From IMG/VR virus record IMGVR_UViG_3300025659_000335, positions 1 to 64,000 of that record: a stretch of DNA of 64,000 bases; one strand, given 5' to 3'. Below, one piece after another: positions 1 to 64,000 of this stretch (within the stretch, counting starts at the first letter, position 1; every line of letters begins with the position of its first letter). The position numbers and the translations under genes were made by a program. This stretch comes from a virus. Under the pieces are notes generated by a model. It was not told the origin of the DNA. It saw nothing but the letters and a program-made list of their open reading frames with translations, and did no database searches.

Positions 1-276
1 AACGTTTCCTTCTAAGTCGTTGAAGCTACTGGTCAGTCCGTCAACGCTTCCACTTATCGTGGCAACGTTTCCTTCTAAGTCGTTGAAGCTACTGGTCAGT
101 CCGTCAACGCTTCCACTGATTGTGGCAACGTTTCCTTCAAGATCGTTGAAGCTGCCAGCTAGCCCGTCAACATTTCCACTGATCGTTGCGACGTTTCCTT
201 CAAGATCGTTGAAGCTTTCAGTTAGTCCGTCAACATTCCCACTGATCGTCGCAATATTAGTATCTGTACTATTTAT
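1..276 (-). repeat. Second block of the 63-bp coding repeat
   Basis: Four further copies of the ISGS/ISGN core occur with 63-bp spacing (Ile codons beginning at 246, 183, 120 and 57), and the pattern continues past base 1. The block is separated from the main array by a non-repetitive stretch at about 277-384 that encodes AVSGLSGFDVADVLSDIDDL. That stretch is out of phase with the 63-bp period, so it is a linker or stutter in the coiled coil rather than a degenerate copy. Confidence 0.9.
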
Positions 277-2529
277 TCTAGTAGATAAATTATTATGACC
301 TTCTTGAAGATCATCTATATCTGATAAAACGTCTGCTACATCAAACCCACTTAATCCACTTACAGCTTCATTTAACTCAAATACTTCACTTGTTAACCCA
401 TCGACACTGCCGCTTATTGTTATTAAGCTTTCTTCTAAGTTATTAAAGTTACTATTCAGTCCGTCGATGCTTCCACTTATTGTTACAATGTTTCCTTCAA
501 GATCGTTGAAGTTACTAGTTAACCCGTCAACGCTTCCGCTGATCGTTGCGACGTTTCCTTCAAGGTCGTTGAAGTTGCTAGTCAGCCCGTCAACGCTTCC
601 GCTGATCGTTGCGACGTTTCCTTCAAGGTCGTTGAAGTTGCTAGTCAGCCCGTCAACGCTTCCGCTGATCGTTGCGACGTTTCCTTCTAGGTCGTTGAAG
701 CTACTGGTCAGTCCGTCAACGCTTCCGCTGATCGTTGCGACGTTTCCTTCTAGGTCGTTGAAGCTACTGGTCAGTCCGTCAACGCTCCCGCTGATCGTTG
801 CGACGTTTCCTTCTAGGTCGTTGAAGCTACTAGTTAATCCGTCAACGCTTCCACTGATTGTGGCAACGTTTCCTTCAAGGTCGTTGAAGCTACTGGTCAG
901 TCCGTCAACGCTTCCGCTGATCGTTGCGACGTTTCCTTCTAGGTCGTTGAAGCTACTGGTCAGTCCGTCAACGCTTCCGCTGATCGTTGCGACGTTTCCT
1001 TCTAGGTCATTGAAGTTGCTAGTCAACCCGTCAACGCTTCCACTGATCGTGGCTACGTTTCCTTCTAGGTCGTTGAAGTTACTAGTCAGCCCGTCAACGC
1101 TTCCACTGATCGTGGCTACGTTTCCTTCTAGGTCGTTGAAGTTACTAGTCAGCCCGTCAACGCTTCCACTGATCGTGGCTACGTTTCCTTCTAGGTCATT
1201 GAAGTTGCTAGTCAGCCCGTCAACGCTTCCGCTGATCGTGGCTACGTTTCCTTCAAGGTCGTTGAAGCTGCTGGTCAATCCATCAACGCTTCCACTGATC
1301 GTGGCTACGTTTCCTTCTAGGTCGTTGAAGTTACTAGTCAGCCCGTCAACGCTTCCACTGATCGTTGCGACGTTTCCTTCAAGGTCGTTGAAGTTGCTAG
1401 TCAGCCCGTCAACGCTTCCACTGATCGTTGCGACGTTTCCTTCAAGGTCGTTGAAGCTACTGGTCAGTCCGTCAACGCTTCCGCTGATCGTTGCGACGTT
1501 TCCTTCTAGGTCGTTGAAACTACTGGTCAGTCCGTCAACGCTTCCACTGATCGTGGCTACGTTTCCTTCTAGGTCGTTGAAGCTGCTGGTCAGTCCGTCA
1601 ACGCTTCCACTGATCGTAGCGATATTTCCTTCTAAATTAGTAAAACCACTGTTTAACTCATCAACGCTTCCGCTAATTGTTATAACATTGCTTTCTAAAA
1701 TACCAAAATTTGTATTTAGTCCTAGAACATCAGCATCCAATGCGTCTAAACTATTATTAATGTTTGGAAATGTTAAATCAATGTCTGTTATTAAGTCATC
1801 ATTATTTAATTTTCTACGACAGTCTACATCGTCCATCCACACTTTTGCGCTAGCAGGGTATCCAGCTATTAAGAAGCATAAACTTATCCATGAAATATTA
1901 GTAGCATCTGTGGTAAACTTTGCTGTGTACCAACCCCAGTCAGCATTATCTGGTGTAACGGAAGTTTTATTTAATATATTACCATAGTTATATGTGCCAA
2001 CAACTCCAGACACTATAGGAGCTACTTGAGTAATAGTTTCTGCAGGAGTTACGTATCCTCCAGCTGGGTAACTATCAGAACTATTTATATATAATAATAC
2101 GGCACCAGCATCTGATGTCTGCATACCAAAGAATGTTATTATATATTCTGAAGATGGCTGCACTCTGAAAGCTTTAGAAAATAAATATTCTGAACCTGTA
2201 GCAACAGGCTGTATTAATAATGAGTAATCGCCGTCGAGATATGCAGTATCAGTAGAAGTAAAATCTACTGTTCCTCCGTCATCACTCCAATCATCAGGAG
2301 CCAATGTTCCAGAATCAAAGTTTTCAAAACTAGGATTCGAAATTAATGACGCGCCAAAACCAGGAGATCCGTCAGGTCCAGGAACTCCATCAATACCAGT
2401 AGCACCAGCTGCTCCAGGAGGTCCGGGAGAGCCATCACCAGCTTGGCCGATATAATCTTCTAAGTCTTCTGATACAGCAATCTTTTTAAATACTTTGCGG
2501 TTATCATCATCTCGTCTAATAATTGGCAT
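1..2529 (-). CDS. Coiled-coil repeat tail fibre protein with collagen-like segment, partial (3' end off the window)
   Basis: The minus-strand frame opens with ATG at 2529 (MPIIRRDDDNRKVFKK) and has no stop down to base 1, so at least 843 residues are visible and the C-terminus is missing. Residues about 30-55 contain eight G-x-y triplets (GSPGPPGAAGATG and onward), a collagen-like stretch. A domain of about 180 residues starting SNPSFENF follows and resembles carbohydrate-binding beta-sandwich modules. From about residue 275 the protein is a 21-residue tandem repeat. In each unit the hydrophobic residues F, L, V, I, V, L fall at heptad a and d positions (0, 3, 7, 10, 14, 17), which predicts a long parallel, probably trimeric, coiled coil. 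It is the most downstream gene of the tail operon that is visible. Role as a fibre or spike is inferred; no enzyme motif is seen. Confidence 0.85.
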   Translation of the reverse strand, partial: MPIIRRDDDNRKVFKKIAVSEDLEDYIGQAGDGSPGPPGAAGATGIDGVPGPDGSPGFGASLISNPSFENFDSGTLAPDDWSDDGGTVDFTSTDTAYLDGDYSLLIQPVATGSEYLFSKAFRVQPSSEYIITFFGMQTSDAGAVLLYINSSDSYPAGGYVTPAETITQVAPIVSGVVGTYNYGNILNKTSVTPDNADWGWYTAKFTTDATNISWISLCFLIAGYPASAKVWMDDVDCRRKLNNDDLITDIDLTFPNINNSLDALDADVLGLNTNFGILESNVITISGSVDELNSGFTNLEGNIATISGSVDGLTSSFNDLEGNVATISGSVDGLTSSFNDLEGNVATISGSVDGLTSSFNDLEGNVATISGSVDGLTSNFNDLEGNVATISGSVDGLTSNFNDLEGNVATISGSVDGLTSSFNDLEGNVATISGSVDGLTSNFNDLEGNVATISGSVDGLTSNFNDLEGNVATISGSVDGLTSNFNDLEGNVATISGSVDGLTSNFNDLEGNVATISGSVDGLTSSFNDLEGNVATISGSVDGLTSSFNDLEGNVATISGSVDGLTSSFNDLEGNVATISGSVDGLTSSFNDLEGNVATISGSVDGLTSSFNDLEGNVATISGSVDGLTSNFNDLEGNVATISGSVDGLTSNFNDLEGNVATISGSVDGLTSNFNDLEGNIVTISGSIDGLNSNFNNLEESLITISGSVDGLTSEVFELNEAVSGLSGFDVADVLSDIDDLQEGHNNLSTRINSTDTNIATISGNVDGLTESFNDLEGNVATISGNVDGLAGSFNDLEGNVATISGSVDGLTSSFNDLEGNVATISGSVDGLTSSFNDLEGNV
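385..1707 (-). repeat. 21 tandem copies of a 63-bp coding repeat
   Basis: Twenty-one uninterrupted 63-bp units encode 21 residues each, with the core ATISGSVDGL followed by an S/N-rich turn and FNDLEGNV. Interior units are nearly identical at the DNA level and differ mainly at synonymous sites (for example gatcgttgcgacg versus gatcgtggctacg). The outermost units are diverged. The array is roughly half G+C, clearly richer than the AT-rich flanks. This pattern fits recent expansion and homogenisation by recombination inside the fibre gene. Confidence 0.95.
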
Positions 2530-2534
2530 TTATA

Positions 2535-3407
2535 TTAAGACTCCCAATAAGTTACTGCGTCAAAGTCACCAGTAAATACGAAAAAGTATTTTATAAATAC
2601 TTGATCTTCGCCTGGAATGTTGATTCTCCATTTTAAATCATTTCCAGTATGTGCCCATCCGTAATTTGGATCTTCTTCTGAATATTGATTGCTTAATGTT
2701 ATATCCTCTAGATAGTTAGAACCACCATCTAAACTTATATCTACTGTAACATTATCAGCACCATCTCCAGTTAGATTTGTTTCAACTATAAAGTTGTGTA
2801 TATTTCCTGTTCTTGCGCCTATCATCCATGCGTCTCCAGGCTCAAAATCTCCTGGATTTTCTTCCCATTTGATCTGTACATCTCCTATTCCGGAAGCTAA
2901 TGGTATTATATTTTCCCACTCGTCCACACTTAATCCGCTAGTAATTGGAGTGCTTAAAAATGGAACTTCATAGACAGAATACGTAGCTAACGTATAATCT
3001 CCAGCACTCCCAGTTTCTATCATTACTTTATAATCTTTTGGGTAAGTTCCTGTATATGTTCCGCTAACTGAAGGGGCTGTAGAAATTTCATTACCAGGAA
3101 AACTTTCTGTCTCTAGTAGTTCAGAATCGGTTGGACTTAGATCTTCAAAACTGCTAGAGTTTATAATTAATTGAGATATTCCAGATAATGCAGGATCTTC
3201 GCTATCAGTTATTTCTTTAACCTCTAGACCAATACCTGGGCGTATAGCAAAATATTTTGGAACATTAAATGACAGTCCAGAGGCTATAGTAAAGTCCTCA
3301 TATGCCATTGAGTCAGCCCAAATAATATCACTAAACATTTGTTCTGCTGTCTCAAGAATATCTGTTTCCAGCGCTATAGTTAGTAAAGGAATATACCCGT
3401 TTTCCAT
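2535..3407 (-). CDS. Hypothetical tail/virion-associated protein
   Basis: This 290-residue protein is not recognised. It lies in the tail-fibre part of the late operon, five bases before the start of the repeat fibre gene and directly after the 109-residue gene. The sequence is acidic, rich in Ser, Thr, Asp and aromatic residues, has no signal peptide or membrane segment, and reads as beta-rich. The C-terminal third (DNVTVDISLDGGSNYLEDITL) resembles the repeating strands of phage baseplate or fibre-associated beta-sandwich domains. A structural role in the adhesion apparatus is inferred from position and composition only. Confidence 0.6.
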   Translation of the reverse strand: MENGYIPLLTIALETDILETAEQMFSDIIWADSMAYEDFTIASGLSFNVPKYFAIRPGIGLEVKEITDSEDPALSGISQLIINSSSFEDLSPTDSELLETESFPGNEISTAPSVSGTYTGTYPKDYKVMIETGSAGDYTLATYSVYEVPFLSTPITSGLSVDEWENIIPLASGIGDVQIKWEENPGDFEPGDAWMIGARTGNIHNFIVETNLTGDGADNVTVDISLDGGSNYLEDITLSNQYSEEDPNYGWAHTGNDLKWRINIPGEDQVFIKYFFVFTGDFDAVTYWES

Positions 3408-3737
3408 TTAAGTAATCTCCATTATTGACCCTATAGTGTGTAGACCACTAACGGCACTAGCTGTCATGTGTATACTATCGCTAGCCTCTAAAACAATAGG
3501 CTTATCTAAAGCATTCAAGGCTGCTCCAGGAGGAACAACTCCTTGATATAAAATATAATAATAAGTAGCTGCTGATGAATCGTATACTTCAACGTCTATA
3601 GAGAAATCATCAGTGCCATCTACATTAGATATATGTAGCGTATTTACCAACCCTGTAGTAGCAGCAGGACATGTATATAATGTTGTTCTGCTAGTAGTAG
3701 TTAAATTCAACTGTGCATTTTTATATGTATTTGCCAT
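3408..3737 (-). CDS. Small beta-rich virion protein
   Basis: This 109-residue protein begins MANTYKNAQLNL and continues TTSRTTLYTCPAATTGLVNT. This pattern, a small beta-sandwich with a TTLYT(C)P motif, is common in phage proteins annotated as head, neck or tail decoration proteins. Its TAA stop abuts the ATG of the next gene and it starts one base after the LamG-like gene, so it is translated as part of the same tail operon. Function is inferred from neighbourhood; no catalytic residue is apparent. Confidence 0.6.
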   Translation of the reverse strand: MANTYKNAQLNLTTTSRTTLYTCPAATTGLVNTLHISNVDGTDDFSIDVEVYDSSAATYYYILYQGVVPPGAALNALDKPIVLEASDSIHMTASAVSGLHTIGSIMEIT

Positions 3738-3738
3738 T

Positions 3739-4569
3739 TTATCCTTCTAAAGTAATAGCGTATTTATTCGCTAGATAATTTCTAACATCTATAAATTCTG
3801 GAGTATTATAAATATATCTATTATATATAATAACCTCACAAATATCTCCATCTAAGTAACCGCCAGTTTCACCAGAATTTCTATATCCTATTCTAGGTTT
3901 TCCTGGAGTCATGTGTGCCTCTGGAGCAGCTGGCATATACTCACCATTTATCCAATTACCATTCATAAATATAGAGGCCGATTGGACATGTGTTCCATCA
4001 TGGACATGCATTTCAGCAATATGGTAATCTGCTTCATAGCTAGTAACTAATGCTATTTTTAAATAGTTAGACCCAGATGGTCTTAACAATCCTTTTCCTT
4101 GGTTAGAATCAGCTTTAGTATAATAATGTTCAACCCAATAACCATAAGAGCCGCCGTTCTCTGTAAAAGATATTCTAGTAGCTCTTGAGTCTATTGCATT
4201 ATTTATTTTCATCACCATAAATAAACTAAAGTGTGGAAGTATCTCAACATCATTTATACAAGTTAACCAATCACTAGTAAATGTAACACCATTATGCCCA
4301 TTACAAATTCCTGAGGCCACCACTGGTTTATAAGATGCATTAGTCTGTTCAAAATCATTTCCTTGTCCACTTTTATCCGGCCATGTAGTAAGAGTACCTA
4401 AAGCTAAATCATCTGCGTCAAGCCAAACTACTAGACCACTTGTAGATATAGTCTCTATAGTTCTATCTAAACTTTCTAGGTAATGCTTGTCTAACGAAAG
4501 AACGCCTGTTCTTTCTATTCGTTTATCTACTCCTATGTATCCGTTATTTAAACTCATGTTAAAAACCAT
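3739..4569 (-). CDS. Concanavalin/LamG-like fold tail protein
   Basis: The 276-residue product has, from about residue 45, GLVVWLDADDL, TTWPDKSGQGNDFEQ and later NGVTFTSDWLTC. This W-L-D-A, W-x-D-x-S-G-x-G-N-D series is characteristic of laminin-G/concanavalin A-like lectin domains that open with a strand, a D-K-S-G-x-G-N turn and an NG...V.F strand. The C-terminal GDICEVIIYNR followed by VRNYLANKYAI is the usual closing strand and helix of this family. Such domains bind glycans, so a receptor-binding or fibre-tip role is likely. The start overlaps the end of the 151-residue gene upstream by 16 bases. Confidence 0.75.
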   Translation of the reverse strand: MVFNMSLNNGYIGVDKRIERTGVLSLDKHYLESLDRTIETISTSGLVVWLDADDLALGTLTTWPDKSGQGNDFEQTNASYKPVVASGICNGHNGVTFTSDWLTCINDVEILPHFSLFMVMKINNAIDSRATRISFTENGGSYGYWVEHYYTKADSNQGKGLLRPSGSNYLKIALVTSYEADYHIAEMHVHDGTHVQSASIFMNGNWINGEYMPAAPEAHMTPGKPRIGYRNSGETGGYLDGDICEVIIYNRYIYNTPEFIDVRNYLANKYAITLEG

Positions 4570-5009
4570 AGTTCTGATTCAGAATCATAAAATTGATCTT
4601 GTATATTAGAAGCTATACCACTTAATGTAAAAATTTCATCAGTGGTAATAGTGGATGCTTCCATTATACCAGAAGCATTTGTAATAACGGCTCTGTCTGC
4701 AGCTAAGGCTTCAATGTTTTCAGTAGTAATTATAGCATAGACTAACTCTGCGCCATCATATATCAAGACCTTTCCTGTTCCTATATCATCATCATTTACA
4801 GGAACACCTTTAATGGTATCAGCATCAGCCATTGGTTCGTCCTTCCATAATACTTTTATTCTTTCTTTTCTACTAGTAGATGTAGTAGTTACCGTTGATT
4901 TGTCTTTTAAAAACGTCTTAGCAGCAGTTAGAGTAGGGAAATATTTTATGTTTTTAATAAACCTACCTTTATATTTAAAAACATAAGTAACTTTATATTC
5001 GAAAGGCAT
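4554..5009 (-). CDS. Hypothetical protein of the tail-fibre cluster
   Basis: This 151-residue protein is not recognised. It has a basic, lysine-rich N-terminal part (YVFKYKGRFIKNIKYFP) and a C-terminal half with AVITNASGIMEASTITTDE, a phrase typical of phage fibre proteins where a short segment precedes a trimerisation region. It starts on the last base of the 545-residue gene and overlaps the LamG-like gene, so the three are translationally coupled. It may be a small fibre-associated or chaperone protein; this is inference. Confidence 0.55.
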   Translation of the reverse strand: MPFEYKVTYVFKYKGRFIKNIKYFPTLTAAKTFLKDKSTVTTTSTSRKERIKVLWKDEPMADADTIKGVPVNDDDIGTGKVLIYDGAELVYAIITTENIEALAADRAVITNASGIMEASTITTDEIFTLSGIASNIQDQFYDSESELWFLT

Positions 5010-6646
5010 TACGGGCCTTCTTCTTGAGCGAAGGGATCTGTACCACCTTGTGGTCTATCTCCTCTCCTGGACCCTGCCCCTCCTTTAGGAACGCCTTGAG
5101 AGTTAACTTCTTCAGTCCTAGTTCCTGTGTATTGAGAAGAGAATCCTACCCAGAAAGCAACTTCTTCTCCCCCTGGAACATTAATATCTGCATAAATATA
5201 TTTATTCTCATCTACTCCATCCCAAACTAATTTAGGAGCTGCTATCTCATCTATTAAATACCATTGACCTGTAGAGTTAGTACCATCCCCCGATGCCCCC
5301 TCATCTTCTCCACTCTTTATAGCGGCTGGAGCAGGAAATGTACTATTAGTAAAGTTACTATTTATAGCAGAATACGTATGATTTGTAGGAGCTGATCCAC
5401 TATCACTAACAAACATAAATATTTTATATGTATCTACTTTAGTTAGTAAATTATCTGATAAGTCTCTAGCATTTCCATCAACATGTGGCCAGTTAATAAA
5501 CGAGTGTGTGTCTAAGTGCGTATTATCTAGCCTATACATATTTAACCATCTTAATTTAACAGTTGTTCCTGGAACTACGTATTCGTCTATCACAGTTGGA
5601 CTGGCATTACTATAGTAAGTATCCTCTAAAAACACTTCTGTTTGGAATGCCATAGGTATCTCAGCAAAATCAGCTATACCGTTAAATGGTTGCCCAACTA
5701 TGTTAGCCCCTATATCATAAATATACGTATGAGAGGTGTCTCCCGCAAGGGAATTAATTGATGTAAACGCAATACTTTCACCATTATCTACAGCATTAAA
5801 GGTTATACTATTATTATCTGATTTTGCCACAGGCCTAGAGCAAATTAAAGTAGTTCCAGCGTATAAATCGAAATAGTATCCATCAGCTGTCATATTTTCA
5901 AAAGCATTTGGATAAGTTACTTGATCAGAGGTAGTAAATGTTGCTACACCACTTATTACTACCACAGTTCCTGGTATTGAGCTATAGGCTATAGGAGTTT
6001 CGAATGTAGATAAGTTACCTTTTTGATTTAAAGCTTTCACTTTAAAATCATAATAAGTATTCTCATACAAAGTTACTGGAATATTTGCGTATACTACTTG
6101 CACAGTCTCATTAATTGTGTCTTCGTTATAATCAACTGTTGTTATACCTAGAGATGTCCAAGATGAGTCTGACTCGAAATCTGTACTATACCCACTAGGT
6201 GTAGCTCTATAATAGAACTCTAAGTTCTTTATATTACCAGAAGTTACATCTATATTAGTTAGATCTACTTGTGCAAAGGAAGGGTTATGAAAAGCTAGAT
6301 CAGAATCTAACTCTGTTTCAGTAACTTGGAAATCTATTTTGTTTCCAAGTACAGAGTAAAGATCCTGATCTACGGGCAGGGTCAAGGCAATATCGTATAG
6401 GGGAAATCTTAATCCAGTGTTATAATTAAATCCAGTAGTGTCGCTACCATAAAATTTAACTATAACTCTAATAGCTTCAGCAGATATATCAGAAGGTATT
6501 AGATTAGTTAATGTGTAGTCTCCGTGTACATCAGTGGTTGTAGTACAAAGAAGAAGATTGTTCTCTTCTTCAAATGCTTTTACGAGGGCTCCTACTATAG
6601 AGCCCCCGTAAGTATTTGTTAAACGACCATAATATGTGCTTGCCAT
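5009..6646 (-). CDS. Multi-domain tail protein with carboxypeptidase-regulatory-like and FN3-like domains
   Basis: The 545-residue protein opens with YYGRLTNTYGGSIVGALVKA and then DVHGDYTLTNLIPSD. This is the usual signature of a carboxypeptidase-regulatory-like (transthyretin/SpaA-type) beta-sandwich: an extension-of-variable strand followed by D-x-x-G-x-Y-x-L-x-N-L. A fibronectin III-like stretch follows at about 130-225 (NIPVTLYENTYYDFKVKALN then STFETPIAYSS). The last 25 residues are Gly/Arg/Gln-rich and probably disordered. An AGGATG ribosome binding site precedes the ATG at 6646. Ig-like domains of this kind are common as spacers in virion proteins, so a fibre or baseplate decoration role is inferred. 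Confidence 0.7.
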   Translation of the reverse strand: MASTYYGRLTNTYGGSIVGALVKAFEEENNLLLCTTTTDVHGDYTLTNLIPSDISAEAIRVIVKFYGSDTTGFNYNTGLRFPLYDIALTLPVDQDLYSVLGNKIDFQVTETELDSDLAFHNPSFAQVDLTNIDVTSGNIKNLEFYYRATPSGYSTDFESDSSWTSLGITTVDYNEDTINETVQVVYANIPVTLYENTYYDFKVKALNQKGNLSTFETPIAYSSIPGTVVVISGVATFTTSDQVTYPNAFENMTADGYYFDLYAGTTLICSRPVAKSDNNSITFNAVDNGESIAFTSINSLAGDTSHTYIYDIGANIVGQPFNGIADFAEIPMAFQTEVFLEDTYYSNASPTVIDEYVVPGTTVKLRWLNMYRLDNTHLDTHSFINWPHVDGNARDLSDNLLTKVDTYKIFMFVSDSGSAPTNHTYSAINSNFTNSTFPAPAAIKSGEDEGASGDGTNSTGQWYLIDEIAAPKLVWDGVDENKYIYADINVPGGEEVAFWVGFSSQYTGTRTEEVNSQGVPKGGAGSRRGDRPQGGTDPFAQEEGP

Positions 6647-6654
6647 TACTCATC

Positions 6655-9600
6655 CTAATTAATTGGTGGAGCAGCTTCTTCAGGAATATAATCTGTTAAG
6701 ACTAAGGCATTCACACTTATATGTCCGGTAATTCCTGTTACATTATTTGGAGTATCTCCAGTATCGTAAGCGTCGATAATTAAAGTTCTACTAGGCTCTT
6801 TTCTAGATAGTATTCTAACATTTACTGTTTGAGTAACATCAGTGAATGGGCTCGTTATAGTAATTGAGTCCGCTGAACTTTCAAAGCCTTCTTGGTAAAT
6901 TCTAATTACAAGTGGGTTAGTCTCTAATACAATTGAATCATCATTAGTATCCAACTGTCCAACGTTAACCGTAATTGAATTTATCTCATAGTCAGCAGCT
7001 AATCGTTTCTTAAGAAGTCTTCTACCTCTCTTAGTTATTCCAGTATCCCAGGTACTTGGCACATCTGGATCATCTCCAGCATTTTCAGGAGCTAATACTA
7101 AGTAACGAGTTGAGCCAGCAAACTGCATGTCAGTAGTAATCATAAAGTCAGAATCACTTCCGCTAACCGCAGTTGTAAGTATTTGCCCGTCTAAGAATCT
7201 GCTAGGTAAGTATGAGTCTTCTCCTGCAACTACATCTGTGTGTTCTACGTGTAAGCAGTCAACACTGTCAGCCCAAACTGTTGAAGTTCCAGAAGTGCAA
7301 ACTAAATTAAGATCTGTATCTGCTATAACTTGACCAGGGGGTAAATTACCGCCAGCACCAGACATAATTGAAGTGGTTATTCCTGATCCTACAGGCATAC
7401 CGTTTTGATAAGGCCTCACACCGACTTGATAATCATTAGATTCAGAAGTAGAGATATCTAAGGATGGAGATTTTTGAATTCTATGATTATGTGTACTACT
7501 TAAATCATCAAAGTTTAAAGTTGAAGCTGTAGTATAGCAGAAATGATAGAAGTGAGCTACCTTAGTTCTATCAGCAGAAGTTTTCCAACTTGTTCCAGCA
7601 TTTAATGTAAACCCGTAAGGAGTAGTAGTGGCTGTTAAAGAGGCATCATCATCTGTTAAGTAAGGTAAAGACGCTTCCCAAGGTACTGTATAAGTTACTT
7701 CTGCTTGCCCTCCAACTGCGTGGTCAGGATCATAAGTTCCGGCTTGTAAAGCAACTGCTTCCGAAAGGTCCATTCCTGTGCGCGATTTAACTTCAAATTT
7801 ATAAGTATGTTCTGGATATACTAGTTTAGATAAGAAACAATTTCCTGCAGGCACCGTTGTAACTGACTGGGTAGCATTATCATTATTTGAGGTATCTTCT
7901 CCAGGAGCAAACTCATATAAAGTACAAACATAATCATCGCAATTATCATAAATTAAAGCTGTTCCAATACTTGCAGCTACCCAAGAACTATCTAATGTTA
8001 ATATAAAATCATCTCCGTCTACTGAGACTCCTAAAATACTGTAAGATCCCCAAGGAGTTCCAGCATTATTTCCTCTAAGCTTTTTACCAATCATGTGTGC
8101 AAGTTCTGCAGCATTTAATGTTGACGCACTTATATCATCAATATTAAATCTAACCTTATACTCCCCCTCAACTTCAATTCTAGTAGTTCCCCAAAAATTC
8201 CAGTAGAATCTAGTTGTAAACGGAACATTAAAATGTCCTGCTTCCATTCTAGGATTAACATCATAAATTCTAGCTTTAACTGGAGTAGTTAAAGCTGCAG
8301 CATCGTAAGCATAAACTGATAGTCCTTCTAAGTCAGATCCATAAGTTCCAACACCAATTCTAAAGTCAGTATTAGAAACTCCTGGGATAGTAATATTAGT
8401 TCCTGAATTTATAAGTTCAAATCCATCATTAAAGGTTGAATTTCCATTTACATTTAAACTAGAACTTCCTCCAGCATTTCCAATAGTTACTGTACGTAAT
8501 CCGCCATCAACAGCTAAAGTACTAGATCCAAAGTTTGCCTTTGAAGCATATAATCCACTTGAGGTTATTTCAACAGCCCCACCAGCCTCTGTTAAAGAGT
8601 CGACAACTACGTCAGGGAAAACAAAATCACCTATTGATACACCACTAACTGTTAGTGAATCAGAAACTATAGATGAGGCATAAATAGTATTTTGATTAAA
8701 AGTTACTGATTCTCTTAAATTACCAGTCTCATTAACATAAAGTAATTTTAAGTTGGAAGTATTGTCATGACGCATTATCCATTTTGTAGAATCACTATGT
8801 TTAAATAATATATCAGTATTATAATAATCATTATTATTAAATATTATTGCTGGTTTATTATATGTTGTATTTATATTAAGCTGTCCAGATGGGACAGAGT
8901 CTGTAGACGGATCCCAATTAACAAAAACACAACCAGAAGTACTTATTGAGCTATCTCTTGATAAGTTTAAATCAGAGATATAGGCGGTTGGAGTAGTTAA
9001 AGTTTCTGAGATAGCTATGTGTGATGATGCTAATCGTGTTAAATAACTATAGCTATTACTATTTATAAACTGATTATCAGAAAGAGTAATCTTAGAACCA
9101 ATAGTTACATTATCATCTTCAAGTTTTAATCTTATATCTCTTGATTTGCTAAAGTCCTCAGTCCCATCTTCCGTAACATAAAAATTAATTGCTGATCCAG
9201 AAATTGTAGTTGCATCCAATTCAATTCCAAGACTTTTTATTCCAGGAGATAATCTATCAGTATCTATATCTTGACCTGCATATCCAAGATTTAATCCAGT
9301 AACTAGTCTATCTCCTCTTGTACGAGGACTTGCCAAGGTCGGGTTAATAGATATTGAAGATTCGAAGTCTATAGTTCCTGCGCTATCAATGAATAAATTA
9401 TCAGACTTAATATCTCCATTTACTTCAAATTCCATATCAGCGGTCATAGCTGATTTAGCTATATTAACTCCGAGAGTATTAGCTCTTAAGTTAATGTGTG
9501 AAGTATCTGATATTGTAGAGTCACCAATATAAAAATTAACATCTCCCTCACTATCAGTGACAGAGCTTATCATCTGGTATCCTCCGTAGGATAGCAGTGA

Positions 9601-11040
9601 TTTATTATCAGCAGAGAATTTTAAATTCTGACTTGTCTGTACAAGCGAAGAACTTAGACTTAAAATGTCAACAGTATTAATTGTATTTGTTATTGTTGTA
9701 CCGGTACTAGTAATTTTAGATATTACATCACTAGCATTAGCCCATTTTACTCCTGGGTATTCTGCAGGCGTACCAATAAGGGCGGCTTCAAATTTCATGT
9801 TTCCAGTTAAGTGTAACTGCTCTTCTGGAGAGGCTGTTCCAAGGCCGACTCTATCATTAGTTGCATCTACATACATGAAGTCATCTACATTTAATGCTCC
9901 ACCTATTTCAGTGCTGCCATCTAAATGTATTTTTGACCCAGTTGATAATGTAGTTGATCCTATAGAGACCTGACGATCAGAATTATCTGCGTAGAATAAG
10001 TTAGCTATAGTAAAGTCTCTTGTTATAAGACCGTTTCCAGTTAAGTTAAAAGTACCAGTAACATCTAAAGTATATAATGGATTAGTGGACATACCAATTC
10101 CGACATAACTGTCATGTACCCTAATATTATCTTTTATAAATACATCGCCAGCAGTATTAGTTATTGTTAAGCCATCAGCTACTGACCCAGTTACAGTTGA
10201 TGGTGTTATCTGAACTTGGTTACCTTGGCCAGAAATTGCTAGGCTAGAATTTCCAGTTATAGCTCCTGTAACATTTACAGTTTGTAAAAAGTCTATATCA
10301 CCATCAATTCCACCACCACTTAAAGCAGTAGAATCTCTATCTTTAAATATAATTGTAGAATCGTCTAATAAATTTTCATTAAGTTGTAGTTGTCTAGCCT
10401 CAACTCTAAGATCTAAAACACCAATTTCAGCAGTAACTCCTGTTGCCCAAGCAGTATTATCCCAAGGAACACCAGGACCAGAGCTAGCAGTCTTAAGTAT
10501 TGCTAATGGTAATCTATCAGTTAAAGTGTTATAGCCTAAAGTATCTGCAGCAACTTGTGCAGACGCTAATGAAGTATACCTTGTGCTTGAAATAGTTGTA
10601 CGATCTAAATAAATAGTATTTTCAACATTAGCACTGCCAGAGGCATCATATAAAAAACCGTCTGCTCTTGTTACAGGCTCTGTTCCAACCGAATCCCATA
10701 CAGCATAGATTAAATAATAGCTGCTAAGTTGTAAATCAGAAAGAGTAATATCTTTGGTAGTACTAATACCTATTAATTCTCCATTAGGTAATATACCTTT
10801 AGCTGTACCTAAAGACCCAACATTAATACGAAATTTACCTGAATCTAAAGGTCCAGGAGTAAGCTCTATCTTCCAGTCATCAGAAGACGGAACATCATTT
10901 TCCATATTAAATATAAATCCGAGATTTTTATAAGTACGCTCTTCTCTCTTCGTTATATTATTTCCTACAGCATCAGCAAGATTATCAAAGATTGTTTCTA
11001 AACTTTGAATAGTACTTGATGGTACTTTTACCTTTTTCAT
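6655..11040 (-). CDS. Large tail fibre protein
   Basis: A 1461-residue protein preceded by AGGAGA eight bases before its ATG. It contains the repeated phrase VGIG-x(n)-P-x-Y-x-LDVTG (about residue 315, VGIGMSTNPLYTLDVTG) and VGLGTASPEEQLHLTG, typical of trimeric beta-helical phage and bacterial fibres where short strands repeat as GIGTxxPxxxLxVxG. Long runs of such strands occupy about residues 230-880. The C-terminal third looks like globular beta domains (SSVDGDDFILTLDSSW, LSYDNCDDYVCTL-like segments), a plausible receptor-binding region. It shares repeat style with the 904-residue gene upstream, so the two may form proximal and distal parts of one fibre. No intramolecular chaperone motif was recognised. 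Confidence 0.8.
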   Translation of the reverse strand: MKKVKVPSSTIQSLETIFDNLADAVGNNITKREERTYKNLGFIFNMENDVPSSDDWKIELTPGPLDSGKFRINVGSLGTAKGILPNGELIGISTTKDITLSDLQLSSYYLIYAVWDSVGTEPVTRADGFLYDASGSANVENTIYLDRTTISSTRYTSLASAQVAADTLGYNTLTDRLPLAILKTASSGPGVPWDNTAWATGVTAEIGVLDLRVEARQLQLNENLLDDSTIIFKDRDSTALSGGGIDGDIDFLQTVNVTGAITGNSSLAISGQGNQVQITPSTVTGSVADGLTITNTAGDVFIKDNIRVHDSYVGIGMSTNPLYTLDVTGTFNLTGNGLITRDFTIANLFYADNSDRQVSIGSTTLSTGSKIHLDGSTEIGGALNVDDFMYVDATNDRVGLGTASPEEQLHLTGNMKFEAALIGTPAEYPGVKWANASDVISKITSTGTTITNTINTVDILSLSSSLVQTSQNLKFSADNKSLLSYGGYQMISSVTDSEGDVNFYIGDSTISDTSHINLRANTLGVNIAKSAMTADMEFEVNGDIKSDNLFIDSAGTIDFESSISINPTLASPRTRGDRLVTGLNLGYAGQDIDTDRLSPGIKSLGIELDATTISGSAINFYVTEDGTEDFSKSRDIRLKLEDDNVTIGSKITLSDNQFINSNSYSYLTRLASSHIAISETLTTPTAYISDLNLSRDSSISTSGCVFVNWDPSTDSVPSGQLNINTTYNKPAIIFNNNDYYNTDILFKHSDSTKWIMRHDNTSNLKLLYVNETGNLRESVTFNQNTIYASSIVSDSLTVSGVSIGDFVFPDVVVDSLTEAGGAVEITSSGLYASKANFGSSTLAVDGGLRTVTIGNAGGSSSLNVNGNSTFNDGFELINSGTNITIPGVSNTDFRIGVGTYGSDLEGLSVYAYDAAALTTPVKARIYDVNPRMEAGHFNVPFTTRFYWNFWGTTRIEVEGEYKVRFNIDDISASTLNAAELAHMIGKKLRGNNAGTPWGSYSILGVSVDGDDFILTLDSSWVAASIGTALIYDNCDDYVCTLYEFAPGEDTSNNDNATQSVTTVPAGNCFLSKLVYPEHTYKFEVKSRTGMDLSEAVALQAGTYDPDHAVGGQAEVTYTVPWEASLPYLTDDDASLTATTTPYGFTLNAGTSWKTSADRTKVAHFYHFCYTTASTLNFDDLSSTHNHRIQKSPSLDISTSESNDYQVGVRPYQNGMPVGSGITTSIMSGAGGNLPPGQVIADTDLNLVCTSGTSTVWADSVDCLHVEHTDVVAGEDSYLPSRFLDGQILTTAVSGSDSDFMITTDMQFAGSTRYLVLAPENAGDDPDVPSTWDTGITKRGRRLLKKRLAADYEINSITVNVGQLDTNDDSIVLETNPLVIRIYQEGFESSADSITITSPFTDVTQTVNVRILSRKEPSRTLIIDAYDTGDTPNNVTGITGHISVNALVLTDYIPEEAAPPIN

Positions 11041-11059
11041 CTAAGTCTCCTAATTTATA

Positions 11060-13774
11060 TTATGTTGAATAAGGTCCCACAGATGTGTTTCTCATCCAAT
11101 GCGCTGTCCAACTAATTCTTGTACCCAACTGAGCAAATACTCTTATATGAGTTGCTAATGTTCTATCAGCTCTAGCTACAACATCTTCTGTTACGTCTAT
11201 AAAACACCAACCATAGACTTCCTTATTTTGATAAGTATTTGTGGGAATAAAGGCTTCTAAATATTTAAAATCTTTTCCACTATAATTTAAACTCTCTGTT
11301 AAAGCATCTAAAGCTATATCCACATATCCAGGCCTACTATCATAAAATAAATCATTAGAATTAGCATTTGGAAAATAATTACTAAGATGTATATTATTAG
11401 ATACTTCTATACCCCAAGAACTTATACTATTTGATGCTGGGGGCTCATATTGAGTGATTTCCATAGACCCTGGTCCAAAGAATCCTCTGTTTTTCCAATA
11501 AGAGTTTGATGCACAAGCTACTCTATCGGAGGGGCCTAAAAATGGAACTATTACCTGTGCTTCATTATCGTGACTACCTGAAGAATTATCATCATAGTCT
11601 TCTTCCCAATCACTTATAAAATGAAATTTACCAGCTCTCATAAATCCTTGATTCCCATAAGGAGTAAGATCAAGTCTTAATTTTTTAGCATGACTGTCAT
11701 CAGTAATGCCTTCACTTCTTAAAAATAAACTTCTATCATCATGGTAAAGTCTAGCCTCGTCTGATGTAGCATTTGATGAGAATAATAAGTATCCAAGTTC
11801 TCCGTTAGGATTACCATTTGTTATTGATGAAGTATTATATACTTCTATACCCTTTGATATTAAATTATTTAAATTAAGTGTAGAGTCTTCACCCTCTACA
11901 AGAAGGGAGCCTTCTATTATCGTGTCTCCGTCAATCCAAGTGTCTCCATGTACGTCAAGAGTATGTCCAGGCTTATCATACCCTGTTGAGGGTCTTGGTG
12001 GATTTATTGCGACTCTCGCGGAAGTAGAAGATTCACCAACACTGATATGCATCATAGTATTGTAAAGACCCCATAATCCAAATTTAAATCCCTTATAGAT
12101 GCCCTCGTCAGTATCAGAGTCTCCGCCTAAATCGAAATGGAATTCATGATCATAGTCATACGCGTCATCAGAGCTTCTATTAAATCTAGCCACCAATGAT
12201 CCAAACTTAGTACTAGCAAATTTTGAATCATTAATTTTAAAATAAACACCGTCATTTTCAGTTGAATTACCAGTTCCAACCTCTACATAACTACTTCCTC
12301 TAAAACTACTAGTGGCAGCATGAGGAGCTAGACTTATTGTTGGTGTTGCGTCCCCAGAATCATCTAGAACAACACTGCCAGAACTTACGTCTATTTCATT
12401 TTCAGTTCCGGTAATAGTTACTGTCTTATCAATCATATTATCTAGACTAATAAACTGTGATGTTGTTATAATTCCATTTCTATAAGCAGTAGATGTATGG
12501 GCACTAGTTATAAGATCTATGTCTGCCCCACCTAGCTGTTCAACTGTGGCTGTGTTTATTCCAGAAGCTATATCTATTTTTGTTACTTTATCTAGTTGAA
12601 CTCCAAGATTGCCGCCAAACGTTGTAGCAGTTAAATCCCCGACCACCGTTAGAGCTCCAGCAAATGCTGCAGCTTGAGTTGCATTAGTTAAAGTTAATAT
12701 TGTAGTTGAATCTCCACTAAATACGGTGTTAGTAGAATTAAAGTTTATTTCACTATTAGTTCCGCCTTGATAAATTGAGTACTGACCATTAAAGTTTATA
12801 TCACCAGTTAAGGTGGTGTCTCCTGTGGTAACAACATCTCCGTCTATTGTTAGGGCTACCCCAGTTATAGGTGCGGAGCTAGATCCTACTCTAGCATAAC
12901 CATCTGCGTCCATCGTAAAGTTAACTCCAGAGCTAACATTAATCTCTACACTACCGGAGTCTGAGGTTAGTCTAAGGTCATCGTAAGTTCCATCAGCTTT
13001 TAGCTCAACTCTTGACCCAGTTGTTAGATCTAAATAAGACGCAGCGGCTCCTACTCTGGCACCTCCAGTATCATCAACATGGAGAGTTCTAGAAGGACTC
13101 GAAGTTCCAATACCTACTTGGGATCCAGTAACATACATTAAATCATTTAAGTTAGCATAAGCAGTACCAGTATCTATTGCAAAATTAGTATTAGTAGTAG
13201 ATACTCCAGCATCTGTTACAGTAACTACTGGGGTTACCGTACCGCCTGATAAAGTACCTAATTGTAAAGTAGGAGAAGAAGTATTAGCAACCTGGAATGT
13301 ACCAGTTACAGTAGAATTACCCCCAAGACGGACCATCTCACTGCCTACGACAGCATCAGTGCCAACAGCTAGTGTTTGTCCAGAGTCATCATTTATTACT
13401 AATGTGGGGTCTAGATAAGAATATAATGAATCTCCAGAAACATCATATGATATACCATTTCCTCCAGAAACTATAACAGTATCAGTAGGCTCTATAACAA
13501 AAGTATCAGCACCATCATTAAAAATAAAAGATGTACCATAAATATCAGAAGTAATAATACTAACACTATTACCGCTAGATATAATTGTTTTATTTGTAAG
13601 GGTTTGTGTTGCGTCTGTACTAACAATACTACCAGAACTTATATGTCCAGATGTACTATCAACTGCAGCAACATGAGTAGTTAACTGATCATTGATATTT
13701 GTATCATTAGTGTTCCATATTTGACGTCCCTCTTCTGGAGTGTTTACGCCGGAAACTAAACTAATATCTGCCAT
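11060..13774 (-). CDS. Tail fibre protein
   Basis: A 904-residue protein preceded by AGGAGA and by its own candidate promoter at 13806-13834. The N-terminus (MADISLVSGVNTPEEGRQIW) leads into DATQTLTNKTI, a motif that recurs in the N-terminal shaft of many phage tail fibres. GIGTSSPSRTLHVDDTG at about residue 222 is the trimeric fibre strand repeat also seen in the following gene. Around residues 575-620 comes a segment with MHISVGESSTSARVAINPPRP. The C-terminal 150 residues, including WGWCFIDVTEDVV-like strands, look globular and may touch the receptor. Function as a host-recognition fibre follows from motifs and position. Confidence 0.8.
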   Translation of the reverse strand: MADISLVSGVNTPEEGRQIWNTNDTNINDQLTTHVAAVDSTSGHISSGSIVSTDATQTLTNKTIISSGNSVSIITSDIYGTSFIFNDGADTFVIEPTDTVIVSGGNGISYDVSGDSLYSYLDPTLVINDDSGQTLAVGTDAVVGSEMVRLGGNSTVTGTFQVANTSSPTLQLGTLSGGTVTPVVTVTDAGVSTTNTNFAIDTGTAYANLNDLMYVTGSQVGIGTSSPSRTLHVDDTGGARVGAAASYLDLTTGSRVELKADGTYDDLRLTSDSGSVEINVSSGVNFTMDADGYARVGSSSAPITGVALTIDGDVVTTGDTTLTGDINFNGQYSIYQGGTNSEINFNSTNTVFSGDSTTILTLTNATQAAAFAGALTVVGDLTATTFGGNLGVQLDKVTKIDIASGINTATVEQLGGADIDLITSAHTSTAYRNGIITTSQFISLDNMIDKTVTITGTENEIDVSSGSVVLDDSGDATPTISLAPHAATSSFRGSSYVEVGTGNSTENDGVYFKINDSKFASTKFGSLVARFNRSSDDAYDYDHEFHFDLGGDSDTDEGIYKGFKFGLWGLYNTMMHISVGESSTSARVAINPPRPSTGYDKPGHTLDVHGDTWIDGDTIIEGSLLVEGEDSTLNLNNLISKGIEVYNTSSITNGNPNGELGYLLFSSNATSDEARLYHDDRSLFLRSEGITDDSHAKKLRLDLTPYGNQGFMRAGKFHFISDWEEDYDDNSSGSHDNEAQVIVPFLGPSDRVACASNSYWKNRGFFGPGSMEITQYEPPASNSISSWGIEVSNNIHLSNYFPNANSNDLFYDSRPGYVDIALDALTESLNYSGKDFKYLEAFIPTNTYQNKEVYGWCFIDVTEDVVARADRTLATHIRVFAQLGTRISWTAHWMRNTSVGPYST

Positions 13775-13805
13775 TATCTATTCTCCTAAGTTATTGTACT
13801 CTTTA

Positions 13806-13834
13806 AATATAGACAATAAATTTTTTCAAATCAA
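13806..13834 (-). promoter_or_regulatory. Candidate sigma-70-type promoter for the tail fibre gene
   Basis: Reading leftward, TTGATT (13834-13829), a 17-bp spacer and TATATT (13811-13806). It lies in the 67-base gap before the 904-residue fibre gene, leaving about 25 bases of leader that includes the AGGAGA site. It matches the TTGAYN-N17-TATATT pattern seen at four other places in the window. Activity is inferred. Confidence 0.5.
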
Positions 13835-13841
13835 GATGGAT

Positions 13842-16800
13842 TTAAGGTAAAAGTGAAGTAATTATTACAGCCTGACTTAAGAGGCTTGGATGTTCTGGGG
13901 CAACTGGATCATTTCCAGTAACTGTTTCGTGATATTCTTGTAAATAATTTAACATAAAATGTCCTAGTCCCAATTTAGCAATTACCACATATACATCTTG
14001 CCCCATTAATGATGTAGTATCCCATAACTTTTGCACCATACTATAATCTGAATAAAACTGTTGACCATTATCGTCTTGCGGACCTTCGGATTGGTTCGAA
14101 CTTCCTGTTGTTAATAATCTAACCTTATCTGTATTAGCATCAACTAAAGCAACAAAAAAGTCAGAGTCATTTTCAGGAGCAGATAGGTAAAAGCTAACTC
14201 TATTATTATTTATAGTAAATGTTTCACTAGTTAAATATCCAGATATAGTAGAATCTCCATAAGTAAGAGTACTAGTTGGAGGTTTATTATCACCAGAAGA
14301 TGTTAAAGATAGTACAGATTTACTATATGGAGCTAAATCTTCATTAATAGTATAGTATCTATAATTAACTTCAGAATCCCAAGGCAGATCATACGGCTGC
14401 ACTGGAGTACCAAATCTCGTTTGATCCATCCACACACTAAGCCCAGAAACAACTGGAGTATTATTTAAATTATTATCTATCATATTAATATATCTTCGAC
14501 CATTGTAATATACTACTGGCTGTATACTAATATTTATATCATCAGACCAAGAAGGATGATTATTATTTATATCATCTCCACTTAAATCTGTTATAGACCA
14601 TGATCCAGGGCATTTATCTAGTGTATTTAAATCTGTTATTGTTGGTGACCCGTTTACGTCAAGAGTATCAAAATCTAATTCTCTAAACATATAATAATTT
14701 TTAGAGGAAGCTTGATGCATACTTAAAATCCATTTTGATAATCCATTAACCCAAGTAATTTCTGGCGCATATCCAACATCATCTGCCCATCCGACATCTA
14801 CAGGGTTAGTTTCCCAAGGTCCCCACATTCCTGAAGTATTTGACTGATGCTGCATTCCAGTAGCACTAAAGTTCCAAACCATGTGCCAAGTATCATCTAT
14901 TTTAGTTATAGACTGCCCTTCTGGAACAGCATTAGTATCAAATACTATTAATGATTCTTGTCCAGAAACTAAAACCCAATCAGAAGCAAAATCGTTTCCA
15001 CTACCCTGCCATTCAAGAACTCCTATACAACCTGGATTATCCCAAGGATCTGCTTCTCCATCGTCTTTTTTTGCCGAGAAAGTAAGAAACCATTTACCTT
15101 CATCCTCATTATAGGTAAAGTGTGGATCCCTACATTGTGCGGACCAAGCAGCCTCAGGCCAGATAAAATAGGACTGTGATTCCATATCTAATAATGGGTT
15201 TACTCCTGAAGCCCTAACCCATGTATATAAATCATCACTAAATGCCAAGCCGAGCTGCTGTCTTGAGCTTGTAGGAGTCCATGCTACTCCAGCATAAGAC
15301 ATTACCCATTTTTCACCAACTGGTGGACTTGAAACAGGATTTCTAATAACATGTGGTGCCCATATATGTTCGTTTTCCCAATCTTCTGCATAGCCGTCAT
15401 TAACATCTAAAACATCATCTTGTTCTACCCAATTTCTTAAATTTGAAGAAACTGAACTTGTCCAATGAGAAAGCCGCTCACCAAAACTATGATCATCTCC
15501 AGGCTTTACTTTAATACCAAAAATATGTAATATTCCATTATCATCCTCAACTAAAGAATGATCAGCAATATAACTTGTATCTGAAGCCATTTCTATAAAT
15601 GGTTGCGAAAAATCATATAATATACCATCTCCTAAAGATAGTCCAACATATTCGGAGTGTTGTGTAAAATTATCAAATTCAATATCTACATCTGCTATAG
15701 AGAAGTTATTATCTCCCCAACTATCAAAGTCGTTTACACCGGACACATAAACTCTTAAAGGTCCAGTCTCATTATTATATAGATCATCAACTTCCATAGA
15801 AAACCTATAAGAGGTAGTAACTATGGGCTGCTGATCAAACGCTACTTCTGGAGTTTCTGTCATAGCATCATCAATAGTTACTGATATTCCACTTCCAGTA
15901 TAATAAGTTTGTGTAGGAGATAGATGTCTTAATTTATAAGTTAAGATATCATTTTCATAATCTGTAGTATCTATACTTAATCCAGCAGTTGCAGTCCATG
16001 GATAAAATGCAGAGTCCTGATCACTATCTATTTCAGGAGCAATATTATCTTGCACAGATTTTAAACATAAAGGCATTATATCATTAACAAATTTTGTCTC
16101 TAAAGTCTCACTACAACTAATACCAGCATATTGTAGTCTATTAGTTTCATCTAATAATATTATCTCTCTATAGTCAGAATATTCATCACTAATTAATTCA
16201 GAAATTATATCTGGATCAACTAAAGAATCTATTATTCTAACACCAGAGCATATTAAATCAAATTGATTTATAGAATCACCGCTACTGTAATCATAAAATT
16301 CTAAAGAATTTTGTACCATATATGTAAGACTATTAGAAGTTCCTGATGTTGTAAATTCTGCATAATTATAATTACTATCAGACCACCCACTAGTATAAAT
16401 ACAATCCTCATAAGCAAAAGGAACGCCTTTTATTAATCCATATAAATTTGTTAAATTACTAATAGTAGGAGCACTTCTTATTTTATTATTGACTCCATGA
16501 GTCCATCGTTTTAAATGGTCTGCCCAGTATTGTGAATAAACATAATTTGTAAGACCAGATTCAGTTACTCCATCTAAATAAGGAGTATATAATTTTTGTT
16601 GTATTATTTCTTTAGGGTTATCTTCACAACCAAACCCTTTAAAATATATATTAGTTAAACTTGGTAATAAAACTAAAGAGTTAACGGCTAAGAACTGCTC
16701 ACCAGGATGATACGTTTTATTATCTTGGTCTATCTCAATAGCGTCTGCTAAAGTATTATCAAAGTCTATTTCTTTTAAAAACTTTATTGCGTTGTTGTTT

Positions 16801-18158
16801 ACTATCTCGTAATCTTCGTCCTCTACTAATACCTGGCCAGTAAGTACTCCACTTAGGGTTGGTATACTTAAATAATCAAACCTATCAGTATTAGGAAGAT
16901 CAAAGTAGTAAGCACCGCTTGAAAACTCAGTCCATGTCACTCCATAATCCGTACTCTTATAAATACCTTCTAAGGTACCAACTATTAACGTAGTTCCTAC
17001 TACATTAATTGTTCTTGGATAGAAAGCATCAACAGATGGAGTTACGTCAGACCATACAGTACCATTATATTTATAAATCTTATCATTAGTTAATATAAAA
17101 TTATTGGCATCAGTTATTTGACAGAAATCATAAATTCTTTCAGTAATTCCAGTACCAATGCTGGGGGAAGGCATTGGCATAAAATTAGGAACACCCGCTG
17201 CTTTAGTAAAATACCAAGCATCGTCATCTCCCCCACCCGAACTTCCTGTAAATATGAAATCATCTGTGCCCTCTGCGTAGTTAGAGACAGACGTACACCC
17301 ATCTTCGGGACCGCTATAATCATTTATAGTGTCCCACTCTTCGTCTTCGGTAGAATATATATGTAATCCTCTATGGACCTCTGTAGTTCTAGAGCTACCA
17401 ACTATTAATTGAGTTCGTAGCGTGTCACCAAATACATCTACATTTACCCAAGCAATGTCATGAACATCTAAACTATTTACGGCATAATTAGTTGCTGTTG
17501 CTAGGCTAGTAAACACGTACTCATTTAAATAATTTAATTCTCCTAAATAAACTACACTGTCTGAATAAACACCAAGTGCTGCGTCCCACACTCTTGTTGT
17601 AGGAGCACCTATTGCCTTATCTATCTCCCTTACAGTAATCCTAGCAAATTCTGTAGAAGCATATACTAAAACCCACTCAGTGGTGTTAAATTTATATATG
17701 CCTGTAGAGGTTAATAGATATGGGTTAGTTCCATCAGGATAAGGAATCTGTATATCTTTAAGAGATAGAGATGAAGATTTTAAGTTAAAAGTTATGTCAT
17801 CCCAATACACTAAGTTATCAGATTTGTATACTCGCCTGTCTGTAATTATATAAACAGTATCAGAGCTAGCAACTACTCTAACTATATTTCCTTCTACTTT
17901 ATCTCTTATTTCTGCGTAGCCTTCTTCAAAGAATATATTATAATACTCATAGCCGTACTCTAAAAATCCACGGCCGTACTTTAAAGATTTGGTTAGATCT
18001 ACTTGGTATAGATTATAAAATAAAGCCTGCATACCCTCAAGTAGGGCTGTCCAATATGTTTCTACTCTGGCCTTCTCTTCGATGGCCATTAGATTATAGA
18101 AAGTTGATGAGAAATCCCATAGCTCGTCAGTAGTAAAATTTAAAGAAGGACCAAACAT
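13842..18158 (-). CDS. Giant tail protein with glycoside-hydrolase-like beta-propeller (candidate depolymerase)
   Basis: The 1438-residue protein has three recognisable parts. The first 480 residues hold BNR/sialidase-type blades (VYKSDNLVYWDDITFN, IYKSTDYGVTWTEFSS). Around 690-830 is a cadherin-like stretch (YENDILTYKL). Residues about 850-1165 resemble the five-bladed propeller of GH32/GH43-type enzymes: ADHSLVEDDNG for the first aspartate, CRDPHFTYNEDEGKWFL for the R-D-P aspartate, and YAPEITWVNGLSKWILS for the acid/base glutamate. All three expected carboxylates are therefore present. The N-terminal 80 residues (FTTDELWDFSSTFYNL) probably anchor it to the baseplate. The start has AGAGGAA upstream. 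Capsule or O-antigen degradation is inferred; substrate is unknown. Confidence 0.75.
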   Translation of the reverse strand: MFGPSLNFTTDELWDFSSTFYNLMAIEEKARVETYWTALLEGMQALFYNLYQVDLTKSLKYGRGFLEYGYEYYNIFFEEGYAEIRDKVEGNIVRVVASSDTVYIITDRRVYKSDNLVYWDDITFNLKSSSLSLKDIQIPYPDGTNPYLLTSTGIYKFNTTEWVLVYASTEFARITVREIDKAIGAPTTRVWDAALGVYSDSVVYLGELNYLNEYVFTSLATATNYAVNSLDVHDIAWVNVDVFGDTLRTQLIVGSSRTTEVHRGLHIYSTEDEEWDTINDYSGPEDGCTSVSNYAEGTDDFIFTGSSGGGDDDAWYFTKAAGVPNFMPMPSPSIGTGITERIYDFCQITDANNFILTNDKIYKYNGTVWSDVTPSVDAFYPRTINVVGTTLIVGTLEGIYKSTDYGVTWTEFSSGAYYFDLPNTDRFDYLSIPTLSGVLTGQVLVEDEDYEIVNNNAIKFLKEIDFDNTLADAIEIDQDNKTYHPGEQFLAVNSLVLLPSLTNIYFKGFGCEDNPKEIIQQKLYTPYLDGVTESGLTNYVYSQYWADHLKRWTHGVNNKIRSAPTISNLTNLYGLIKGVPFAYEDCIYTSGWSDSNYNYAEFTTSGTSNSLTYMVQNSLEFYDYSSGDSINQFDLICSGVRIIDSLVDPDIISELISDEYSDYREIILLDETNRLQYAGISCSETLETKFVNDIMPLCLKSVQDNIAPEIDSDQDSAFYPWTATAGLSIDTTDYENDILTYKLRHLSPTQTYYTGSGISVTIDDAMTETPEVAFDQQPIVTTSYRFSMEVDDLYNNETGPLRVYVSGVNDFDSWGDNNFSIADVDIEFDNFTQHSEYVGLSLGDGILYDFSQPFIEMASDTSYIADHSLVEDDNGILHIFGIKVKPGDDHSFGERLSHWTSSVSSNLRNWVEQDDVLDVNDGYAEDWENEHIWAPHVIRNPVSSPPVGEKWVMSYAGVAWTPTSSRQQLGLAFSDDLYTWVRASGVNPLLDMESQSYFIWPEAAWSAQCRDPHFTYNEDEGKWFLTFSAKKDDGEADPWDNPGCIGVLEWQGSGNDFASDWVLVSGQESLIVFDTNAVPEGQSITKIDDTWHMVWNFSATGMQHQSNTSGMWGPWETNPVDVGWADDVGYAPEITWVNGLSKWILSMHQASSKNYYMFRELDFDTLDVNGSPTITDLNTLDKCPGSWSITDLSGDDINNNHPSWSDDINISIQPVVYYNGRRYINMIDNNLNNTPVVSGLSVWMDQTRFGTPVQPYDLPWDSEVNYRYYTINEDLAPYSKSVLSLTSSGDNKPPTSTLTYGDSTISGYLTSETFTINNNRVSFYLSAPENDSDFFVALVDANTDKVRLLTTGSSNQSEGPQDDNGQQFYSDYSMVQKLWDTTSLMGQDVYVVIAKLGLGHFMLNYLQEYHETVTGNDPVAPEHPSLLSQAVIITSLLP

Positions 18159-18166
18159 GTTTCCTC

Positions 18167-20107
18167 TTAAAGTTGGGTTAATCCTAGTAACTCAGTTTTA
18201 TCGGTATAATATTTTCCAACAGCGGTGCTAGAAATTGTATAAGTATCCTCTAAAGCTGTTATCGTTTTTATATAAGTTGAGCTATAAGCTCTGATGTCAA
18301 TATCTATGTCTGTAGTATCAACATAAGTTGCGCCGTTATTCTGTAGTAATGCTATAATACCAGATTTTGTTAATGTGGTTGAGGTGTATTCATTTATATA
18401 TGCAAGTAGTTTTTCCCTCATTGCGTTTTCTGATAGTCCGCCGCTATACTCTAAAGAGTTTATAACTACAATATGTGGTGGCATAGTTTTTACTAAATAA
18501 TCCATTCCTGGATATCTATTATCATCTGCTTGAACAAATGCTTGGACATTATCTCCATTGATCCAATACTTATATACTAAATCAACTTCTACGCCAGTTA
18601 GATCATCGTCACTTGCGAAATTTATTTTGTAATTAGCTTCCGTTGAAAATTCAGATCCTGCAGCAACACTTTCAATGTAGTAAGCATCTTCATCAAAGTC
18701 TGTTTGAGATAAATGTAATTTAACTCCAGTAATCTCTTGAATAGGCCCACCAATATCACCAGCAAATGTTAATGTATATAAATTGTTACCAGCTATTATT
18801 CCAGTAGCTGTTCCATATTTAATATTACTAGGATCGTGACAATAGATATCTACAGAGTTTCCTTTATGAACTCCGCTCTGGTCTATGTTAGTCAAGGATA
18901 CGTAATAAGTTCTAATAGTGTGGTTTGTGTTGTCTGAAAAATCTTCTGTTACTGGAACATAAATCTCTCTATCATAATCCCACTCTGTTACTGGATTTAC
19001 ATAGGCTGCTGTCTGGTAGTCATACCCGTATCCAGGAGCTGGTCCTGAGTTAGCAGCGTGCGCTACAATAACTACTTGACCGTTTGCATCTAGATAGTTA
19101 GACAGCGGAGTAAAGCTTTTAGTAATTAGCTGATCTTCTCTAATGTCATCTATAGTGGCAGTGTGGCCACCAATATATTCCCATTCTCCTGTACTATAGT
19201 TTCTTACAAAAGCTCTTGTACGGCTATTCCCTGTATTTCCATCAACAACATAATCAACAGGGTCATATCCAACTCCATAATAATTAACTGTAAAGGCTGA
19301 GGCACTAGTGAAGTATTCTGCATCTGGGGTAAGCTTGAATTCCTGCATGGGGAATTTTTCTTCCTCAGACCAAATTTCTAAACTATCATAGTACCATTCA
19401 TTATTTCTTGTCTGTGCAATAGAGATCCCGAAATGCTCTCCAGCAGCTTGAGGAACATATGGAGGATAAGTTTGTCCACGAGTTAGAATTGCGTCACCCT
19501 GTGAGTCTCCGTCTGCCCATACCCATATATCAGTTCCCATTTTAGCATGAATATTCATTCTGAATTGGTACCAAGTGTTTTGTTCTATCCAAACTTTTCC
19601 AGCCTGTAAGAACTGGTTCTTACCACCAGTCTGATCCCAGTACTGTTCATAGTTGATCCAAACCTCTTCTTGTAAGATATCATTATCAACTAAATAAACA
19701 TTATATTTTAAATAACCATTGGCCGGTATCTTTAAAGCTGCAGCACTTCCTACAACTGCAATAGCAGCATTAAGTGTGAGACCATAAGTTTCATAAAACT
19801 TTAATTGATGCGCTGTTGTAGCTCCGGTTCCATTGTTTGCACAATCAACCAAGAACTCAGGCTGTTTACGCCAAGCTAGACCATAACCATCATGAGGCAA
19901 ATGTGTTGTGGCATTTCTCATAACAGTAACATAAGACATCTCACCTAATTCAGTATTATCTGTAGTACTGAATTTACCAGTAATGTTTATACCTGTATGC
20001 TGGTCTATAGGTCTATGAAAAATAGGTGCTAAATTATTAAGATTTTCTTCATTTAGCAGCTGTGATAAATTATGGTATACTTGTACTAATGGAGCATTAC
20101 CGTGCAT
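18167..20107 (-). CDS. Baseplate/tail-fibre attachment structural protein
   Basis: A 646-residue protein directly downstream of the J-like baseplate gene. The N-terminal part is a lectin-like beta domain (residues about 35-250: YGLAWRKQPEFLVDC, WVWADGDSQGDAI). The last 150 residues, with VVINSLEYSGGLSENAMREKLLAYINEY, match the C-terminal pattern of J-like baseplate proteins, where strands precede a helix ending in I-x-x-Y-I. It may therefore carry the function split off the C-terminus of the 430-residue J-like protein. It is a structural wedge or fibre connector by position; no enzyme motif is seen. Confidence 0.65.
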   Translation of the reverse strand: MHGNAPLVQVYHNLSQLLNEENLNNLAPIFHRPIDQHTGINITGKFSTTDNTELGEMSYVTVMRNATTHLPHDGYGLAWRKQPEFLVDCANNGTGATTAHQLKFYETYGLTLNAAIAVVGSAAALKIPANGYLKYNVYLVDNDILQEEVWINYEQYWDQTGGKNQFLQAGKVWIEQNTWYQFRMNIHAKMGTDIWVWADGDSQGDAILTRGQTYPPYVPQAAGEHFGISIAQTRNNEWYYDSLEIWSEEEKFPMQEFKLTPDAEYFTSASAFTVNYYGVGYDPVDYVVDGNTGNSRTRAFVRNYSTGEWEYIGGHTATIDDIREDQLITKSFTPLSNYLDANGQVVIVAHAANSGPAPGYGYDYQTAAYVNPVTEWDYDREIYVPVTEDFSDNTNHTIRTYYVSLTNIDQSGVHKGNSVDIYCHDPSNIKYGTATGIIAGNNLYTLTFAGDIGGPIQEITGVKLHLSQTDFDEDAYYIESVAAGSEFSTEANYKINFASDDDLTGVEVDLVYKYWINGDNVQAFVQADDNRYPGMDYLVKTMPPHIVVINSLEYSGGLSENAMREKLLAYINEYTSTTLTKSGIIALLQNNGATYVDTTDIDIDIRAYSSTYIKTITALEDTYTISSTAVGKYYTDKTELLGLTQL

Positions 20108-20116
20108 ATCTAATCC

Positions 20117-21409
20117 TTATGGGCTATCTACTTCAGTATCATCTGAAACAGGTATATAATCAGTCTCTTCATTATTTGTAGTTACTACAGTGATAGCTTC
20201 TGTGGCTAAAGACAATAATGTATTTATAGTTGAGTAGGGTATATTTAATATAGAATCATCTAAATTACTATAATCTAGAGTTTTACCTAATCTTAAATAG
20301 CCTTCTTGGGTATTAACCTCATCAATATAAAATATTGAATTATCAGGGTTTAGTCCATCATGTATTTCCCAATAACCACTAGCTAGTACAGTTTGTAAAT
20401 CTAGTTGAATATCTGGATTATTTAAATCCTCAAAGAACTCCTGTAAGATAACATACTCATCTTGCTGTGCATATGATACGTCTGATTTAAAGAACAACCC
20501 TTCGTATAATCCTTGTGAGAACTCTGTAGTAAATCCGTCAGGCTCTGGTAAGGACACCATCTCGCTATCGTCAGTATCTATTATACTAGCTGTATAGGCA
20601 ATGTGTTGTTTCCATGGATATGTGTGTAGTCCTGATTGCACTAAATAAAAATCTTCTTCTTTAAATTGAACAGCAAGACTTAAATTTTCCATTAAGTCTC
20701 TTTGCATTAGTGGGTCACCTGCACCCACAACTTCCACATCGTTCAAATTAAGAAAATTAGATAATAGCTGTCTTTTAATTCCGGCAGTTGAAGAAAGAGA
20801 TGAGTCAGCAAAGCTTAATAATAGTCTAGTAAATAAAGATTCATTGTCCTCTTTGTCTTCCCCAGAAACTATAGGTTGGGAATTATTTATTTTAGCGGGG
20901 GTAGCTTGTAATGTTAGTGCCCTTGTTATGGCATTAGCTGGCTGGTTATAATCCGACCCAGCGAGTATCCCTTGAATCTGTATAGGCTCAGTGTTATATA
21001 ATGGAAATTGATCACGAGTAATTTCCATCGTACCTCTAGTAATGGAGTAATCAGCTAGAGTTTCATAAATTAATGTACCAGTACTATCACTAAACTGTGT
21101 GCCTCTTGCAATAGCTAGAGTTCTGGGTTCATTAAAATACAGCTTTACTGTTCCTGTAGACTTCGCCCCATTCTCTCTAGTAATTAAAAAATTAGTTACT
21201 ATAGTGTCCATCTCAGATTCAGAGATAGAGCTTAAATCTTCTAATGTCTGATTACGAAGAATTACATCTTGGGTCTCTCCATAAGAAGATAGTATAGAAG
21301 TTATAGGATTAATTAAAAGATCAGACACTACACTTCCTGGTCTAGTGTCTATGCTTGAATCAATACTTTTAATTCTTTCTCTTATATAATTAACAATATT
21401 TATAGCCAT
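20117..21409 (-). CDS. Baseplate J-like wedge protein
   Basis: The 430-residue protein starts MAINIVNYIRERIK and continues SIDTRPGSVVSDLLINPITS. A D-T-R-P-G-S-x-x-x-D-L near the N-terminus is the hallmark of the J-like baseplate family (P2 gpJ, Mu gp47, T4 gp6). VKLYFNEPRTLAIARGTQF then DSTGTLIYET gives the second family feature (A-x-G-T-x-F then a G-x-x-Y/F-x-T strand). ILAGSDYNQPANAI is the third. It lies beside a gp25-like gene exactly as in contractile tails, so it should build the wedge ring that triggers sheath contraction. AAGGAA precedes the ATG. Confidence 0.88.
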   Translation of the reverse strand: MAINIVNYIRERIKSIDSSIDTRPGSVVSDLLINPITSILSSYGETQDVILRNQTLEDLSSISESEMDTIVTNFLITRENGAKSTGTVKLYFNEPRTLAIARGTQFSDSTGTLIYETLADYSITRGTMEITRDQFPLYNTEPIQIQGILAGSDYNQPANAITRALTLQATPAKINNSQPIVSGEDKEDNESLFTRLLLSFADSSLSSTAGIKRQLLSNFLNLNDVEVVGAGDPLMQRDLMENLSLAVQFKEEDFYLVQSGLHTYPWKQHIAYTASIIDTDDSEMVSLPEPDGFTTEFSQGLYEGLFFKSDVSYAQQDEYVILQEFFEDLNNPDIQLDLQTVLASGYWEIHDGLNPDNSIFYIDEVNTQEGYLRLGKTLDYSNLDDSILNIPYSTINTLLSLATEAITVVTTNNEETDYIPVSDDTEVDSP

Positions 21410-21419
21410 TCTAATTTCC

Positions 21420-21839
21420 TTAAATTACGATAAGTTGGGAGGTTCCGTCTTGTAGGTCAACCCTTAATTTTAAATGCCACGATAAACTTTCTGGTAAATG
21501 CTTTAACTCTAATAATACTAATGACTTAAGTTGTTCGCTTTTAGGCAAGTTAGGAATAATTAGTTGTTCTAATTTTAACTCTTGCTCTAAATCACTAATA
21601 TAAATAGGGAAAACCCCAGATAAATGTTCTTTATCGCTATCAGCCAAAGAAGTAAACATAGCAGGTATGTTGGTACCCACTGTAGGATTAACTATATCAG
21701 ATCCCTCTAATGTTAATATACGTTTTGCTACACGCTGAATCAAGTTAAAACTTGATTTAGCTCTTTCTACTCCTGTTGGAAAAACAACAGTTAGAATCCC
21801 ATCAGAGTCTACATCTATAATTTTTACGTCCTGTGCCAT
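21420..21839 (-). CDS. gp25-like/W-like baseplate wedge protein
   Basis: A 139-residue protein with the size and layout of the gp25/GPW lysozyme-like baseplate family. A short N-terminal strand pair precedes SSFNLIQRVAKRILTLEGSD, and then TVGTNIPAMF follows (the family usually has G-x-x-x-x-x-x-x-G at this place). It sits immediately before the J-like gene, the standard order in contractile tail operons. In T4 this protein joins gp6 and gp53 to start sheath polymerisation. The match is by pattern and position rather than by a strict motif. Confidence 0.65.
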   Translation of the reverse strand: MAQDVKIIDVDSDGILTVVFPTGVERAKSSFNLIQRVAKRILTLEGSDIVNPTVGTNIPAMFTSLADSDKEHLSGVFPIYISDLEQELKLEQLIIPNLPKSEQLKSLVLLELKHLPESLSWHLKLRVDLQDGTSQLIVI

Positions 21840-21848
21840 ATTAAAATC

Positions 21849-23993
21849 CTAAGTTGGTAAGGTAATGTCAAGAGGAACTTCTGGAGTAACGGCTGCATAA
21901 TTTTCTAATTTTTGCATATAATCTGTTATTGTAGTTACTTTAGCTTGACATGTTTTATTCTCTTCTTCAGTTCTATCTAAATAGTTCTGTACTTTTTTCA
22001 AAGCAGACTTACTCCCACCATAGACATACCCAAACACTTCTTTTATAATTGGCAAGTCTTGTACATTACTTGTAGAGGAGACAGTGCCTAAACAGCCAAG
22101 CTCACTTAGACTCTGTAGACCGGCATTTAGTAGTGCTAGATTGCCTGTTGATAGCTGGTCTGATAAATTAGAGAACCAGGAATCTTTCAATAAATCGTTT
22201 ATGCCTTCTACTTCATTTAACATTATATTAAACCCAGGCAATGTTTCTAAATCTCTTCTTATTACTTTAGATATATTTATTATTTGTATATCTTTTTGTC
22301 TTTGCTCGTTTAATTTATATAACATTTCTTTAAATGATGGCATAAAATTCTTAAATTTTCCAGAGTAAACGTTCTGAGAAAAATTAGCTACAAGGTCCTG
22401 ACTAAAGTCAACAACTGTATCTGCTGGCTGCTTCAAAGAAGCTACATTATCAAATAGTACATCATCTATTTCACTAGAGCCAGAAAGATATTTAATTAAC
22501 CATTGATAGTTAGTATTTATATCAACTAGTTTTTCATTATTTATAGCGTTGTTTTCGCCCAGTAAAGAATTTATTGAGTTGCCGTATGATCCGCCAGCTT
22601 GTCCTTTTAATGGATTAGACACCATTGTGTCAACCGTACTTTTATGTTTTAGTAGGGTTTTAATCCATTCAGTTCTTTCTGTATTAGTTATATTTGTAAC
22701 TATCTTTTGCCCTTTTTCAGTTAATACGTGTCCTTCAATTTCTGTTTGAACAGACTTTAATCCTGTTAAAATTGGATATAGTAAAGTATATGCTTGTTGG
22801 CCAAGCAGACTTACTGATTTAAAGGTAATGTCAAATCGTGCAATAATTTGCTCAACCATGGTTACTCTAGCGTTGGTATCTCTCAAGGTTTGTACATCAG
22901 ATAATAATACATCACCTACAGTAGCAGTTGTTACTTTTCCTATATCTTTTGTATCCCAGATATCACGTGTAATGTCTAATACATTTTTACCAATATTTAA
23001 GTATTGAACTGGAAGATACATAATAAGATTCTCTAACATACTAGCCACTATGGACGCTATAATATAAATTTGTTGTGCGGTAGTCAGCGCAGAGATGTCT
23101 TGAGCTAGAACTTGTATTGATTGCTCAAAAGCATTTCCTCCTGTCTCTTCCTGTAACTTAAATTTGTTTTGAAAGTAATCTCCAAAAGCTTCCCAAGATT
23201 GTAATGTCGGGTTCTCAGAAAAAGGAACATTTACTTCATCACTCATTTGAATAGCATCTCTTACTTGTGAGAAGAAATCTCCATGTAAGTTATTAATACA
23301 ATTATCTAAATGAGTACTAGCATATGTTAAATATTTTGATCTAAATAGTTGAGGCTCAAAATCAGCACTTAGGACAGAGCCATCATTTAATTGTAACCCA
23401 ACGGATAATCCAAGAGAGTGTCTTGCTTTTTTAAGATCACTAATAGCTCTTAATACCTCATTGTTAGAATCTAATCCCTTAAGTTGTTTTTCCAAGAATG
23501 CAAAATAATCACCTAGTCTAATAATAGGCCTTAAGCTTGCTATAACTTTATCTAATACAACCTGTCTTTCTAATAACTGCTCTTCTAGTGTAACTAGACT
23601 TCTATACATTAAATAATAATAAGGCGTTTCGCTTAGAGTTAAATACATTGCTACAAATTGGAACATTAAAGATGTCATTAATATAGTGTTGATGTATCCA
23701 ATAGGATTTAATAAAACGTTTGGGTCAAATCCTAAAAAATCAGCAAGCAATATTAACGCAAGAAACGCCGAATACCCTCCAGCCTCGGTTAAGAACACCT
23801 TTGTTTTATCTTTCCAATCCTTCAGCGCTCTAGATAGTTGATCTCCAAGCTCACTAAGTAGTGCAGCAATATCTGCATCAGAGGAATCAAGACCAAGACT
23901 CTCAGCTAAATTATTTAAAAAAGTAGAGACCTGGTGCTCAACTCTAATAGTAGTACAAGGATTTGGTTGTTGTAGTATTTGATCAGTAGCCAT
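21849..23993 (-). CDS. Large structural protein with hydrophobic N-terminal region
   Basis: The 714-residue product is not recognised. It has an N-terminal helical domain, two or three hydrophobic stretches at about 65-125 (AFLALILLADFLGF, TILMTSLMFQFVAMYLTL), and then long alpha-helical segments (LVTLEEQLLERQVVLDKVI, residues about 320-350 IIASIVASMLENLIMYLP). It lies between the sigma-like gene and the gp25-like gene and overlaps the former by one base. A large helical protein at this place could be a baseplate hub or wedge component, or a virion protein that enters the membrane during infection. This is inference. Confidence 0.55.
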   Translation of the reverse strand: MATDQILQQPNPCTTIRVEHQVSTFLNNLAESLGLDSSDADIAALLSELGDQLSRALKDWKDKTKVFLTEAGGYSAFLALILLADFLGFDPNVLLNPIGYINTILMTSLMFQFVAMYLTLSETPYYYLMYRSLVTLEEQLLERQVVLDKVIASLRPIIRLGDYFAFLEKQLKGLDSNNEVLRAISDLKKARHSLGLSVGLQLNDGSVLSADFEPQLFRSKYLTYASTHLDNCINNLHGDFFSQVRDAIQMSDEVNVPFSENPTLQSWEAFGDYFQNKFKLQEETGGNAFEQSIQVLAQDISALTTAQQIYIIASIVASMLENLIMYLPVQYLNIGKNVLDITRDIWDTKDIGKVTTATVGDVLLSDVQTLRDTNARVTMVEQIIARFDITFKSVSLLGQQAYTLLYPILTGLKSVQTEIEGHVLTEKGQKIVTNITNTERTEWIKTLLKHKSTVDTMVSNPLKGQAGGSYGNSINSLLGENNAINNEKLVDINTNYQWLIKYLSGSSEIDDVLFDNVASLKQPADTVVDFSQDLVANFSQNVYSGKFKNFMPSFKEMLYKLNEQRQKDIQIINISKVIRRDLETLPGFNIMLNEVEGINDLLKDSWFSNLSDQLSTGNLALLNAGLQSLSELGCLGTVSSTSNVQDLPIIKEVFGYVYGGSKSALKKVQNYLDRTEEENKTCQAKVTTITDYMQKLENYAAVTPEVPLDITLPT

Positions 23994-24724
23994 TAATATC
24001 TCATGCTATCTCTAAGTTTAGCAGCTATATCCTTTTTTCGCTGTGCCACTTTTTGTGAAGACAATCTTAATTTAAATGATATGTCTTTGTCTTTTAATTT
24101 AGGTTTTCCACCATAGCCAAAAACATACTCTATTATTTTTTTATCTATTGGGTCTGAGTCATAGTATATAAAGCTCAGAGCTTGTCTTAATTTAAACTGT
24201 TCTGGAGAAGCTAAGTCAGGGGTATACTCAAAGAATGTTCCGACATCATCTTCATCACCAGTGCCGTGTTCAATGGAAAGGTCTCGTCTCAGCTCTATCT
24301 GTAGTTTCTCGATCTCTTTAATTGGCCAACTCATTTCGTCAGCCAGTTCAGCCATTGTTGGTTCACGGCCTTTATCTGATTCTATGTTATCATAGATAGA
24401 ATTATATATACCTATCTTCATCGCCCGTGGTTCAGGAATGTGCCCAACGTTCTGATAGTTAATAACAAATCTTTGTAACTTCTTTAGATAGTTAGTCACA
24501 TGGGTATTCAACTGAGCTTTCTCTGGGTCATATGTATCAAAAGCTTGGTATACTAATTTAGTAGCCTCCATATCGATAGCCACTCTAGGAAGAGTTACAC
24601 CAACATATTTTCCGATCTGTTGATTAATTAAGGGCTTTAAGGATTTAACTAATTGCTGACCGGCCATTTTATTACCAGCTCTATATTGCTTCCATAGTTC
24701 TAATTCTTTTTCACGCAGCGTCAT
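23993..24724 (-). CDS. Sigma-70-like protein embedded in the tail operon
   Basis: The 243-residue protein reads like a shortened sigma factor. A region-2-like part contains LVKSLKPLINQQIGKYV, MEATKLVYQAFDTYDPEKAQ and LNTHVTNYLKKLQRF. A region-3-like stretch has REPTMAELADEMSWPIKEIE. The C-terminus has a region-4-like helix-turn-helix (IIEYVFGYGG, LKDKDISFKLRLSSQKVAQR). The usual region-2.4 tryptophans are absent, so promoter contacts may differ from sigma-70. AGGAG precedes the ATG at 24724. Its place between baseplate genes is odd for a transcription factor. It could be a late sigma factor or a virion protein with sigma ancestry that enters the cell with the DNA. It is clearly distinct from the second sigma gene at 60027. 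Confidence 0.7.
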   Translation of the reverse strand: MTLREKELELWKQYRAGNKMAGQQLVKSLKPLINQQIGKYVGVTLPRVAIDMEATKLVYQAFDTYDPEKAQLNTHVTNYLKKLQRFVINYQNVGHIPEPRAMKIGIYNSIYDNIESDKGREPTMAELADEMSWPIKEIEKLQIELRRDLSIEHGTGDEDDVGTFFEYTPDLASPEQFKLRQALSFIYYDSDPIDKKIIEYVFGYGGKPKLKDKDISFKLRLSSQKVAQRKKDIAAKLRDSMRY

Positions 24725-24732
24725 CTAATCTC

Positions 24733-25878
24733 CTAAAAAGCCAGTGCATGATTTCCACCATACACTAACATTAATTTGTTAAACAGTAATCTATAAATTT
24801 GAATTAATCTTATATAGTGTTCGTTTGATTTTGATTGATGTGGTAATGCATTTGATACTGTAAATTCTTCAGTTACTGCATTTTTTAAGTTATTAGCATA
24901 TGAATCAACCTCTTCTTCTGTAGGGAAAAATTGTGGTATAGTTCTGATTCTAATTTTTAACATATTAGCAACACGCTCAATACCTTGAAATATAGTTTCT
25001 CGTTCTTCGGTAATTACGGTAGGTGTATATGAATAAACATTGTTTATAAAAATTTCAATTATATCTATAGTATCCTTAAGCACATCGATATCGTTTTTTA
25101 AATCCCCTATTTGTGCTGTAATGTCTTCATTATTGGTATCATAGTAGCTAGATAAATCATAATGATTTTCTAATTGATTATCAGTAACTAAACTTTCCAT
25201 AGCTAAACTATGATTAGTTACTACCCAGCTCATTCCAAATTCAATATATTTATCAGCAGTAGCTATATTTCTATAATTAAAGGTTAAAGGATAGCCCCAT
25301 ATAGTGTGGTTCATTATTCTCATAATAGCCACTGACCCATCGTCTACTAGCTGTGTTCCCCGCATATGATTATTATAAAGATCTAGTAATGAAGACCCAT
25401 GAAAATAATCTGAAGGAGCGCCTTTTGCTTTTGTACTAGTATGCTCTAACGCAGTACCAGAAAAGGTATATATTTTAACAGAGTCTCCAAACAATGCCAC
25501 AGATGCAGCACCAAATGTATTCTGTATCTGTGCTCTTTCTTTTTGAGTTATATCAAGAGCACTTAAATAAAACCTATTAGTCATATAATTTATATTAGAG
25601 GAAGCTTTGTCTTTAATAAATATTACAGCGCCGGAATTAGCAAGATCATACTGACTACTTGAGCTAATCTTTTCAGACAAATGTATAGGTAATTCTTTCT
25701 TAGTACTAACACCGCGTAGTTGACTAATAATCTGTCCTCTAGTTGAGCTTGAAGATGTCGGTGATGGGCCATCAAAAACATTCTCTGCAGTATTTACTGC
25801 CGGTATGTTTAGGCCCTCACTACCATCATTTATATATCCGAGCCTAATGCCGGCTCCATAAATTTCAGAATCACTCAT
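24733..25878 (-). CDS. Hypothetical tail/baseplate protein
   Basis: This 381-residue protein is not recognised. It has a Ser/Thr-rich N-terminal 60 residues (PSPTSSSSTRGQIISQLRG) and a central alpha/beta domain. A helical coiled-coil-like segment follows at about 245-275 (DITAQIGDLKNDIDVLKDTI). The gene lies between the hub candidate and the sigma-like gene, 3 bases from the hub gene. A baseplate or hub-associated structural role is inferred from the neighbours only. Confidence 0.55.
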   Translation of the reverse strand: MSDSEIYGAGIRLGYINDGSEGLNIPAVNTAENVFDGPSPTSSSSTRGQIISQLRGVSTKKELPIHLSEKISSSSQYDLANSGAVIFIKDKASSNINYMTNRFYLSALDITQKERAQIQNTFGAASVALFGDSVKIYTFSGTALEHTSTKAKGAPSDYFHGSSLLDLYNNHMRGTQLVDDGSVAIMRIMNHTIWGYPLTFNYRNIATADKYIEFGMSWVVTNHSLAMESLVTDNQLENHYDLSSYYDTNNEDITAQIGDLKNDIDVLKDTIDIIEIFINNVYSYTPTVITEERETIFQGIERVANMLKIRIRTIPQFFPTEEEVDSYANNLKNAVTEEFTVSNALPHQSKSNEHYIRLIQIYRLLFNKLMLVYGGNHALAF

Positions 25879-25881
25879 ACA

Positions 25882-28173
25882 TTACCTCGTCACTATAGTG
25901 GTTAAATCTTGTTGGAATTGTTTTAAATATTTACCAAAGGCTTTTTCTATTGCTTGTTTTCGTTTTTCTGAATAAACTTTTTTTAGCTCATCGTGAAGAT
26001 CCGGGTCTATCTCTGCGCTAGTTAAATTATGATTTATTAAAGCTTTTGCATTTTCTATTTTCACTACTTCGGTTGTGTCTTTATAGTCTAAAGTTCCAGG
26101 CACATCTCCACTAACATTTAAGAATTTAAAATAATCGGTCATTGTAATAAGATTCCTTGATGTTTGTATTTTTCTAAATCCTGGTTTATTAGAAACATTA
26201 CTATATATATTTTTCAATACGTGTATGCTATAGGAAATTAACTTAGCATTTGCGATTTCCTCTGAGTCATTTTTCTTTACTTTAAACTCCTCTAAGTTTA
26301 CTATTAGTTTCCCGGTTTCGTACTGTCTAATAAAGTCTAACAAAGAAGAGTCATAAAAGGAAGACCTTTCTTTATTTACAAAGTAGTTTTTATAAAAATT
26401 TTCTTTTTCCTTTAATGATGTATCATCTTTATCCCATTCCGAAGCTTCAGCAGAGTCTATTTTTTTATGTAGTGTTCCATGTTGAATCAGTGGATAAATC
26501 TCAACACCTATCTTATCAATCTTATAAAAATCTTCGTCTAAGTATGAATTCATAAACGGAACTAAATCGTAAGTTAAATCTAACTTATGTGGAGAAGGAT
26601 CTTCACCAGCATCTTCTGCTATATCAATATTTTCCTGAGCATCCCATATTAATCTAGGTTTAGATATTGTCAGTTGACAGGAAGCAGCGCCTTCTGAGTT
26701 TATAGTAATTCTTTGTCCAGACAATATCCCACAAACACTAGGAGTATCATCCTCTGTCTCTAGTATTAGAGCAGGAAATCCTATTATTCGATGGGGGTTA
26801 AACTCAGTGCTAACAGAACACGACCTACTTCCGTATCTAGCGTCAAAGAATTCTAATAAAGTTTCTTTATAGAGTTTCTTTTTTAATTCAAGTTGAGCTT
26901 TTGCTTTTTGTTCAGCAGCTTCTTCATCGCTAGTCCAAAGTTGGAACGGGTCTAGTGGTGGCCTCTTAGAATATAGAGTTAAAAAGTCTAAAGTACCTTG
27001 AGCTAAATTTTGGTTTATTGGTCGATTACGGCCTCTATAGGTTTCTTCCGTCGTGAATTCTAATTTTGGTTTTTTAACGTCATCCCCATCAACCAAATCT
27101 AATCCAGGAACCATTACCATAGGAACTAGGGTTTTAGGGATTACCCCAGTATTCGTCGTCCATTGTCTTAATGCGTCTAATTCTGCAACATATACTGTTG
27201 GCTCTGTGGTAAAGCTACGAGAAAAACTATAAGACATTTTTTCATCAGCAAATATAATATTATTTTTTATTGGTGGTGCAAAGTCCAAGTTAGGAACAAT
27301 GTATGCACGCATTGGTACAGACTCTCCAGTAGCAGGATTTATAGTCTGTGTAAAGGTAGCAGGAAATATAATTCTATAATTAAGGCGCTCTAAAAATAAT
27401 TGTATAAAATTCAATAAGGATAGTGCATTAGGGTTTTCACTTTGACTTAACATGTCTTTCCTTAATTGATGAACTTTTAATAAAGAGACAGCATGTTTAT
27501 TAGGGAATGCAAATAAAGTCTTATCAAACTTTAATGGTTCATTTAATAGGCCGTAATAAAAATCTAAATTACTAAAGTAAGAAATTAACTTTTGAAACAG
27601 GGGTTGTAAATTAGCATCAGAGCCGCCCTCTTCAAACACTTTATATGCATTTTGAAAAAGCAGCAGAAGTCCAGGAACTGCCTCTGCTGTAAACTCATAA
27701 TCTTTATCTTTTATTTCTTTATCCGGGGTTTCTGTTGTATCCGAATCTTCCTTACCCTCCTCATTAAAAGCATCACTATTAATTAAATAAAAAGATACAT
27801 CTGCTTGGTGTACTTTAGTGCTTAAGTAATCGACAGCAAATTTATGTATTGATGCCCACTTACTTAATAAAGAAACTGCTTGGATATTAGCTTGTCTAGT
27901 GCCAACTTCAGTTCTATTATAATTTATACCTGCTACTTCGCCTTCAAACAAAAGGAAGTAATCCTCACCCTTATCTCCGTATTCATCAATTATTTTCCCA
28001 AACACTTGTACAAGAGTTCCGGGTAATATTCTTGTTGCACCAGACTGTGCAGGAAAATTTAGAGTGCATTGTGGAAAAGAGCCAATACCCTCAGATATAG
28101 AAATACCACTAAACGGAATTTCTATTCCCTCTAAAAATAATTTACAATCAATATGTACTACATTAGTATCCAT
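25882..28173 (-). CDS. Baseplate hub-like protein
   Basis: A 763-residue protein whose first 110 residues resemble the N-terminal barrel of tail hub proteins (P2 gpD, T4 gp27, Mu gp44): CKLFLEGIEIPFSGISI, SFPQCTLNFPAQSG, then GTLVQVFGKIIDE and YFLLFEGEVAGINY. This is the usual order of strand, P-x-G-T-x-V-x-V-x-G and F-x-G-x-V. The middle holds a long insertion rich in Lys and Glu. About residue 485 LSGQRITINSEGAASCQL resembles the closing strand pair. It begins on the last base of the tape measure gene, the expected place for a hub. It probably links the tail tube to the spike; no lysozyme motif was found. Confidence 0.7.
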   Translation of the reverse strand: MDTNVVHIDCKLFLEGIEIPFSGISISEGIGSFPQCTLNFPAQSGATRILPGTLVQVFGKIIDEYGDKGEDYFLLFEGEVAGINYNRTEVGTRQANIQAVSLLSKWASIHKFAVDYLSTKVHQADVSFYLINSDAFNEEGKEDSDTTETPDKEIKDKDYEFTAEAVPGLLLLFQNAYKVFEEGGSDANLQPLFQKLISYFSNLDFYYGLLNEPLKFDKTLFAFPNKHAVSLLKVHQLRKDMLSQSENPNALSLLNFIQLFLERLNYRIIFPATFTQTINPATGESVPMRAYIVPNLDFAPPIKNNIIFADEKMSYSFSRSFTTEPTVYVAELDALRQWTTNTGVIPKTLVPMVMVPGLDLVDGDDVKKPKLEFTTEETYRGRNRPINQNLAQGTLDFLTLYSKRPPLDPFQLWTSDEEAAEQKAKAQLELKKKLYKETLLEFFDARYGSRSCSVSTEFNPHRIIGFPALILETEDDTPSVCGILSGQRITINSEGAASCQLTISKPRLIWDAQENIDIAEDAGEDPSPHKLDLTYDLVPFMNSYLDEDFYKIDKIGVEIYPLIQHGTLHKKIDSAEASEWDKDDTSLKEKENFYKNYFVNKERSSFYDSSLLDFIRQYETGKLIVNLEEFKVKKNDSEEIANAKLISYSIHVLKNIYSNVSNKPGFRKIQTSRNLITMTDYFKFLNVSGDVPGTLDYKDTTEVVKIENAKALINHNLTSAEIDPDLHDELKKVYSEKRKQAIEKAFGKYLKQFQQDLTTIVTR

Positions 28174-31100
28174 TATTTAAATTTATCTTTCCTATGTTTT
28201 ATATTATATGTTACTATTAGTCCACCGTCAGGATGGATAAGGCGATTCCACATATCGTAGGTATCGCTAAGAAGTTGAACTTCAGTTCTCTCTCCAAAGT
28301 CTTTTAGTGCTGCTTCTTTTGCCTCATCAGACAATTTAGAGCTAGGATTATTAATTTTTGCTAGGAGTTCTGCCCTTGTGGACTCTCCTGATAGCATAGA
28401 GTCTCTTAGTTCTGCAAGACCTTCAAAGTCTTCCATAGATAGAGGATTATCGCTATCGAAATAGAATTTTCCACCAGTAGAAGCAAATGCTTTTAACACA
28501 TTAGTTACTTCGCCTCCCCCCATTTCTCCCTTAATTTTATCTAACTTTAATTTAGTATGTCCAAAGCTTCGTCTTTTTGCAAGGTCTTTATGTTTTCCAT
28601 ATTTTTCTGAGAACTTGCCTAAAGCTCTTCGCTGTCTATAGTATGTCTCTCGTTGGCCTGTGGTTAACTTTCCTATATTCTCATCAGTTGCTAGTTTATC
28701 CATAGCTTCTAAATCTATGTTCCACCAATTCATATTAAAGCCTTCTTCATCTTTAACCATGAATAGTTCTTCGCCGCCCATATCATTTAATATGTCTCGT
28801 AATCCACTAAAGTCATCATCGCCGCCAATTTCTCTACTTTCAAAAGCATTACTAAAGTCATCGTATTTACCTAACTTATCATCTATCCTTTGGTCTAATA
28901 CGGAAATAGCTAATGAAGTTCTAGAGGCTTCCTCAGTAGTGTCAGATTGGTTTGATTCATTTATGACTTCCATGAACAAAAACTCTTCATTCCCCTTCTC
29001 ACTATGCATGTGTCCTTTTACTCTTCTTTTTTCTTCTATGATTAGCTCATCCCAATATTTACCATAACCTCTTATAGACCAATAATCTATCTGCTTTGAC
29101 GGATCCTGTTTTAATAGAGCTCCAGTTTCGAAGGCTCTAGTATCTCTTGCTGAAAAACCAACTAATGCTCCACTCGACGCTCCCAAGCCTGTTATTGCTC
29201 TACGAGCTTTAGCAGCACCTCTCGTGCCTATAAATAAATCATCACCAGATCGATCTTCTTTTAATCTTTTATATTCTTCTATAGCTTCTATTTGTTCCTC
29301 TGCGTCTTCTCCTGTATATGTTTTAGCATATGCTCCAGCAAACATCGCAGAAAAAGTATTTCTTTTTCCTACTTGAAGAGTTCTTGATGCACTAGCTGAG
29401 GACTGACTCTCCATTATTTTATTGAAATCTTCTTCTATGTCTGTCAGTTCTTCGCTATCTTCTCCTAAGAATAACTTTGGTGTGTTAAATTCAACGGATT
29501 CAAGACCAGCTAGGCTTGTTGAAACATCGTCTAGTTTACCTTTTATAGCTCTTGTTATTCCACCAAAGAACCTTCTTCCAACAGTGTCTGTAATACCGAA
29601 TGTCATATCATGCCAGCCAGATTTAATATCTGCTTTTATCCCGGTACCTATCCCAACTTTATTACTTAAAATCTCATGCTGTTGTTTTTCTACAGCAAAT
29701 TGACCTACCTCTTGAAGATATCGTTCAGGCCCCTCTTTGAACATTTCCATTGCGGCATCTATTTCAACCCTACCGCCTTTGAATCTGCCTGACTGTAGCA
29801 TGAACTGCTTCATAGTATTTTCATCAGTTATACCAAAGTCTGTATACTGCTCAATAAATGGTGCCATTCTTGCGGCATTGGCTGCATAATGATTTATATT
29901 AGCAGCTCTATTTGGCGCAGTATATAAATCTCCAAAATAACTAGTAGGGTCGTCACTATACTTATTTGAGAATGCAATAAATTGATCATTAAAATTAAAA
30001 GCTCCAGCTTCTATTCCACCATAAGCCATCATTCCTAATGGAGTGGTGGCGTATTGAGTCTGTTGTTGTGCCATAGCCATAGAAGCATTTTCTACACCAC
30101 CATACCTTCTTATAGTTTCTCGTCCTAATGGGCTTTCTTTTAAAGCTTCTGCCTGCATTCTCGTTTGTAGTAACATACTTTGAGCAGGGATAGCGTCGAC
30201 TCCCATTTGTCCTAATCCGGCAGAACCTTGTTGTAGATAATTTAACATTCTTTCTGGAGAACTTCCGGTAGCTATACTAACTCCACGAATAGTATTCGCA
30301 TAATCTCCAGATTGGCCTACACTTATACCTAGGCCCTGCATTCCTGCCATAAACTTAACGGCCTCATCTCGAGATACTCTAAGGGCGTCCATTACTTCTT
30401 TAGTATTTTTTATTAAATCTTTAGTAGTTTTTATAAAAGCATCTGGTGAACTAGTTCCAGAGTATCCTCCTGCATTAGCAAATCCTAAAATATCTCTTTG
30501 AATTTCATCTGAGTCGATACCTTTAATTAAAGGTTCTTTATCAAATCTAGTATTTAATATACTTCTAGCTGCACTCGTTGCATCAGAACTTGAAAATTCT
30601 GGCCCAGTAAATGACCCAGAAAGTGCTTTTATAGCACCACCCATATCCATGGCCTGTCTCTCATTTTTAGCTAAAGTACTGCCTACTAAATCTAAGCCCA
30701 ACCCAACAGCAAGACCAACGCCAATCCCCACAGGCCCGCCTGCCGATCCAGCTGCGGCGCCAGCTATGGCTCCAGCCCCTAACCCAATAGCACCACTTCC
30801 GGCTCCAAGAAGTCCCTCCGCTATTCCTTTTGCACTAAAAATACCTTGAGAGCTTTTAAGTCTATATTCTCCTTTTGACATTGGCATATCATTGTTATAG
30901 CCAGCACCAACAGCCGCACCAGCGACTGAGCTAAAGAAGCTTCTTTCGCCTATATTGTTTAAAAGTTGATTATATTGATTTGTTGGGCCATAAGGAATAT
31001 CCATTATAGGGCTATTAGTTAGTCCTAAAGAAGCACGAGTTTGGTTAAACATTTGCATTCCATGTTCAACCCCTTCACGAAATTCTGATAAAGACGCAGA

Positions 31101-31334
31101 AAAATTACCAGATCCTTGTTGAAATTTATCTGATAGGTCGGCTATATAATCAACCACACTCTTCTTTGACATGGAGTCATTGAGCTGATTAAGTGGTGCT
31201 ATATATCTACCACTGCCGAATCCACCACCTTCGCCCATCAAGGCGCCATTAACTTGGTCTCTTATATTAAATAATTGACTAGCTAAATCTGCATCATCTA
31301 TTTCAATTTTATACTTAAGTACTTCTTCTGCCAT
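28173..31334 (-). CDS. Tail tape measure protein
   Basis: The 1053-residue protein follows the tail assembly chaperone genes, the classical position for the tape measure. It starts KYKIEIDDADLASQLF, a pattern seen at tape measure N-termini, then is largely helical. Residues about 170-225 form a hydrophobic Gly/Ala-rich segment (GLLGAGSGAIGLGAG, AIAGAAAGSAGGPVGIGVG), probably the part that inserts into the host membrane. A long Glu/Lys-rich helical C-terminal region follows. With 0.15 nm per residue the protein could measure a tail of roughly 150 nm. No peptidase or lysozyme motif was recognised. Its ATG lies inside the -1 frame of the chaperone gene, overlapping it by 20 bases. Confidence 0.85.
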   Translation of the reverse strand: MAEEVLKYKIEIDDADLASQLFNIRDQVNGALMGEGGGFGSGRYIAPLNQLNDSMSKKSVVDYIADLSDKFQQGSGNFSASLSEFREGVEHGMQMFNQTRASLGLTNSPIMDIPYGPTNQYNQLLNNIGERSFFSSVAGAAVGAGYNNDMPMSKGEYRLKSSQGIFSAKGIAEGLLGAGSGAIGLGAGAIAGAAAGSAGGPVGIGVGLAVGLGLDLVGSTLAKNERQAMDMGGAIKALSGSFTGPEFSSSDATSAARSILNTRFDKEPLIKGIDSDEIQRDILGFANAGGYSGTSSPDAFIKTTKDLIKNTKEVMDALRVSRDEAVKFMAGMQGLGISVGQSGDYANTIRGVSIATGSSPERMLNYLQQGSAGLGQMGVDAIPAQSMLLQTRMQAEALKESPLGRETIRRYGGVENASMAMAQQQTQYATTPLGMMAYGGIEAGAFNFNDQFIAFSNKYSDDPTSYFGDLYTAPNRAANINHYAANAARMAPFIEQYTDFGITDENTMKQFMLQSGRFKGGRVEIDAAMEMFKEGPERYLQEVGQFAVEKQQHEILSNKVGIGTGIKADIKSGWHDMTFGITDTVGRRFFGGITRAIKGKLDDVSTSLAGLESVEFNTPKLFLGEDSEELTDIEEDFNKIMESQSSASASRTLQVGKRNTFSAMFAGAYAKTYTGEDAEEQIEAIEEYKRLKEDRSGDDLFIGTRGAAKARRAITGLGASSGALVGFSARDTRAFETGALLKQDPSKQIDYWSIRGYGKYWDELIIEEKRRVKGHMHSEKGNEEFLFMEVINESNQSDTTEEASRTSLAISVLDQRIDDKLGKYDDFSNAFESREIGGDDDFSGLRDILNDMGGEELFMVKDEEGFNMNWWNIDLEAMDKLATDENIGKLTTGQRETYYRQRRALGKFSEKYGKHKDLAKRRSFGHTKLKLDKIKGEMGGGEVTNVLKAFASTGGKFYFDSDNPLSMEDFEGLAELRDSMLSGESTRAELLAKINNPSSKLSDEAKEAALKDFGERTEVQLLSDTYDMWNRLIHPDGGLIVTYNIKHRKDKFK

Positions 31335-32087
31335 GAGTTACGTCCTTAGCGAGGGCTGAAACATCCTTTTGAAAATCACTTTCTATATGTTTTCCAGCTT
31401 TTTTAGCTTTTACTTTTACTCCGAAGAATCCTTTTTTATTTAAACTCTTCATATCATTCATTAGTTCTTGTGTCTTGAAAGTCTTTTTAGGCTTAAGAGA
31501 TATTACATCATTATATTCTTGTAATACTCTATTAAAAGCCTCAACATCTTGAGCATTGCTTGCATCTAATAGGTTGGACTGTAATAATAAGTTAAATCTT
31601 AAATTTTCAATATTATCTTCTCTAGATAGATATTGTATTATTACAGTTTCTTCTAAACTACCCTTTGGTCCAGGATTTATTCCGTTGGCTTTTGCTCTGA
31701 GTCTGAAGAAGTTGAGGCGGTCTCGAAAAAAGTGTTCTCAATCTCTTCTCCTGTAACTTCTTTAGCGACAAGCTTTTCGAACTCTTGCCACTTCTCAACT
31801 AGGCTATCAATTAAAGATGTTGGCTGATTTCCTAATAACAGTCTATTTTTATCTACATCATCTGCAGCTACGTTATTGTATTTTTCCAGTAGTCTGGCTA
31901 GTAGCTCAATGCTGTAAGTGTGTAGTACTATTGCAGTTCCACCATCCACGCTTTTCATGTAATGTTCGACTTCCAGCTGTATGTCAGCACTTATACTACG
32001 TAAAGTATAAGTAGCTTTTCCTCCTAAAAACTCAAAGGTTTCTGTGGCGTATCCTATGTCTACGATTTGTTCTAAATATTTTCCCAT
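31315..32087 (-). CDS. Tail assembly chaperone GT, product of -1 ribosomal frameshift
   Basis: The G-type frame contains the slippery heptamer T TTT TTC in the right phase (31731-31725). A -1 shift there continues CGA GAC CGC in an open frame to TAA at 31317-31315. This yields a fusion of about 257 residues: 121 from the first frame plus 136 from the second. The extension (ANGINPGPKGSLEETV, LRFNLLLQSNLLDASNAQ) has no start codon of its own near the site and fills the otherwise empty 31335-31676. The stop lies 20 bases inside the tape measure gene. This order and geometry match lambda gpG/gpGT and equivalents in many tailed phages, where the GT form binds the tape measure. Frameshifting itself is inferred. 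Confidence 0.85.
31677..32087 (-). CDS. Tail assembly chaperone G-like protein (short form)
   Basis: This 136-residue product is the unshifted form of the chaperone gene, ending at TAA 31679-31677. It begins MGKYLEQIVDIGYATETFEF and has a C-terminal acidic, Ser/Thr-rich tail (ETASTSSDSEQKPTE) that appears only in this form. It is the first gene of the leftward tail operon. The promoter at 32123-32151 lies upstream, with a leader of about 30 bases and a GGAAAT site before the ATG. The G form is normally made in excess over GT and coats the tape measure with it during tube assembly. Confidence 0.8.
   Translation of the reverse strand: MGKYLEQIVDIGYATETFEFLGGKATYTLRSISADIQLEVEHYMKSVDGGTAIVLHTYSIELLARLLEKYNNVAADDVDKNRLLLGNQPTSLIDSLVEKWQEFEKLVAKEVTGEEIENTFFETASTSSDSEQKPTE
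31725..31731 (-). promoter_or_regulatory. Slippery heptamer for -1 frameshift (T TTT TTC)
   Basis: In the reading frame of the 136-residue chaperone the codons are ACT TTT TTC GAG, which gives the canonical X XXY YYZ heptamer T TTT TTC. The -1 frame immediately downstream is open for 136 codons, while the original frame stops 16 codons after the site. No clear stimulatory pseudoknot was worked out by eye. Confidence 0.8.
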
Positions 32088-32122
32088 TAGTTATTTCCGG
32101 TTAAAGTTAAATGTTATATATA

Positions 32123-32151
32123 AATATAGTATACTAAGAAGCTTAGGTCAA
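32123..32151 (-). promoter_or_regulatory. Candidate leftward promoter of the tail operon
   Basis: On the minus strand TTGACC (32151-32146), a 17-bp spacer and TATATT (32128-32123). Expected start about 32116, giving a leader of about 29 bases before the chaperone ATG at 32087. It diverges from the rightward promoter at 32197-32225, which is the arrangement expected where the two gene blocks part. Confidence 0.6.
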
Positions 32152-32162
32152 GTACACAATGA

Positions 32163-32178
32163 TATTTTGGTATAAGAA
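32163..32178 (+). promoter_or_regulatory. Conserved 16-base motif TATTTTGGTATAAGAA (copy 1)
   Basis: The 16 bases are identical to 55040-55055. Both copies lie between genes. The core GGTATAAG looks like an extended -10 element but neither copy has a good -35 at the right distance. It may be a promoter of a different class, or a binding site for a phage regulator. Function is unproven. Confidence 0.4.
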
Positions 32179-32196
32179 ATATAATGACAGTACCTC

Positions 32197-32225
32197 TTGA
32201 TATCTAAAGCTCAATTTTTTATACT
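32197..32225 (+). promoter_or_regulatory. Candidate rightward promoter of the replication genes
   Basis: TTGATA (32197-32202), 17-bp spacer, TATACT (32220-32225). The predicted transcription start, about seven bases on, coincides with the helicase ATG at 32232, so the message may have no leader. No ribosome binding site is visible before that ATG. Confidence 0.5.
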
Positions 32226-32231
32226 ATACTT

Positions 32232-33602
32232 ATGATAATACATATAACGAACTTAGCAATTATTACTGACCTGACAAGATCTCAAACAGAGCACATAAAA
32301 AGATATTTAACAATATCTAATCCTAAGCTCATTGAACTTACCAGGCTAGGATTAAATGCTCACAAGATAACAAAATACTTAACTTTTTATAAGCACCACG
32401 GAGACAGACTACTAGTTCCTATAGGCGCATTGCCATATATTACATCTACATTTTCCTACTCAATGTCTAAAGCAGACATAATAGACAATAGAGTAACCCA
32501 TACATCCGAAGCATATTTTTCTAAATTAAAACCTCATAAAGGATTTAAATTAAGAGATTATCAAGAGGAGATAGTTTCTGCTTGTATGGAAAAAAGTGTT
32601 GGCGTAGTAGAGGCAATGACTGGATCTGGCAAGACTATAGCTTTTGCTGAACTTATATTAAGACGAAGACAGAATACTTTAGTATTAGTTCACACCACGG
32701 AACTAGCAAATCAAACAAGAGCTGCTATTGCAGAATATTTAAATGTGTCAGAAGATGCTATTGGATTTATCGGCGGTGGCACATTTAAAGTAAAACCTAT
32801 AACGGTAGGGTTACTACAAAGTCTAGCATCATTTATAAAGACTGATGATGGTTTTAGTAAAATAGATTTAATAAATGAGAAGTTTGGACAAATCATTTGT
32901 GACGAAACACATATAATAGCTGCAGACTCTTATTATAATGTGATGACAGAGCTTAAAGCAAAATATAAATTTGGATTCTCGGCTACTCCTAAAAGAGAAG
33001 ATGGTCTTACAAATGTTATATTCTTTGCTACTGGTCCTAGAATTCATGTTGTTGATAAAGATAGATTAAAAAAAGTTTTAATGAAGCCAGACTTAAGAGA
33101 AATTCAAACTGATTATTATTTTCCTCTTATGCAAACCTCCGAATACCAAGACATGGTGTCGGATTTAAGTTTAGATGAAGAAAGAAATAATCTAATATTA
33201 GAAACTCTAAAAGACTATAAAGATAAACCAATTTGTATTCTATGTTCCAGACTATCTCAAGTTGAATATTTACAGGACAAAATTAAAGATTCTGTTATAT
33301 TGACTTCTAAGATGACAAAGAAAAATAGAAAACAAGTAATGGAAGATTTATTACTTAAAAAGAAAAACATAGTTATTTCTACTTATGGGTTATTTAGTAC
33401 TGGAATAAATATCCCTCATTTAGAAATAGTTTTTCTAGCAGGACCAATGCAGTCTGAAATTAAAATTAAACAAACTGCTGGCAGATTGATGAGAAAAGCT
33501 AAAGGAAAAAACTCTGCAATAATGGTTGACTTTGATGATAAAAAAGTCGATCTTCTACATAGACAGTTCTTAAAACGAAGAAGGATTCTTAGAAAATTAT
33601 GA
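32232..33602 (+). CDS. SF2 DNA helicase, UvsW-like
   Basis: A 456-residue helicase. FKLRDYQEE (about 105-113) serves as the Q-motif-like entry, AMTGSGKT (128-135) is Walker A, CDETH (about 223-227) is the DExH box, FSATPKRED (about 248) is motif III, and QTAGRLMRKAKG (about 418-429) is the motif VI arginine-finger region. The size and order fit the phage UvsW/RadD-like group, which unwinds branched DNA and drives recombination-dependent replication. The first 100 residues form an extra N-terminal domain like that of UvsW. It is the first gene of the rightward operon and overlaps the peptide deformylase gene by four bases. The next in-frame Met is near residue 78, so the ATG at 32232 is probably right. 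Confidence 0.88.
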   Translation: MIIHITNLAIITDLTRSQTEHIKRYLTISNPKLIELTRLGLNAHKITKYLTFYKHHGDRLLVPIGALPYITSTFSYSMSKADIIDNRVTHTSEAYFSKLKPHKGFKLRDYQEEIVSACMEKSVGVVEAMTGSGKTIAFAELILRRRQNTLVLVHTTELANQTRAAIAEYLNVSEDAIGFIGGGTFKVKPITVGLLQSLASFIKTDDGFSKIDLINEKFGQIICDETHIIAADSYYNVMTELKAKYKFGFSATPKREDGLTNVIFFATGPRIHVVDKDRLKKVLMKPDLREIQTDYYFPLMQTSEYQDMVSDLSLDEERNNLILETLKDYKDKPICILCSRLSQVEYLQDKIKDSVILTSKMTKKNRKQVMEDLLLKKKNIVISTYGLFSTGINIPHLEIVFLAGPMQSEIKIKQTAGRLMRKAKGKNSAIMVDFDDKKVDLLHRQFLKRRRILRKL

Positions 33603-34117
33603 TCAAACCAATTAATCTGGCAACAGATAAAGATGGTCGAAAGCAACTAACAACTAAATGTGTAAATGTAGACACTGTTCTTGACTCGCCAATGTCAACT
33701 CATAAGTATTGGCCACAAGAGTTAGTTGACCTAGTTACTAATATGAAAGACACTGCTACAGATATAGGAACAGAGCAATGTCTTGGTATCGCTGCAAATC
33801 AAATTTGGGATAAAGACTCCCCCTGTCCCTCTGTCTTAATTATGATATGGCCTGGGGAAGAAAAAGATACTTGGGGATGGAAAGAGTTTATTAACCCTGT
33901 AGTTGTTACAAACGGTAAAACTTATAGAAGCACTGAGGGGTGTCTTAGCCAGCCAGACGTGGTGTTTGATGTAAAGAGAAAACTCAATGCAACTATCCAA
34001 TTCCAAGAATTAGATAATCCCGAGCTACAAACAATTAAATTCTACGGCAAGCAAGGCCCTTGGGCTAAGATTTGCCAACATGAAATTACGCACATTAAAG
34101 GTAAACTGCACAAATGA
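33599..34117 (+). CDS. def: Peptide deformylase
   Basis: A 172-residue metalloenzyme that removes the formyl group from nascent N-terminal methionine. All three family motifs are visible: GIAANQ (motif 1, about 62-67), TEGCLSQPD (motif 2, holds the metal-binding Cys, about 111-119) and CQHEITH (motif 3, HExxH metal site, about 157-163). The usual aspartate in HExDH is threonine here, but His-Glu-x-x-His is intact. The protein ends soon after the third motif, so it lacks the C-terminal helix of most bacterial forms, as is common for phage deformylases. It overlaps its neighbours on both sides by four bases (ATGA), so it is translated with the operon. Confidence 0.92.
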   Translation: MIKPINLATDKDGRKQLTTKCVNVDTVLDSPMSTHKYWPQELVDLVTNMKDTATDIGTEQCLGIAANQIWDKDSPCPSVLIMIWPGEEKDTWGWKEFINPVVVTNGKTYRSTEGCLSQPDVVFDVKRKLNATIQFQELDNPELQTIKFYGKQGPWAKICQHEITHIKGKLHK

Positions 34118-35121
34118 AAAAAGCATTAACATTTGACGATGTAACCATCATTCCTAGATATAGCAAAATAGACTCAAGGGATTCATGTAATACTGATACT
34201 ATTTTGGCAGGTACTAGTGGACTACGTATACCAATAATTGGATCCCCTATGGATACTGTAACAGAGCAAGCTATGGCAGATAAACTAGGAGATTTAGGTG
34301 GAATTGGATTTATCCACAGGTTTATGCCAATTGAAGAACAGGTCGCATGTATAGAAAAATCATGTGGACGAGTTGGTGGAACTATAGGAGTAACAGGAGA
34401 TTATAGATTACACACTAGTAAACTAATAGACGCTGGAGCTACTGTTATATTAATAGACGTAGCACACGGACATCACATGTTGGTAGAGAACGCTCTTAAA
34501 CGTCTTAAACCATTATATCCAACTATACCATTTATTGCTGGGTCTATCTCGACTGCTGAAGCCGCAGAAGCTTTAATAGCTTGGGGAGCCGATGCTTTAA
34601 GAGTTGGTCAGGGCAATGGCTCATTGTGTGAGACTAGAGTTAAAACAGGCTGCGGAGTTCCGCAGATTACGGCTTTACAGGAGATTAAAAAAGTATCTGG
34701 AAATACACCTATTATTTCATGTGGAGGAATTAGAACCCCAGGTGACTTTGCAAAAGCTATTGCAGCAGGGGCAGATACAGTAATCTTAGGATCTTTATTA
34801 GCTGGTACAAAAGAAAGTCCTGGAGATATTAAGCGTCAAGGAACTTGGCCGAATGAAGTATTATTTAAAGAGTACAGGGGATCCGCCTCGGCCTCAGCTA
34901 AAAAAGCTAGAGGCGAAGAGGTAAAGAACATTGAAGGTAACTCTAAACAAATTCCGTATAAAGGAAAAGTAGAACGTATCATAGATGATTTAATGTATGG
35001 GCTAAGATCAGCAATGTCTTATGTCGGTGCTATTGATATTAAATCATTCCAAGAACGTGCAGAATTTATGGAAGTAACCAATGCTGGAATAGCAGAATCA
35101 AAACCACACCTATTAGGATAA
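34114..35121 (+). CDS. IMP dehydrogenase/GMP reductase family protein
   Basis: A 335-residue TIM-barrel enzyme of purine interconversion. It begins LTFDDVTIIPRYS, the family N-terminal signature. GSPMDTVTE follows at about 47, then DVAHGH (about 120), the active loop GNGSLCETR (catalytic Cys at about 172) with TGCGVPQITAL, CGGIRTPGDFAKAIAAGAD, and IPYKGKVERIIDDLMYGLRS near the end. It has no CBS pair between the barrel halves, which full-length IMP dehydrogenases usually carry. The mobile flap has no recognisable Arg-Tyr, favouring GMP reductase. The glycine-rich loop leaves both possible. In a phage it would adjust guanine nucleotide supply. It overlaps the deformylase gene by four bases. 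Confidence 0.82.
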   Translation: MKKALTFDDVTIIPRYSKIDSRDSCNTDTILAGTSGLRIPIIGSPMDTVTEQAMADKLGDLGGIGFIHRFMPIEEQVACIEKSCGRVGGTIGVTGDYRLHTSKLIDAGATVILIDVAHGHHMLVENALKRLKPLYPTIPFIAGSISTAEAAEALIAWGADALRVGQGNGSLCETRVKTGCGVPQITALQEIKKVSGNTPIISCGGIRTPGDFAKAIAAGADTVILGSLLAGTKESPGDIKRQGTWPNEVLFKEYRGSASASAKKARGEEVKNIEGNSKQIPYKGKVERIIDDLMYGLRSAMSYVGAIDIKSFQERAEFMEVTNAGIAESKPHLLG

Positions 35122-35124
35122 GAC

Positions 35125-35499
35125 ATGTTTGACGAAGACGATATTTTAGAAAACAAAGACAAAATAGCAAAAAGAGAAAAAAATCGTCCTGGACATAGAA
35201 TTGTAAAATGTTGTGGTAATTGTATATACTTTGTATATTATGGGTCAGCTCGTAGAGGTTTGTGCTGTGTAGAGCACGTAAAGAAAGCAGAGCGAGATAA
35301 AAGTAGAAGAGCACGTTGGACCGTTCCTCAAATAGAGGGTAAGACAAGACAACAATCTCTCACCATAGCTCGTGATAGCGGTGAGTATGATTATACTCAT
35401 ATAACATGTCTATGTAAAAACCATAAACTTAGATCTCGTGTTAGAAGTATAAAGGATGTAACAGATTTTTGTGGTGCGAAGTGGAAAGGTGGTAAGTAA
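35125..35499 (+). CDS. Cysteine-rich, probable zinc-binding protein
   Basis: This 124-residue protein is not recognised. It has a basic N-terminal half, then three cysteine clusters: KCCGNCIYF (about 29-37), GLCCVEH (about 49-55) and CLCKNH (about 94-99), plus FCGAKW near the end. Such spacing suggests two small zinc sites. The protein is strongly basic (many Lys and Arg), consistent with nucleic acid binding. It starts three bases after the IMPDH-like gene and its end abuts the next start, so it is co-transcribed. Function is unknown. Confidence 0.65.
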   Translation: MFDEDDILENKDKIAKREKNRPGHRIVKCCGNCIYFVYYGSARRGLCCVEHVKKAERDKSRRARWTVPQIEGKTRQQSLTIARDSGEYDYTHITCLCKNHKLRSRVRSIKDVTDFCGAKWKGGK

Positions 35500-35500
35500 T

Positions 35501-36985
35501 ATGCTAGAAAATATTGCACGCTATCTATTATTGCATGATATAAAATCATATGTTTGTGGTGGTACCGCAAGAGATTTAAAGTTAAGCCGAACTATTATGA
35601 GTTATGACTTTGCGGTAGTTTCTAACATGCAAGAATTACAAGCTAAGTTTAAAAATAAGATCAAACATTCAGATCCATTTTTAACTTACGTAACTATTAT
35701 GTATAAAGGATTATACATAAATTTATACCCACTAAAGAAAGTAACTCTTGATAATACTTACTATAAGTTTGAATATACAACCTCTTTAAAAGAGGATTCA
35801 AACTCTAGAGACTTTACTATCAATGCACTTTATTTTGATCCATTAAAAAATAAATGGTATGATTATCATAACGGTAAAAAGGATATAGAGAACAAGCTAA
35901 TACGCTTTGTAGGAAACCCATATAATAGAATTCTAGAATCTAAGATTAGAATATTACGTGGGCCTGTTTTAGCAGGAGTGTTAGGAACGGGGTGGAAGCT
36001 AGAGCATAAGACACATGAGGCTATAAAGGATTACAGACTCAAACTAGCATTAACACATTCTACTCAGGTATACAGAGAAGTAAATAAAATCTTTACTAGA
36101 GTAGAAATACCTAGTAAAGTATTTAACATACTTAGGTCTACAAAAGTTCTGGATGATTTCTTTCCAGAACTTCTTTTATGTGTTGGAATCGAGCAGACTA
36201 ACAAAAGAAAGAATTTAGATGTGTATCAACATCTAATGTATGCAATAGACTCTGTAAAATTATCTCATCCAAGATGTAAGATTATAAGAACAACTGCGTT
36301 ATTACATGATATAGGTAAGCCGCAATGTATGACTTATAATACTAAAAATGAGATTCATTTCTATGGACATGAAAAGGCGAGCTCTTTCCTAGCAGAACGC
36401 ATTTTATTTAAATGGGGATTTAAGAAAGATTTTATTAGACAAATAACTTCTTTAATTAATTTACACCTATTTGATGCATCTAGACGTTTATCAAGTGCCG
36501 CTGTTAGAAGATTGATCAATAGGGCTAGCCCAGAAAATATACATAATCTCATTGATTTACGTATAGCTGATAGATATGGAACAGGACGTCCAGGTATCAG
36601 TATGGATAAGGAAGAATATTTAAGAGATAGAATAAATAAAGAACTTGAAAATATTTCTCCAAATGATTTCAAATTAGTCTTGCCAAATGATCAGATTATT
36701 AGTATGATTAAGGATACAACGGACAATCCAGATGCAGCATTGCCTTATATTAGGCAATACTTGAAAAATAAGATACTGTATAGCCTTATCAAGAATAAGC
36801 CTGAAAATCTTAAACGCTTAATACGACAACACTTAAAGATCGATTGTCCTTTAGATAAGACACATTTGTTTAAAACTTTAGTTGAAATTCAGGAATACAA
36901 GGCTGAAACCTTTGATAATGGCAAACTAAAGTGCGGAGTTTTCTGTAACTTCATGTGTGATAAAAGAATAAGGAATCAGCAATGA
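35501..36985 (+). CDS. tRNA nucleotidyltransferase/poly(A) polymerase-like protein with HD domain
   Basis: A class II nucleotidyltransferase of 494 residues. The fold motif CGGTARDLKLS and the downstream RDFTINALYFDP are the usual CCA-adding signature. The active-site D-x-D expected after the first motif reads YDFAVVS, so the second carboxylate is alanine. A C-terminal HD phosphohydrolase part follows (about 265-275, ALLHDIGKP), as in bacterial CCA enzymes with HD. The start was set at ATG 35501 because AAAGGTGG lies eight to ten bases before it and the alternative start at 35471 would overlap the previous gene by 29 bases. It may repair or add CCA ends to tRNA, or have lost polymerase activity and keep only the HD part. 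It overlaps the next gene by four bases. Confidence 0.82.
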   Translation: MLENIARYLLLHDIKSYVCGGTARDLKLSRTIMSYDFAVVSNMQELQAKFKNKIKHSDPFLTYVTIMYKGLYINLYPLKKVTLDNTYYKFEYTTSLKEDSNSRDFTINALYFDPLKNKWYDYHNGKKDIENKLIRFVGNPYNRILESKIRILRGPVLAGVLGTGWKLEHKTHEAIKDYRLKLALTHSTQVYREVNKIFTRVEIPSKVFNILRSTKVLDDFFPELLLCVGIEQTNKRKNLDVYQHLMYAIDSVKLSHPRCKIIRTTALLHDIGKPQCMTYNTKNEIHFYGHEKASSFLAERILFKWGFKKDFIRQITSLINLHLFDASRRLSSAAVRRLINRASPENIHNLIDLRIADRYGTGRPGISMDKEEYLRDRINKELENISPNDFKLVLPNDQIISMIKDTTDNPDAALPYIRQYLKNKILYSLIKNKPENLKRLIRQHLKIDCPLDKTHLFKTLVEIQEYKAETFDNGKLKCGVFCNFMCDKRIRNQQ

Positions 36986-37377
36986 TCTTGACTACAGTAC
37001 TTATCGTATTACTAACAGTCTTATTGGTAATCAGGTTTGTAGAAGTAAAAAAATACAAACAATTGGTGAAGACGTTAGATCTGAAGGTTGATGACCTACA
37101 GGAACAAAATAAAAAAGAACATTTCCATAGGAAAAGTTCAGAAGTCCGCACAGGACAAATGGTTGAAAAGATGCTACCATTTACTAAAGACTTCAAACAT
37201 AATCCAAGACAAGCTCAATTTTTAGGTAACCCTATTGATTATATTGTATTTGGAGACGAATGTATTACTTTTGTTGAAGTTAAAACTGGTAAAGCCAGAC
37301 TTAGCCAGACTCAGCAAAAGATAAAAAAGTTAGTCAATAATAAAAAAGTTGAATGGGAAGTTATTAGAATAAAATGA
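36982..37377 (+). CDS. Holliday junction resolvase-related endonuclease, membrane-anchored
   Basis: A 131-residue protein with a hydrophobic N-terminal segment (residues 3-17, LTTVLIVLLTVLLVI), a charged linker, then a compact nuclease core. RTGQMVEKMLPF, AQFLGNPIDYIVFGD and FVEVKTGKARLSQTQ match the family named endonuclease-related/Holliday junction resolvase-related (Endonuc_Holl): a D in PIDYIVF, an E-V-K catalytic pair, and a conserved Gln. The restriction-endonuclease-like fold suggests cleavage of branched or recombining DNA. Its membrane anchor is unusual for a resolvase but typical of this family. Overlap by four bases with both neighbours shows tight coupling. Confidence 0.8.
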   Translation: MILTTVLIVLLTVLLVIRFVEVKKYKQLVKTLDLKVDDLQEQNKKEHFHRKSSEVRTGQMVEKMLPFTKDFKHNPRQAQFLGNPIDYIVFGDECITFVEVKTGKARLSQTQQKIKKLVNNKKVEWEVIRIK

Positions 37378-40109
37378 ATATAGACGTTTTTAGAAAACTT
37401 TTTGTTCATAGGCCAGATGTGTATGCTATTCAAACGCCTAATAGAACTTATGTACCTGTCCATGAAGATTTAACAGACCGTGTTATATCAGGACACCTTA
37501 AAGGTATGGGAACTATAGGGTTATATCAAATTATCCCAGAACAGAACACATTAAAGTGGGCTGTTGTTGATATAGATATCAATAAAGATATATTTATTCA
37601 AGAGAATTTTGATCTTGATCTTTGGTTACCTGATTTACGAAAACAAGCAGAACTTATCCAAACAGCTTTAACAGAGCATGAGATCCCGTCCTATCTAGAG
37701 TTTTCTGGGTTTAAAGGATACCATGTTTGGATCTTCTTTGATGAACCTGTAGCTTCTTCACCAGTGTATGTTGGATTACATAGTATTATGAAAAACATAG
37801 AACTAGTTAATGACGGACTACACTGGGAAATATTTCCTAAACAAAAGTCTGTCAGTGAAGGAAGTATGGGCTCTCTCGTAAAAGGGCCAGAAGGAAAGCA
37901 CCAGCATTCTGGAAAAGCTAGTGAATTTATTGATACAGTTGATCTAAAAACTATTGAGTATGCGGATATAAAAAGTTTAATAGCTGCACATAATACCATT
38001 GATGTTATCTTTGAAAAATGTTCAGCATTAAGAAACTTACGTACAAAAGCATTTACTACTGGAGTATTAACTAATGAAGAAAGACTAAACTTAGCATACA
38101 TATTAATTAATGCTAGTTCAGAATATGATACTCAAGATGGTGAGAAGTATTTACTTAATAGTATTTTGCCTAAGCTAGGTAATTACAAAAAAGAAACGTC
38201 TGAAAAAAATATACAACGAATGAAGGATGCCGTTGGAGGGGCCGGGTATAAACCAATAACTTGTGCTAAGTTACAAGAAACTGGTATGTGTCCTGGACCT
38301 TGTGCTGAGATTGGTACAAAACGTAGTCCAATATATTTCTATAAAAAAGCTCTAGGATTTAGTGAAGGGGCTTTATTAAATGTAGAAGATCCATTTGATA
38401 ATTTAATTAGACGTGGGAATAGTTACTATGAACAAAATCTAGGTGAAGATGGGGCTGCACCTACACTTGAAAGATTGTGTAATTATATTGTTGATTTACA
38501 AGAGCGCGTAGTTGTTGATGATGGAACGGGTGACGAATATACATATCTAAAAGGTATTATAAAAACAGATGCAGACGGTGTAGCAGCTGCTGAATTTAAA
38601 ATGCCTCCATCAGACTTTCATGATAACAACGCATTCAAATCACATATAACAGACAAATTAGGAATTGACGGTATTTTTACAAAGATAAATGCCGAACCTA
38701 AAATTAGACAATGTATTGCGAAATACAGTAATACTGTAGATAAGCGAGTAGTATTACAGATGGGCTACAGGAAGGATGAAGAGGAAGATAGATATCCTGA
38801 TAAGTATATAAGTCCGTCAGTGATCATTGATAAAACAGGCATACATGAAAATACCTCGATTGAGTTTGATTTAGAAGATGCTGATGTAGCAAAATATCTA
38901 AATATAATAGAAGTAACCAACGAAGAATTTAATGAAGCTAAACAAGGATTAAATAATCTTCTTTCTTTAAGTGATTGGAATTATACACATTCAGCACTAG
39001 CCCACACTATGCTGCCAATTATAGCTCCGTTCTTATCTGGAGAAGACACTAAATTTACTTACTTCGTTAGAGGTAACTCTGGTGATGGTAAGTCTTATAT
39101 AATGAAGTTCTTCCAGAACTTTTATGGAAACTTCACTAACTTAGCTAGTTGGACCTCTACCTTTGCAGCGCTATCAAGAATAGGACACCTGTTTAAAGAT
39201 GCTCTGTATGTAATAGATGATTTTAAACGTCGTAATCTAGGTCGAGCCTATGATCAAGCTTTAACTTTAATGCAGACTTATGCAGATAATACAAGCAGAT
39301 CAAGAGCACGTCCTGACATGGCAATGCAGAAAACATTTACTATTAAGGGCTGGTTGGCATGTACTGGTGAGGATACTCCAGATGGAGAAGCCTCCACATT
39401 AGCAAGAAGCATTCAAGTAAACTGCCTACCAGGAAAGAAAGATAGAGACCTTGGTAGAAAAGTAGAAAGTGTAAGTCATCTATTCTCTGGAATAACTGGT
39501 CGTTATATACATCATGTATTAAAAACTAATCCATTATTATTTGATAGAGCCTTCCAATCATATGAAACATTATTCTATGAAGAGGTAAAAGGCTTACCGA
39601 ATGATACTCGTATTACTAGAAACATTAGTTTGTTAATGACAAGTTACAAATTTATTAGTGAATTCTTTTGGTCGAAAAAAGTATCTGCTGAGAACCAAGA
39701 AAAGTTTAAAGAGTATTTACTTTCTAAAATAAAAGAACAAGCAGTAGAATCGGCAGAGGAGATGTCGTCCGAGAAATTCATTGAGCAGTTGAGTCTTTTA
39801 ATTGGTACAGAATCAGTAATCCTTTTAGATGATACGACAGTTCCAGTGTCTTTAACTCAATATGAAAAGGGAAGAATTATAGGATGGAATGATTTAAATA
39901 ATTCAGAACATACTTATATTATAGGTTCTAGGGCATACGCACTAATAAATAGCGCTCTTATGCAACAGAATATGTCTTTAGGCCATAGCTTAAAAGCAAT
40001 GATGCTTGATATGTATACTAAAGGATATATTAAAGATCAGAAACTACAATCACTTATATTTAATAAAAGGAAAATAGATGTGATTGTTTTTAACCAAGGA
40101 GTTATTTAG
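37374..40109 (+). CDS. Primase-helicase (archaeo-eukaryotic primase plus AAA/SF3-like ATPase)
   Basis: A 911-residue fusion. The N-terminal third is an archaeo-eukaryotic primase. VVDIDIN (about 63-69) supplies the D-x-D metal pair, FKGYHVWIFFDEP (about 113-125) carries the conserved His, and LHWEIFPKQ follows, the pattern seen in primases of TOTE-type conflict systems and many phage replication proteins. A cysteine set (CAKLQETGMCPGPC, about 297-310) is a probable zinc knuckle. The C-terminal half is a D5/SF3-like ATPase: Walker A GNSGDGKS (about 567-574) and Walker B YVIDDF (about 611-616). The protein should prime and unwind DNA at phage origins. No separate DnaG or DnaB-type gene is seen, which supports this role. 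Confidence 0.82.
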   Translation: MNIDVFRKLFVHRPDVYAIQTPNRTYVPVHEDLTDRVISGHLKGMGTIGLYQIIPEQNTLKWAVVDIDINKDIFIQENFDLDLWLPDLRKQAELIQTALTEHEIPSYLEFSGFKGYHVWIFFDEPVASSPVYVGLHSIMKNIELVNDGLHWEIFPKQKSVSEGSMGSLVKGPEGKHQHSGKASEFIDTVDLKTIEYADIKSLIAAHNTIDVIFEKCSALRNLRTKAFTTGVLTNEERLNLAYILINASSEYDTQDGEKYLLNSILPKLGNYKKETSEKNIQRMKDAVGGAGYKPITCAKLQETGMCPGPCAEIGTKRSPIYFYKKALGFSEGALLNVEDPFDNLIRRGNSYYEQNLGEDGAAPTLERLCNYIVDLQERVVVDDGTGDEYTYLKGIIKTDADGVAAAEFKMPPSDFHDNNAFKSHITDKLGIDGIFTKINAEPKIRQCIAKYSNTVDKRVVLQMGYRKDEEEDRYPDKYISPSVIIDKTGIHENTSIEFDLEDADVAKYLNIIEVTNEEFNEAKQGLNNLLSLSDWNYTHSALAHTMLPIIAPFLSGEDTKFTYFVRGNSGDGKSYIMKFFQNFYGNFTNLASWTSTFAALSRIGHLFKDALYVIDDFKRRNLGRAYDQALTLMQTYADNTSRSRARPDMAMQKTFTIKGWLACTGEDTPDGEASTLARSIQVNCLPGKKDRDLGRKVESVSHLFSGITGRYIHHVLKTNPLLFDRAFQSYETLFYEEVKGLPNDTRITRNISLLMTSYKFISEFFWSKKVSAENQEKFKEYLLSKIKEQAVESAEEMSSEKFIEQLSLLIGTESVILLDDTTVPVSLTQYEKGRIIGWNDLNNSEHTYIIGSRAYALINSALMQQNMSLGHSLKAMMLDMYTKGYIKDQKLQSLIFNKRKIDVIVFNQGVI

Positions 40110-40112
40110 TGA

Positions 40113-40871
40113 ATGAAACTTAAGACCATTGCTAGTAGTAGCAGCGGAAATTGCACACGAGTTAGCTCTGGTAAAACTTCTATACTAATTGATTGCGGTA
40201 TTCCAAGAAAAAGAGTTTATGAAGATGGCGTTTTTGATATAAGCGCCATTTTTATTACTCATGAGCATAGCGATCATATAAAAGGTGTTAATGTTTTATA
40301 TAAGAAAGCTAAATGTAAAGTATATTTACATCGACATGTATATGAAGCCAGACCTAAACATTTTGAATCTATACCCATAGAGGATATAATGTTTATAGAA
40401 GCTGGAGATATTACTACAATCGATGATACTTTTACAGTTGAAGGCTTTAGTACAAAGCATGACGCAGCATATAGTATGGGTTTTGTAGTTACAGAGATAT
40501 CTTCGTCAAAGCGCTTCGGATATATGACTGATACTGGGGCTGTAACTGCTTTAATAAAAAATAAATTAAAAGAATGTGATAGTTACTTTATTGAAGCGGA
40601 CTACGACGATGAGCAATTAAAAAAATACGCTGACTACTCAATCGAATTAAAAGATAGAATAAAAGGAAACTTTGGGCATTTAAGTACTGCACAAGCTATA
40701 GAGTTTATTAAAGAATCTGTTGATTTAGAAAAAGTAAATAATGTAATCTTTGGCCACTTAAGTGCAAGAACAAATTCACCAGAACTAGTACAAGCTTCTA
40801 TTGATGAAGAGTTTCCTAAATATATTAATAAATTCTACATAGCACCAATAGACGAAGAGTTAGATATATGA
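40113..40871 (+). CDS. Metallo-beta-lactamase-fold nuclease, YycJ/WalJ-like
   Basis: The 252-residue protein starts LKTIASSSSGNCTRVSSG, the glycine/serine opening of the YycJ group, then THEHSDH (about 49-55) gives the metal-binding H-x-H-x-D-H. FSTKHDAAYSMGF supplies the next His (about 115-127), and GHLS motifs near 186 and 213 complete the metal site. Members of this family degrade DNA 5'-3' (in bacteria with mismatch repair). In a phage it could act in recombination or DNA recycling. It begins three bases after the primase stop and overlaps the next gene by four bases. Confidence 0.82.
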   Translation: MKLKTIASSSSGNCTRVSSGKTSILIDCGIPRKRVYEDGVFDISAIFITHEHSDHIKGVNVLYKKAKCKVYLHRHVYEARPKHFESIPIEDIMFIEAGDITTIDDTFTVEGFSTKHDAAYSMGFVVTEISSSKRFGYMTDTGAVTALIKNKLKECDSYFIEADYDDEQLKKYADYSIELKDRIKGNFGHLSTAQAIEFIKESVDLEKVNNVIFGHLSARTNSPELVQASIDEEFPKYINKFYIAPIDEELDI

Positions 40872-41197
40872 TACTTGCATATAGTTATAGTCCTGTGTAT
40901 TGTATCGACGAGGACGGTATACAGACGGCAATTAAAGACCCAGACTATGTAAAAAGGTCTAGTAGAAGTCCATCTCGTTATATTGCCTCTGAAGAATGTA
41001 TATTATTAGCTCATGAAAAGGAAGTAATAAAGATAATTACGGGCTTTGATGTGCTACCACACATACTATTTAGCAAGATAGTAACCTTTGCTGTAAACCA
41101 TGATATGAGGCTAGAGATCATAGCATGTGGTAACTTACACCATTTAAATTATCTTGATAAATTAGTAGAAATGCACAACAATCTACTTGACAGTTGA
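40868..41197 (+). CDS. Hypothetical protein
   Basis: This 109-residue protein is not recognised. It has a mixed alpha/beta composition, an N-terminal strand pair (ILAYSYSPVYCIDEDG) and a C-terminal helix (LHHLNYLDKLVEMHNNLLD). It overlaps the metallo-beta-lactamase gene by four bases, so it is part of the replication operon. The candidate promoter for the next gene begins in its last codons, at 41187. No motif supports a function. Confidence 0.5.
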   Translation: MILAYSYSPVYCIDEDGIQTAIKDPDYVKRSSRSPSRYIASEECILLAHEKEVIKIITGFDVLPHILFSKIVTFAVNHDMRLEIIACGNLHHLNYLDKLVEMHNNLLDS

Positions 41198-41214
41198 GCA
41201 TATCTTACTATATT
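41187..41214 (+). promoter_or_regulatory. Candidate promoter before the exonuclease gene
   Basis: TTGACA (41187-41192), a 16-bp spacer and TATATT (41209-41214). Only five bases separate the -10 element from the ATG at 41220. The predicted start is within or next to the start codon, so this transcript too may be leaderless. Confidence 0.55.
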
Positions 41215-41219
41215 AAAGT

Positions 41220-41873
41220 ATGAATATATTAATTTTTGACATAGAGACAATCCCTCAGCAAACACCGCTGAGCGATTTACAAGAAGAAACTTTACAACGT
41301 AAACTTGACAAGTTTACAATCAAAGACAATGAAGATTTAATTGGTATAAGAAATAGAATAATGGCTACCTCTCCTTATTTTGGAGAAATCGTTTGTATAG
41401 GAGCAATGAAAGTATACGGCGATGAGAGCGGTTCCATTTCTTTAGTTGGAACAGAGAAGGAAATTCTAACTAGATGGTGGGAAATCATTAAGAAACATAA
41501 AGGCGTGTTCGTCCATTACAATGGACTAGGCTTTGATGTTCCTTTTATATTGAAGCGATCTATGTTCCACGGTATTGAACCAACACATAAACAGTTTGCA
41601 GATACAAAGAGGTTCCAAAGGTATCCTCACTTCGACGTGCAACAGATTTTGGCAGATTGGGATAGATACCAAACAGCGTCTCTTGAGTTAGCTTGTGAAT
41701 TTTTAGGGGTTAAGTCACCTAAAGACGGCGAGATTAAAGCAGCTAATGTGGCAGAAGCTTTCGCCGCTGGTCGTATAGATGAGATAGCTGAATACTGCTT
41801 AAAAGATGTACAAGCAACTTACGATGTATACCAAATTTTACAAAATTATACCTATATACCAAAAAGATACTAA
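41220..41873 (+). CDS. DnaQ-like 3'-5' exonuclease (PolB exonuclease-type)
   Basis: A 217-residue DEDD exonuclease. FDIETIP (6-12) gives Exo I (D7, E9). FVHYNGLGFDVPF (about 96-108) is Exo II with the conserved N-x-x-x-F-D. AEYCLKDVQATYDVY (about 190-204) is Exo III with Y-x-x-x-D. The phrase H/Y-N-G-x-x-F-D-x-P is characteristic of the family described as predicted 3'-5' exonuclease related to the PolB exonuclease domain. It is free of a polymerase domain and sits beside a Sak4-like gene, so a role in recombination or processing of 3' ends is likely. The upstream promoter places its start next to the -10 element. Confidence 0.85.
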   Translation: MNILIFDIETIPQQTPLSDLQEETLQRKLDKFTIKDNEDLIGIRNRIMATSPYFGEIVCIGAMKVYGDESGSISLVGTEKEILTRWWEIIKKHKGVFVHYNGLGFDVPFILKRSMFHGIEPTHKQFADTKRFQRYPHFDVQQILADWDRYQTASLELACEFLGVKSPKDGEIKAANVAEAFAAGRIDEIAEYCLKDVQATYDVYQILQNYTYIPKRY

Positions 41874-42797
41874 ATGAGTTTATTTAAAAAAGCTAGCAAA
41901 AAAGCTAGACGATTGAAGATGTATATATACGGGGAAAGTGGTTCTGGTAAAACAGTAACATCTTTACATTTTCCCAGCCCAGCCATGATAGATGCTGAAA
42001 AGGGAACAGACTTCTATGGCGAGTTGTTTGACTTTGAAAGAATTCAAACTAATGATCCCGACGAGATTAATGCAGCTCTTGATGAACTTTTAAAAGATCC
42101 TGGTGATGTAAAGACATTAATTTTAGACCCATTCACTGCCGTATACGAGGCGATGCAAGATGCACAGCTAAGACGAATGAGGGTTAAAAATAATAACAAG
42201 AATTATACTTTACAGCCAGTTGATTTTAAATTACTTAAATCTAATGTAAAAGGACTAATTCAGAAGTTACTAGCATTAGACTTGAATATTATTTGTACAG
42301 CAAGAGCTCGTGTAGAGTATAGCCAAGAACCTGGTGAGTTTATGAAACCTGTTGGTCTAAAGCCAGATGGTCCAAAAGACTTGCCGTATATGTTCGACGT
42401 AGTTCTTGAATTAAAAGAAACACCGGATGGAAAAAGGTTAGCATCCACAATTAAAGATAGAACTAATACACTACCAAATTCTTTTGAGTTTAGTTATGAA
42501 CAGTTTGTCAAGTATCTAGGTAATGCAGATCTTGAAAGAGATCCTGTAGTATTTAACCAACAGACCAGCCTAGATGATTTTGCAGGACGACAAATTGAAA
42601 TTGAATTTAAAGGCAATAAAATAAAGACAGCAGGAATAACTGCAGAGCAACTAGTCACTTTAAGTGCATTAATAGAAAATAAAGGGTTAAGCTCTGACAC
42701 TGTTGCAGAAAAGCTTCGTGAAGGCTACATGATTGAAAGCCTACTTGATTTAAAACCAGACGAAGCTAAATTACTTATAGACGAATTATCGAAATAG
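41874..42797 (+). CDS. Sak4-like RecA-fold ATPase (single-strand annealing)
   Basis: A 307-residue ATPase with Walker A GESGSGKT (20-27), an AMIDAEKGTDFY stretch typical of the phage Sak4/AAA_24 group (the usual D-x-E/D-x-G), and a Walker B-like TLILDPFT (about 81-88). CTARAR at about 142-147 corresponds to the sensor strand. The C-terminal 80 residues form a charged helical tail. Sak4-type proteins promote strand annealing together with a partner single-strand binding protein. The next gene encodes the small DUF669-like protein that often follows them, which strengthens the call. Confidence 0.82.
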   Translation: MSLFKKASKKARRLKMYIYGESGSGKTVTSLHFPSPAMIDAEKGTDFYGELFDFERIQTNDPDEINAALDELLKDPGDVKTLILDPFTAVYEAMQDAQLRRMRVKNNNKNYTLQPVDFKLLKSNVKGLIQKLLALDLNIICTARARVEYSQEPGEFMKPVGLKPDGPKDLPYMFDVVLELKETPDGKRLASTIKDRTNTLPNSFEFSYEQFVKYLGNADLERDPVVFNQQTSLDDFAGRQIEIEFKGNKIKTAGITAEQLVTLSALIENKGLSSDTVAEKLREGYMIESLLDLKPDEAKLLIDELSK

Positions 42798-42812
42798 CGG
42801 AGAAATAAAAAA

Positions 42813-43286
42813 GTGAAAGTAAATATGAAGAAGATTGCAGAAGCCAACGTATCCAATGATGGAGACTATGAGTCTCTCCCGGAAGCGTGGTATCCTCTGC
42901 AAATTGAAAATGCTGAATACATGGAAGCAAGAACTGGAGCATTTCAAGTAAAAGTTACGTTTGTAGTTTTTGATGGCCAATACAAAAATAGAAAAGTATG
43001 GAACAACTACGGCATAATTAATAAAGACGGTGTTGAAAATGGAGTTGGTCAGGGCATGTTAGCGAATCTCTTAAGAGCTGCTAAATCGCCTTTAGTAGAC
43101 ACAGACGAAGAGCTAGAGATTGAGGACATTGTCGCAGGAATGGCAAACCTAAAAGTAAATGGTTATTTAGAGCCATCTTCTTTTAATGGTAAGCCCGGCA
43201 ATGACTTAAAGAAAATTCAAGCTCTCGATCCTAGTGCCACGAATGATGCTGGCGCGACTGACTCAGGGAATGGACTTTTTTCATAA
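42813..43286 (+). CDS. DUF669-like, probable single-strand-DNA-binding partner
   Basis: A 157-residue protein beginning at GTG 42813, with GGAG ten bases upstream. EAWYPLQIENAEYME and TFVVFDGQYKNRKVWNNY match the phage DUF669 family: A-W-Y near the N-terminus, then a strand with V-F-D-G-x-Y-x-x-R. Proteins of this family are found next to Sak4-like ATPases and are thought to bind single-stranded DNA. The C-terminus is Asp/Gly/Ser-rich and ends NGLFS, a short acidic tail like those of SSB proteins. A strong terminator follows at 43298. Confidence 0.75.
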   Translation: MKVNMKKIAEANVSNDGDYESLPEAWYPLQIENAEYMEARTGAFQVKVTFVVFDGQYKNRKVWNNYGIINKDGVENGVGQGMLANLLRAAKSPLVDTDEELEIEDIVAGMANLKVNGYLEPSSFNGKPGNDLKKIQALDPSATNDAGATDSGNGLFS

Positions 43287-43297
43287 GTATTTATAAG

Positions 43298-43331
43298 GGG
43301 AGTAGTCTATACACATAGGCTACTCCCTTTT
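43298..43331 (+). terminator. Rho-independent terminator after the replication operon
   Basis: GGGAGTAGTCTAT (43298-43310), loop ACAC, ATAGGCTACTCCC (43315-43327): a 13-bp stem with a single G-T wobble, then TTTT. It separates the recombination genes from the glycosyltransferase island. Confidence 0.85.
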
Positions 43332-43357
43332 ACCTTTACACCGGACTTTACCTTAAA

Positions 43358-44065
43358 ATGTATGTACCTTTATTTATAACAAGTTTTAATAGACCAGAAT
43401 TTGTCAAGCCCTCTTTGGAAAGTTTATTTAATTCAAATTTACCAGAGTGGGTTAAACTTTTTTGGACAGATGATGGCTCAGACGAAGAAACAACTTCAAT
43501 TATAAAAGAATATGAAGCAAGAGAGTGGACATGTGGTACTGAATTTACTTTAGCAGAACATGTCGGCATGAGAGTATGTAAGTTAGGCCAGATTAGAAAT
43601 TGGTTTAATAAACAGAAAACATGCGCAGAATTCTTTCTTGTGTCAGACTCAGATATGGTGTATGCCAAGAACTGGGTACAGGCGCTAAATCACATATATT
43701 ATAAATTACCAAATATGGGGCTATTATCTGGATTTAATACAGAAACAAATAATCACGCAACAAAAAAAGAAGTTACAGGACTTAGATTAAAACTTTCTAT
43801 TGGTGGGGCAAACTTTTTAATGGATACTAAACTTTATTTAAGAAGACCGTTTCCAATTATAGAAAGAGAGACCCATGAATGGGATTATAGAATGTGTGAA
43901 CTAGCCCATTCAGAAAAACTTTTAGTCTGCACTACTAACCCATCTATAGTGAATCATATAGGTAGGACTGGAGTATACGCTAGAACTGACTACTACGATA
44001 CAGCAAAAGATTTTATAGGAATAGAAGCTGATAGTTTAAAGGAATTAAACATTGGACACAATTAA
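43358..44065 (+). CDS. Glycosyltransferase family 2-like protein
   Basis: A 235-residue GT-A transferase. VPLFITSFNRPEFVKPSLES is the family opening (strand, S/T-x-x-R-P, helix), FWTDDGSDEET is the first aspartate loop and FLVSDSDMVY (about 94-103) is the D-x-D nucleotide-sugar site. It is the first gene of the glycan island after the terminator at 43298. The short size means it has no membrane segment or second domain. Donor and acceptor sugars cannot be told from sequence. Overlap of 14 bases with the next gene shows coupling. Confidence 0.8.
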   Translation: MYVPLFITSFNRPEFVKPSLESLFNSNLPEWVKLFWTDDGSDEETTSIIKEYEAREWTCGTEFTLAEHVGMRVCKLGQIRNWFNKQKTCAEFFLVSDSDMVYAKNWVQALNHIYYKLPNMGLLSGFNTETNNHATKKEVTGLRLKLSIGGANFLMDTKLYLRRPFPIIERETHEWDYRMCELAHSEKLLVCTTNPSIVNHIGRTGVYARTDYYDTAKDFIGIEADSLKELNIGHN

Positions 44066-45326
44066 GATTTTTATGGGAATACCTACCATCAATAGGGCAG
44101 ATTTACTAAATGAGGCTTTAGCTGATTTATCTAAAGTGATGCCAGATTTATATAAATTGGTTATAGTTGATAATGGAAACCAATCTATAAAAATACCAGA
44201 CAACTTAAAAGAAAAAACAGAGATATACAACCCAGGAAAAAATCTTGGAGTTGCCGCTAGTTGGAACTATATATTAAATGAGGGATTTAAAAACCCAGAA
44301 ATAACCCATGTTCAACTAACAAATGATGACATAATACCTGGACACTCTTTAGAGCAGATTAATTCTATATTTGGCCCCCATAGTGATAATTATTTAGTAT
44401 TAGGAAGTGCGTTTTCAAATTTTTTTATTTCTAGGGAGTGTTTTAATGTTGTTGGGCTGTTTGATGAAAAATTTTATCCAGCATATTTTGAAGACAACGA
44501 TTATGGCAGGCGCTGCGGTTTAATTAATAAAGGAAGAGTTGCAATAAAACTTACTCCTAAAAAAAGCCAGAAATCTTCATCAATAAGAAAAGATCCAAAA
44601 TTAAATAGAAATTTTTCTAAAAATAGAAATTACTATATAAAAAAATGGGGAGGACCCCCCAATAAGGAAAAATATAATATGCCATTTAATAAAATAAACC
44701 CTGAAATAGATTTTATACAAAGCTATTATAGTGCATTTAATTCTTTATTTGAAGTATCTAAAGAATATCTTTTAGAACTATATAGAGAAGACACTTATGG
44801 AGGGTATCCAGAAGAACCAGCAGGATCAGCCTGGGAAAGTGAGTTAAAAGCTCTGTATTGTGCAATTAGGCTAGCAAAACCAAAAAAATTATTAGAAATA
44901 GGAAACTTTGTTGGAGTTAGCACAAACCATATGCTAGCCGCTATTGAAAAAAATGGATTTGGAGAACTACATCTAGTTGATGTCATAGATAGGCTTAATA
45001 GAGATAAGCTACATTCTAATAATTTTACACATCATGTGGAAGAATCTTTAAATTATTTAGACTCACTACAAGAATTAGATTTTGATTTTATAAGTCAAGA
45101 TGGAGATCACTCAGAAGATTATGTAAGAAAAGAATTACAAGTATTTAAAAATAAATCTACAAAAGATTTATATATATGGGGACATGATTATTACGCCAGG
45201 ATTAGGGCAGGAGTTGGAGTGAAGCAAGCATGGGATAAGGAAAAATCAGAATTTACAAAGGTACACCATCTAAAAGATAGCGTTAGCGATTGTGGATTTA
45301 GTCTAGCGTTCTTAAAAAGGAAATAA
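44052..45326 (+). CDS. Glycosyltransferase-methyltransferase fusion
   Basis: The 424-residue protein joins a GT2-type transferase (residues 1-190: IFMGIPTINRADLLNEAL, VIVDNGN, QLTNDDIIPG as D-D site, FYPAYFEDNDYGRR as the acceptor loop) to a class I SAM methyltransferase (about 250-424). In the second part LLEIGNFVGVSTNHM is the SAM-binding loop and SQDGDHSEDYV is the D-G-D-H motif of the Methyltransf_24 group. A sugar could thus be added and methylated by one protein. TTG 44052 is chosen as the start because AGGA lies seven bases upstream and the TTG form retains the first strand IKIFMGIP of the GT fold; ATG 44073 would cut it off. Confidence 0.8.
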   Translation: MDTIKIFMGIPTINRADLLNEALADLSKVMPDLYKLVIVDNGNQSIKIPDNLKEKTEIYNPGKNLGVAASWNYILNEGFKNPEITHVQLTNDDIIPGHSLEQINSIFGPHSDNYLVLGSAFSNFFISRECFNVVGLFDEKFYPAYFEDNDYGRRCGLINKGRVAIKLTPKKSQKSSSIRKDPKLNRNFSKNRNYYIKKWGGPPNKEKYNMPFNKINPEIDFIQSYYSAFNSLFEVSKEYLLELYREDTYGGYPEEPAGSAWESELKALYCAIRLAKPKKLLEIGNFVGVSTNHMLAAIEKNGFGELHLVDVIDRLNRDKLHSNNFTHHVEESLNYLDSLQELDFDFISQDGDHSEDYVRKELQVFKNKSTKDLYIWGHDYYARIRAGVGVKQAWDKEKSEFTKVHHLKDSVSDCGFSLAFLKRK

Positions 45327-45328
45327 CT

Positions 45329-46069
45329 ATGAGACTGCTCGGCATAATACACGGATATAATGAAGGTGATTGTTTAGAAAACTCTATTAAATGTCTTTTA
45401 GATTCTGGACATTCTGTTCATGTATTCGATCACGGATCAACTGATAACACAAAAGAAATAATAACTTCTTTTAAAGAAAGAGTAACCTACGAGTACTTAG
45501 ATAGAAATAAAATTCATTTTTGGAAAGGACCAAATAATCTTTTTAATACAATTTCAAGATTTATAAATTCTAAACAACCATTATATGATTGGGTAACTTG
45601 GTTAGATGCTGATGAAATATTAGTACACAAATCTAATACAAATCTACAAGAAGAATTATTACATTCTTTTAATTCTGGTATTAAAGTAATACAAACAGAA
45701 ATAAAAGAATACTGGGTTACTGAAAAAGATGATCCAAGTATTGTAAATTGTGTAGATAGACAAAAATATTTTTTAAGAAGGTCGCCCGGTAGCTGGGGAG
45801 GGATTAATCGCAGCTGGCTATTATCATTAACAGGAAATATGGGAAGAGGGAAGCATAGAAATCAATCTCAATGGGGAAGAAATGTTAAAATAGATGGAGT
45901 TAGCTATGTTATAAATCATTATCCTATAAGATCAGAAGAACATGGAAAAAGAAAAATATTAGTAGAACGTAATTGGAAAAATAAAGGACATGGTTGTCAT
46001 TATGATAGCTATCTTAATAATAATTGTAGCCATATAATAAAAGAATCTAATTCTTTAGAAAAAGATTAA
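45329..46069 (+). CDS. Glycosyltransferase (GT2-like, DADE motif)
   Basis: A 246-residue GT-A protein. RLLGIIHGYNEGDCLENSIK is the opening strand and helix, VFDHGSTDNTKEII is the aspartate loop and WVTWLDADEIL (about 88-98) is the metal-binding D-A-D-E site, a pattern of the Glyco_tranf_2_4-type group. Later, FLRRSPGSWGGINRS forms the acceptor loop. It starts two bases after the fusion gene and ends two bases before the next, inside the tightly packed island. Confidence 0.8.
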   Translation: MRLLGIIHGYNEGDCLENSIKCLLDSGHSVHVFDHGSTDNTKEIITSFKERVTYEYLDRNKIHFWKGPNNLFNTISRFINSKQPLYDWVTWLDADEILVHKSNTNLQEELLHSFNSGIKVIQTEIKEYWVTEKDDPSIVNCVDRQKYFLRRSPGSWGGINRSWLLSLTGNMGRGKHRNQSQWGRNVKIDGVSYVINHYPIRSEEHGKRKILVERNWKNKGHGCHYDSYLNNNCSHIIKESNSLEKD

Positions 46070-46071
46070 AT

Positions 46072-46704
46072 ATGAATGAACAATTAACATTTACACATAA
46101 TGCTTGGAAAAGAGAAAAAACTTTAAATAATACAATAAACGTTGAACTTAATTATTTTCCAAATTGTCTCCATCATATAGCATACAATGATAAAAAACCT
46201 ACGGTTCCTAACTCAGCGTCATTAAGCGAGTTTATTACTAGAAAAAATCATAAATTAGATGCTATGAATGGGTGTATACATGCAATAAAAGGTGGTTTAG
46301 AAAAACCATCAGAAATAATTATATTTTCACATGACGATGTCTATTTAAAAGATATTGATTTATTTAATACTGCTTTAGCATTAATATTTAAAGACCATGA
46401 TTTTATAGGAAGACGTATTTATGGAGAGTGTGGGAACTTGACAAACCCTTATATAATGTTAGAATCTTTTATTATTAAAAAATCCCTTTTAAAAATCTTA
46501 GTCAGTAATATACCTGAAGTACACAGTATAGAAGATTTACCAAAAGATTTAAGAGGCTCTCCAGCTCCAGAAATATTTTTTGGAAACTATATTTTACGTT
46601 ATAGTAAAAATCCATATTTTTTTGAAAAAGACCAAAATGTTATGAATATTCCTGACTCGCTTGGGTATCAACATCATATAAAACCAAGAGGATGGATAGA
46701 ATGA
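46072..46704 (+). CDS. Putative glycosyltransferase-like protein
   Basis: A 210-residue protein that fits the GT-A scheme loosely. HKLDAMNGCIHAIKG is the helix before the sugar-nucleotide site, and IIFSHDDVYLKDIDLF (about 83-98) gives an H-D-D-V metal site in place of D-x-D. ESFIIKKSLL and SPAPEIFFGNYIL follow as probable acceptor-side elements. The usual N-terminal P/S-N-R strand is not clear, so the family is less certain. Its last four bases overlap the start of the next gene (ATGA at 46701). Confidence 0.6.
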   Translation: MNEQLTFTHNAWKREKTLNNTINVELNYFPNCLHHIAYNDKKPTVPNSASLSEFITRKNHKLDAMNGCIHAIKGGLEKPSEIIIFSHDDVYLKDIDLFNTALALIFKDHDFIGRRIYGECGNLTNPYIMLESFIIKKSLLKILVSNIPEVHSIEDLPKDLRGSPAPEIFFGNYILRYSKNPYFFEKDQNVMNIPDSLGYQHHIKPRGWIE

Positions 46705-47459
46705 AATTTGCAACACATATACTTGTTTTTAATCAAGACAAATGGTTAATTAAAAATATAAATAATTCTGGCCCATTTGTTGATAAGATATACATAGCAT
46801 ACAGCGATGTTCCTTGGTCATATAATAAAGAAGCTAGAAAACAATTTATAAATAATTTTAATCCTGAAAGTTTAAAAAACAGTCCATATTACGATAAAAT
46901 AACTTTTATAAAAGGGGTGTGGGATGTTGATGAAGATCAAAGAAATGCATGTGTAAGTGCCGCAAAAAAAGATGGTATAGATTTTTTAATTACTCATGAC
47001 GCTGATGAATTTTATTTTCTAGATCATTTTAAAAATATTATTTCATATATAAAAACCAACAGTAACCATGAAGTTTATACAGTAAATTGGATATCTTTTT
47101 GGAAAGATTTTAAACACGTTGTTGAAACTGAAGATAACAAAATAATTATAGGTCAGCCTGAAATTTGTATTAATTTAAATAAAAATATAAAATTTGCAAG
47201 ATGTAGAAATCCAGGTAATTACAAAAGACATTTAATTCCTAACATACTTTGCTATCATGCTTCATTTGTATTAACAGATAAAGAATGTTATGAAAAGATC
47301 AGTACTTGGGGACATACTCATCAATTTAATCAGGATAATTGGTTTAAAGATAAATGGTTAAATTGGAATATACATACAGAAAACTTACACCCAATTAACC
47401 CAAGTATCTGGAAAAGAGCAATCCCATTTACAGGTAAATTACCAGAGGTATTACAATGA
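46701..47459 (+). CDS. Putative glycosyltransferase (GT2-like, DADE motif)
   Basis: The protein has 252 residues when started at ATG 46701, chosen because that ATG overlaps the previous stop as ATGA; an ATG nine bases earlier also exists. FATHILVFNQDKWLIKNI is the N-terminal strand, KIYIAYSDVPW the first loop, and LITHDADEFYFL (about 97-108) the metal site. The protein resembles the 246-residue gene at 45329 in its D-A-D-E site but has a longer C-terminal domain with NILCYHASFVL. Sugar specificity is unknown. Confidence 0.7.
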   Translation: MKFATHILVFNQDKWLIKNINNSGPFVDKIYIAYSDVPWSYNKEARKQFINNFNPESLKNSPYYDKITFIKGVWDVDEDQRNACVSAAKKDGIDFLITHDADEFYFLDHFKNIISYIKTNSNHEVYTVNWISFWKDFKHVVETEDNKIIIGQPEICINLNKNIKFARCRNPGNYKRHLIPNILCYHASFVLTDKECYEKISTWGHTHQFNQDNWFKDKWLNWNIHTENLHPINPSIWKRAIPFTGKLPEVLQ

Positions 47460-48397
47460 ATATATTATTCCACAGTAACCAACTCTCAGAACGTGGGACA
47501 GAGATAGCACTTTTTGATTATGCACATTTTAACGAAACTATGTTAAATAACAAATCATTTATTATCTGTAAAAACTTATCTGAAGAATCATTAACATATG
47601 AAGATTCTGTTACTAAATTTAAAAACCGCTTTACTAATGTTTTCACTTATACGACGCACGGACAACTTGAAGATATAATTAAAAACTTAAATATTGATTT
47701 TCTATATACAATAAAAGCTGGAATTAATGATGGAGTATACTCCAATAAAGTTAAAACTGGAATACACGTAGTATTTCAATACTACCAACCGCATGGAGAT
47801 GTGTATGCATATATTTCTAAATGGTTATCAGATAAAATGTCAAATGGAAAAAATCCTTATGTGCCACACATGATTAATTTACCAAACCATCAAAATAATT
47901 TACGTGAAGAATTGAATATACCAAAAACAGCAAGAGTTTTTGGAAGATATGGTGGAAAAGATACTTTTAATATTCCGTATGTTTTAGAAACTATAAAAAG
48001 GTTAGAAACCGAAGATGTTTATTTTATTTTTATGAATACAAATAAATTTACATCACAAAAAAATGTTATCTTTTTAAATCCAACTACAGATATGTCAGAA
48101 AAAGTAAAATTCATTAATACTTGTGATTGCATGTTACATGCAAGGTCACAGGGTGAAAGTTTTGGAATAGCTGTTGGAGAATTTTCAATTAAAAATAAAC
48201 CTATATTAACCTCAACTCAGGGTAGAGATAGAGCTCATTACGAAATTCTCGGTGATAAGGGATTATATTATTCTAATGCGCAACAGTTAGAAAAACTTTT
48301 AACCTCAGATATAGATTTTAGTCTAAACTGGAATAGCTATTCTAATTATAACCCAACTAATATTATGAACACTTTTAAAAAGGTATTTTTATCATGA
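47456..48397 (+). CDS. GT-B glycosyltransferase, family 4-like
   Basis: A 313-residue transferase with the two-domain GT-B layout. The N-terminal domain starts MNILFHSNQLSERGTEIAL, whose E-R-G-T-E takes the place of the usual G-G-x-E motif. The C-terminal domain begins near VFGRYGGKDTF, and RSQGESFGIAVGEFS (about 230-243) is the nucleotide-sugar pocket typical of GT4: E-x-F-G-x-x-x-x-E. The last 35 residues form the closing helix. It would add a sugar from a nucleotide donor in the cytoplasm. Confidence 0.82.
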   Translation: MNILFHSNQLSERGTEIALFDYAHFNETMLNNKSFIICKNLSEESLTYEDSVTKFKNRFTNVFTYTTHGQLEDIIKNLNIDFLYTIKAGINDGVYSNKVKTGIHVVFQYYQPHGDVYAYISKWLSDKMSNGKNPYVPHMINLPNHQNNLREELNIPKTARVFGRYGGKDTFNIPYVLETIKRLETEDVYFIFMNTNKFTSQKNVIFLNPTTDMSEKVKFINTCDCMLHARSQGESFGIAVGEFSIKNKPILTSTQGRDRAHYEILGDKGLYYSNAQQLEKLLTSDIDFSLNWNSYSNYNPTNIMNTFKKVFLS

Positions 48398-49110
48398 AAA
48401 ATTTTAGACAAGATTTACAAAAATTCGAACAATTTTTAAAAGATGGAAAACATTTTACCTTTTCTAAATATGCAGATGGCGAGTGGAGAATTTTAGACGG
48501 AGATCATATTGATCTTACTAGAAAAGCCAATGGAGAGTTTAAATATCAACCAGATAATATAGAAGATGAGCTACGGCGTGCTGAGTTATTAAAATCTTTT
48601 CAATATATCCATTCAGATTATTATGTTGGCATAGGGTGTTATTGTTGTATGGGAAATACCTTTTATAGTATGAAAGATCTAAGTAAACAGCCTGTTGAAA
48701 ACCTAACTTGGGCTAATCTTTTTGTTAATGGTAACTATAAATATTACAGATCAACCCTTGTTCCTCTATTTAATGATTATAAAATAATAATGGTTTGTAA
48801 TCATAAAGCAAAATTAGATAAACTACCATTTAAAGTTGAAAAAGATTTTAGAGTTGGAACTAACGCTTGGCTAGATAATAAAGATCTAGTAAAAGAAATT
48901 ATAGAATATAGTAAAGACTTAGAAAATTATTTATTCTTATTCTGTGCAGGGCCTTTTGGAAATATTCTTGCTCATAGGCTACACGAAGCTAACCCTAATA
49001 ATACCTATCTCGATGCTGGGTCAACTTTTGATGTTGAATTATTTGGTGGTGGAACTAGGGGATATCTAATTGGTGCCGACACTTTAAAAAAGAAATGTAT
49101 TTGGAAATGA
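48394..49110 (+). CDS. Putative GT-D-fold glycosyltransferase (DUF1792-like)
   Basis: The 238-residue protein has FTFSKYADGEWRI at about 21-33, which resembles the R-x-G-D-G-E site of the GT-D family (DUF1792). In that family the D-G-E residues hold the metal and the donor. FLFCAGPFGNILAHRLHEAN followed by YLDAGSTFDVELFG in the C-terminal third matches the closing Rossmann element of the same family, where the product end carries a conserved D-x-G. The start overlaps the previous gene by four bases. Assignment to this rarer fold rests on these two motifs. Confidence 0.65.
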   Translation: MKNFRQDLQKFEQFLKDGKHFTFSKYADGEWRILDGDHIDLTRKANGEFKYQPDNIEDELRRAELLKSFQYIHSDYYVGIGCYCCMGNTFYSMKDLSKQPVENLTWANLFVNGNYKYYRSTLVPLFNDYKIIMVCNHKAKLDKLPFKVEKDFRVGTNAWLDNKDLVKEIIEYSKDLENYLFLFCAGPFGNILAHRLHEANPNNTYLDAGSTFDVELFGGGTRGYLIGADTLKKKCIWK

Positions 49111-49967
49111 ACAACATTACAATAGAAAAGAATAAATTATACTTAGTCACTGGTGGCTCTGGATTTCTTGGCGACAGTTTAATAGATAGAATATTACAAC
49201 AAGGAGGTTTGGTTAGGGTATTAGCTCGTAATGAGGGGTCTCTAATTAAATTAAAAATGAAATATCCATCTATTGAAATATTAACTGGAGATATCTCTAA
49301 TAGATTTTCTTGTATACAAGCATTAAAGAACGTAAATGGCATATTTCATCTTGCTGCTTTTAAGCATGTAGGTATGGCAGAAATACAGTCTTTAGAATGT
49401 ATAAATTCTAACGTTATAGGTTCTAGCATTCTATTAGAAGAATCCGCAAATATGGAATTAGATTTTATTTTAGGAATTAGTACTGATAAAGCAGCACAAG
49501 TTGCTGGAGTTTATGGTGCTTCTAAACTTCTTATGGAAAAACTATTTGAGCAGTATGAGAAAATATTTCCAAATACAAACTATAGATTAGTAAGATATGG
49601 TAACATTTTATACTCTACTGGGTCTGTTTTATGTAAGTGGAAAAAATTAATTGAAGAGAATAAACCAATAACTATTACAGATGGTAATGCTACAAGATTT
49701 TATTGGTCAGTAGAACAAGCTGTAGATTTAATATTTGAATGTCTTAAAAATTCAAAAGATTCTAGACTATATTGCCCTACTATGAAATCTGTATCTGTTA
49801 GAAATCTAGCAAAAGCTATGATTAAAAAATATGGAAATAGTAATATTAAAATAATTACTATTGGCCTTCAACCTGGAGAAAATATGCATGAAAAAATTCT
49901 TAAAGAGGGCCCTTATTCTAATGAAGTTGCACAATACACAATTGATGAAATAGTGGAGATGGTATAA
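49107..49967 (+). CDS. NAD-dependent sugar epimerase/dehydratase (CapD/PseB-like)
   Basis: A 287-residue short-chain dehydrogenase when started at ATG 49107, which overlaps the previous stop as ATGA. TGGSGFLG (15-22) is the NAD-binding loop and GDISN with GIFHLAAFKHV follow. ISTDKAAQVAGVYGASK (about 124-140) contains the S-T-D-K plus Y-x-x-x-K active site typical of UDP-N-acetylhexosamine 4,6-dehydratases such as PseB/CapD. LQPGENMHEKIL is the usual C-terminal G-E-K/N-x-H-E motif. It lacks the membrane helices of long CapD forms. It probably makes a 4-keto or inverted sugar nucleotide used by the surrounding transferases. Confidence 0.85.
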   Translation: MNNITIEKNKLYLVTGGSGFLGDSLIDRILQQGGLVRVLARNEGSLIKLKMKYPSIEILTGDISNRFSCIQALKNVNGIFHLAAFKHVGMAEIQSLECINSNVIGSSILLEESANMELDFILGISTDKAAQVAGVYGASKLLMEKLFEQYEKIFPNTNYRLVRYGNILYSTGSVLCKWKKLIEENKPITITDGNATRFYWSVEQAVDLIFECLKNSKDSRLYCPTMKSVSVRNLAKAMIKKYGNSNIKIITIGLQPGENMHEKILKEGPYSNEVAQYTIDEIVEMV

Positions 49968-50620
49968 TGAATCTTAGCGTATTAATAGGTACTTGCGATC
50001 AATATTCTGTTTTATGGGAAGCATTTACAAAAAATTTTAATAAATATTGGCCACACCCAACAGAAAATATATTTGTAAGTGAGACATTAGAAGTTCCAAA
50101 TATAACAGAAACAAATTTTAAAACCGTTACTCCTGGGAAATTAGCTTGGGGAGAAAGAATGCTCCAAGGAATTAATGCCTGCCCTACAGATTATATATTC
50201 TTTATTTTAGAAGACTATTTTTTAAAATATGTATATTCTAATGACCAAATCAACTATTATATAAAGATGATGGAACAGCATAATATGGATAGACTTCAGA
50301 TCTCTCCAGGGGGAAATCAAACTTACGAACCTTGTGATATTAATGGTCTAGAAAAATTATCAGCTAATAGTGGATTTCTTATTACAATGCAGCCGTCTAT
50401 ATGGAGTAAAAAACATCTTAACCAAACATTGGATCCAAGATACTCTCCTCATGATTTTGAGCTAAAAGGAAGTAAAAAGTTACTTTCAACTAATCACAAC
50501 ATCTATATAGATAGAAGTATAAAAGATCCTTACTTTAATGCTGTCAGAATAGGACTTAAAAAAAGTAAAGGGTGGGAAGAATTTTTTAAATCTGAAAATT
50601 TAGAGGAGCCTGGTATATGA
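49967..50620 (+). CDS. Putative glycosyltransferase-like protein
   Basis: The 217-residue product has NLSVLIGTCDQYSVLWEAF at the N-terminus and DYIFFILEDYFLKYVY at about 74-89, where L-E-D-Y takes the position of the metal-binding D-x-D of GT-A enzymes. GFLITMQPSIWSKKHL follows as the acceptor-side helix. This pattern resembles small capsule or O-antigen transferases. It starts on the last base of the dehydratase gene and overlaps the next by four bases. The family is a moderate-confidence call. Confidence 0.6.
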   Translation: MNLSVLIGTCDQYSVLWEAFTKNFNKYWPHPTENIFVSETLEVPNITETNFKTVTPGKLAWGERMLQGINACPTDYIFFILEDYFLKYVYSNDQINYYIKMMEQHNMDRLQISPGGNQTYEPCDINGLEKLSANSGFLITMQPSIWSKKHLNQTLDPRYSPHDFELKGSKKLLSTNHNIYIDRSIKDPYFNAVRIGLKKSKGWEEFFKSENLEEPGI

Positions 50621-51207
50621 TAAATTACGAGAAATACGAATATAGTGGGTGGACATTATGCAAAGAAGCTTTTGAACAGCTTTTTATATTAATACGTGAT
50701 AAAAAATTAACAAATGTTTTAGAATTTGGTTCAGGAGTTAGTACAAGTTTTCTTAAAGATCTTAATATAAATTATGTATCTTTTGACGGTGATAGTACAT
50801 ATTCCGCTAAAGAAGAAAATGTTCTTATAAGACCTGTAAGACAAGCAACCAAAGAATATTATAACAGCATTATAGAAAATAAAAAATCCTTTAATATTGA
50901 AGAATTTAATAAATTTCCACAAATATTAAAAGAACACACTAGACAAAAATACTGTTTTTATTCAATAGAAGATAATGATTTAGTGAATCAACCCTTTGAC
51001 TTAATACTGCTAGATGGCCCACACGGTAATGGAAGAAGTTTTGCTTTTAATTTAATAAAATCCATGTTAAAAAAAGAAACTTACATTTTAGTAGATGATT
51101 ATAACCATTATCCATTTATTGATAATCTAAAAATAATTTTTCCAAAAGCATCATTATATTTTGAATCTGTTGAAAATTGTTTTTGCATATACAAGGTAGA
51201 GATATGA
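50617..51207 (+). CDS. Class I SAM-dependent methyltransferase-like protein
   Basis: A 196-residue Rossmann protein: NVLEFGSGVSTSFLKD (about 33-48) is the SAM-binding loop with E-F-G-S-G, VSFDGDS is the second strand acid, and DLILLDGPHGNGRSF (about 127-141) is the motif IV D-G-P region. TYILVDDYNH is the following strand. The sequence resembles sugar- or small-molecule methyltransferases found in polysaccharide clusters. The substrate cannot be told. It is coupled by four-base overlaps to both neighbours. Confidence 0.7.
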   Translation: MINYEKYEYSGWTLCKEAFEQLFILIRDKKLTNVLEFGSGVSTSFLKDLNINYVSFDGDSTYSAKEENVLIRPVRQATKEYYNSIIENKKSFNIEEFNKFPQILKEHTRQKYCFYSIEDNDLVNQPFDLILLDGPHGNGRSFAFNLIKSMLKKETYILVDDYNHYPFIDNLKIIFPKASLYFESVENCFCIYKVEI

Positions 51208-51932
51208 AAATAACAGCAATACTGACAGGATGGAAACGTCCACAAAATTTAGAAAGACAATTAGAAGCTATTAAAAATCAGACAATAGCTCCAACTGATA
51301 TAATGATGTGGTATAATGGAGAAAATGCAGAGCATGCTCAAAAGGCATTGCCAGGAGTTAAAACTGCTTCGTGCAATCATAACTTTAAATTTATCGGTAG
51401 GTTTGCATATGCGTTATTAGCAAGAACCGAATACGTTTGTATTTTTGACGATGATACAATACCAGGACCTAAATGGTTTGAGAATTGTATTAATACAATG
51501 AAAACACACGAGGGTATTCTTGGAACTACTGGCATATATTTAACTAAGAATACTAACTATAGGGATCATAGAAAAATTGGTTGGAACGGGCAAAAAAGCA
51601 ATGAGCCTATAGAAGTAGATCTAGTAGGACACGCCTGGTTTTTTAAATATGATTGGTTAAAGTATTTTTGGATGGAGGCGCCCTTGAGCTGGGATAATGC
51701 CGAAGATATCCATTTCTCGTATGCAGCACAAAAATATGGTGGCATTAAAACATATGTTCCACCACATCCAGACACTGATAGAAGTATTTGGGGTAGCCTA
51801 AATGGAAGCGCACTAGGGAACGATTCTGTAAGTTCTTGGGTTAACCGAGATAAAAATAATCATACAATTATTAGAGATAATTGTGTAGAAAAAGCTGTAC
51901 AAAACGGCTGGAAGTTAGTACATTCTAAATAA
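51204..51932 (+). CDS. Glycosyltransferase family 2-like protein
   Basis: A 242-residue GT-A protein from ATG 51204 (ATGA overlap with the previous stop; a start at 51177 would add nine residues from inside that gene). ITAILTGWKRPQNLERQLEA is the opening, TEYVCIFDDDTIPGP (about 73-87) is the D-D-D metal site and LSWDNAEDIHFSYAAQKYGG (about 163-182) is the E-D acceptor/base motif of GT2 enzymes. It is the last gene of the glycan island, 24 bases before the RecU-like gene. Confidence 0.82.
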   Translation: MKITAILTGWKRPQNLERQLEAIKNQTIAPTDIMMWYNGENAEHAQKALPGVKTASCNHNFKFIGRFAYALLARTEYVCIFDDDTIPGPKWFENCINTMKTHEGILGTTGIYLTKNTNYRDHRKIGWNGQKSNEPIEVDLVGHAWFFKYDWLKYFWMEAPLSWDNAEDIHFSYAAQKYGGIKTYVPPHPDTDRSIWGSLNGSALGNDSVSSWVNRDKNNHTIIRDNCVEKAVQNGWKLVHSK

Positions 51933-51956
51933 TGATTATAAAAGAATTGGGTTAAT

Positions 51957-52412
51957 ATGGCACTACGTGGTAATGAATTAGAGAAGGCTGCTAATAAAGC
52001 AAACATCAGTTATAGAAAAGCAGACGAAGCTTTAATATTAAAAGTACCAACGGGTATAACTATAACTAAACATGGAGCAATCCCACAAAAGTCTACAGTA
52101 GATTTTGTAGGAATATTAAAAGGTGGAAAGTTTATAGCATACGATGCTAAAGAAACTAAAAGTAAAACATCATTTCCACTAAAAAATATACACCAGCACC
52201 AATACGAGTATTTAAAGTATGCAAATAAACTTGGTGGGGTAGCGTTTTTTCTAATTCATTTTACTACACTGTATGAGTCAAAGGCTTTTATAGTTCCAAT
52301 GGATCTTATTATAAGATACTGGGAACGTGAAACAAGAAAGTCTATACCAATTACCGAATTTAAAAAAGAATGGTTAGTAGAGATCAACGAGTATCTCAAA
52401 GATATATTATGA
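51957..52412 (+). CDS. RecU-like Holliday junction resolvase
   Basis: A 151-residue nuclease. GNELEKAANK (5-14), KSTVDFVGILKGGKFI (45-60) and YDAKETKSK (62-70) follow the RecU order: an N-terminal Glu, S-T-x-D-F-x-G, then D-A-K-E-T. D49, D63 and K65 are the likely metal and catalytic residues. NIHQHQYEYLKYA supplies the conserved H-Q. It is the second possible junction-resolving nuclease in this window after the one at 36982. RecU-type enzymes resolve branched DNA before packaging or during repair. The start has no strong AGGAG site; GGGTTA lies close upstream. Confidence 0.82.
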   Translation: MALRGNELEKAANKANISYRKADEALILKVPTGITITKHGAIPQKSTVDFVGILKGGKFIAYDAKETKSKTSFPLKNIHQHQYEYLKYANKLGGVAFFLIHFTTLYESKAFIVPMDLIIRYWERETRKSIPITEFKKEWLVEINEYLKDIL

Positions 52413-52648
52413 TTACTAAAGAACATGTAGGCTGTATAATTCAGCCAGTACTAAAAGTAAATATCGCAGTTGCCTATGTAGGGGAACTTGCAAATATAAA
52501 TGACGAAGGAATATTTACACTTATACCTTTTGATCAAACAAAAGATCCTAAACTTTCAGAAGAAGTGATAGGGCCTTGTGTAAGATACCCAATGTTATTA
52601 GACGTAAAAGAAATTTTAGCAGTAGTGCTATTAAAGAAAGTAAAGTAA
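52409..52648 (+). CDS. Small hypothetical protein
   Basis: This 79-residue protein is not recognised. Its start is set at ATG 52409 because that codon overlaps the RecU-like stop as ATGA, the linkage common in this operon. It is beta-rich (HVGCIIQPVLKVNIAVAYV, EILAVVLLKKVK) and has no Cys cluster or membrane helix. It lies between RecU-like and dUTPase genes. No function can be given. Confidence 0.5.
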   Translation: MITKEHVGCIIQPVLKVNIAVAYVGELANINDEGIFTLIPFDQTKDPKLSEEVIGPCVRYPMLLDVKEILAVVLLKKVK

Positions 52649-53098
52649 ATGGCTGAACAAAAAAATAAAAAACTTGTAATTAAATATAAGTTATTGGATA
52701 ATAAAGCAAAAGCACCGCAAAAAGGATATGACACCTCAGCAGGTATAGATCTTTGTGCATTATATAAATACAGATTAACAGGACATTCGACTAAAGTTTT
52801 ACAAACAGGCATTGCTGTAGAAATACCAAAAGGATGGTATGGACAACTCCACGATAGAAGTGGTCTGGGGTCAACTACCACTTTAAAAGTTAAAGCAGGA
52901 GTCATAGACTCTGAATACCGTGGAGAGATAGGTATTATATTAAATAATACAGGACCATATCCACTTATTATCGAAGAGGGAGAAAGTATAGCTCAAATGG
53001 TTATATTACCTGTTCCCGAAATTACTTTAAAGGAAACAGACGAATTGTCGAAAACAGATAGGGGAACAAAGGGATATGGTTCAACCGACTCAGCATAG
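52649..53098 (+). CDS. dut: dUTPase (dUTP diphosphatase)
   Basis: The 149-residue trimer-type enzyme hydrolyses dUTP to dUMP, keeping uracil out of DNA and feeding dTMP synthesis. All five motifs are visible: AGIDL (31-35), DRSGLG (69-74), AGVIDSEYRGEI (83-94, with catalytic D87), GESIAQMVILP (about 113-123) and RGTKGYGSTD (about 138-147). Motif 5 has Tyr in place of the usual Phe. It sits directly before the ribonucleotide reductase gene, and the reductase start lies inside its last 23 bases. Confidence 0.93.
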   Translation: MAEQKNKKLVIKYKLLDNKAKAPQKGYDTSAGIDLCALYKYRLTGHSTKVLQTGIAVEIPKGWYGQLHDRSGLGSTTTLKVKAGVIDSEYRGEIGIILNNTGPYPLIIEEGESIAQMVILPVPEITLKETDELSKTDRGTKGYGSTDSA

Positions 53099-55037
53099 AG
53101 CTTTTTATCTATCTGACACTTTTATAGACGAGTTTAAAGGTAGTCAACCTAAGTGGGGACCACTTGGGTACGTAACATACAAACGAACTTACGCCAGAAA
53201 AAGAGATGATGGGACAACAGAAGAATTCTGTGATACTTTAAGACGTGTGGTAGAGGGTACATTTAATATGCAAAAAACGCATATTATAAAAAATAGTTTA
53301 AGCTGGAATAATGTCCAAGCCCAAAGAACCGCACAAGCTATGTACCGGGCAATGTGGGACTTTAGGTTTCTACCTGCCGGTAGAGGGCTATGGGCTAACG
53401 GAACTAATTATGCAGAAAATAAAACAGCAGCAGCTTTGTTTAACTGCGCCATGATTAGTACAAACGACATAGCTAAACGTGGGCCTGAAATTTATGAATT
53501 TATAATGGACGCGTTAATGCTTGGAGTGGGAGTAGGATTCGATACTTTAGGAACAGGGAAATTAGAGATACAAACTCCAGAAATAACTAACGGATTAGTA
53601 TATAGTATTCCTGATACTAGAGAAGGGTGGGTTGAATCTGTAGGATTAATTCTAAATGCCTACTTTAATGGTGGCCCATTACCTACATTTGAGTATGATC
53701 AAATAAGAGCTTATGGAGAGCCTATTAAAGGATTTGGTGGTACTGCTAGTGGCCCAGAACCATTAATAGTTTTACATACTACTATTCAAAAACATTTTGA
53801 AGGCCGTGAAGGTGAAGAAATTACTTCTAGTGATATAGTAGACATAGAAAACTATATTTCGAAATGTGTAATAGCTGGTAATGTAAGACGTTCTGCTGCT
53901 CTAGCTTTAGGTGACCCATTAGATAAAGAGTATATGGAACTAAAGCATGATGAAGAAAAATTAAAGTCACATAGGTATGGAAGTAATAATGCTATAGCTT
54001 GTACGATAGGCATGGACTATTCAGAGGCTACTAAAAATACAATAAAACAAGGTGAGCCTGGGTATCTGTGGTTAGAGAACGCAAGATGGAATGGTCGTAT
54101 GGGCGAGTGGTGTGATGATTCTTTTGTTATGGGTGTTAATCCTTGTGGGGAAATCTTCCTCGAATCAGGTGAACTATGTAATCTAGTAGAAACCTTCCCA
54201 GCTAATCATGAAACTTTGGCTGAGTATAAACGCACACTTAAGCTAGCTTATTTATATGCAAAGACTATGACTCTAGCTAAAACACATTGGCCAGAGACTA
54301 ATGCCAAGATGCTTAAGAACAGACGCATAGGTGTATCACAATCAGGTATTATACAGGCGTTCCGTAAACATGGTCGCAGAGAGATGTTAAAATGGAGCGA
54401 CGAATCTTACAAGCATCTAAGAGAGCTTGATAAAATCTTCTCTGACTGGATGGCTATTCCGACTAGTAAGAAAATTACTACAGTAAAACCATCTGGTACG
54501 GTATCTCTTTTATGTGGAGCCACTCCTGGTATACATTATCCAGAAAATAAGTATTATATTAGACGTATTAGATTCTCTAATACTTCAGAGCTAATCCCCA
54601 TACTAAGGGAAGCTGGATATAAAATTGAAGATGACGTATATGACTCAGGTGGGAAAACCTTAGTTGTAGAGTTCCCAGTAGAGGAACAATTTTATGAGAA
54701 ATCTAAATATGATGTAACTCTGTGGGAACAGTTAGAAAATACTGCGCAATACCAGCAGTACTGGGCGGACAATGCAGTTAGTAATACTATCACATTTCAA
54801 GAGAATGAAAAGAAAGATCTCCCTCGCGCACTTGAGTTATATGAAACTCGTTTAAAGAGTGCGTCTTTCTTACCGTTAGGTACTCATTCATATGAGCAGG
54901 CTCCATACGAAGCTATTACCAAGGAACAATATATTGAAATGAAGAGTAACTTAAAAGAATTAGACTTCAGTTCAATTAATATTGATGGCAAAGGATTGAA
55001 ATATTGCGATGGAGATAACTGTACAATAACAACTTAG
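53076..55037 (+). CDS. nrdJ: Adenosylcobalamin-dependent (class II) ribonucleotide reductase
   Basis: A 653-residue monomeric class II reductase that makes deoxynucleoside triphosphates using B12. FLPAGRGLWANGT matches the family signature. Cysteines follow the Lactobacillus leichmannii enzyme exactly by spacing: C at about 123 (FNCAMIST), about 357 and 368 (NPCGEIFLESGELC, eleven residues apart as in Cys408/Cys419), and a C-terminal pair five apart (KYCDGDNC, as in Cys731/Cys736). The protein is shorter than the 740-residue type enzyme and no small subunit gene is needed. Its start overlaps dUTPase by 23 bases. The host or environment must supply cobalamin. Confidence 0.92.
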   Translation: MVQPTQHRAFYLSDTFIDEFKGSQPKWGPLGYVTYKRTYARKRDDGTTEEFCDTLRRVVEGTFNMQKTHIIKNSLSWNNVQAQRTAQAMYRAMWDFRFLPAGRGLWANGTNYAENKTAAALFNCAMISTNDIAKRGPEIYEFIMDALMLGVGVGFDTLGTGKLEIQTPEITNGLVYSIPDTREGWVESVGLILNAYFNGGPLPTFEYDQIRAYGEPIKGFGGTASGPEPLIVLHTTIQKHFEGREGEEITSSDIVDIENYISKCVIAGNVRRSAALALGDPLDKEYMELKHDEEKLKSHRYGSNNAIACTIGMDYSEATKNTIKQGEPGYLWLENARWNGRMGEWCDDSFVMGVNPCGEIFLESGELCNLVETFPANHETLAEYKRTLKLAYLYAKTMTLAKTHWPETNAKMLKNRRIGVSQSGIIQAFRKHGRREMLKWSDESYKHLRELDKIFSDWMAIPTSKKITTVKPSGTVSLLCGATPGIHYPENKYYIRRIRFSNTSELIPILREAGYKIEDDVYDSGGKTLVVEFPVEEQFYEKSKYDVTLWEQLENTAQYQQYWADNAVSNTITFQENEKKDLPRALELYETRLKSASFLPLGTHSYEQAPYEAITKEQYIEMKSNLKELDFSSINIDGKGLKYCDGDNCTITT

Positions 55038-55039
55038 GT

Positions 55040-55055
55040 TATTTTGGTATAAGAA
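55040..55055 (+). promoter_or_regulatory. Conserved 16-base motif TATTTTGGTATAAGAA (copy 2)
   Basis: Identical over 16 bases to 32163-32178. It begins two bases after the reductase stop and is followed within 40 bases by two hairpins. If it is a promoter, the transcript would be a short structured RNA or read through into the operon at 55155. Confidence 0.4.
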
Positions 55056-55059
55056 GAAT

Positions 55060-55083
55060 AACTAGGCGACATCGCTTAGTTTT
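55060..55083 (+). terminator. Hairpin with T-rich tail, possible terminator
   Basis: AACTAGGC, loop GACATC, GCTTAGTT (one G-T wobble) followed by TTATATT. The stem is short and the T run weak, so it may be a minor terminator or part of a short RNA rather than the main stop. It is the first of two tandem hairpins after the reductase gene. Confidence 0.45.
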
Positions 55084-55092
55084 ATATTGAAC

Positions 55093-55127
55093 GGGGGAGA
55101 AGCAAATTGCTTCTCTCCCTTATTTTT
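55093..55127 (+). terminator. Rho-independent terminator after the reductase gene
   Basis: GGGGGAGAAGC (from 55093) pairs with GCTTCTCTCCC (to 55119) around a short AAATT loop, with one mismatch, followed by TTATTTTT. It marks the end of the dUTPase-reductase unit. Confidence 0.8.
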
Positions 55128-55154
55128 ACATTTATAAAGGACTTAATTCGTACA

Positions 55155-55526
55155 ATGCATGAACTAAAAATTCGTTACATCAAGTGCAAAAAGTGTGACC
55201 ACATTCATTATATTGAAACATGTGTTAGGGATCAGAACCCTTCCTGTTTCAAATGTGGCCACTCAGAGTTTACTTCAAAGTTAACCAAGCAGGACCTGTT
55301 TGAAGCTCGCAGATCTCCTCAGAACTGTGTTTGCAACCAAGCACTACAGGCAGAGCTTGAAGAAACTACCAGAAATATAGCTATTACTTTGCATAAGAAG
55401 TATCAGGGTGCAGAGCTAATTAAAGCTATCGCAGACACTATGATGGCGTGCATTAATTCAACTAGACAAAACGCTGTGCAATTAGCAGGCCCTTTCTTTA
55501 ATAATCAAACCGATAATAATAAATGA
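55155..55526 (+). CDS. Zinc-ribbon protein upstream of the Ubl operon
   Basis: The 123-residue protein starts at ATG 55155; an earlier in-frame ATG at 55107 lies in the terminator hairpin and would prepend a hydrophobic stretch from non-coding sequence, so it was rejected. AGGA lies 13 bases upstream. KCKKCDHIHYIETC and SCFKCGHSEF form a C-x-x-C ... C-x-x-C zinc ribbon (about 11-42), and a helical C-terminal part with AELEETTRNIAITL follows. The gene overlaps the next by four bases and heads the operon that ends with Ubl, JAMM and E1. A role as an adaptor or DNA-binding protein is possible but not shown. Confidence 0.65.
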   Translation: MHELKIRYIKCKKCDHIHYIETCVRDQNPSCFKCGHSEFTSKLTKQDLFEARRSPQNCVCNQALQAELEETTRNIAITLHKKYQGAELIKAIADTMMACINSTRQNAVQLAGPFFNNQTDNNK

Positions 55527-55888
55527 ACGATAAAGATTTTTTAAACATTGGAGTAGGACGCTCCAATAAGACAGTAACAGTCATAAATATTGACCAAGAA
55601 GAAGTTAATTTACCGAGTGGTCCTAGCAGTAAAGCCATTTTTACAGTCCGCGATGCAGAAGGAAGAGAGTTCAAGATTAGTGACCTTCTTCTAGAGGATC
55701 GTGGAGAATCTAAAAAAGCAGGACTTTGGATCAATATAAATGACGATGGAGAACTATCCAGTTATACTGGGTTAGCGAAATTAATTAAATTCTACGAAGT
55801 TAACTCATTACAGGAATTAATAGGTAAAGAGGTAAACGCAGATAATGACGATAATGGATTCTTAGTACTAAGTATCCTTAAAAACTAA
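55523..55888 (+). CDS. Hypothetical beta-rich protein of the Ubl operon
   Basis: This 121-residue protein is not recognised. The first 90 residues read as beta strands (KTVTVINIDQEEVNLP, AIFTVRDAEGREFKISDLLL), with an OB-fold-like or SH3-like alternation, then a short helix (YTGLAKLIKFYEV) and a final strand. It overlaps the zinc-ribbon gene by four bases and is separated from the 792-residue gene by 19 bases. No catalytic motif is seen. Because it lies in an operon with a ubiquitin-like system it deserves structural comparison. Confidence 0.55.
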   Translation: MNDKDFLNIGVGRSNKTVTVINIDQEEVNLPSGPSSKAIFTVRDAEGREFKISDLLLEDRGESKKAGLWININDDGELSSYTGLAKLIKFYEVNSLQELIGKEVNADNDDNGFLVLSILKN

Positions 55889-55907
55889 AAAAGAAAAAAA
55901 GAAATAT

Positions 55908-58286
55908 ATGAGAATACCGTCCGGTAGATTAAAAGTAATAAACGCATTATATGATCTAGGATTTGAAGAAGCAGACTATGACTTACTTAAAAAGACCTCG
56001 TTTAAGTTTAAGTCAAGCCCAGTATTACAGTCTGGGGATAGTAGTTTAAGAAGTCATATAGGGTTTTTATTTAATACAGGAAAAATGTTAGCTTACCATC
56101 AGTTTTTACTGGATAATGACTATAACTTTACTTCACAGGGTGACGTAACAACTGCTATAGCTAATTACGATTGGGCAAAAGAAATTAATCAAGACATAGG
56201 TGAACTTTTTGAAACTTTGCCAGAAGAGCAAGTTAAAAGTATAAATAAGATGATACCTAAAGGAAAGATAAAATTCTTTTATTCATTGACAAAGACTAAT
56301 AACTATGGAAGTAACTGTCCTATTATTACTGATAAAGACACCTTTATTATTGATTCATTAAAGGATACAGATCTAGCTGATCTTGAAAAGATAAGTAAAA
56401 TTCAAGAACGATTCTCCAGTTATAACTCATTTCTAGATAGAAACAGAGGGTACGGAGAGAACAATAATAAATTTCAGTTATTGGGTACCTGTCATTTTAG
56501 TAATGCACAGGTTGCTCTATCTTATACAAAAAACTTTTATTTTGGCAAAGACTCAACTCTGCCAATAAATAGTTTTGGTAATTGGCTCTTAAGCAGCAGG
56601 CGTGGATATAATTCTAACGCTTCTGGATTAAAGATAAATGAGATAGATTTATTTTTAAAAGAATCTTATACAACAAACTTTGATAAGATTACTACTAAAG
56701 AGCCTACTCCTGAGCAACTAGAGTTATTAAAAGAAAATAACAAGTTTAGATACATACATTCAGTATATGAACATCATAACACTAGATATTGTGTAGTCGG
56801 TAGCTCAAGTACATTTCCTTATTACAACACTCCACGAATTCATAACGCAGCAGAATTTTGTGCAGGAGATTACTTTAGTTGGTTTAAAGTAGAAGCAACT
56901 AGTTCTTGGTATGACTACGCTGATGCTGGACACTTAGTATATTACAAGCTTGGTCCTGATGGTACTGTGGCAAATAGAGGTAATGATGACCCATTACTAA
57001 CGCTGGGTGAAGCTGTATTAACAGACCCTGCCCCGGTTATGCTTAATAAAGTAATAATCGAAAATTATCTAAAGACAAAGGCTAGTGAAGATAGAGTTGT
57101 TGTTTTAGATAATGGTACTTTGAATACTATCTTGAGACTGCACATGAAAAAAGAAGAACGCACTCAAAAAGTAGTTCAAAGTAAAAACATAATGACTAAG
57201 AAGATAACCAAAGTTATTAATAATTTAGAAACAATAAAGAAAACTAAATTAAACGGTATTGATATAACTGAGGACTCTATTAGTTACGCAGGACAAACAC
57301 TTTCTATTGATAAGAATACCTATACAGGGCACGACAGATGGCTTAATGATGTATTTGATAAGATGTTAAGAAACACAGATCCTAATTCCATTGACTGGGA
57401 TCTTGTTTACGCAACATTTTTAAGTTATTTAAGTCTGGGTAGTAAGAGCACCGCTGGTACAATAGGTAACGTTAATTTTAATCTTGAGATAAAATCATCC
57501 ACCTCTACAAGAGGTGTGACCTCTACAAGATACTACATTAATGAAAATCGTATTAATAAGAATGAAGTTGATGAATGTCTCGAGCGAGCTTTGTGCTTTG
57601 AGACCCAGGAGGACTTCGATTATTTCCTAGACTCGGTTAGAAAATGTTCGTTAAAATTACATAAATTACTGCACCGTGGTATTAATATTAGTGGAGTAAG
57701 TGATGTAATGGGGTCATCTCCAGGACATAATAATTACAATCAATTCTCTATAAAATTCCCGATTACTAGAAAAGGTCGTACAACCTCTATGGTTCTAGAT
57801 GGGAACTCATACAGAATTCGTAATACAAATAGATTCTTGACAATATCAAATAAAAGAAGTATTTTAGATGTGGTAGATCTACTACTTAATGAAAAAATAG
57901 TAGAGGGTGTAACCGTAGACGATGTTAAAGATATTATAACTGCTGGACGAAAAGCTTATGTTGAAGCTTTAAAGAAGAGTCAGGAACTACTAACTGACAC
58001 CATTAAGTTATTTAAATTAACAGAGGAAACAAAAGACACCACTAGAGGAAGAGTCAAAGGGTATAAAATAAAAGGCAAAATAAGAACTTACTTTGTTGAA
58101 AAAGGATCATTAGAGCCTGACTCTAATAATCACAATGATTGCAAGGTCTTTGACTACAATTCTGGAAAGTATATTTGTATTGTTGATAAAGGAAATGCTG
58201 CTCAAGTTGGTATGGATAGGCTAGTAAATAGATTATATGCACTACACAACGATGACTTAGTAGCAAAAGAAATAACTACACTTTAA
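55908..58286 (+). CDS. Large protein of unknown function in the Ubl-JAMM-E1 operon
   Basis: The 792-residue product is not recognised. Its visible parts are an N-terminal helical domain (MRIPSGRLKVINALYDLGFE), a middle alpha/beta region including YHQFLLDNDYNFTS and WFKVEATSSWYDYADAGHLV (about 325-345), a helix-rich stretch (about 405-450) and a basic beta-rich part near 610-660 with FSIKFPITRKGRTTSMVLDG. The C-terminus ends in a small domain (KYICIVDKGNAAQVGMD). No Walker, RING, E2-type HPN or protease motif was found by eye. It ends 15 bases before the ubiquitin-like gene and is the natural candidate for substrate, ligase-like partner or effector. Confidence 0.6.
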   Translation: MRIPSGRLKVINALYDLGFEEADYDLLKKTSFKFKSSPVLQSGDSSLRSHIGFLFNTGKMLAYHQFLLDNDYNFTSQGDVTTAIANYDWAKEINQDIGELFETLPEEQVKSINKMIPKGKIKFFYSLTKTNNYGSNCPIITDKDTFIIDSLKDTDLADLEKISKIQERFSSYNSFLDRNRGYGENNNKFQLLGTCHFSNAQVALSYTKNFYFGKDSTLPINSFGNWLLSSRRGYNSNASGLKINEIDLFLKESYTTNFDKITTKEPTPEQLELLKENNKFRYIHSVYEHHNTRYCVVGSSSTFPYYNTPRIHNAAEFCAGDYFSWFKVEATSSWYDYADAGHLVYYKLGPDGTVANRGNDDPLLTLGEAVLTDPAPVMLNKVIIENYLKTKASEDRVVVLDNGTLNTILRLHMKKEERTQKVVQSKNIMTKKITKVINNLETIKKTKLNGIDITEDSISYAGQTLSIDKNTYTGHDRWLNDVFDKMLRNTDPNSIDWDLVYATFLSYLSLGSKSTAGTIGNVNFNLEIKSSTSTRGVTSTRYYINENRINKNEVDECLERALCFETQEDFDYFLDSVRKCSLKLHKLLHRGINISGVSDVMGSSPGHNNYNQFSIKFPITRKGRTTSMVLDGNSYRIRNTNRFLTISNKRSILDVVDLLLNEKIVEGVTVDDVKDIITAGRKAYVEALKKSQELLTDTIKLFKLTEETKDTTRGRVKGYKIKGKIRTYFVEKGSLEPDSNNHNDCKVFDYNSGKYICIVDKGNAAQVGMDRLVNRLYALHNDDLVAKEITTL

Positions 58287-58301
58287 ATAAAGAGAAAAAC
58301 T

Positions 58302-58526
58302 ATGGCAAAAGAAAAAGAAATCACATTAAAGATCGTATCCGCTGAAGGTCACACAGAGTTTCAAGGCACTGGTGCAGAGGCCCTTGCAGAGTTGCAAGAG
58401 CAATGCACAAACAACAGTAAGTGGGCTTATGTAGATGGCCGTCAGGTTAATCCTGACACTGTGGGCATTGAAGATCTTTTAAATGCTGAAGACATCACTT
58501 TAGCTAACACACTAATTGGTGGCTAA
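58302..58526 (+). CDS. Ubiquitin-like protein with C-terminal Gly-Gly
   Basis: A 74-residue protein that fits a beta-grasp fold: ITLKIVSA and HTEFQGTG as the first hairpin, EALAELQEQCT as the helix, KWAYVDGRQVNP as the third strand pair, and ITLANTLIGG as the last strand. The chain ends in Gly73-Gly74 exactly at the stop, so the activated C-terminus needs no trimming. Its neighbours, a JAMM protease and an E1-like enzyme, are the standard partners. The gene is clearly richer in G+C (48% over 58321-58440, counted) than the JAMM gene that follows (35% over 58681-58740), which may reflect strong expression. The stop overlaps the next ATG by one base. Confidence 0.85.
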   Translation: MAKEKEITLKIVSAEGHTEFQGTGAEALAELQEQCTNNSKWAYVDGRQVNPDTVGIEDLLNAEDITLANTLIGG

Positions 58527-58981
58527 TGGAAGTTTTCATTACTCCTGAGATAGTTCAGGAGTTAAAAATATATGGCGATTCAAGCCCCGTGCACGAGGTG
58601 TGCGGGGCTTTTATCGGCACTAAAATCAAAAACGAATGGCACATAGAAAAGTTTATACCACTTACCAATGTAATAGCAGGACTCAATGGTAAAGAAGATT
58701 ACCAGCCTCACCCAGAAGAATGGTTAAATGTTATAAAAGAGACCACTCATTATAACGATGATGCTAAGTATGATTTTATAGGGGTGTACCATACACATCC
58801 TAATAACAAACCATATCCCTCAATAACAGACGTTCGAGAGGCCGGTTATAAGGGAATATACATTATATATTCTCCTAAATATAAGACCTTTGGTGTTTAC
58901 TATTATAATGGTGATCGGGAACATCTTATGTGGGTACCAGCTATATGTCATGACATAGATGAAAGAGAACTAGTAACTTGA
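58526..58981 (+). CDS. JAMM (JAB1/MPN+) metalloprotease
   Basis: A 151-residue zinc isopeptidase. The JAMM residues occur in the exact family order: E24 in HEVCGAF, then H89-x-H91 with P92 (GVYHTHP), seven residues, S99, two residues, D102 (PSITDVREAG). The spacing H-x-H-x(7)-S-x(2)-D is perfect. It is a single-domain MPN+ protein without an appended coiled coil. Since the ubiquitin-like partner already ends in Gly-Gly, removal from targets is likelier than precursor maturation. Its ATG overlaps the Ubl stop by one base, and its stop overlaps the E1-like start, so the three are made together. Confidence 0.92.
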   Translation: MEVFITPEIVQELKIYGDSSPVHEVCGAFIGTKIKNEWHIEKFIPLTNVIAGLNGKEDYQPHPEEWLNVIKETTHYNDDAKYDFIGVYHTHPNNKPYPSITDVREAGYKGIYIIYSPKYKTFGVYYYNGDREHLMWVPAICHDIDERELVT

Positions 58982-59574
58982 AAAAAATATTAATTGTAGG
59001 TGCTGGTGGAATAGGAAGTTGGCTTGCTGCTAATTTATACGACTTAATTTGTTGGGAACAATTACCTGACAGTAACGTAGAAATAACTATAGCAGACGAT
59101 GACCACGTAGAAGCAAAAAATATTTCTTATCAAAATTTTGAAGACGAAGATATAATGGACCCTAAAGCAGCAGTATTACATGCTAGATATGGGTTTAAAG
59201 CTTTAGAAAAAAGAATTACAGATGAAAGAGATTTATACGGATATGATTGTATTGTAAGTGCCGTGGACAACCCAAAGTTCAGGCGGCTCTTATTTGAATA
59301 TTGTCATGTTTATAGTCGAACCCATTGGATCGATTTAAGATCAGAAGGTAGAACAATAGCTGCCTTTACTACATCTGAAAAGAATACTTTGGAAAAAATG
59401 TTAGATACATTAGGTCCAGAGGATGCGGAAGATGGAAGTTGTCAGCTACAGTTTGAGCTAGATAATGATATCATCCAACAAGGAAATAAAATTGTGGCTG
59501 TGATAGGATCTCAGTATATCCTTAATTGGCATAGATTTGACACTAGTCCACCCGTATTTTCTTTTAATTTTTAA
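58978..59574 (+). CDS. E1-like (ThiF/MoeB-type) Ubl-activating enzyme
   Basis: The 198-residue Rossmann enzyme begins at TTG 58978, overlapping the JAMM stop. GAGGIGSW (8-15) is the ATP-binding loop, DDDHVEAKNISYQNF (40-54) is the D-x-V-x-x-x-N-x-x-R-Q region with Tyr51 in place of the usual Arg, K63 is the conserved Lys, and SAVDNPKFRRLL has catalytic D97. A cysteine at C155 (EDGSCQLQF) lies in the loop where the E1 thioester Cys is found. It is shorter than typical 240-residue MoeB and lacks a Zn tetracysteine. It should adenylate the Gly-Gly end of the Ubl. A promoter for the following genes begins two bases after its stop. Confidence 0.85.
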   Translation: MKKILIVGAGGIGSWLAANLYDLICWEQLPDSNVEITIADDDHVEAKNISYQNFEDEDIMDPKAAVLHARYGFKALEKRITDERDLYGYDCIVSAVDNPKFRRLLFEYCHVYSRTHWIDLRSEGRTIAAFTTSEKNTLEKMLDTLGPEDAEDGSCQLQFELDNDIIQQGNKIVAVIGSQYILNWHRFDTSPPVFSFNF

Positions 59575-59575
59575 C

Positions 59576-59604
59576 TTGACTAATCAAGTATAATATACTA
59601 TATT
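59576..59604 (+). promoter_or_regulatory. Candidate promoter of the holin-like/sigma/polymerase genes
   Basis: TTGACT (59576-59581), 17-bp spacer, TATATT (59599-59604). It starts two bases after the stop of the E1-like gene and precedes a 70-base leader with a hairpin. It is the best match to the sigma-70 pattern in the window. Confidence 0.65.
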
Positions 59605-59625
59605 GATTAAGGAAATAACTTCCTA

Positions 59626-59643
59626 CGTTACCTGTAGGTAACG
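59626..59643 (+). promoter_or_regulatory. Leader hairpin in front of the holin-like gene
   Basis: CGTTACC (59626-59632), loop TGTA, GGTAACG (59637-59643): a perfect seven-base dyad. It lies about 12 to 20 bases downstream of the expected transcription start, so it would either fold in the RNA or be a protein-binding dyad on DNA. No T run follows, so it is not a terminator. Confidence 0.55.
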
Positions 59644-59673
59644 AACTTATAACATATTGGAAAATAACAAATT

Positions 59674-59949
59674 ATGTTAGACTTTGACTCAATTTATGCG
59701 ATTGCCGTGGTTGGTATTCCTATTGTTACTAACTATGTAAAAAGCGCTGTTCCTAAGAGATTGTGGCCTTTAATCCCATTTGCACTTGGCGCATTAGTTG
59801 CCGGTATCTGGGGATCAGAACAAGGCGTACAAATGCAAGCGCTGCTTACTGATGCGTTCTTACTAGGTGGCGGTGGTACTATGCTATATAGTGCTCATAA
59901 AGCTGCTACTAATGGCGGAAAGCCTGAAGTTACTAAGAAGAGAAAGTAA
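59674..59949 (+). CDS. Holin-like small membrane protein
   Basis: The 91-residue protein has three hydrophobic segments: SIYAIAVVGIPIVTNYV (6-22), WPLIPFALGALVAGIWG (31-47) and LLTDAFLLGGGGTMLYSA (57-74). It ends with a Lys/Arg-rich tail (KPEVTKKRK). Size, three membrane passes and basic C-terminus fit a class I holin, which opens the inner membrane for the lysis enzyme. No endolysin gene lies next to it, so another membrane role is possible. It has its own promoter and terminator, is richer in G+C than most of its neighbours, and is probably strongly expressed. Confidence 0.6.
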   Translation: MLDFDSIYAIAVVGIPIVTNYVKSAVPKRLWPLIPFALGALVAGIWGSEQGVQMQALLTDAFLLGGGGTMLYSAHKAATNGGKPEVTKKRK

Positions 59950-59972
59950 AATAAACAACCTATAGGCCCATG

Positions 59973-60002
59973 AAGAGGAGTCAGAAATGGCTCCTCTTTT
60001 TT
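59973..60002 (+). terminator. Strong Rho-independent terminator
   Basis: AAGAGGAGTCA (59973-59983), GAAA tetraloop, TGGCTCCTCTT (59988-59998) followed by TTTT: an 11-bp stem with one G-T wobble and a stable GNRA loop. It closes the holin-like transcript, so the sigma gene beyond may depend on partial read-through or another promoter. Confidence 0.92.
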
Positions 60003-60026
60003 ATATATTAAAATAGAAAGAACTTA

Positions 60027-60842
60027 ATGTCAGCCTTAACGCAATATTTAAACGAAATCAAAAACAATAAAGTTCTGACTAAAGAAGAAGAATTAGAACT
60101 TGCAAGAAAAGCACAAGCTGGAAACGAACATGCAAAGAATAAACTAATCACTGCTAATTTGCGTTTTGTTGTAAGTGTCGCTAAACAGTATCAAGGCCAA
60201 GGTATTCAATTAGAAGACTTAATTGGTGAGGGTAATTTAGGACTTATGAAAGCGTTAGATAGGTTTGATACATCTAAATCGTTTAAGTTTATTACTTATG
60301 CGGTGTGGTGGATTAGACAATCTATTATTAATGCTATTCATGAAAATGCAAGACTTATTAGATTACCGGCTAACAAGATCGGCCTAGTTGGTAAGATAAA
60401 TAAAATCAAAAGTAGTTTAGAACAAACTTTAGGCAGAGACCCATCTTTTGATGAACTACATCATGAACTACAACAACATGAAATCTTCGATGATATAAAT
60501 TCATTATTGTTTCACTATGTAGACATTGATAAGAAAACAGAAGAAGGAACAAACATCCATGAAATAATTCCTAGCTCAGATGACCCTCCTAGCACAGATG
60601 TTGAGCGTGAATATTTAACGGATGATATTCTAGATATTTTAAAAGATTTTACCGAACGTGAACAGCAGATAATTAAAATGTACTTTGGTATCGGAGAGAT
60701 ACGTAATTATACATTAGAAGAAGTCGGTGATGATTTTGGATTAACTAGAGAACGTATAAGACAAATTAAAAAACAAGTAATTGAAAAGTTGCAGATGAAT
60801 CATCGCAAAACTAAATTACAAATACATATGCAAGAAGATTAA
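60027..60842 (+). CDS. RNA polymerase sigma factor, primary type
   Basis: The 271-residue protein carries all expected sigma-70 regions without region 1.1. Region 2 runs ANLRFVVSVAKQYQ, DLIGEGNLGLMKALDRFD and FKFITYAVWWIRQSI (about 43-100), including the W-W-I-R-Q of region 2.4. Region 3 (about 112-160) and region 4 follow, with EEVGDDFGLTRERIRQIKKQ (about 231-250) as the helix-turn-helix. It resembles the shortened primary sigma factors of bacteria more than T4 gp55. It stands alone downstream of a terminator and 26 bases upstream of nothing but the polymerase gene, with which it is contiguous (TAA then ATG). It probably directs phage middle or late transcription. Confidence 0.9.
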   Translation: MSALTQYLNEIKNNKVLTKEEELELARKAQAGNEHAKNKLITANLRFVVSVAKQYQGQGIQLEDLIGEGNLGLMKALDRFDTSKSFKFITYAVWWIRQSIINAIHENARLIRLPANKIGLVGKINKIKSSLEQTLGRDPSFDELHHELQQHEIFDDINSLLFHYVDIDKKTEEGTNIHEIIPSSDDPPSTDVEREYLTDDILDILKDFTEREQQIIKMYFGIGEIRNYTLEEVGDDFGLTRERIRQIKKQVIEKLQMNHRKTKLQIHMQED

Positions 60843-62096
60843 ATGTTTATTTCAAAACCAGAAGATGTGCCAATAGTAGAGAGGTTTATAAAAACTAGAG
60901 GTATAATCGGGTATGATGTAGAAACTAATGGACTAGATCCTCATACGAATGAAGTACTTCTAATACAAATAGGCACCGAGCATACTCAGTATGTACTAGA
61001 TGTTGCGAGACTTGGTACTAGTATATTTCCTGTTCTAGAATTACTAGCAAAGCCTGATACTGCTAAAGTAGCACACAACTCTAAGTTTGACTATGTTATG
61101 ACCAGGGCTAATTTTGACATTGATCTTTTAAATATGAAAGACACATTATTAGCAGATTACTTGTTGACACAGGGTAAAAACATACCAAAACATAGTTTTG
61201 ACGCAGTAGTAGATAAATATCTTGGAGAGACTGTCTCTAAGGATTTACAGAAAAGCTTCGTAGGTATGAAGTTTGGTGATCAATTTTCAGAGGAACAAAT
61301 TAAGTATGCTGGTGATGACGTTAAATACTTATTACCGCTGCATACTAAATTGGACAAGTTTATCAGACAAAGAGATATGAGTAAACTAGCCCATTTAGAA
61401 AATTCTACTGTGCGGGCTACGGCTGAGTTAGAATTGAATGGTATACACTTAGATAGAAAAAGATGGCTTGCCTTAAAAGATATAGCATTAAAGGCCGCTA
61501 TTGATTTAAAGGTTGAGCTGGATGAAGCGTTCGCTCCACACTGCTCAGTAGATCTTTTTGGGTCACCTACGGTAAATTATGATTCTCCTAAACAAATGTT
61601 GGAATTATTGCCTAAGATATGTAATGTAACATTAACCTCTACTAATAAACAAGAACTTGAAAAACAAAATCATGCAGTAATTAAACTATTACTAGAGTAC
61701 AGAAAACGAAAGAAATTAGTTACTACATACGGACAGGAATTTCTAGATAATAATGTAAACTCTGTAACAGGTAGAGTTCATTCTAGTTTCTGGCAATTAG
61801 GTAACACAGACTCTGGTAGATATGCCAGTACCAAACCTAATATGCAGAATATACCAGCAGGTGCTGTATATCGTGCTGCTTTTACAGCACAAGATCTAGA
61901 CTATAGAATAGTCGCAGCGGACTTCGCAAATCAGGAACTTAGACTACTAGCTCATATGAGTGAAGAAGATAAGTTTATTGAATGTTTGAGAACTGGAAAA
62001 GATTTGCATGCCTACTGTGCCGCTATCCTGTTCAATAGAAACTATGATAGTATTACTAAAGAAGAGCGTGATGCCGCTAAAGCCATCAATTTCGGT
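60843..62096 (+). CDS. polA: DNA polymerase I family polymerase, exon 1
   Basis: The first 418 codons of a family A polymerase. The 3'-5' exonuclease motifs are GYDVETNG (Exo I, about 24-31), AHNSKFDYV (Exo II) and YAGDDVKYL (Exo III). Motif A of the polymerase domain is VAADFANQELRLLAHM, and motif B begins RDAAKAINFG at the end of this exon. The continuous frame then runs MNNE and stops, in the middle of the O helix, because a group I intron interrupts the gene after the GGT codon at 62094-62096. The 5'-3' exonuclease domain of bacterial Pol I is absent, as in other phage polymerases. Joined to exon 2 the product is about 585 residues. Confidence 0.92.
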
Positions 62097-62638
62097 ATGA
62101 ATAATGAATAAAATAAATAATGCCGAAAACAAACTCGCCAAATTCGGGGAAACCTCAGCACATAATGGTGGTGGCAATCCCGAGCTAAGCCTGAAGAAGC
62201 AGGAAAGTGTAGAGACTAGACGACGAGTATGTAAAAAGTGTGACAATGTACTTCCAAAACGTAGACAAAAATTCTGTTCAGATAAATGTAGAAACGCATT
62301 TAACTCTCACGCGTGGAGAATTAAAAAAGGTTTAATTAAAAAACCATATAGTGGTTCTGGTGGTAATCAATCAGGAAAAGATAACCACATGTATAAAAAC
62401 GGAATAAGAAATTTTAGTTTACGGGCTTTTGAATATTATGGTAAAACTTGTAATCGATGTGAGTCAGAAAAAAATATCCTGACTCATCATAAAGATCATA
62501 ATCGACAAAATAATAATATAGAAAATTTAGAAGTTCTATGTAAGAAATGTCATCAAAAACACCATTGCACACGAGACCAAGTAACAGGTCGTTACATAAA
62601 GGGATAGTCCGGGCCTCTGGTAAACCAGAGGGTTCCTG
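62097..62638 (+). ncRNA. Self-splicing group I intron in polA
   Basis: The 542-base intron has the main hallmarks. P1: exon TTTCGGT (62090-62096) pairs with guide GCCGAAA (62122-62128), with the terminal U-G wobble at the splice site. P10: TAAATAA (62114-62120) pairs with exon-2 TTATTTA. Core elements are P (AATTCGGGGAAACC, 62141-62154), Q (CAATCCCGAGC, 62175-62185), R with GACTA (62214-62218) and S with TAGTC (62605-62609) forming P7. CCTCTGG/CCAGAGG (62615-62632) makes P9. The intron ends in G at 62638. The HNH endonuclease gene lies in the P8 loop region. It resembles the polymerase introns of Bacillus phages SPO1/SP82. Confidence 0.9.
62104..62607 (+). CDS. Intron-encoded HNH homing endonuclease
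   Basis: A 167-residue frame nested in the intron. The C-terminal HNH motif is THHKDHNRQNNNIENLEVL followed by CKKCHQKHH (about 126-155), and a zinc finger lies at CKKCDNVLPKRRQKFCSDKC (about 43-62). TCNRCESEKN gives a further C-x-x-C in the HNH core. The first 40 codons cover the P1-P7 core, so the true start may be internal; no ribosome binding site precedes ATG 62104. The stop TAG lies inside the S element. Like I-HmuI of SPO1 it should cut intronless polymerase genes and promote intron spread. Confidence 0.85.
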   Translation: MNKINNAENKLAKFGETSAHNGGGNPELSLKKQESVETRRRVCKKCDNVLPKRRQKFCSDKCRNAFNSHAWRIKKGLIKKPYSGSGGNQSGKDNHMYKNGIRNFSLRAFEYYGKTCNRCESEKNILTHHKDHNRQNNNIENLEVLCKKCHQKHHCTRDQVTGRYIKG

Positions 62639-63142
62639 GTTATTTACGGAATGGGTGCTAAGAGATTATCAGCTGTTCTAAAAATTTCAATACCTGAAGC
62701 ATCTGGCTTATTAAGATCTTACTTCTTAACCTTCCCTAAAATCGCTAAACTAATTAAAGATTTTACCGACAGTGCAGAAGATTTAAGATACGCATTTAGC
62801 CCGCTTGATGGTAGACGAAGAGATTTAAGTTCAATGGATTTTGATAATCCAAAACATCATAGCCATGCTATGAACATTGCTAAAAACTTACCATTCCAGG
62901 GTACTGGTTCTAGTGTTACTAAACGAGCTTTATGGAAAACGAGTGAATCAATTAGAGATAACAAATATGATGCTATGATAATCAACGCAGTTCACGACGA
63001 AATTTTATTAGAAGTACATAAGGATGAAGTTGATGAAGTCGCGGGCATGTTATCATTAGAAATGATAAAAGCGTTTAATCATTATGCTCCGTCAGTGCCT
63101 ATGGAAGTAGAACCTGTGATCGGAGACTGTTGGATTCACTAA
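62639..63142 (+). CDS. polA: DNA polymerase I family polymerase, exon 2
   Basis: The C-terminal 167 codons. Read from 62639 the exon begins GTT ATT TAC GGA ATG (VIYGMGAKRLS), which joins AKAINFG of exon 1 into the O-helix phrase NFG-VIYGMGAKRLS. Phase is preserved (exon 1 is 1254 bases). FTFPKIAKLIKDF-type helices and LQGTGSSVTK-like palm elements follow, and motif C is INAVHDEILLEV (about residues 513-524 of the joined protein). The ATG at 62651 is internal and not a start. It ends 12 bases after the presumed TTG start of the next gene. Confidence 0.9.
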   Translation, partial: VIYGMGAKRLSAVLKISIPEASGLLRSYFLTFPKIAKLIKDFTDSAEDLRYAFSPLDGRRRDLSSMDFDNPKHHSHAMNIAKNLPFQGTGSSVTKRALWKTSESIRDNKYDAMIINAVHDEILLEVHKDEVDEVAGMLSLEMIKAFNHYAPSVPMEVEPVIGDCWIH

Positions 63143-63416
63143 GTCATTTTGAGGATATGCAGAAAAAGCTATACAGCTTAGCGAAGAAGAAAAACCACGA
63201 CTACGGCTCAGCCAATATTGAGATACTTGGAGAGAAGGGCTGTTTTGTTAGAATGTCTGATAAATAAATAGACTAAAACAACTAATGTGGGATAATCAAG
63301 AAGCTGAAGTAAGCGATGAAAGCATAGACGACTCATTAGCAGACCTCGCTAATTACGCAATAATAACTTTACTGTTGCGTAAAGACAGGTGGGGAAAAGA
63401 CGACACTTTTAAATAA
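63130..63416 (+). pseudogene. DUF1599-like nucleotide-modification-associated gene, interrupted by a one-base frameshift
   Basis: From TTG 63130 (CGGAG just upstream) or ATG 63157 the frame gives KKKNHDYGSANIEILGEKGC and FVRMSDK, then TAA at 63265. Shifting back one base at 63264 continues INRLKQLMWDNQEAEVSDES and DLANYAIITLLLRKDRW to TAA 63414-63416. The joined reading is the DUF1599 pattern (K-N-x-D-Y-G ... R-x-x-D-K-x-x-R-L ... D-x-x-D-x-A-N-Y). The -1 frame has a TAA immediately before the junction, so the simplest cause is loss of one A from an AAAA run (GATAAAATAAAT to GATAAATAAAT), by mutation or assembly error. Restored length is about 95 residues. Confidence 0.75.
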
Positions 63417-63420
63417 AGAA

Positions 63421-63452
63421 AAAGAGAGACACATTTGTGCCTCTCTTTTTTT
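63421..63452. terminator. Bidirectional terminator between convergent genes
   Basis: AAAGAGAGACACA (63421-63433) pairs with TGTGCCTCTCTTT (63436-63448) with one mismatch; T's follow to 63452. The A-rich run before the stem gives U's on the other strand. It serves the rightward genes and the leftward gene ending at 63478. Confidence 0.85.
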
Positions 63453-63477
63453 AGCCTAAAATTTAAATCTCTAACTA

Positions 63478-64000
63478 CTAAAGTTTAATAGGTACAACTC
63501 TTGATGCACGTAAGCCAGCATTCTCTAAAAGAATAGTCTGGTTCGCGGCAACACTAAACTGGTGATTTTGGATATAACACTCTTCCAAGTAGAAACCACC
63601 CCATGATTCATTCTCTTTATCATGTATAACAAATCCTAAACCTAACGGCTTATTGAAGAACGATGATGCTAGGTTAATGAAGAACTCTTCGCCTAATTCA
63701 GGGTCAGACGCATCAAAGTCTGCACCGGGCATATCATCTGGATTTGTAATTGCATCATACTCTGTAGTACCAAGATTCTCGTAAAGAGCCCTTAATAACG
63801 ACTTACCATCAAATAGAACTCTAGTAAGCCCGGCTTGTACGAAAGTACGCCCTGGAATAAAGTATGGTGCGCGAGATCCAATTTCAAATAACTGCTGTAG
63901 CTGTTTATTCTGAGTTACTGTAGCATTTTCCACTAATCCAATAGGGATTAAATTTTCAATATTTTCAGGTAACTCGCTAGGACCAGCTAATACAACGCAA
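63478..64000 (-). CDS. Virion structural protein, partial (5' end off the window)
   Basis: A leftward frame open from the right edge to TAA at 63478, at least 173 residues. A GTG at 63933 could serve as a start but the frame continues upstream without a stop to 64000 with sensible protein sequence (VLAGPSELPENIENLIPIGL), so the gene enters from the right. The visible part has GSRAPYFIPGRTFVQAGLTR and ends FSVAANQTILLENAGLRASR. The sequence has the look of a myovirus virion protein (tail or neck), but no specific family is recognised. It converges on the polymerase block at the terminator. Confidence 0.65.
   Translation of the reverse strand, partial: CVVLAGPSELPENIENLIPIGLVENATVTQNKQLQQLFEIGSRAPYFIPGRTFVQAGLTRVLFDGKSLLRALYENLGTTEYDAITNPDDMPGADFDASDPELGEEFFINLASSFFNKPLGLGFVIHDKENESWGGFYLEECYIQNHQFSVAANQTILLENAGLRASRVVPIKL

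Follow-up and report, generated by a model that had tools for sequence, protein, structure and literature searches.

Ubiquitin-like conjugation in bacteria is known mainly as a host defense against phages. Specifically, type II CBASS systems, with their Cap2 and Cap3 proteins, and the Bil/Bub systems are host-encoded defenses that combine an E1 fold with a JAMM protease. The haloarchaeal SAMP/UbaA/HvJAMM1 system likewise possesses a ubiquitin-like protein (Ubl) ending in Gly-Gly, an E1, and a JAMM desampylase, and, to our knowledge, SAMP conjugation proceeds there with no recognised E2. Passages of Iyer 2006 predict four-part operons in bacteria, consisting of Ubl, JAB, E1, and E2-like genes (PMC1779556).

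Here, we describe a virus-encoded cassette that has the same four kinds of parts as the PRTRC operons and as row 6d of Iyer 2006. Its components are a Ubl, a JAMM protease, an E1-like enzyme, and a large virus-specific protein, called BIG, that carries a candidate E2-like domain. As in PRTRC, the JAMM and E1 genes are adjacent, and the two E1s are homologous by profile. An earlier note on this DNA had pointed to a PRTRC likeness, which holds in part: among NCBIfam families, the E1 scores best with PRTRC_ThiF, but its 48 bits fall far short of the 144.75 cut-off, and Gly-Gly is absent from PRTRC protein C in three annotated rows, whereas the cassette Ubl ends at Gly-Gly or one to two residues past it. 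Comparison of the cassette Ubl with protein C by hhalign gave a probability of 0.1% (seven rows, four of them guesses). Unlike in PRTRC, the E2-like part forms the end of a protein of 370-792 aa, and the E1, at 198 aa versus 251-310 aa in 14 plasmid rows, has the motif N-x-x-Y-Q and a branch of its own. With type II CBASS and Bil/Bub, the cassette has in common the E1 fold and the JAMM protease, the E1 profile finds Cap2 and BubCD chains, and PADLOC models of defense systems match the cassette E1 and JAMM weakly; the cassette lacks the E1-E2 fusion of those systems, and no CD-NTase was seen among the seven window neighbors scanned. With the haloarchaeal system, it has in common the Gly-Gly Ubl, the E1, and a desampylase-like JAMM; it differs in possessing BIG and in its E1, which scores 20 bits against the UbaA model, far below the cut-off of 450.

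The literature touches on single parts of this set. A passage of the RaFAH paper ranks a MoeB/ThiF-family gene with the auxiliary genes that are most prevalent in archaeal viruses and connects this gene with ubiquitination (PMC8276007); of the four cassette genes, the passage names the E1-like one alone, and the phage branch does not figure in it. Ubiquitin and ThiF go unmentioned in a magrovirus paper (PMC10160649) and in PMC5332604, as do E1-like, ThiF, and JAB proteins in a jumbo-phage review (PMC7824862). A paper on archaeal tailed viruses mentions a shared adenylyltransferase family, with no reference to ubiquitin, ThiF, JAB, or JAMM (PMC8651126). In our search of the open-access literature, none of the matches listed described a viral cassette of these four genes.

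The viral locus and the linkage of its genes

The window, meaning the whole stretch of DNA analyzed, comprises 64,000 nucleotides, positions 1 to 64,000 of the 87.5-kb virus record IMGVR_UViG_3300025659_000335. Three overlapping plus-strand genes at 58302-59574 encode the Ubl (58302..58526, 74 aa), the JAMM/MPN+ metalloprotease (58526..58981, 151 aa), and the E1/ThiF-like adenylating enzyme (58978..59574, 198 aa, TTG start). The Ubl and JAMM genes overlap by 1 nt (TAATG), and the JAMM and E1 genes by 4 nt (TTGA). All three open reading frames lie where the earlier note had placed them, and the reading frames, motifs, and Pfam matches agree with its description of the proteins. Directly upstream of the Ubl gene, on the same strand, is the gene for BIG (55908..58286, 792 aa). 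This linked gene was missing from the earlier note. Identical E1, JAMM, and BIG proteins are encoded by a 179.9-kb IMG/VR contig. A collection of phage genomes yielded no near match in a nucleotide search with window positions 52000-64000, and no match in tblastn searches with the window JAMM, an archaeal-type Ubl, the C-terminus of the window BIG, or a full archaeal-type BIG. At this search sensitivity, the collection therefore lacks the cassette proteins used as queries.

Divergent relatives exist nonetheless. One retains the gene order and the Gly-Gly end at identities of 45% (Ubl), 43% (JAMM), and 54% (E1), and two further types of this phage branch do likewise. Because divergent relatives conserve both the order and the Gly-Gly end, the cassette did not come together by chance. 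A JAMM scan of IMG/VR returned 11 contigs of four types (window type, L016, L018, and L007/L022). In each type, the genes run RNR, BIG, Ubl, JAMM, E1, one or two short genes, sigma factor, DNA polymerase A, with the genes of the window assigned by family scans and those of its relatives by similarity; the sigma-like reading frame that follows the short genes in the relatives was recognized by eye. In the relatives, the BIG homologs occupy the same position and are 690-754 aa long.

The cassette extends beyond this branch. An E1 alignment search produced 59 viral loci, 11 from the phage branch and 48 others. With an archaeal-type Ubl as query, 196 stretches of viral contigs were found to encode the archaeal-virus form of Ubl, and the best 80 of these make up our Ubl-first set. 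Of the Ubl-first loci, 71 extend 8.9 kb or more downstream, and profile searches of their reading frames identified BIG, E1, and JAMM in 70, a count that, like the other locus counts here, is not dereplicated and includes near-copies; the single exception, L145, is without JAMM only. BIG homologs of 370-513 aa occur in all 71. The nine loci with less than 8.9 kb downstream comprise two that are complete, two with BIG and E1, two with BIG only, and three with none. Among E1-first loci having at least 7.8 kb upstream and at least 2.5 kb downstream, Ubl, BIG, and JAMM are present in 36/36, although the profiles were built from E1-first loci, so those rows match by construction, and, judged by contig name, the Ubl-first set of 80 shares at least 11 contigs with the E1-first set. 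The other 23 E1-first loci have too little flanking sequence on at least one side, and JAMM is still visible in 22 of them. In every complete archaeal-virus locus (72/72), the four genes share a strand and run Ubl, BIG, E1, JAMM. Since these 70 of 71 and 36 of 36 loci hold BIG, BIG is as tightly linked as the enzymes, and the cassette is a quartet. Thus, the phage tagging trio of the earlier note stands as a well-supported Ubl/JAMM/E1 set, but it is part of a quartet with BIG, and it is not restricted to one phage, given the 196 stretches that encode the archaeal-virus form of Ubl.

The flanking genes differ between the two branches. Family scans in the window covered seven neighbors and ten further proteins. 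The window cassette lies between RNR genes and the sigma/PolA genes, distant from a baseplate gene at 20117-21409; the sigma-70 family factor (60027..60842, plus strand; Sigma70_r2, 8.4e-21) is a neighbor that we do not count as part of the cassette. Because this sigma-70 factor and a holin-like gene are among the window neighbors, the host of the phage branch is presumably a bacterium. In the other branch, BIG and E1 are separated by a TFIIB-like gene in 72/72 complete loci, and Ubl and BIG by RNR in 39/72. A TFIIB-like gene likewise stands ahead of E1 in the 48 E1-first loci outside the phage branch. All five TFIIB-like genes tested match TFIIB or TFIIB zinc-ribbon models, some just below and some well below the Pfam cut-offs, and one of the five also matches sigma-70 region 4 above cut-off. 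A chaperonin gene was confirmed in L046, the one gene tested. Tailed viruses of marine Poseidoniales have been reported to carry TFB and chaperonin (PMC10768690), and we infer that the loci outside the phage branch come from viruses of these archaea. The presence of two unrelated initiation factors beside one cassette, as judged from gene content, suggests a link to transcription. The gene order may also be compatible with a shared operon of unrelated early functions.

One cassette-like locus was assigned to a cell rather than to a virus. On a 13.7-kb contig from a bin classified as a Nanoarchaeia archaeon, there are genes for a 715-aa BIG (YLCIID), an E1 of 47% identity, and a 113-aa protein that has the GH and W residues of Ubl and the C-terminus KGG. 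The contig could derive from a mobile element, or from a virus that was binned incorrectly. The other two matches from the same E1 scan cover roughly half and roughly a quarter of the query.

The Ubl, the JAMM protease, and the E1-like enzyme

Family scans of the window Ubl gave no credible match, nor did its profile against Pfam and PDB sequences. Its AlphaFold model, built from a 19-row alignment, has a pLDDT of 83.9 and a pTM of 0.65, and the strands and helices follow the beta-grasp order, beta-beta-alpha-beta-beta-alpha-beta. SUMO, NEDD8, and ubiquitin-like domains dominate the top Foldseek rows, the best at E 2.5e-3 and none at E<=1e-3. In VIA, the best Z is 5.4, a modest range, and the matches include protein L, which we take to be a beta-grasp protein. 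Thus, the structure prediction that the earlier note had proposed as a check comes out, at the level of the model, in favor of a predicted beta-grasp fold.

In the Ubl alignment, Gly-Gly is present in 19/19 rows (G73 and G74), and the other invariant residues are G16, W41, D45, and G46. The phage-branch Ubls, including that of the window (...NTLIGG), terminate exactly at Gly-Gly. Across the Ubl-first set, Gly-Gly is followed by zero to two residues in 80/80 proteins: seven stop at Gly-Gly, and 73 carry a tail of varied sequence. By analogy with ubiquitin-like precursors, a Gly-Gly covered by one or two residues would fit trimming by JAMM. Other small proteins were considered as Ubls and rejected: gene 129 of ME3, which has no family match and does not end in Gly-Gly, and the short reading frames after E1 in several archaeal-virus loci, which end in GG plus one residue and contain CPxC-type motifs. 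The archaeal-virus loci with these short reading frames have the conserved Ubl upstream.

The window JAMM protein matches Prok-JAB at 1.4e-13, and its motif is complete, consisting of E24, H89, H91, S99, and D102. The metal motif H-x-H...S-x-x-D is present in 72/72 JAMM proteins. Against the haloarchaeal desampylase model, the protein scores 6.8e-17 and 61.6 bits, below the cut-off of 130, and its solved relatives include JAMM1 and AMSH-like proteases.

The E1-like protein matches ThiF at 1.8e-15 and conserves GxGGIGS, DxD, K63, D97-N98, and S-C155-Q. In the Ubl-first set, G-x-G-G-I-G-S occurs in 73/75 E1s, and both DN and the SCQ cysteine occur in 75/75; K63 is invariant across 20 rows. Fold family and motifs assign the protein to the E1/ThiF superfamily. 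One canonical residue is replaced. The Arg of the N-x-x-R-Q motif is a phosphate-binding residue, and at its usual site the window protein has Tyr51. Tyr occupies this site in 73/75 Ubl-first E1s, the other two having neither residue, in 62/64 once 11 shared contigs are removed, and in 4/4 phage E1s. We drew the frequency from the Ubl-first set because the E1-first scan was selected with the pattern KN[IL]SYQN, which has the Tyr built in. Our 17 comparison E1s (seven annotated PRTRC, seven other plasmid, three large-phage) have Arg in 15/17, with the site not displayed for the remaining two, Alk and Tsac. On this sequence evidence, the change from Arg to Tyr may mean altered or lost activity, and it argues against simple extrapolation from MoeB or ThiF.

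Kinship with the comparison E1s is nonetheless clear by profile: hhalign of the cassette E1 against the 17, a one-profile comparison, gave a probability of 99.8% and E 3.6e-29. A tree of 48 E1s splits the cassette sequences (26 archaeal-virus, four phage, and one from the Nanoarchaeia MAG) from the 17 others with support of 100/100, on an arbitrary root and with warnings for long branches and unsettled bootstrap. Among the plasmid tblastn matches, 12 of the 30 listed (57 were found) are annotated PRTRC ThiF, and most others are ThiF-family. The best E-values among the matches listed belong to Pseudanabaena plasmid E1s annotated as ThiF family only, and in the Pseudanabaena plasmid locus examined, the E1 adjoins a Mov34/MPN gene.

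BIG, a candidate E2-like component

The earlier note had recognised no E2-like gene. That statement is probably wrong: BIG is co-inherited with the other genes, has an invariant Cys, and is the best E2-like candidate. Comparison of BIG with Pfam, NCBIfam, and PDB sequences revealed nothing credible, and its N-terminal parts are large and variable. The candidate domain is C-terminal (residues 667-792; 57906..58283) and contains the invariant Cys757. This Cys is conserved in 146/146 homologous reading frames, 140 by motif pattern and six by eye, copies included; in the six, [IV]-C-[IV]-D-N is present by eye. Around the Cys, archaeal viruses mostly have GPICIDN, and phages YICIVD. GPICIDN resembles NGKICIG of PRTRC protein B. 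Classical E2s carry G-x-I-C-L-D around their Cys, and the surroundings of the BIG Cys resemble that motif as well.

A model of BIG residues 401-792 is poor overall, with a mean pLDDT of 54.8; by part, the pLDDT is 71-89 for model residues 281-330, 51-64 for 331-350, and 76 for 351-360. The modeled Cys domain consists of a long helix, five strand segments (305-311, 314-322, 327-331, 347-349, and 354-356, the last two of three residues each), then Cys 357 in model numbering, immediately after strand 354-356, and a helix. E2s have four strands, with the Cys right after the last strand and then a helix. The best VIA rows for the domain are the UEV domains 4zny, 3r3q, and 1uzx, each with a Z of 4.4, in the range that the tool calls common; the alignments to TSG101 and Vps23 span model residues 287-391, with 89-93 residues aligned at an rmsd of 4.0-4.5. 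Lower rows contain kinetochore and Fanconi proteins, which we take to have an RWD or UBC fold. Chains without any recognized relationship, such as 1ylx, 1oac, and 5kew (Z 2.3-3.0), match the C-terminal part as well, and we discounted many rows for model residues 1-47 as helix-only matches.

Foldseek returned nothing significant for the BIG model. Alignment of the Cys domain to PRTRC protein B (Prok-E2_D) by hhalign gave a probability of 0.3%, which is not significant, using a B profile of nine rows, four of them annotated B, with the row Rub, in which the Cys pattern is absent, left out; the comparison value was 13.7, and a reversed-alignment control was lower, at 10.8. Overall, the balance tips toward an E2-like C-terminal domain. 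That probable reading rests on the invariant Cys together with the UEV matches, and the location of an invariant Cys after the last strand supports E2 chemistry, short of proof.

Proposed conjugation and its alternatives

Sequence comparison establishes the four genes, with their motifs and co-inheritance, and we think it probable that they form a virus-encoded four-part cassette for Ubl conjugation and deconjugation. The proposal is that the E1-like enzyme would adenylate the C-terminal Gly-Gly of the Ubl and hand the Ubl on, probably via Cys155, to the invariant Cys757 in the putative E2-like domain of BIG by thioester transfer. The virus-specific N-terminal part of BIG would select the target, and JAMM would strip the tag; in the archaeal-virus branch, JAMM would probably also remove the one or two residues past Gly-Gly. 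We speculate that the targets are the transcription or nucleotide machinery encoded next to the cassette, or its host counterparts. A broader version, which we put forward tentatively, is that the viruses own an E1-E2-Ubl-deconjugase cascade with a new type of E2 fused to a targeting region, that this cascade is an ancient core module of bacterial and marine-archaeal tailed viruses acting on transcription, and that it may tag viral or host initiation machinery and thereby time gene expression.

Other roles for the same genes can be imagined. BIG could be a dedicated substrate or scaffold rather than an enzyme: E1 would load the Ubl onto it directly, and JAMM would reverse the loading, switching BIG between states. 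The variable N-terminal parts of BIG, a linkage as strict as that of the enzymes, a weak fold match, and a profile homology to E2s that lacks significance all fit this scheme. It seems to us rather unlikely, given that the Cys sits between the last strand and a helix, as in E2s, that UEV domains match best, and that GPICIDN is like both the PRTRC B and the classical E2 motifs. Less likely again is a sulfur-carrier system, in which a ThiS/MoaD/Urm1-like Ubl, thiocarboxylated after activation by E1, would supply tRNA thiolation or a viral enzyme, and proteins would not be tagged. Archaeal Ubls can act in both sulfur transfer and protein tagging, and this dual role, the E1 matches to ThiF and MoeB models, and a weak ThiS match (E 0.047, amid chance-level families) in one of the 19 Ubl rows speak for such a carrier. 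The co-inheritance of JAMM and of an invariant-Cys protein with UEV matches speaks against it, as do the tails past Gly-Gly, which would require a protease, and the lack of a rhodanese-type partner or other sulfurtransferase among the seven window neighbors scanned.

Two further alternatives look outward to host defense and to the virion. The JAMM could block host CBASS Cap2/Cap3 or Bil while the viral E1 and Ubl serve as decoys or competitors, a counter-defense role that we regard as doubtful. Counter-defense genes are generally expected to be patchy, and here the whole set, not the protease alone, recurs in fixed order across many viruses. In favor of this role, the JAMM weakly resembles Cap3 and defense JAB models, the E1 is like Cap2, and passages of a paper on JAMM-rich Borg elements propose that these elements counter host tagging (PMC12660748). 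A Ubl/JAB pair for tail assembly, comparable to lambda gpI/gpK, is far less probable, even with matches of the JAMM to PHROG "tail protein" families (best 5.6e-08). The cassette adjoins genes for RNR, a sigma factor, and a polymerase, which makes tail assembly less likely, and the baseplate gene is far away; the family scan found no NlpC domain in the JAMM protein. Moreover, the cassette has an E1, and we know of none in lambda-type tail pairs. Such pairs are described in passages of Iyer 2006 (PMC1779556).

Here, the set belongs to the viruses themselves, and its synteny holds across two widely different groups of viruses. Should the cassette conjugate proteins, it would represent a viral system of post-translational control in microbes, a source of a new type of E2, and a test case for a pre-eukaryotic rise of E1-E2-Ubl-JAMM cascades. 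A parallel in crAss001, a cultured Bacteroides phage, provides an opportunity for related experiments. The crAss001 genome has no match to the cassette Ubl or BIG profiles, and its E1, gp76, differs from that of the cassette in its NMSGQ motif and long N-terminal part. This ThiF-like gp76 lies beside gp77, a protease with the JAMM motif, and because the pair is already annotated as ThiF and metalloprotease, a phage-borne E1 and JAMM are not unique to the cassette. By eye, the N-terminus of crAss001 gp79 resembles a beta-grasp protein.

Cassettes in other phages

A phage cassette parallel to that of the window is present in the Bacteroides phage crAss001 (locus L185, 247-4657). Specifically, gp76-gp79 encode a ThiF-like E1, a JAMM-motif protease, and gp79, the N-terminus of which is, by eye, beta-grasp in look. 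The Bacillus phage KLEB27-3 (locus L010, 3660-6708) encodes Prok-E2_D-like and Prok-JAB-like proteins, with a ThiF-like E1 adjoining. This gene set resembles the PRTRC operon type, here carried by a phage, with the Prok-E2_D-like and Prok-JAB-like matches each falling slightly below the Pfam cut-off.

Nanoarchaeia-binned and archaeal-virus loci

A contig binned as Nanoarchaeia (L172, 5854-8985) carries a gene like BIG, the 792-residue fourth cassette protein, together with an E1 gene and a gene whose product resembles the Ubl and ends in KGG. In several archaeal-virus loci, short proteins with a CPxC-type motif lie between E1 and JAMM (8588-8827 in locus L026, and similarly elsewhere); their C-termini consist of GG plus one residue.

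Interrupted genes and sugar-related genes

Two ORFs make up DNA polymerase A in the window (60843-62111 and 62651-63142), and an HNH endonuclease ORF (62104-62607) separates them, an arrangement like that left by the insertion of an intron or a homing endonuclease. An Rfam scan of the window gave no family at or above its gathering score. In two phage-branch relatives, the RNR gene (L007, 16-2952; L018, 1692-4673) contains an insert of several hundred residues relative to the window RNR. The L007 insert, positioned after GVNPC, looks intein-like when its sequence is judged by eye. Finally, a glycosyltransferase gene (44052-45326) and a nucleotide-sugar epimerase gene (49095-49967) suggest a sugar-modification cluster at 44052-49967 of the window.
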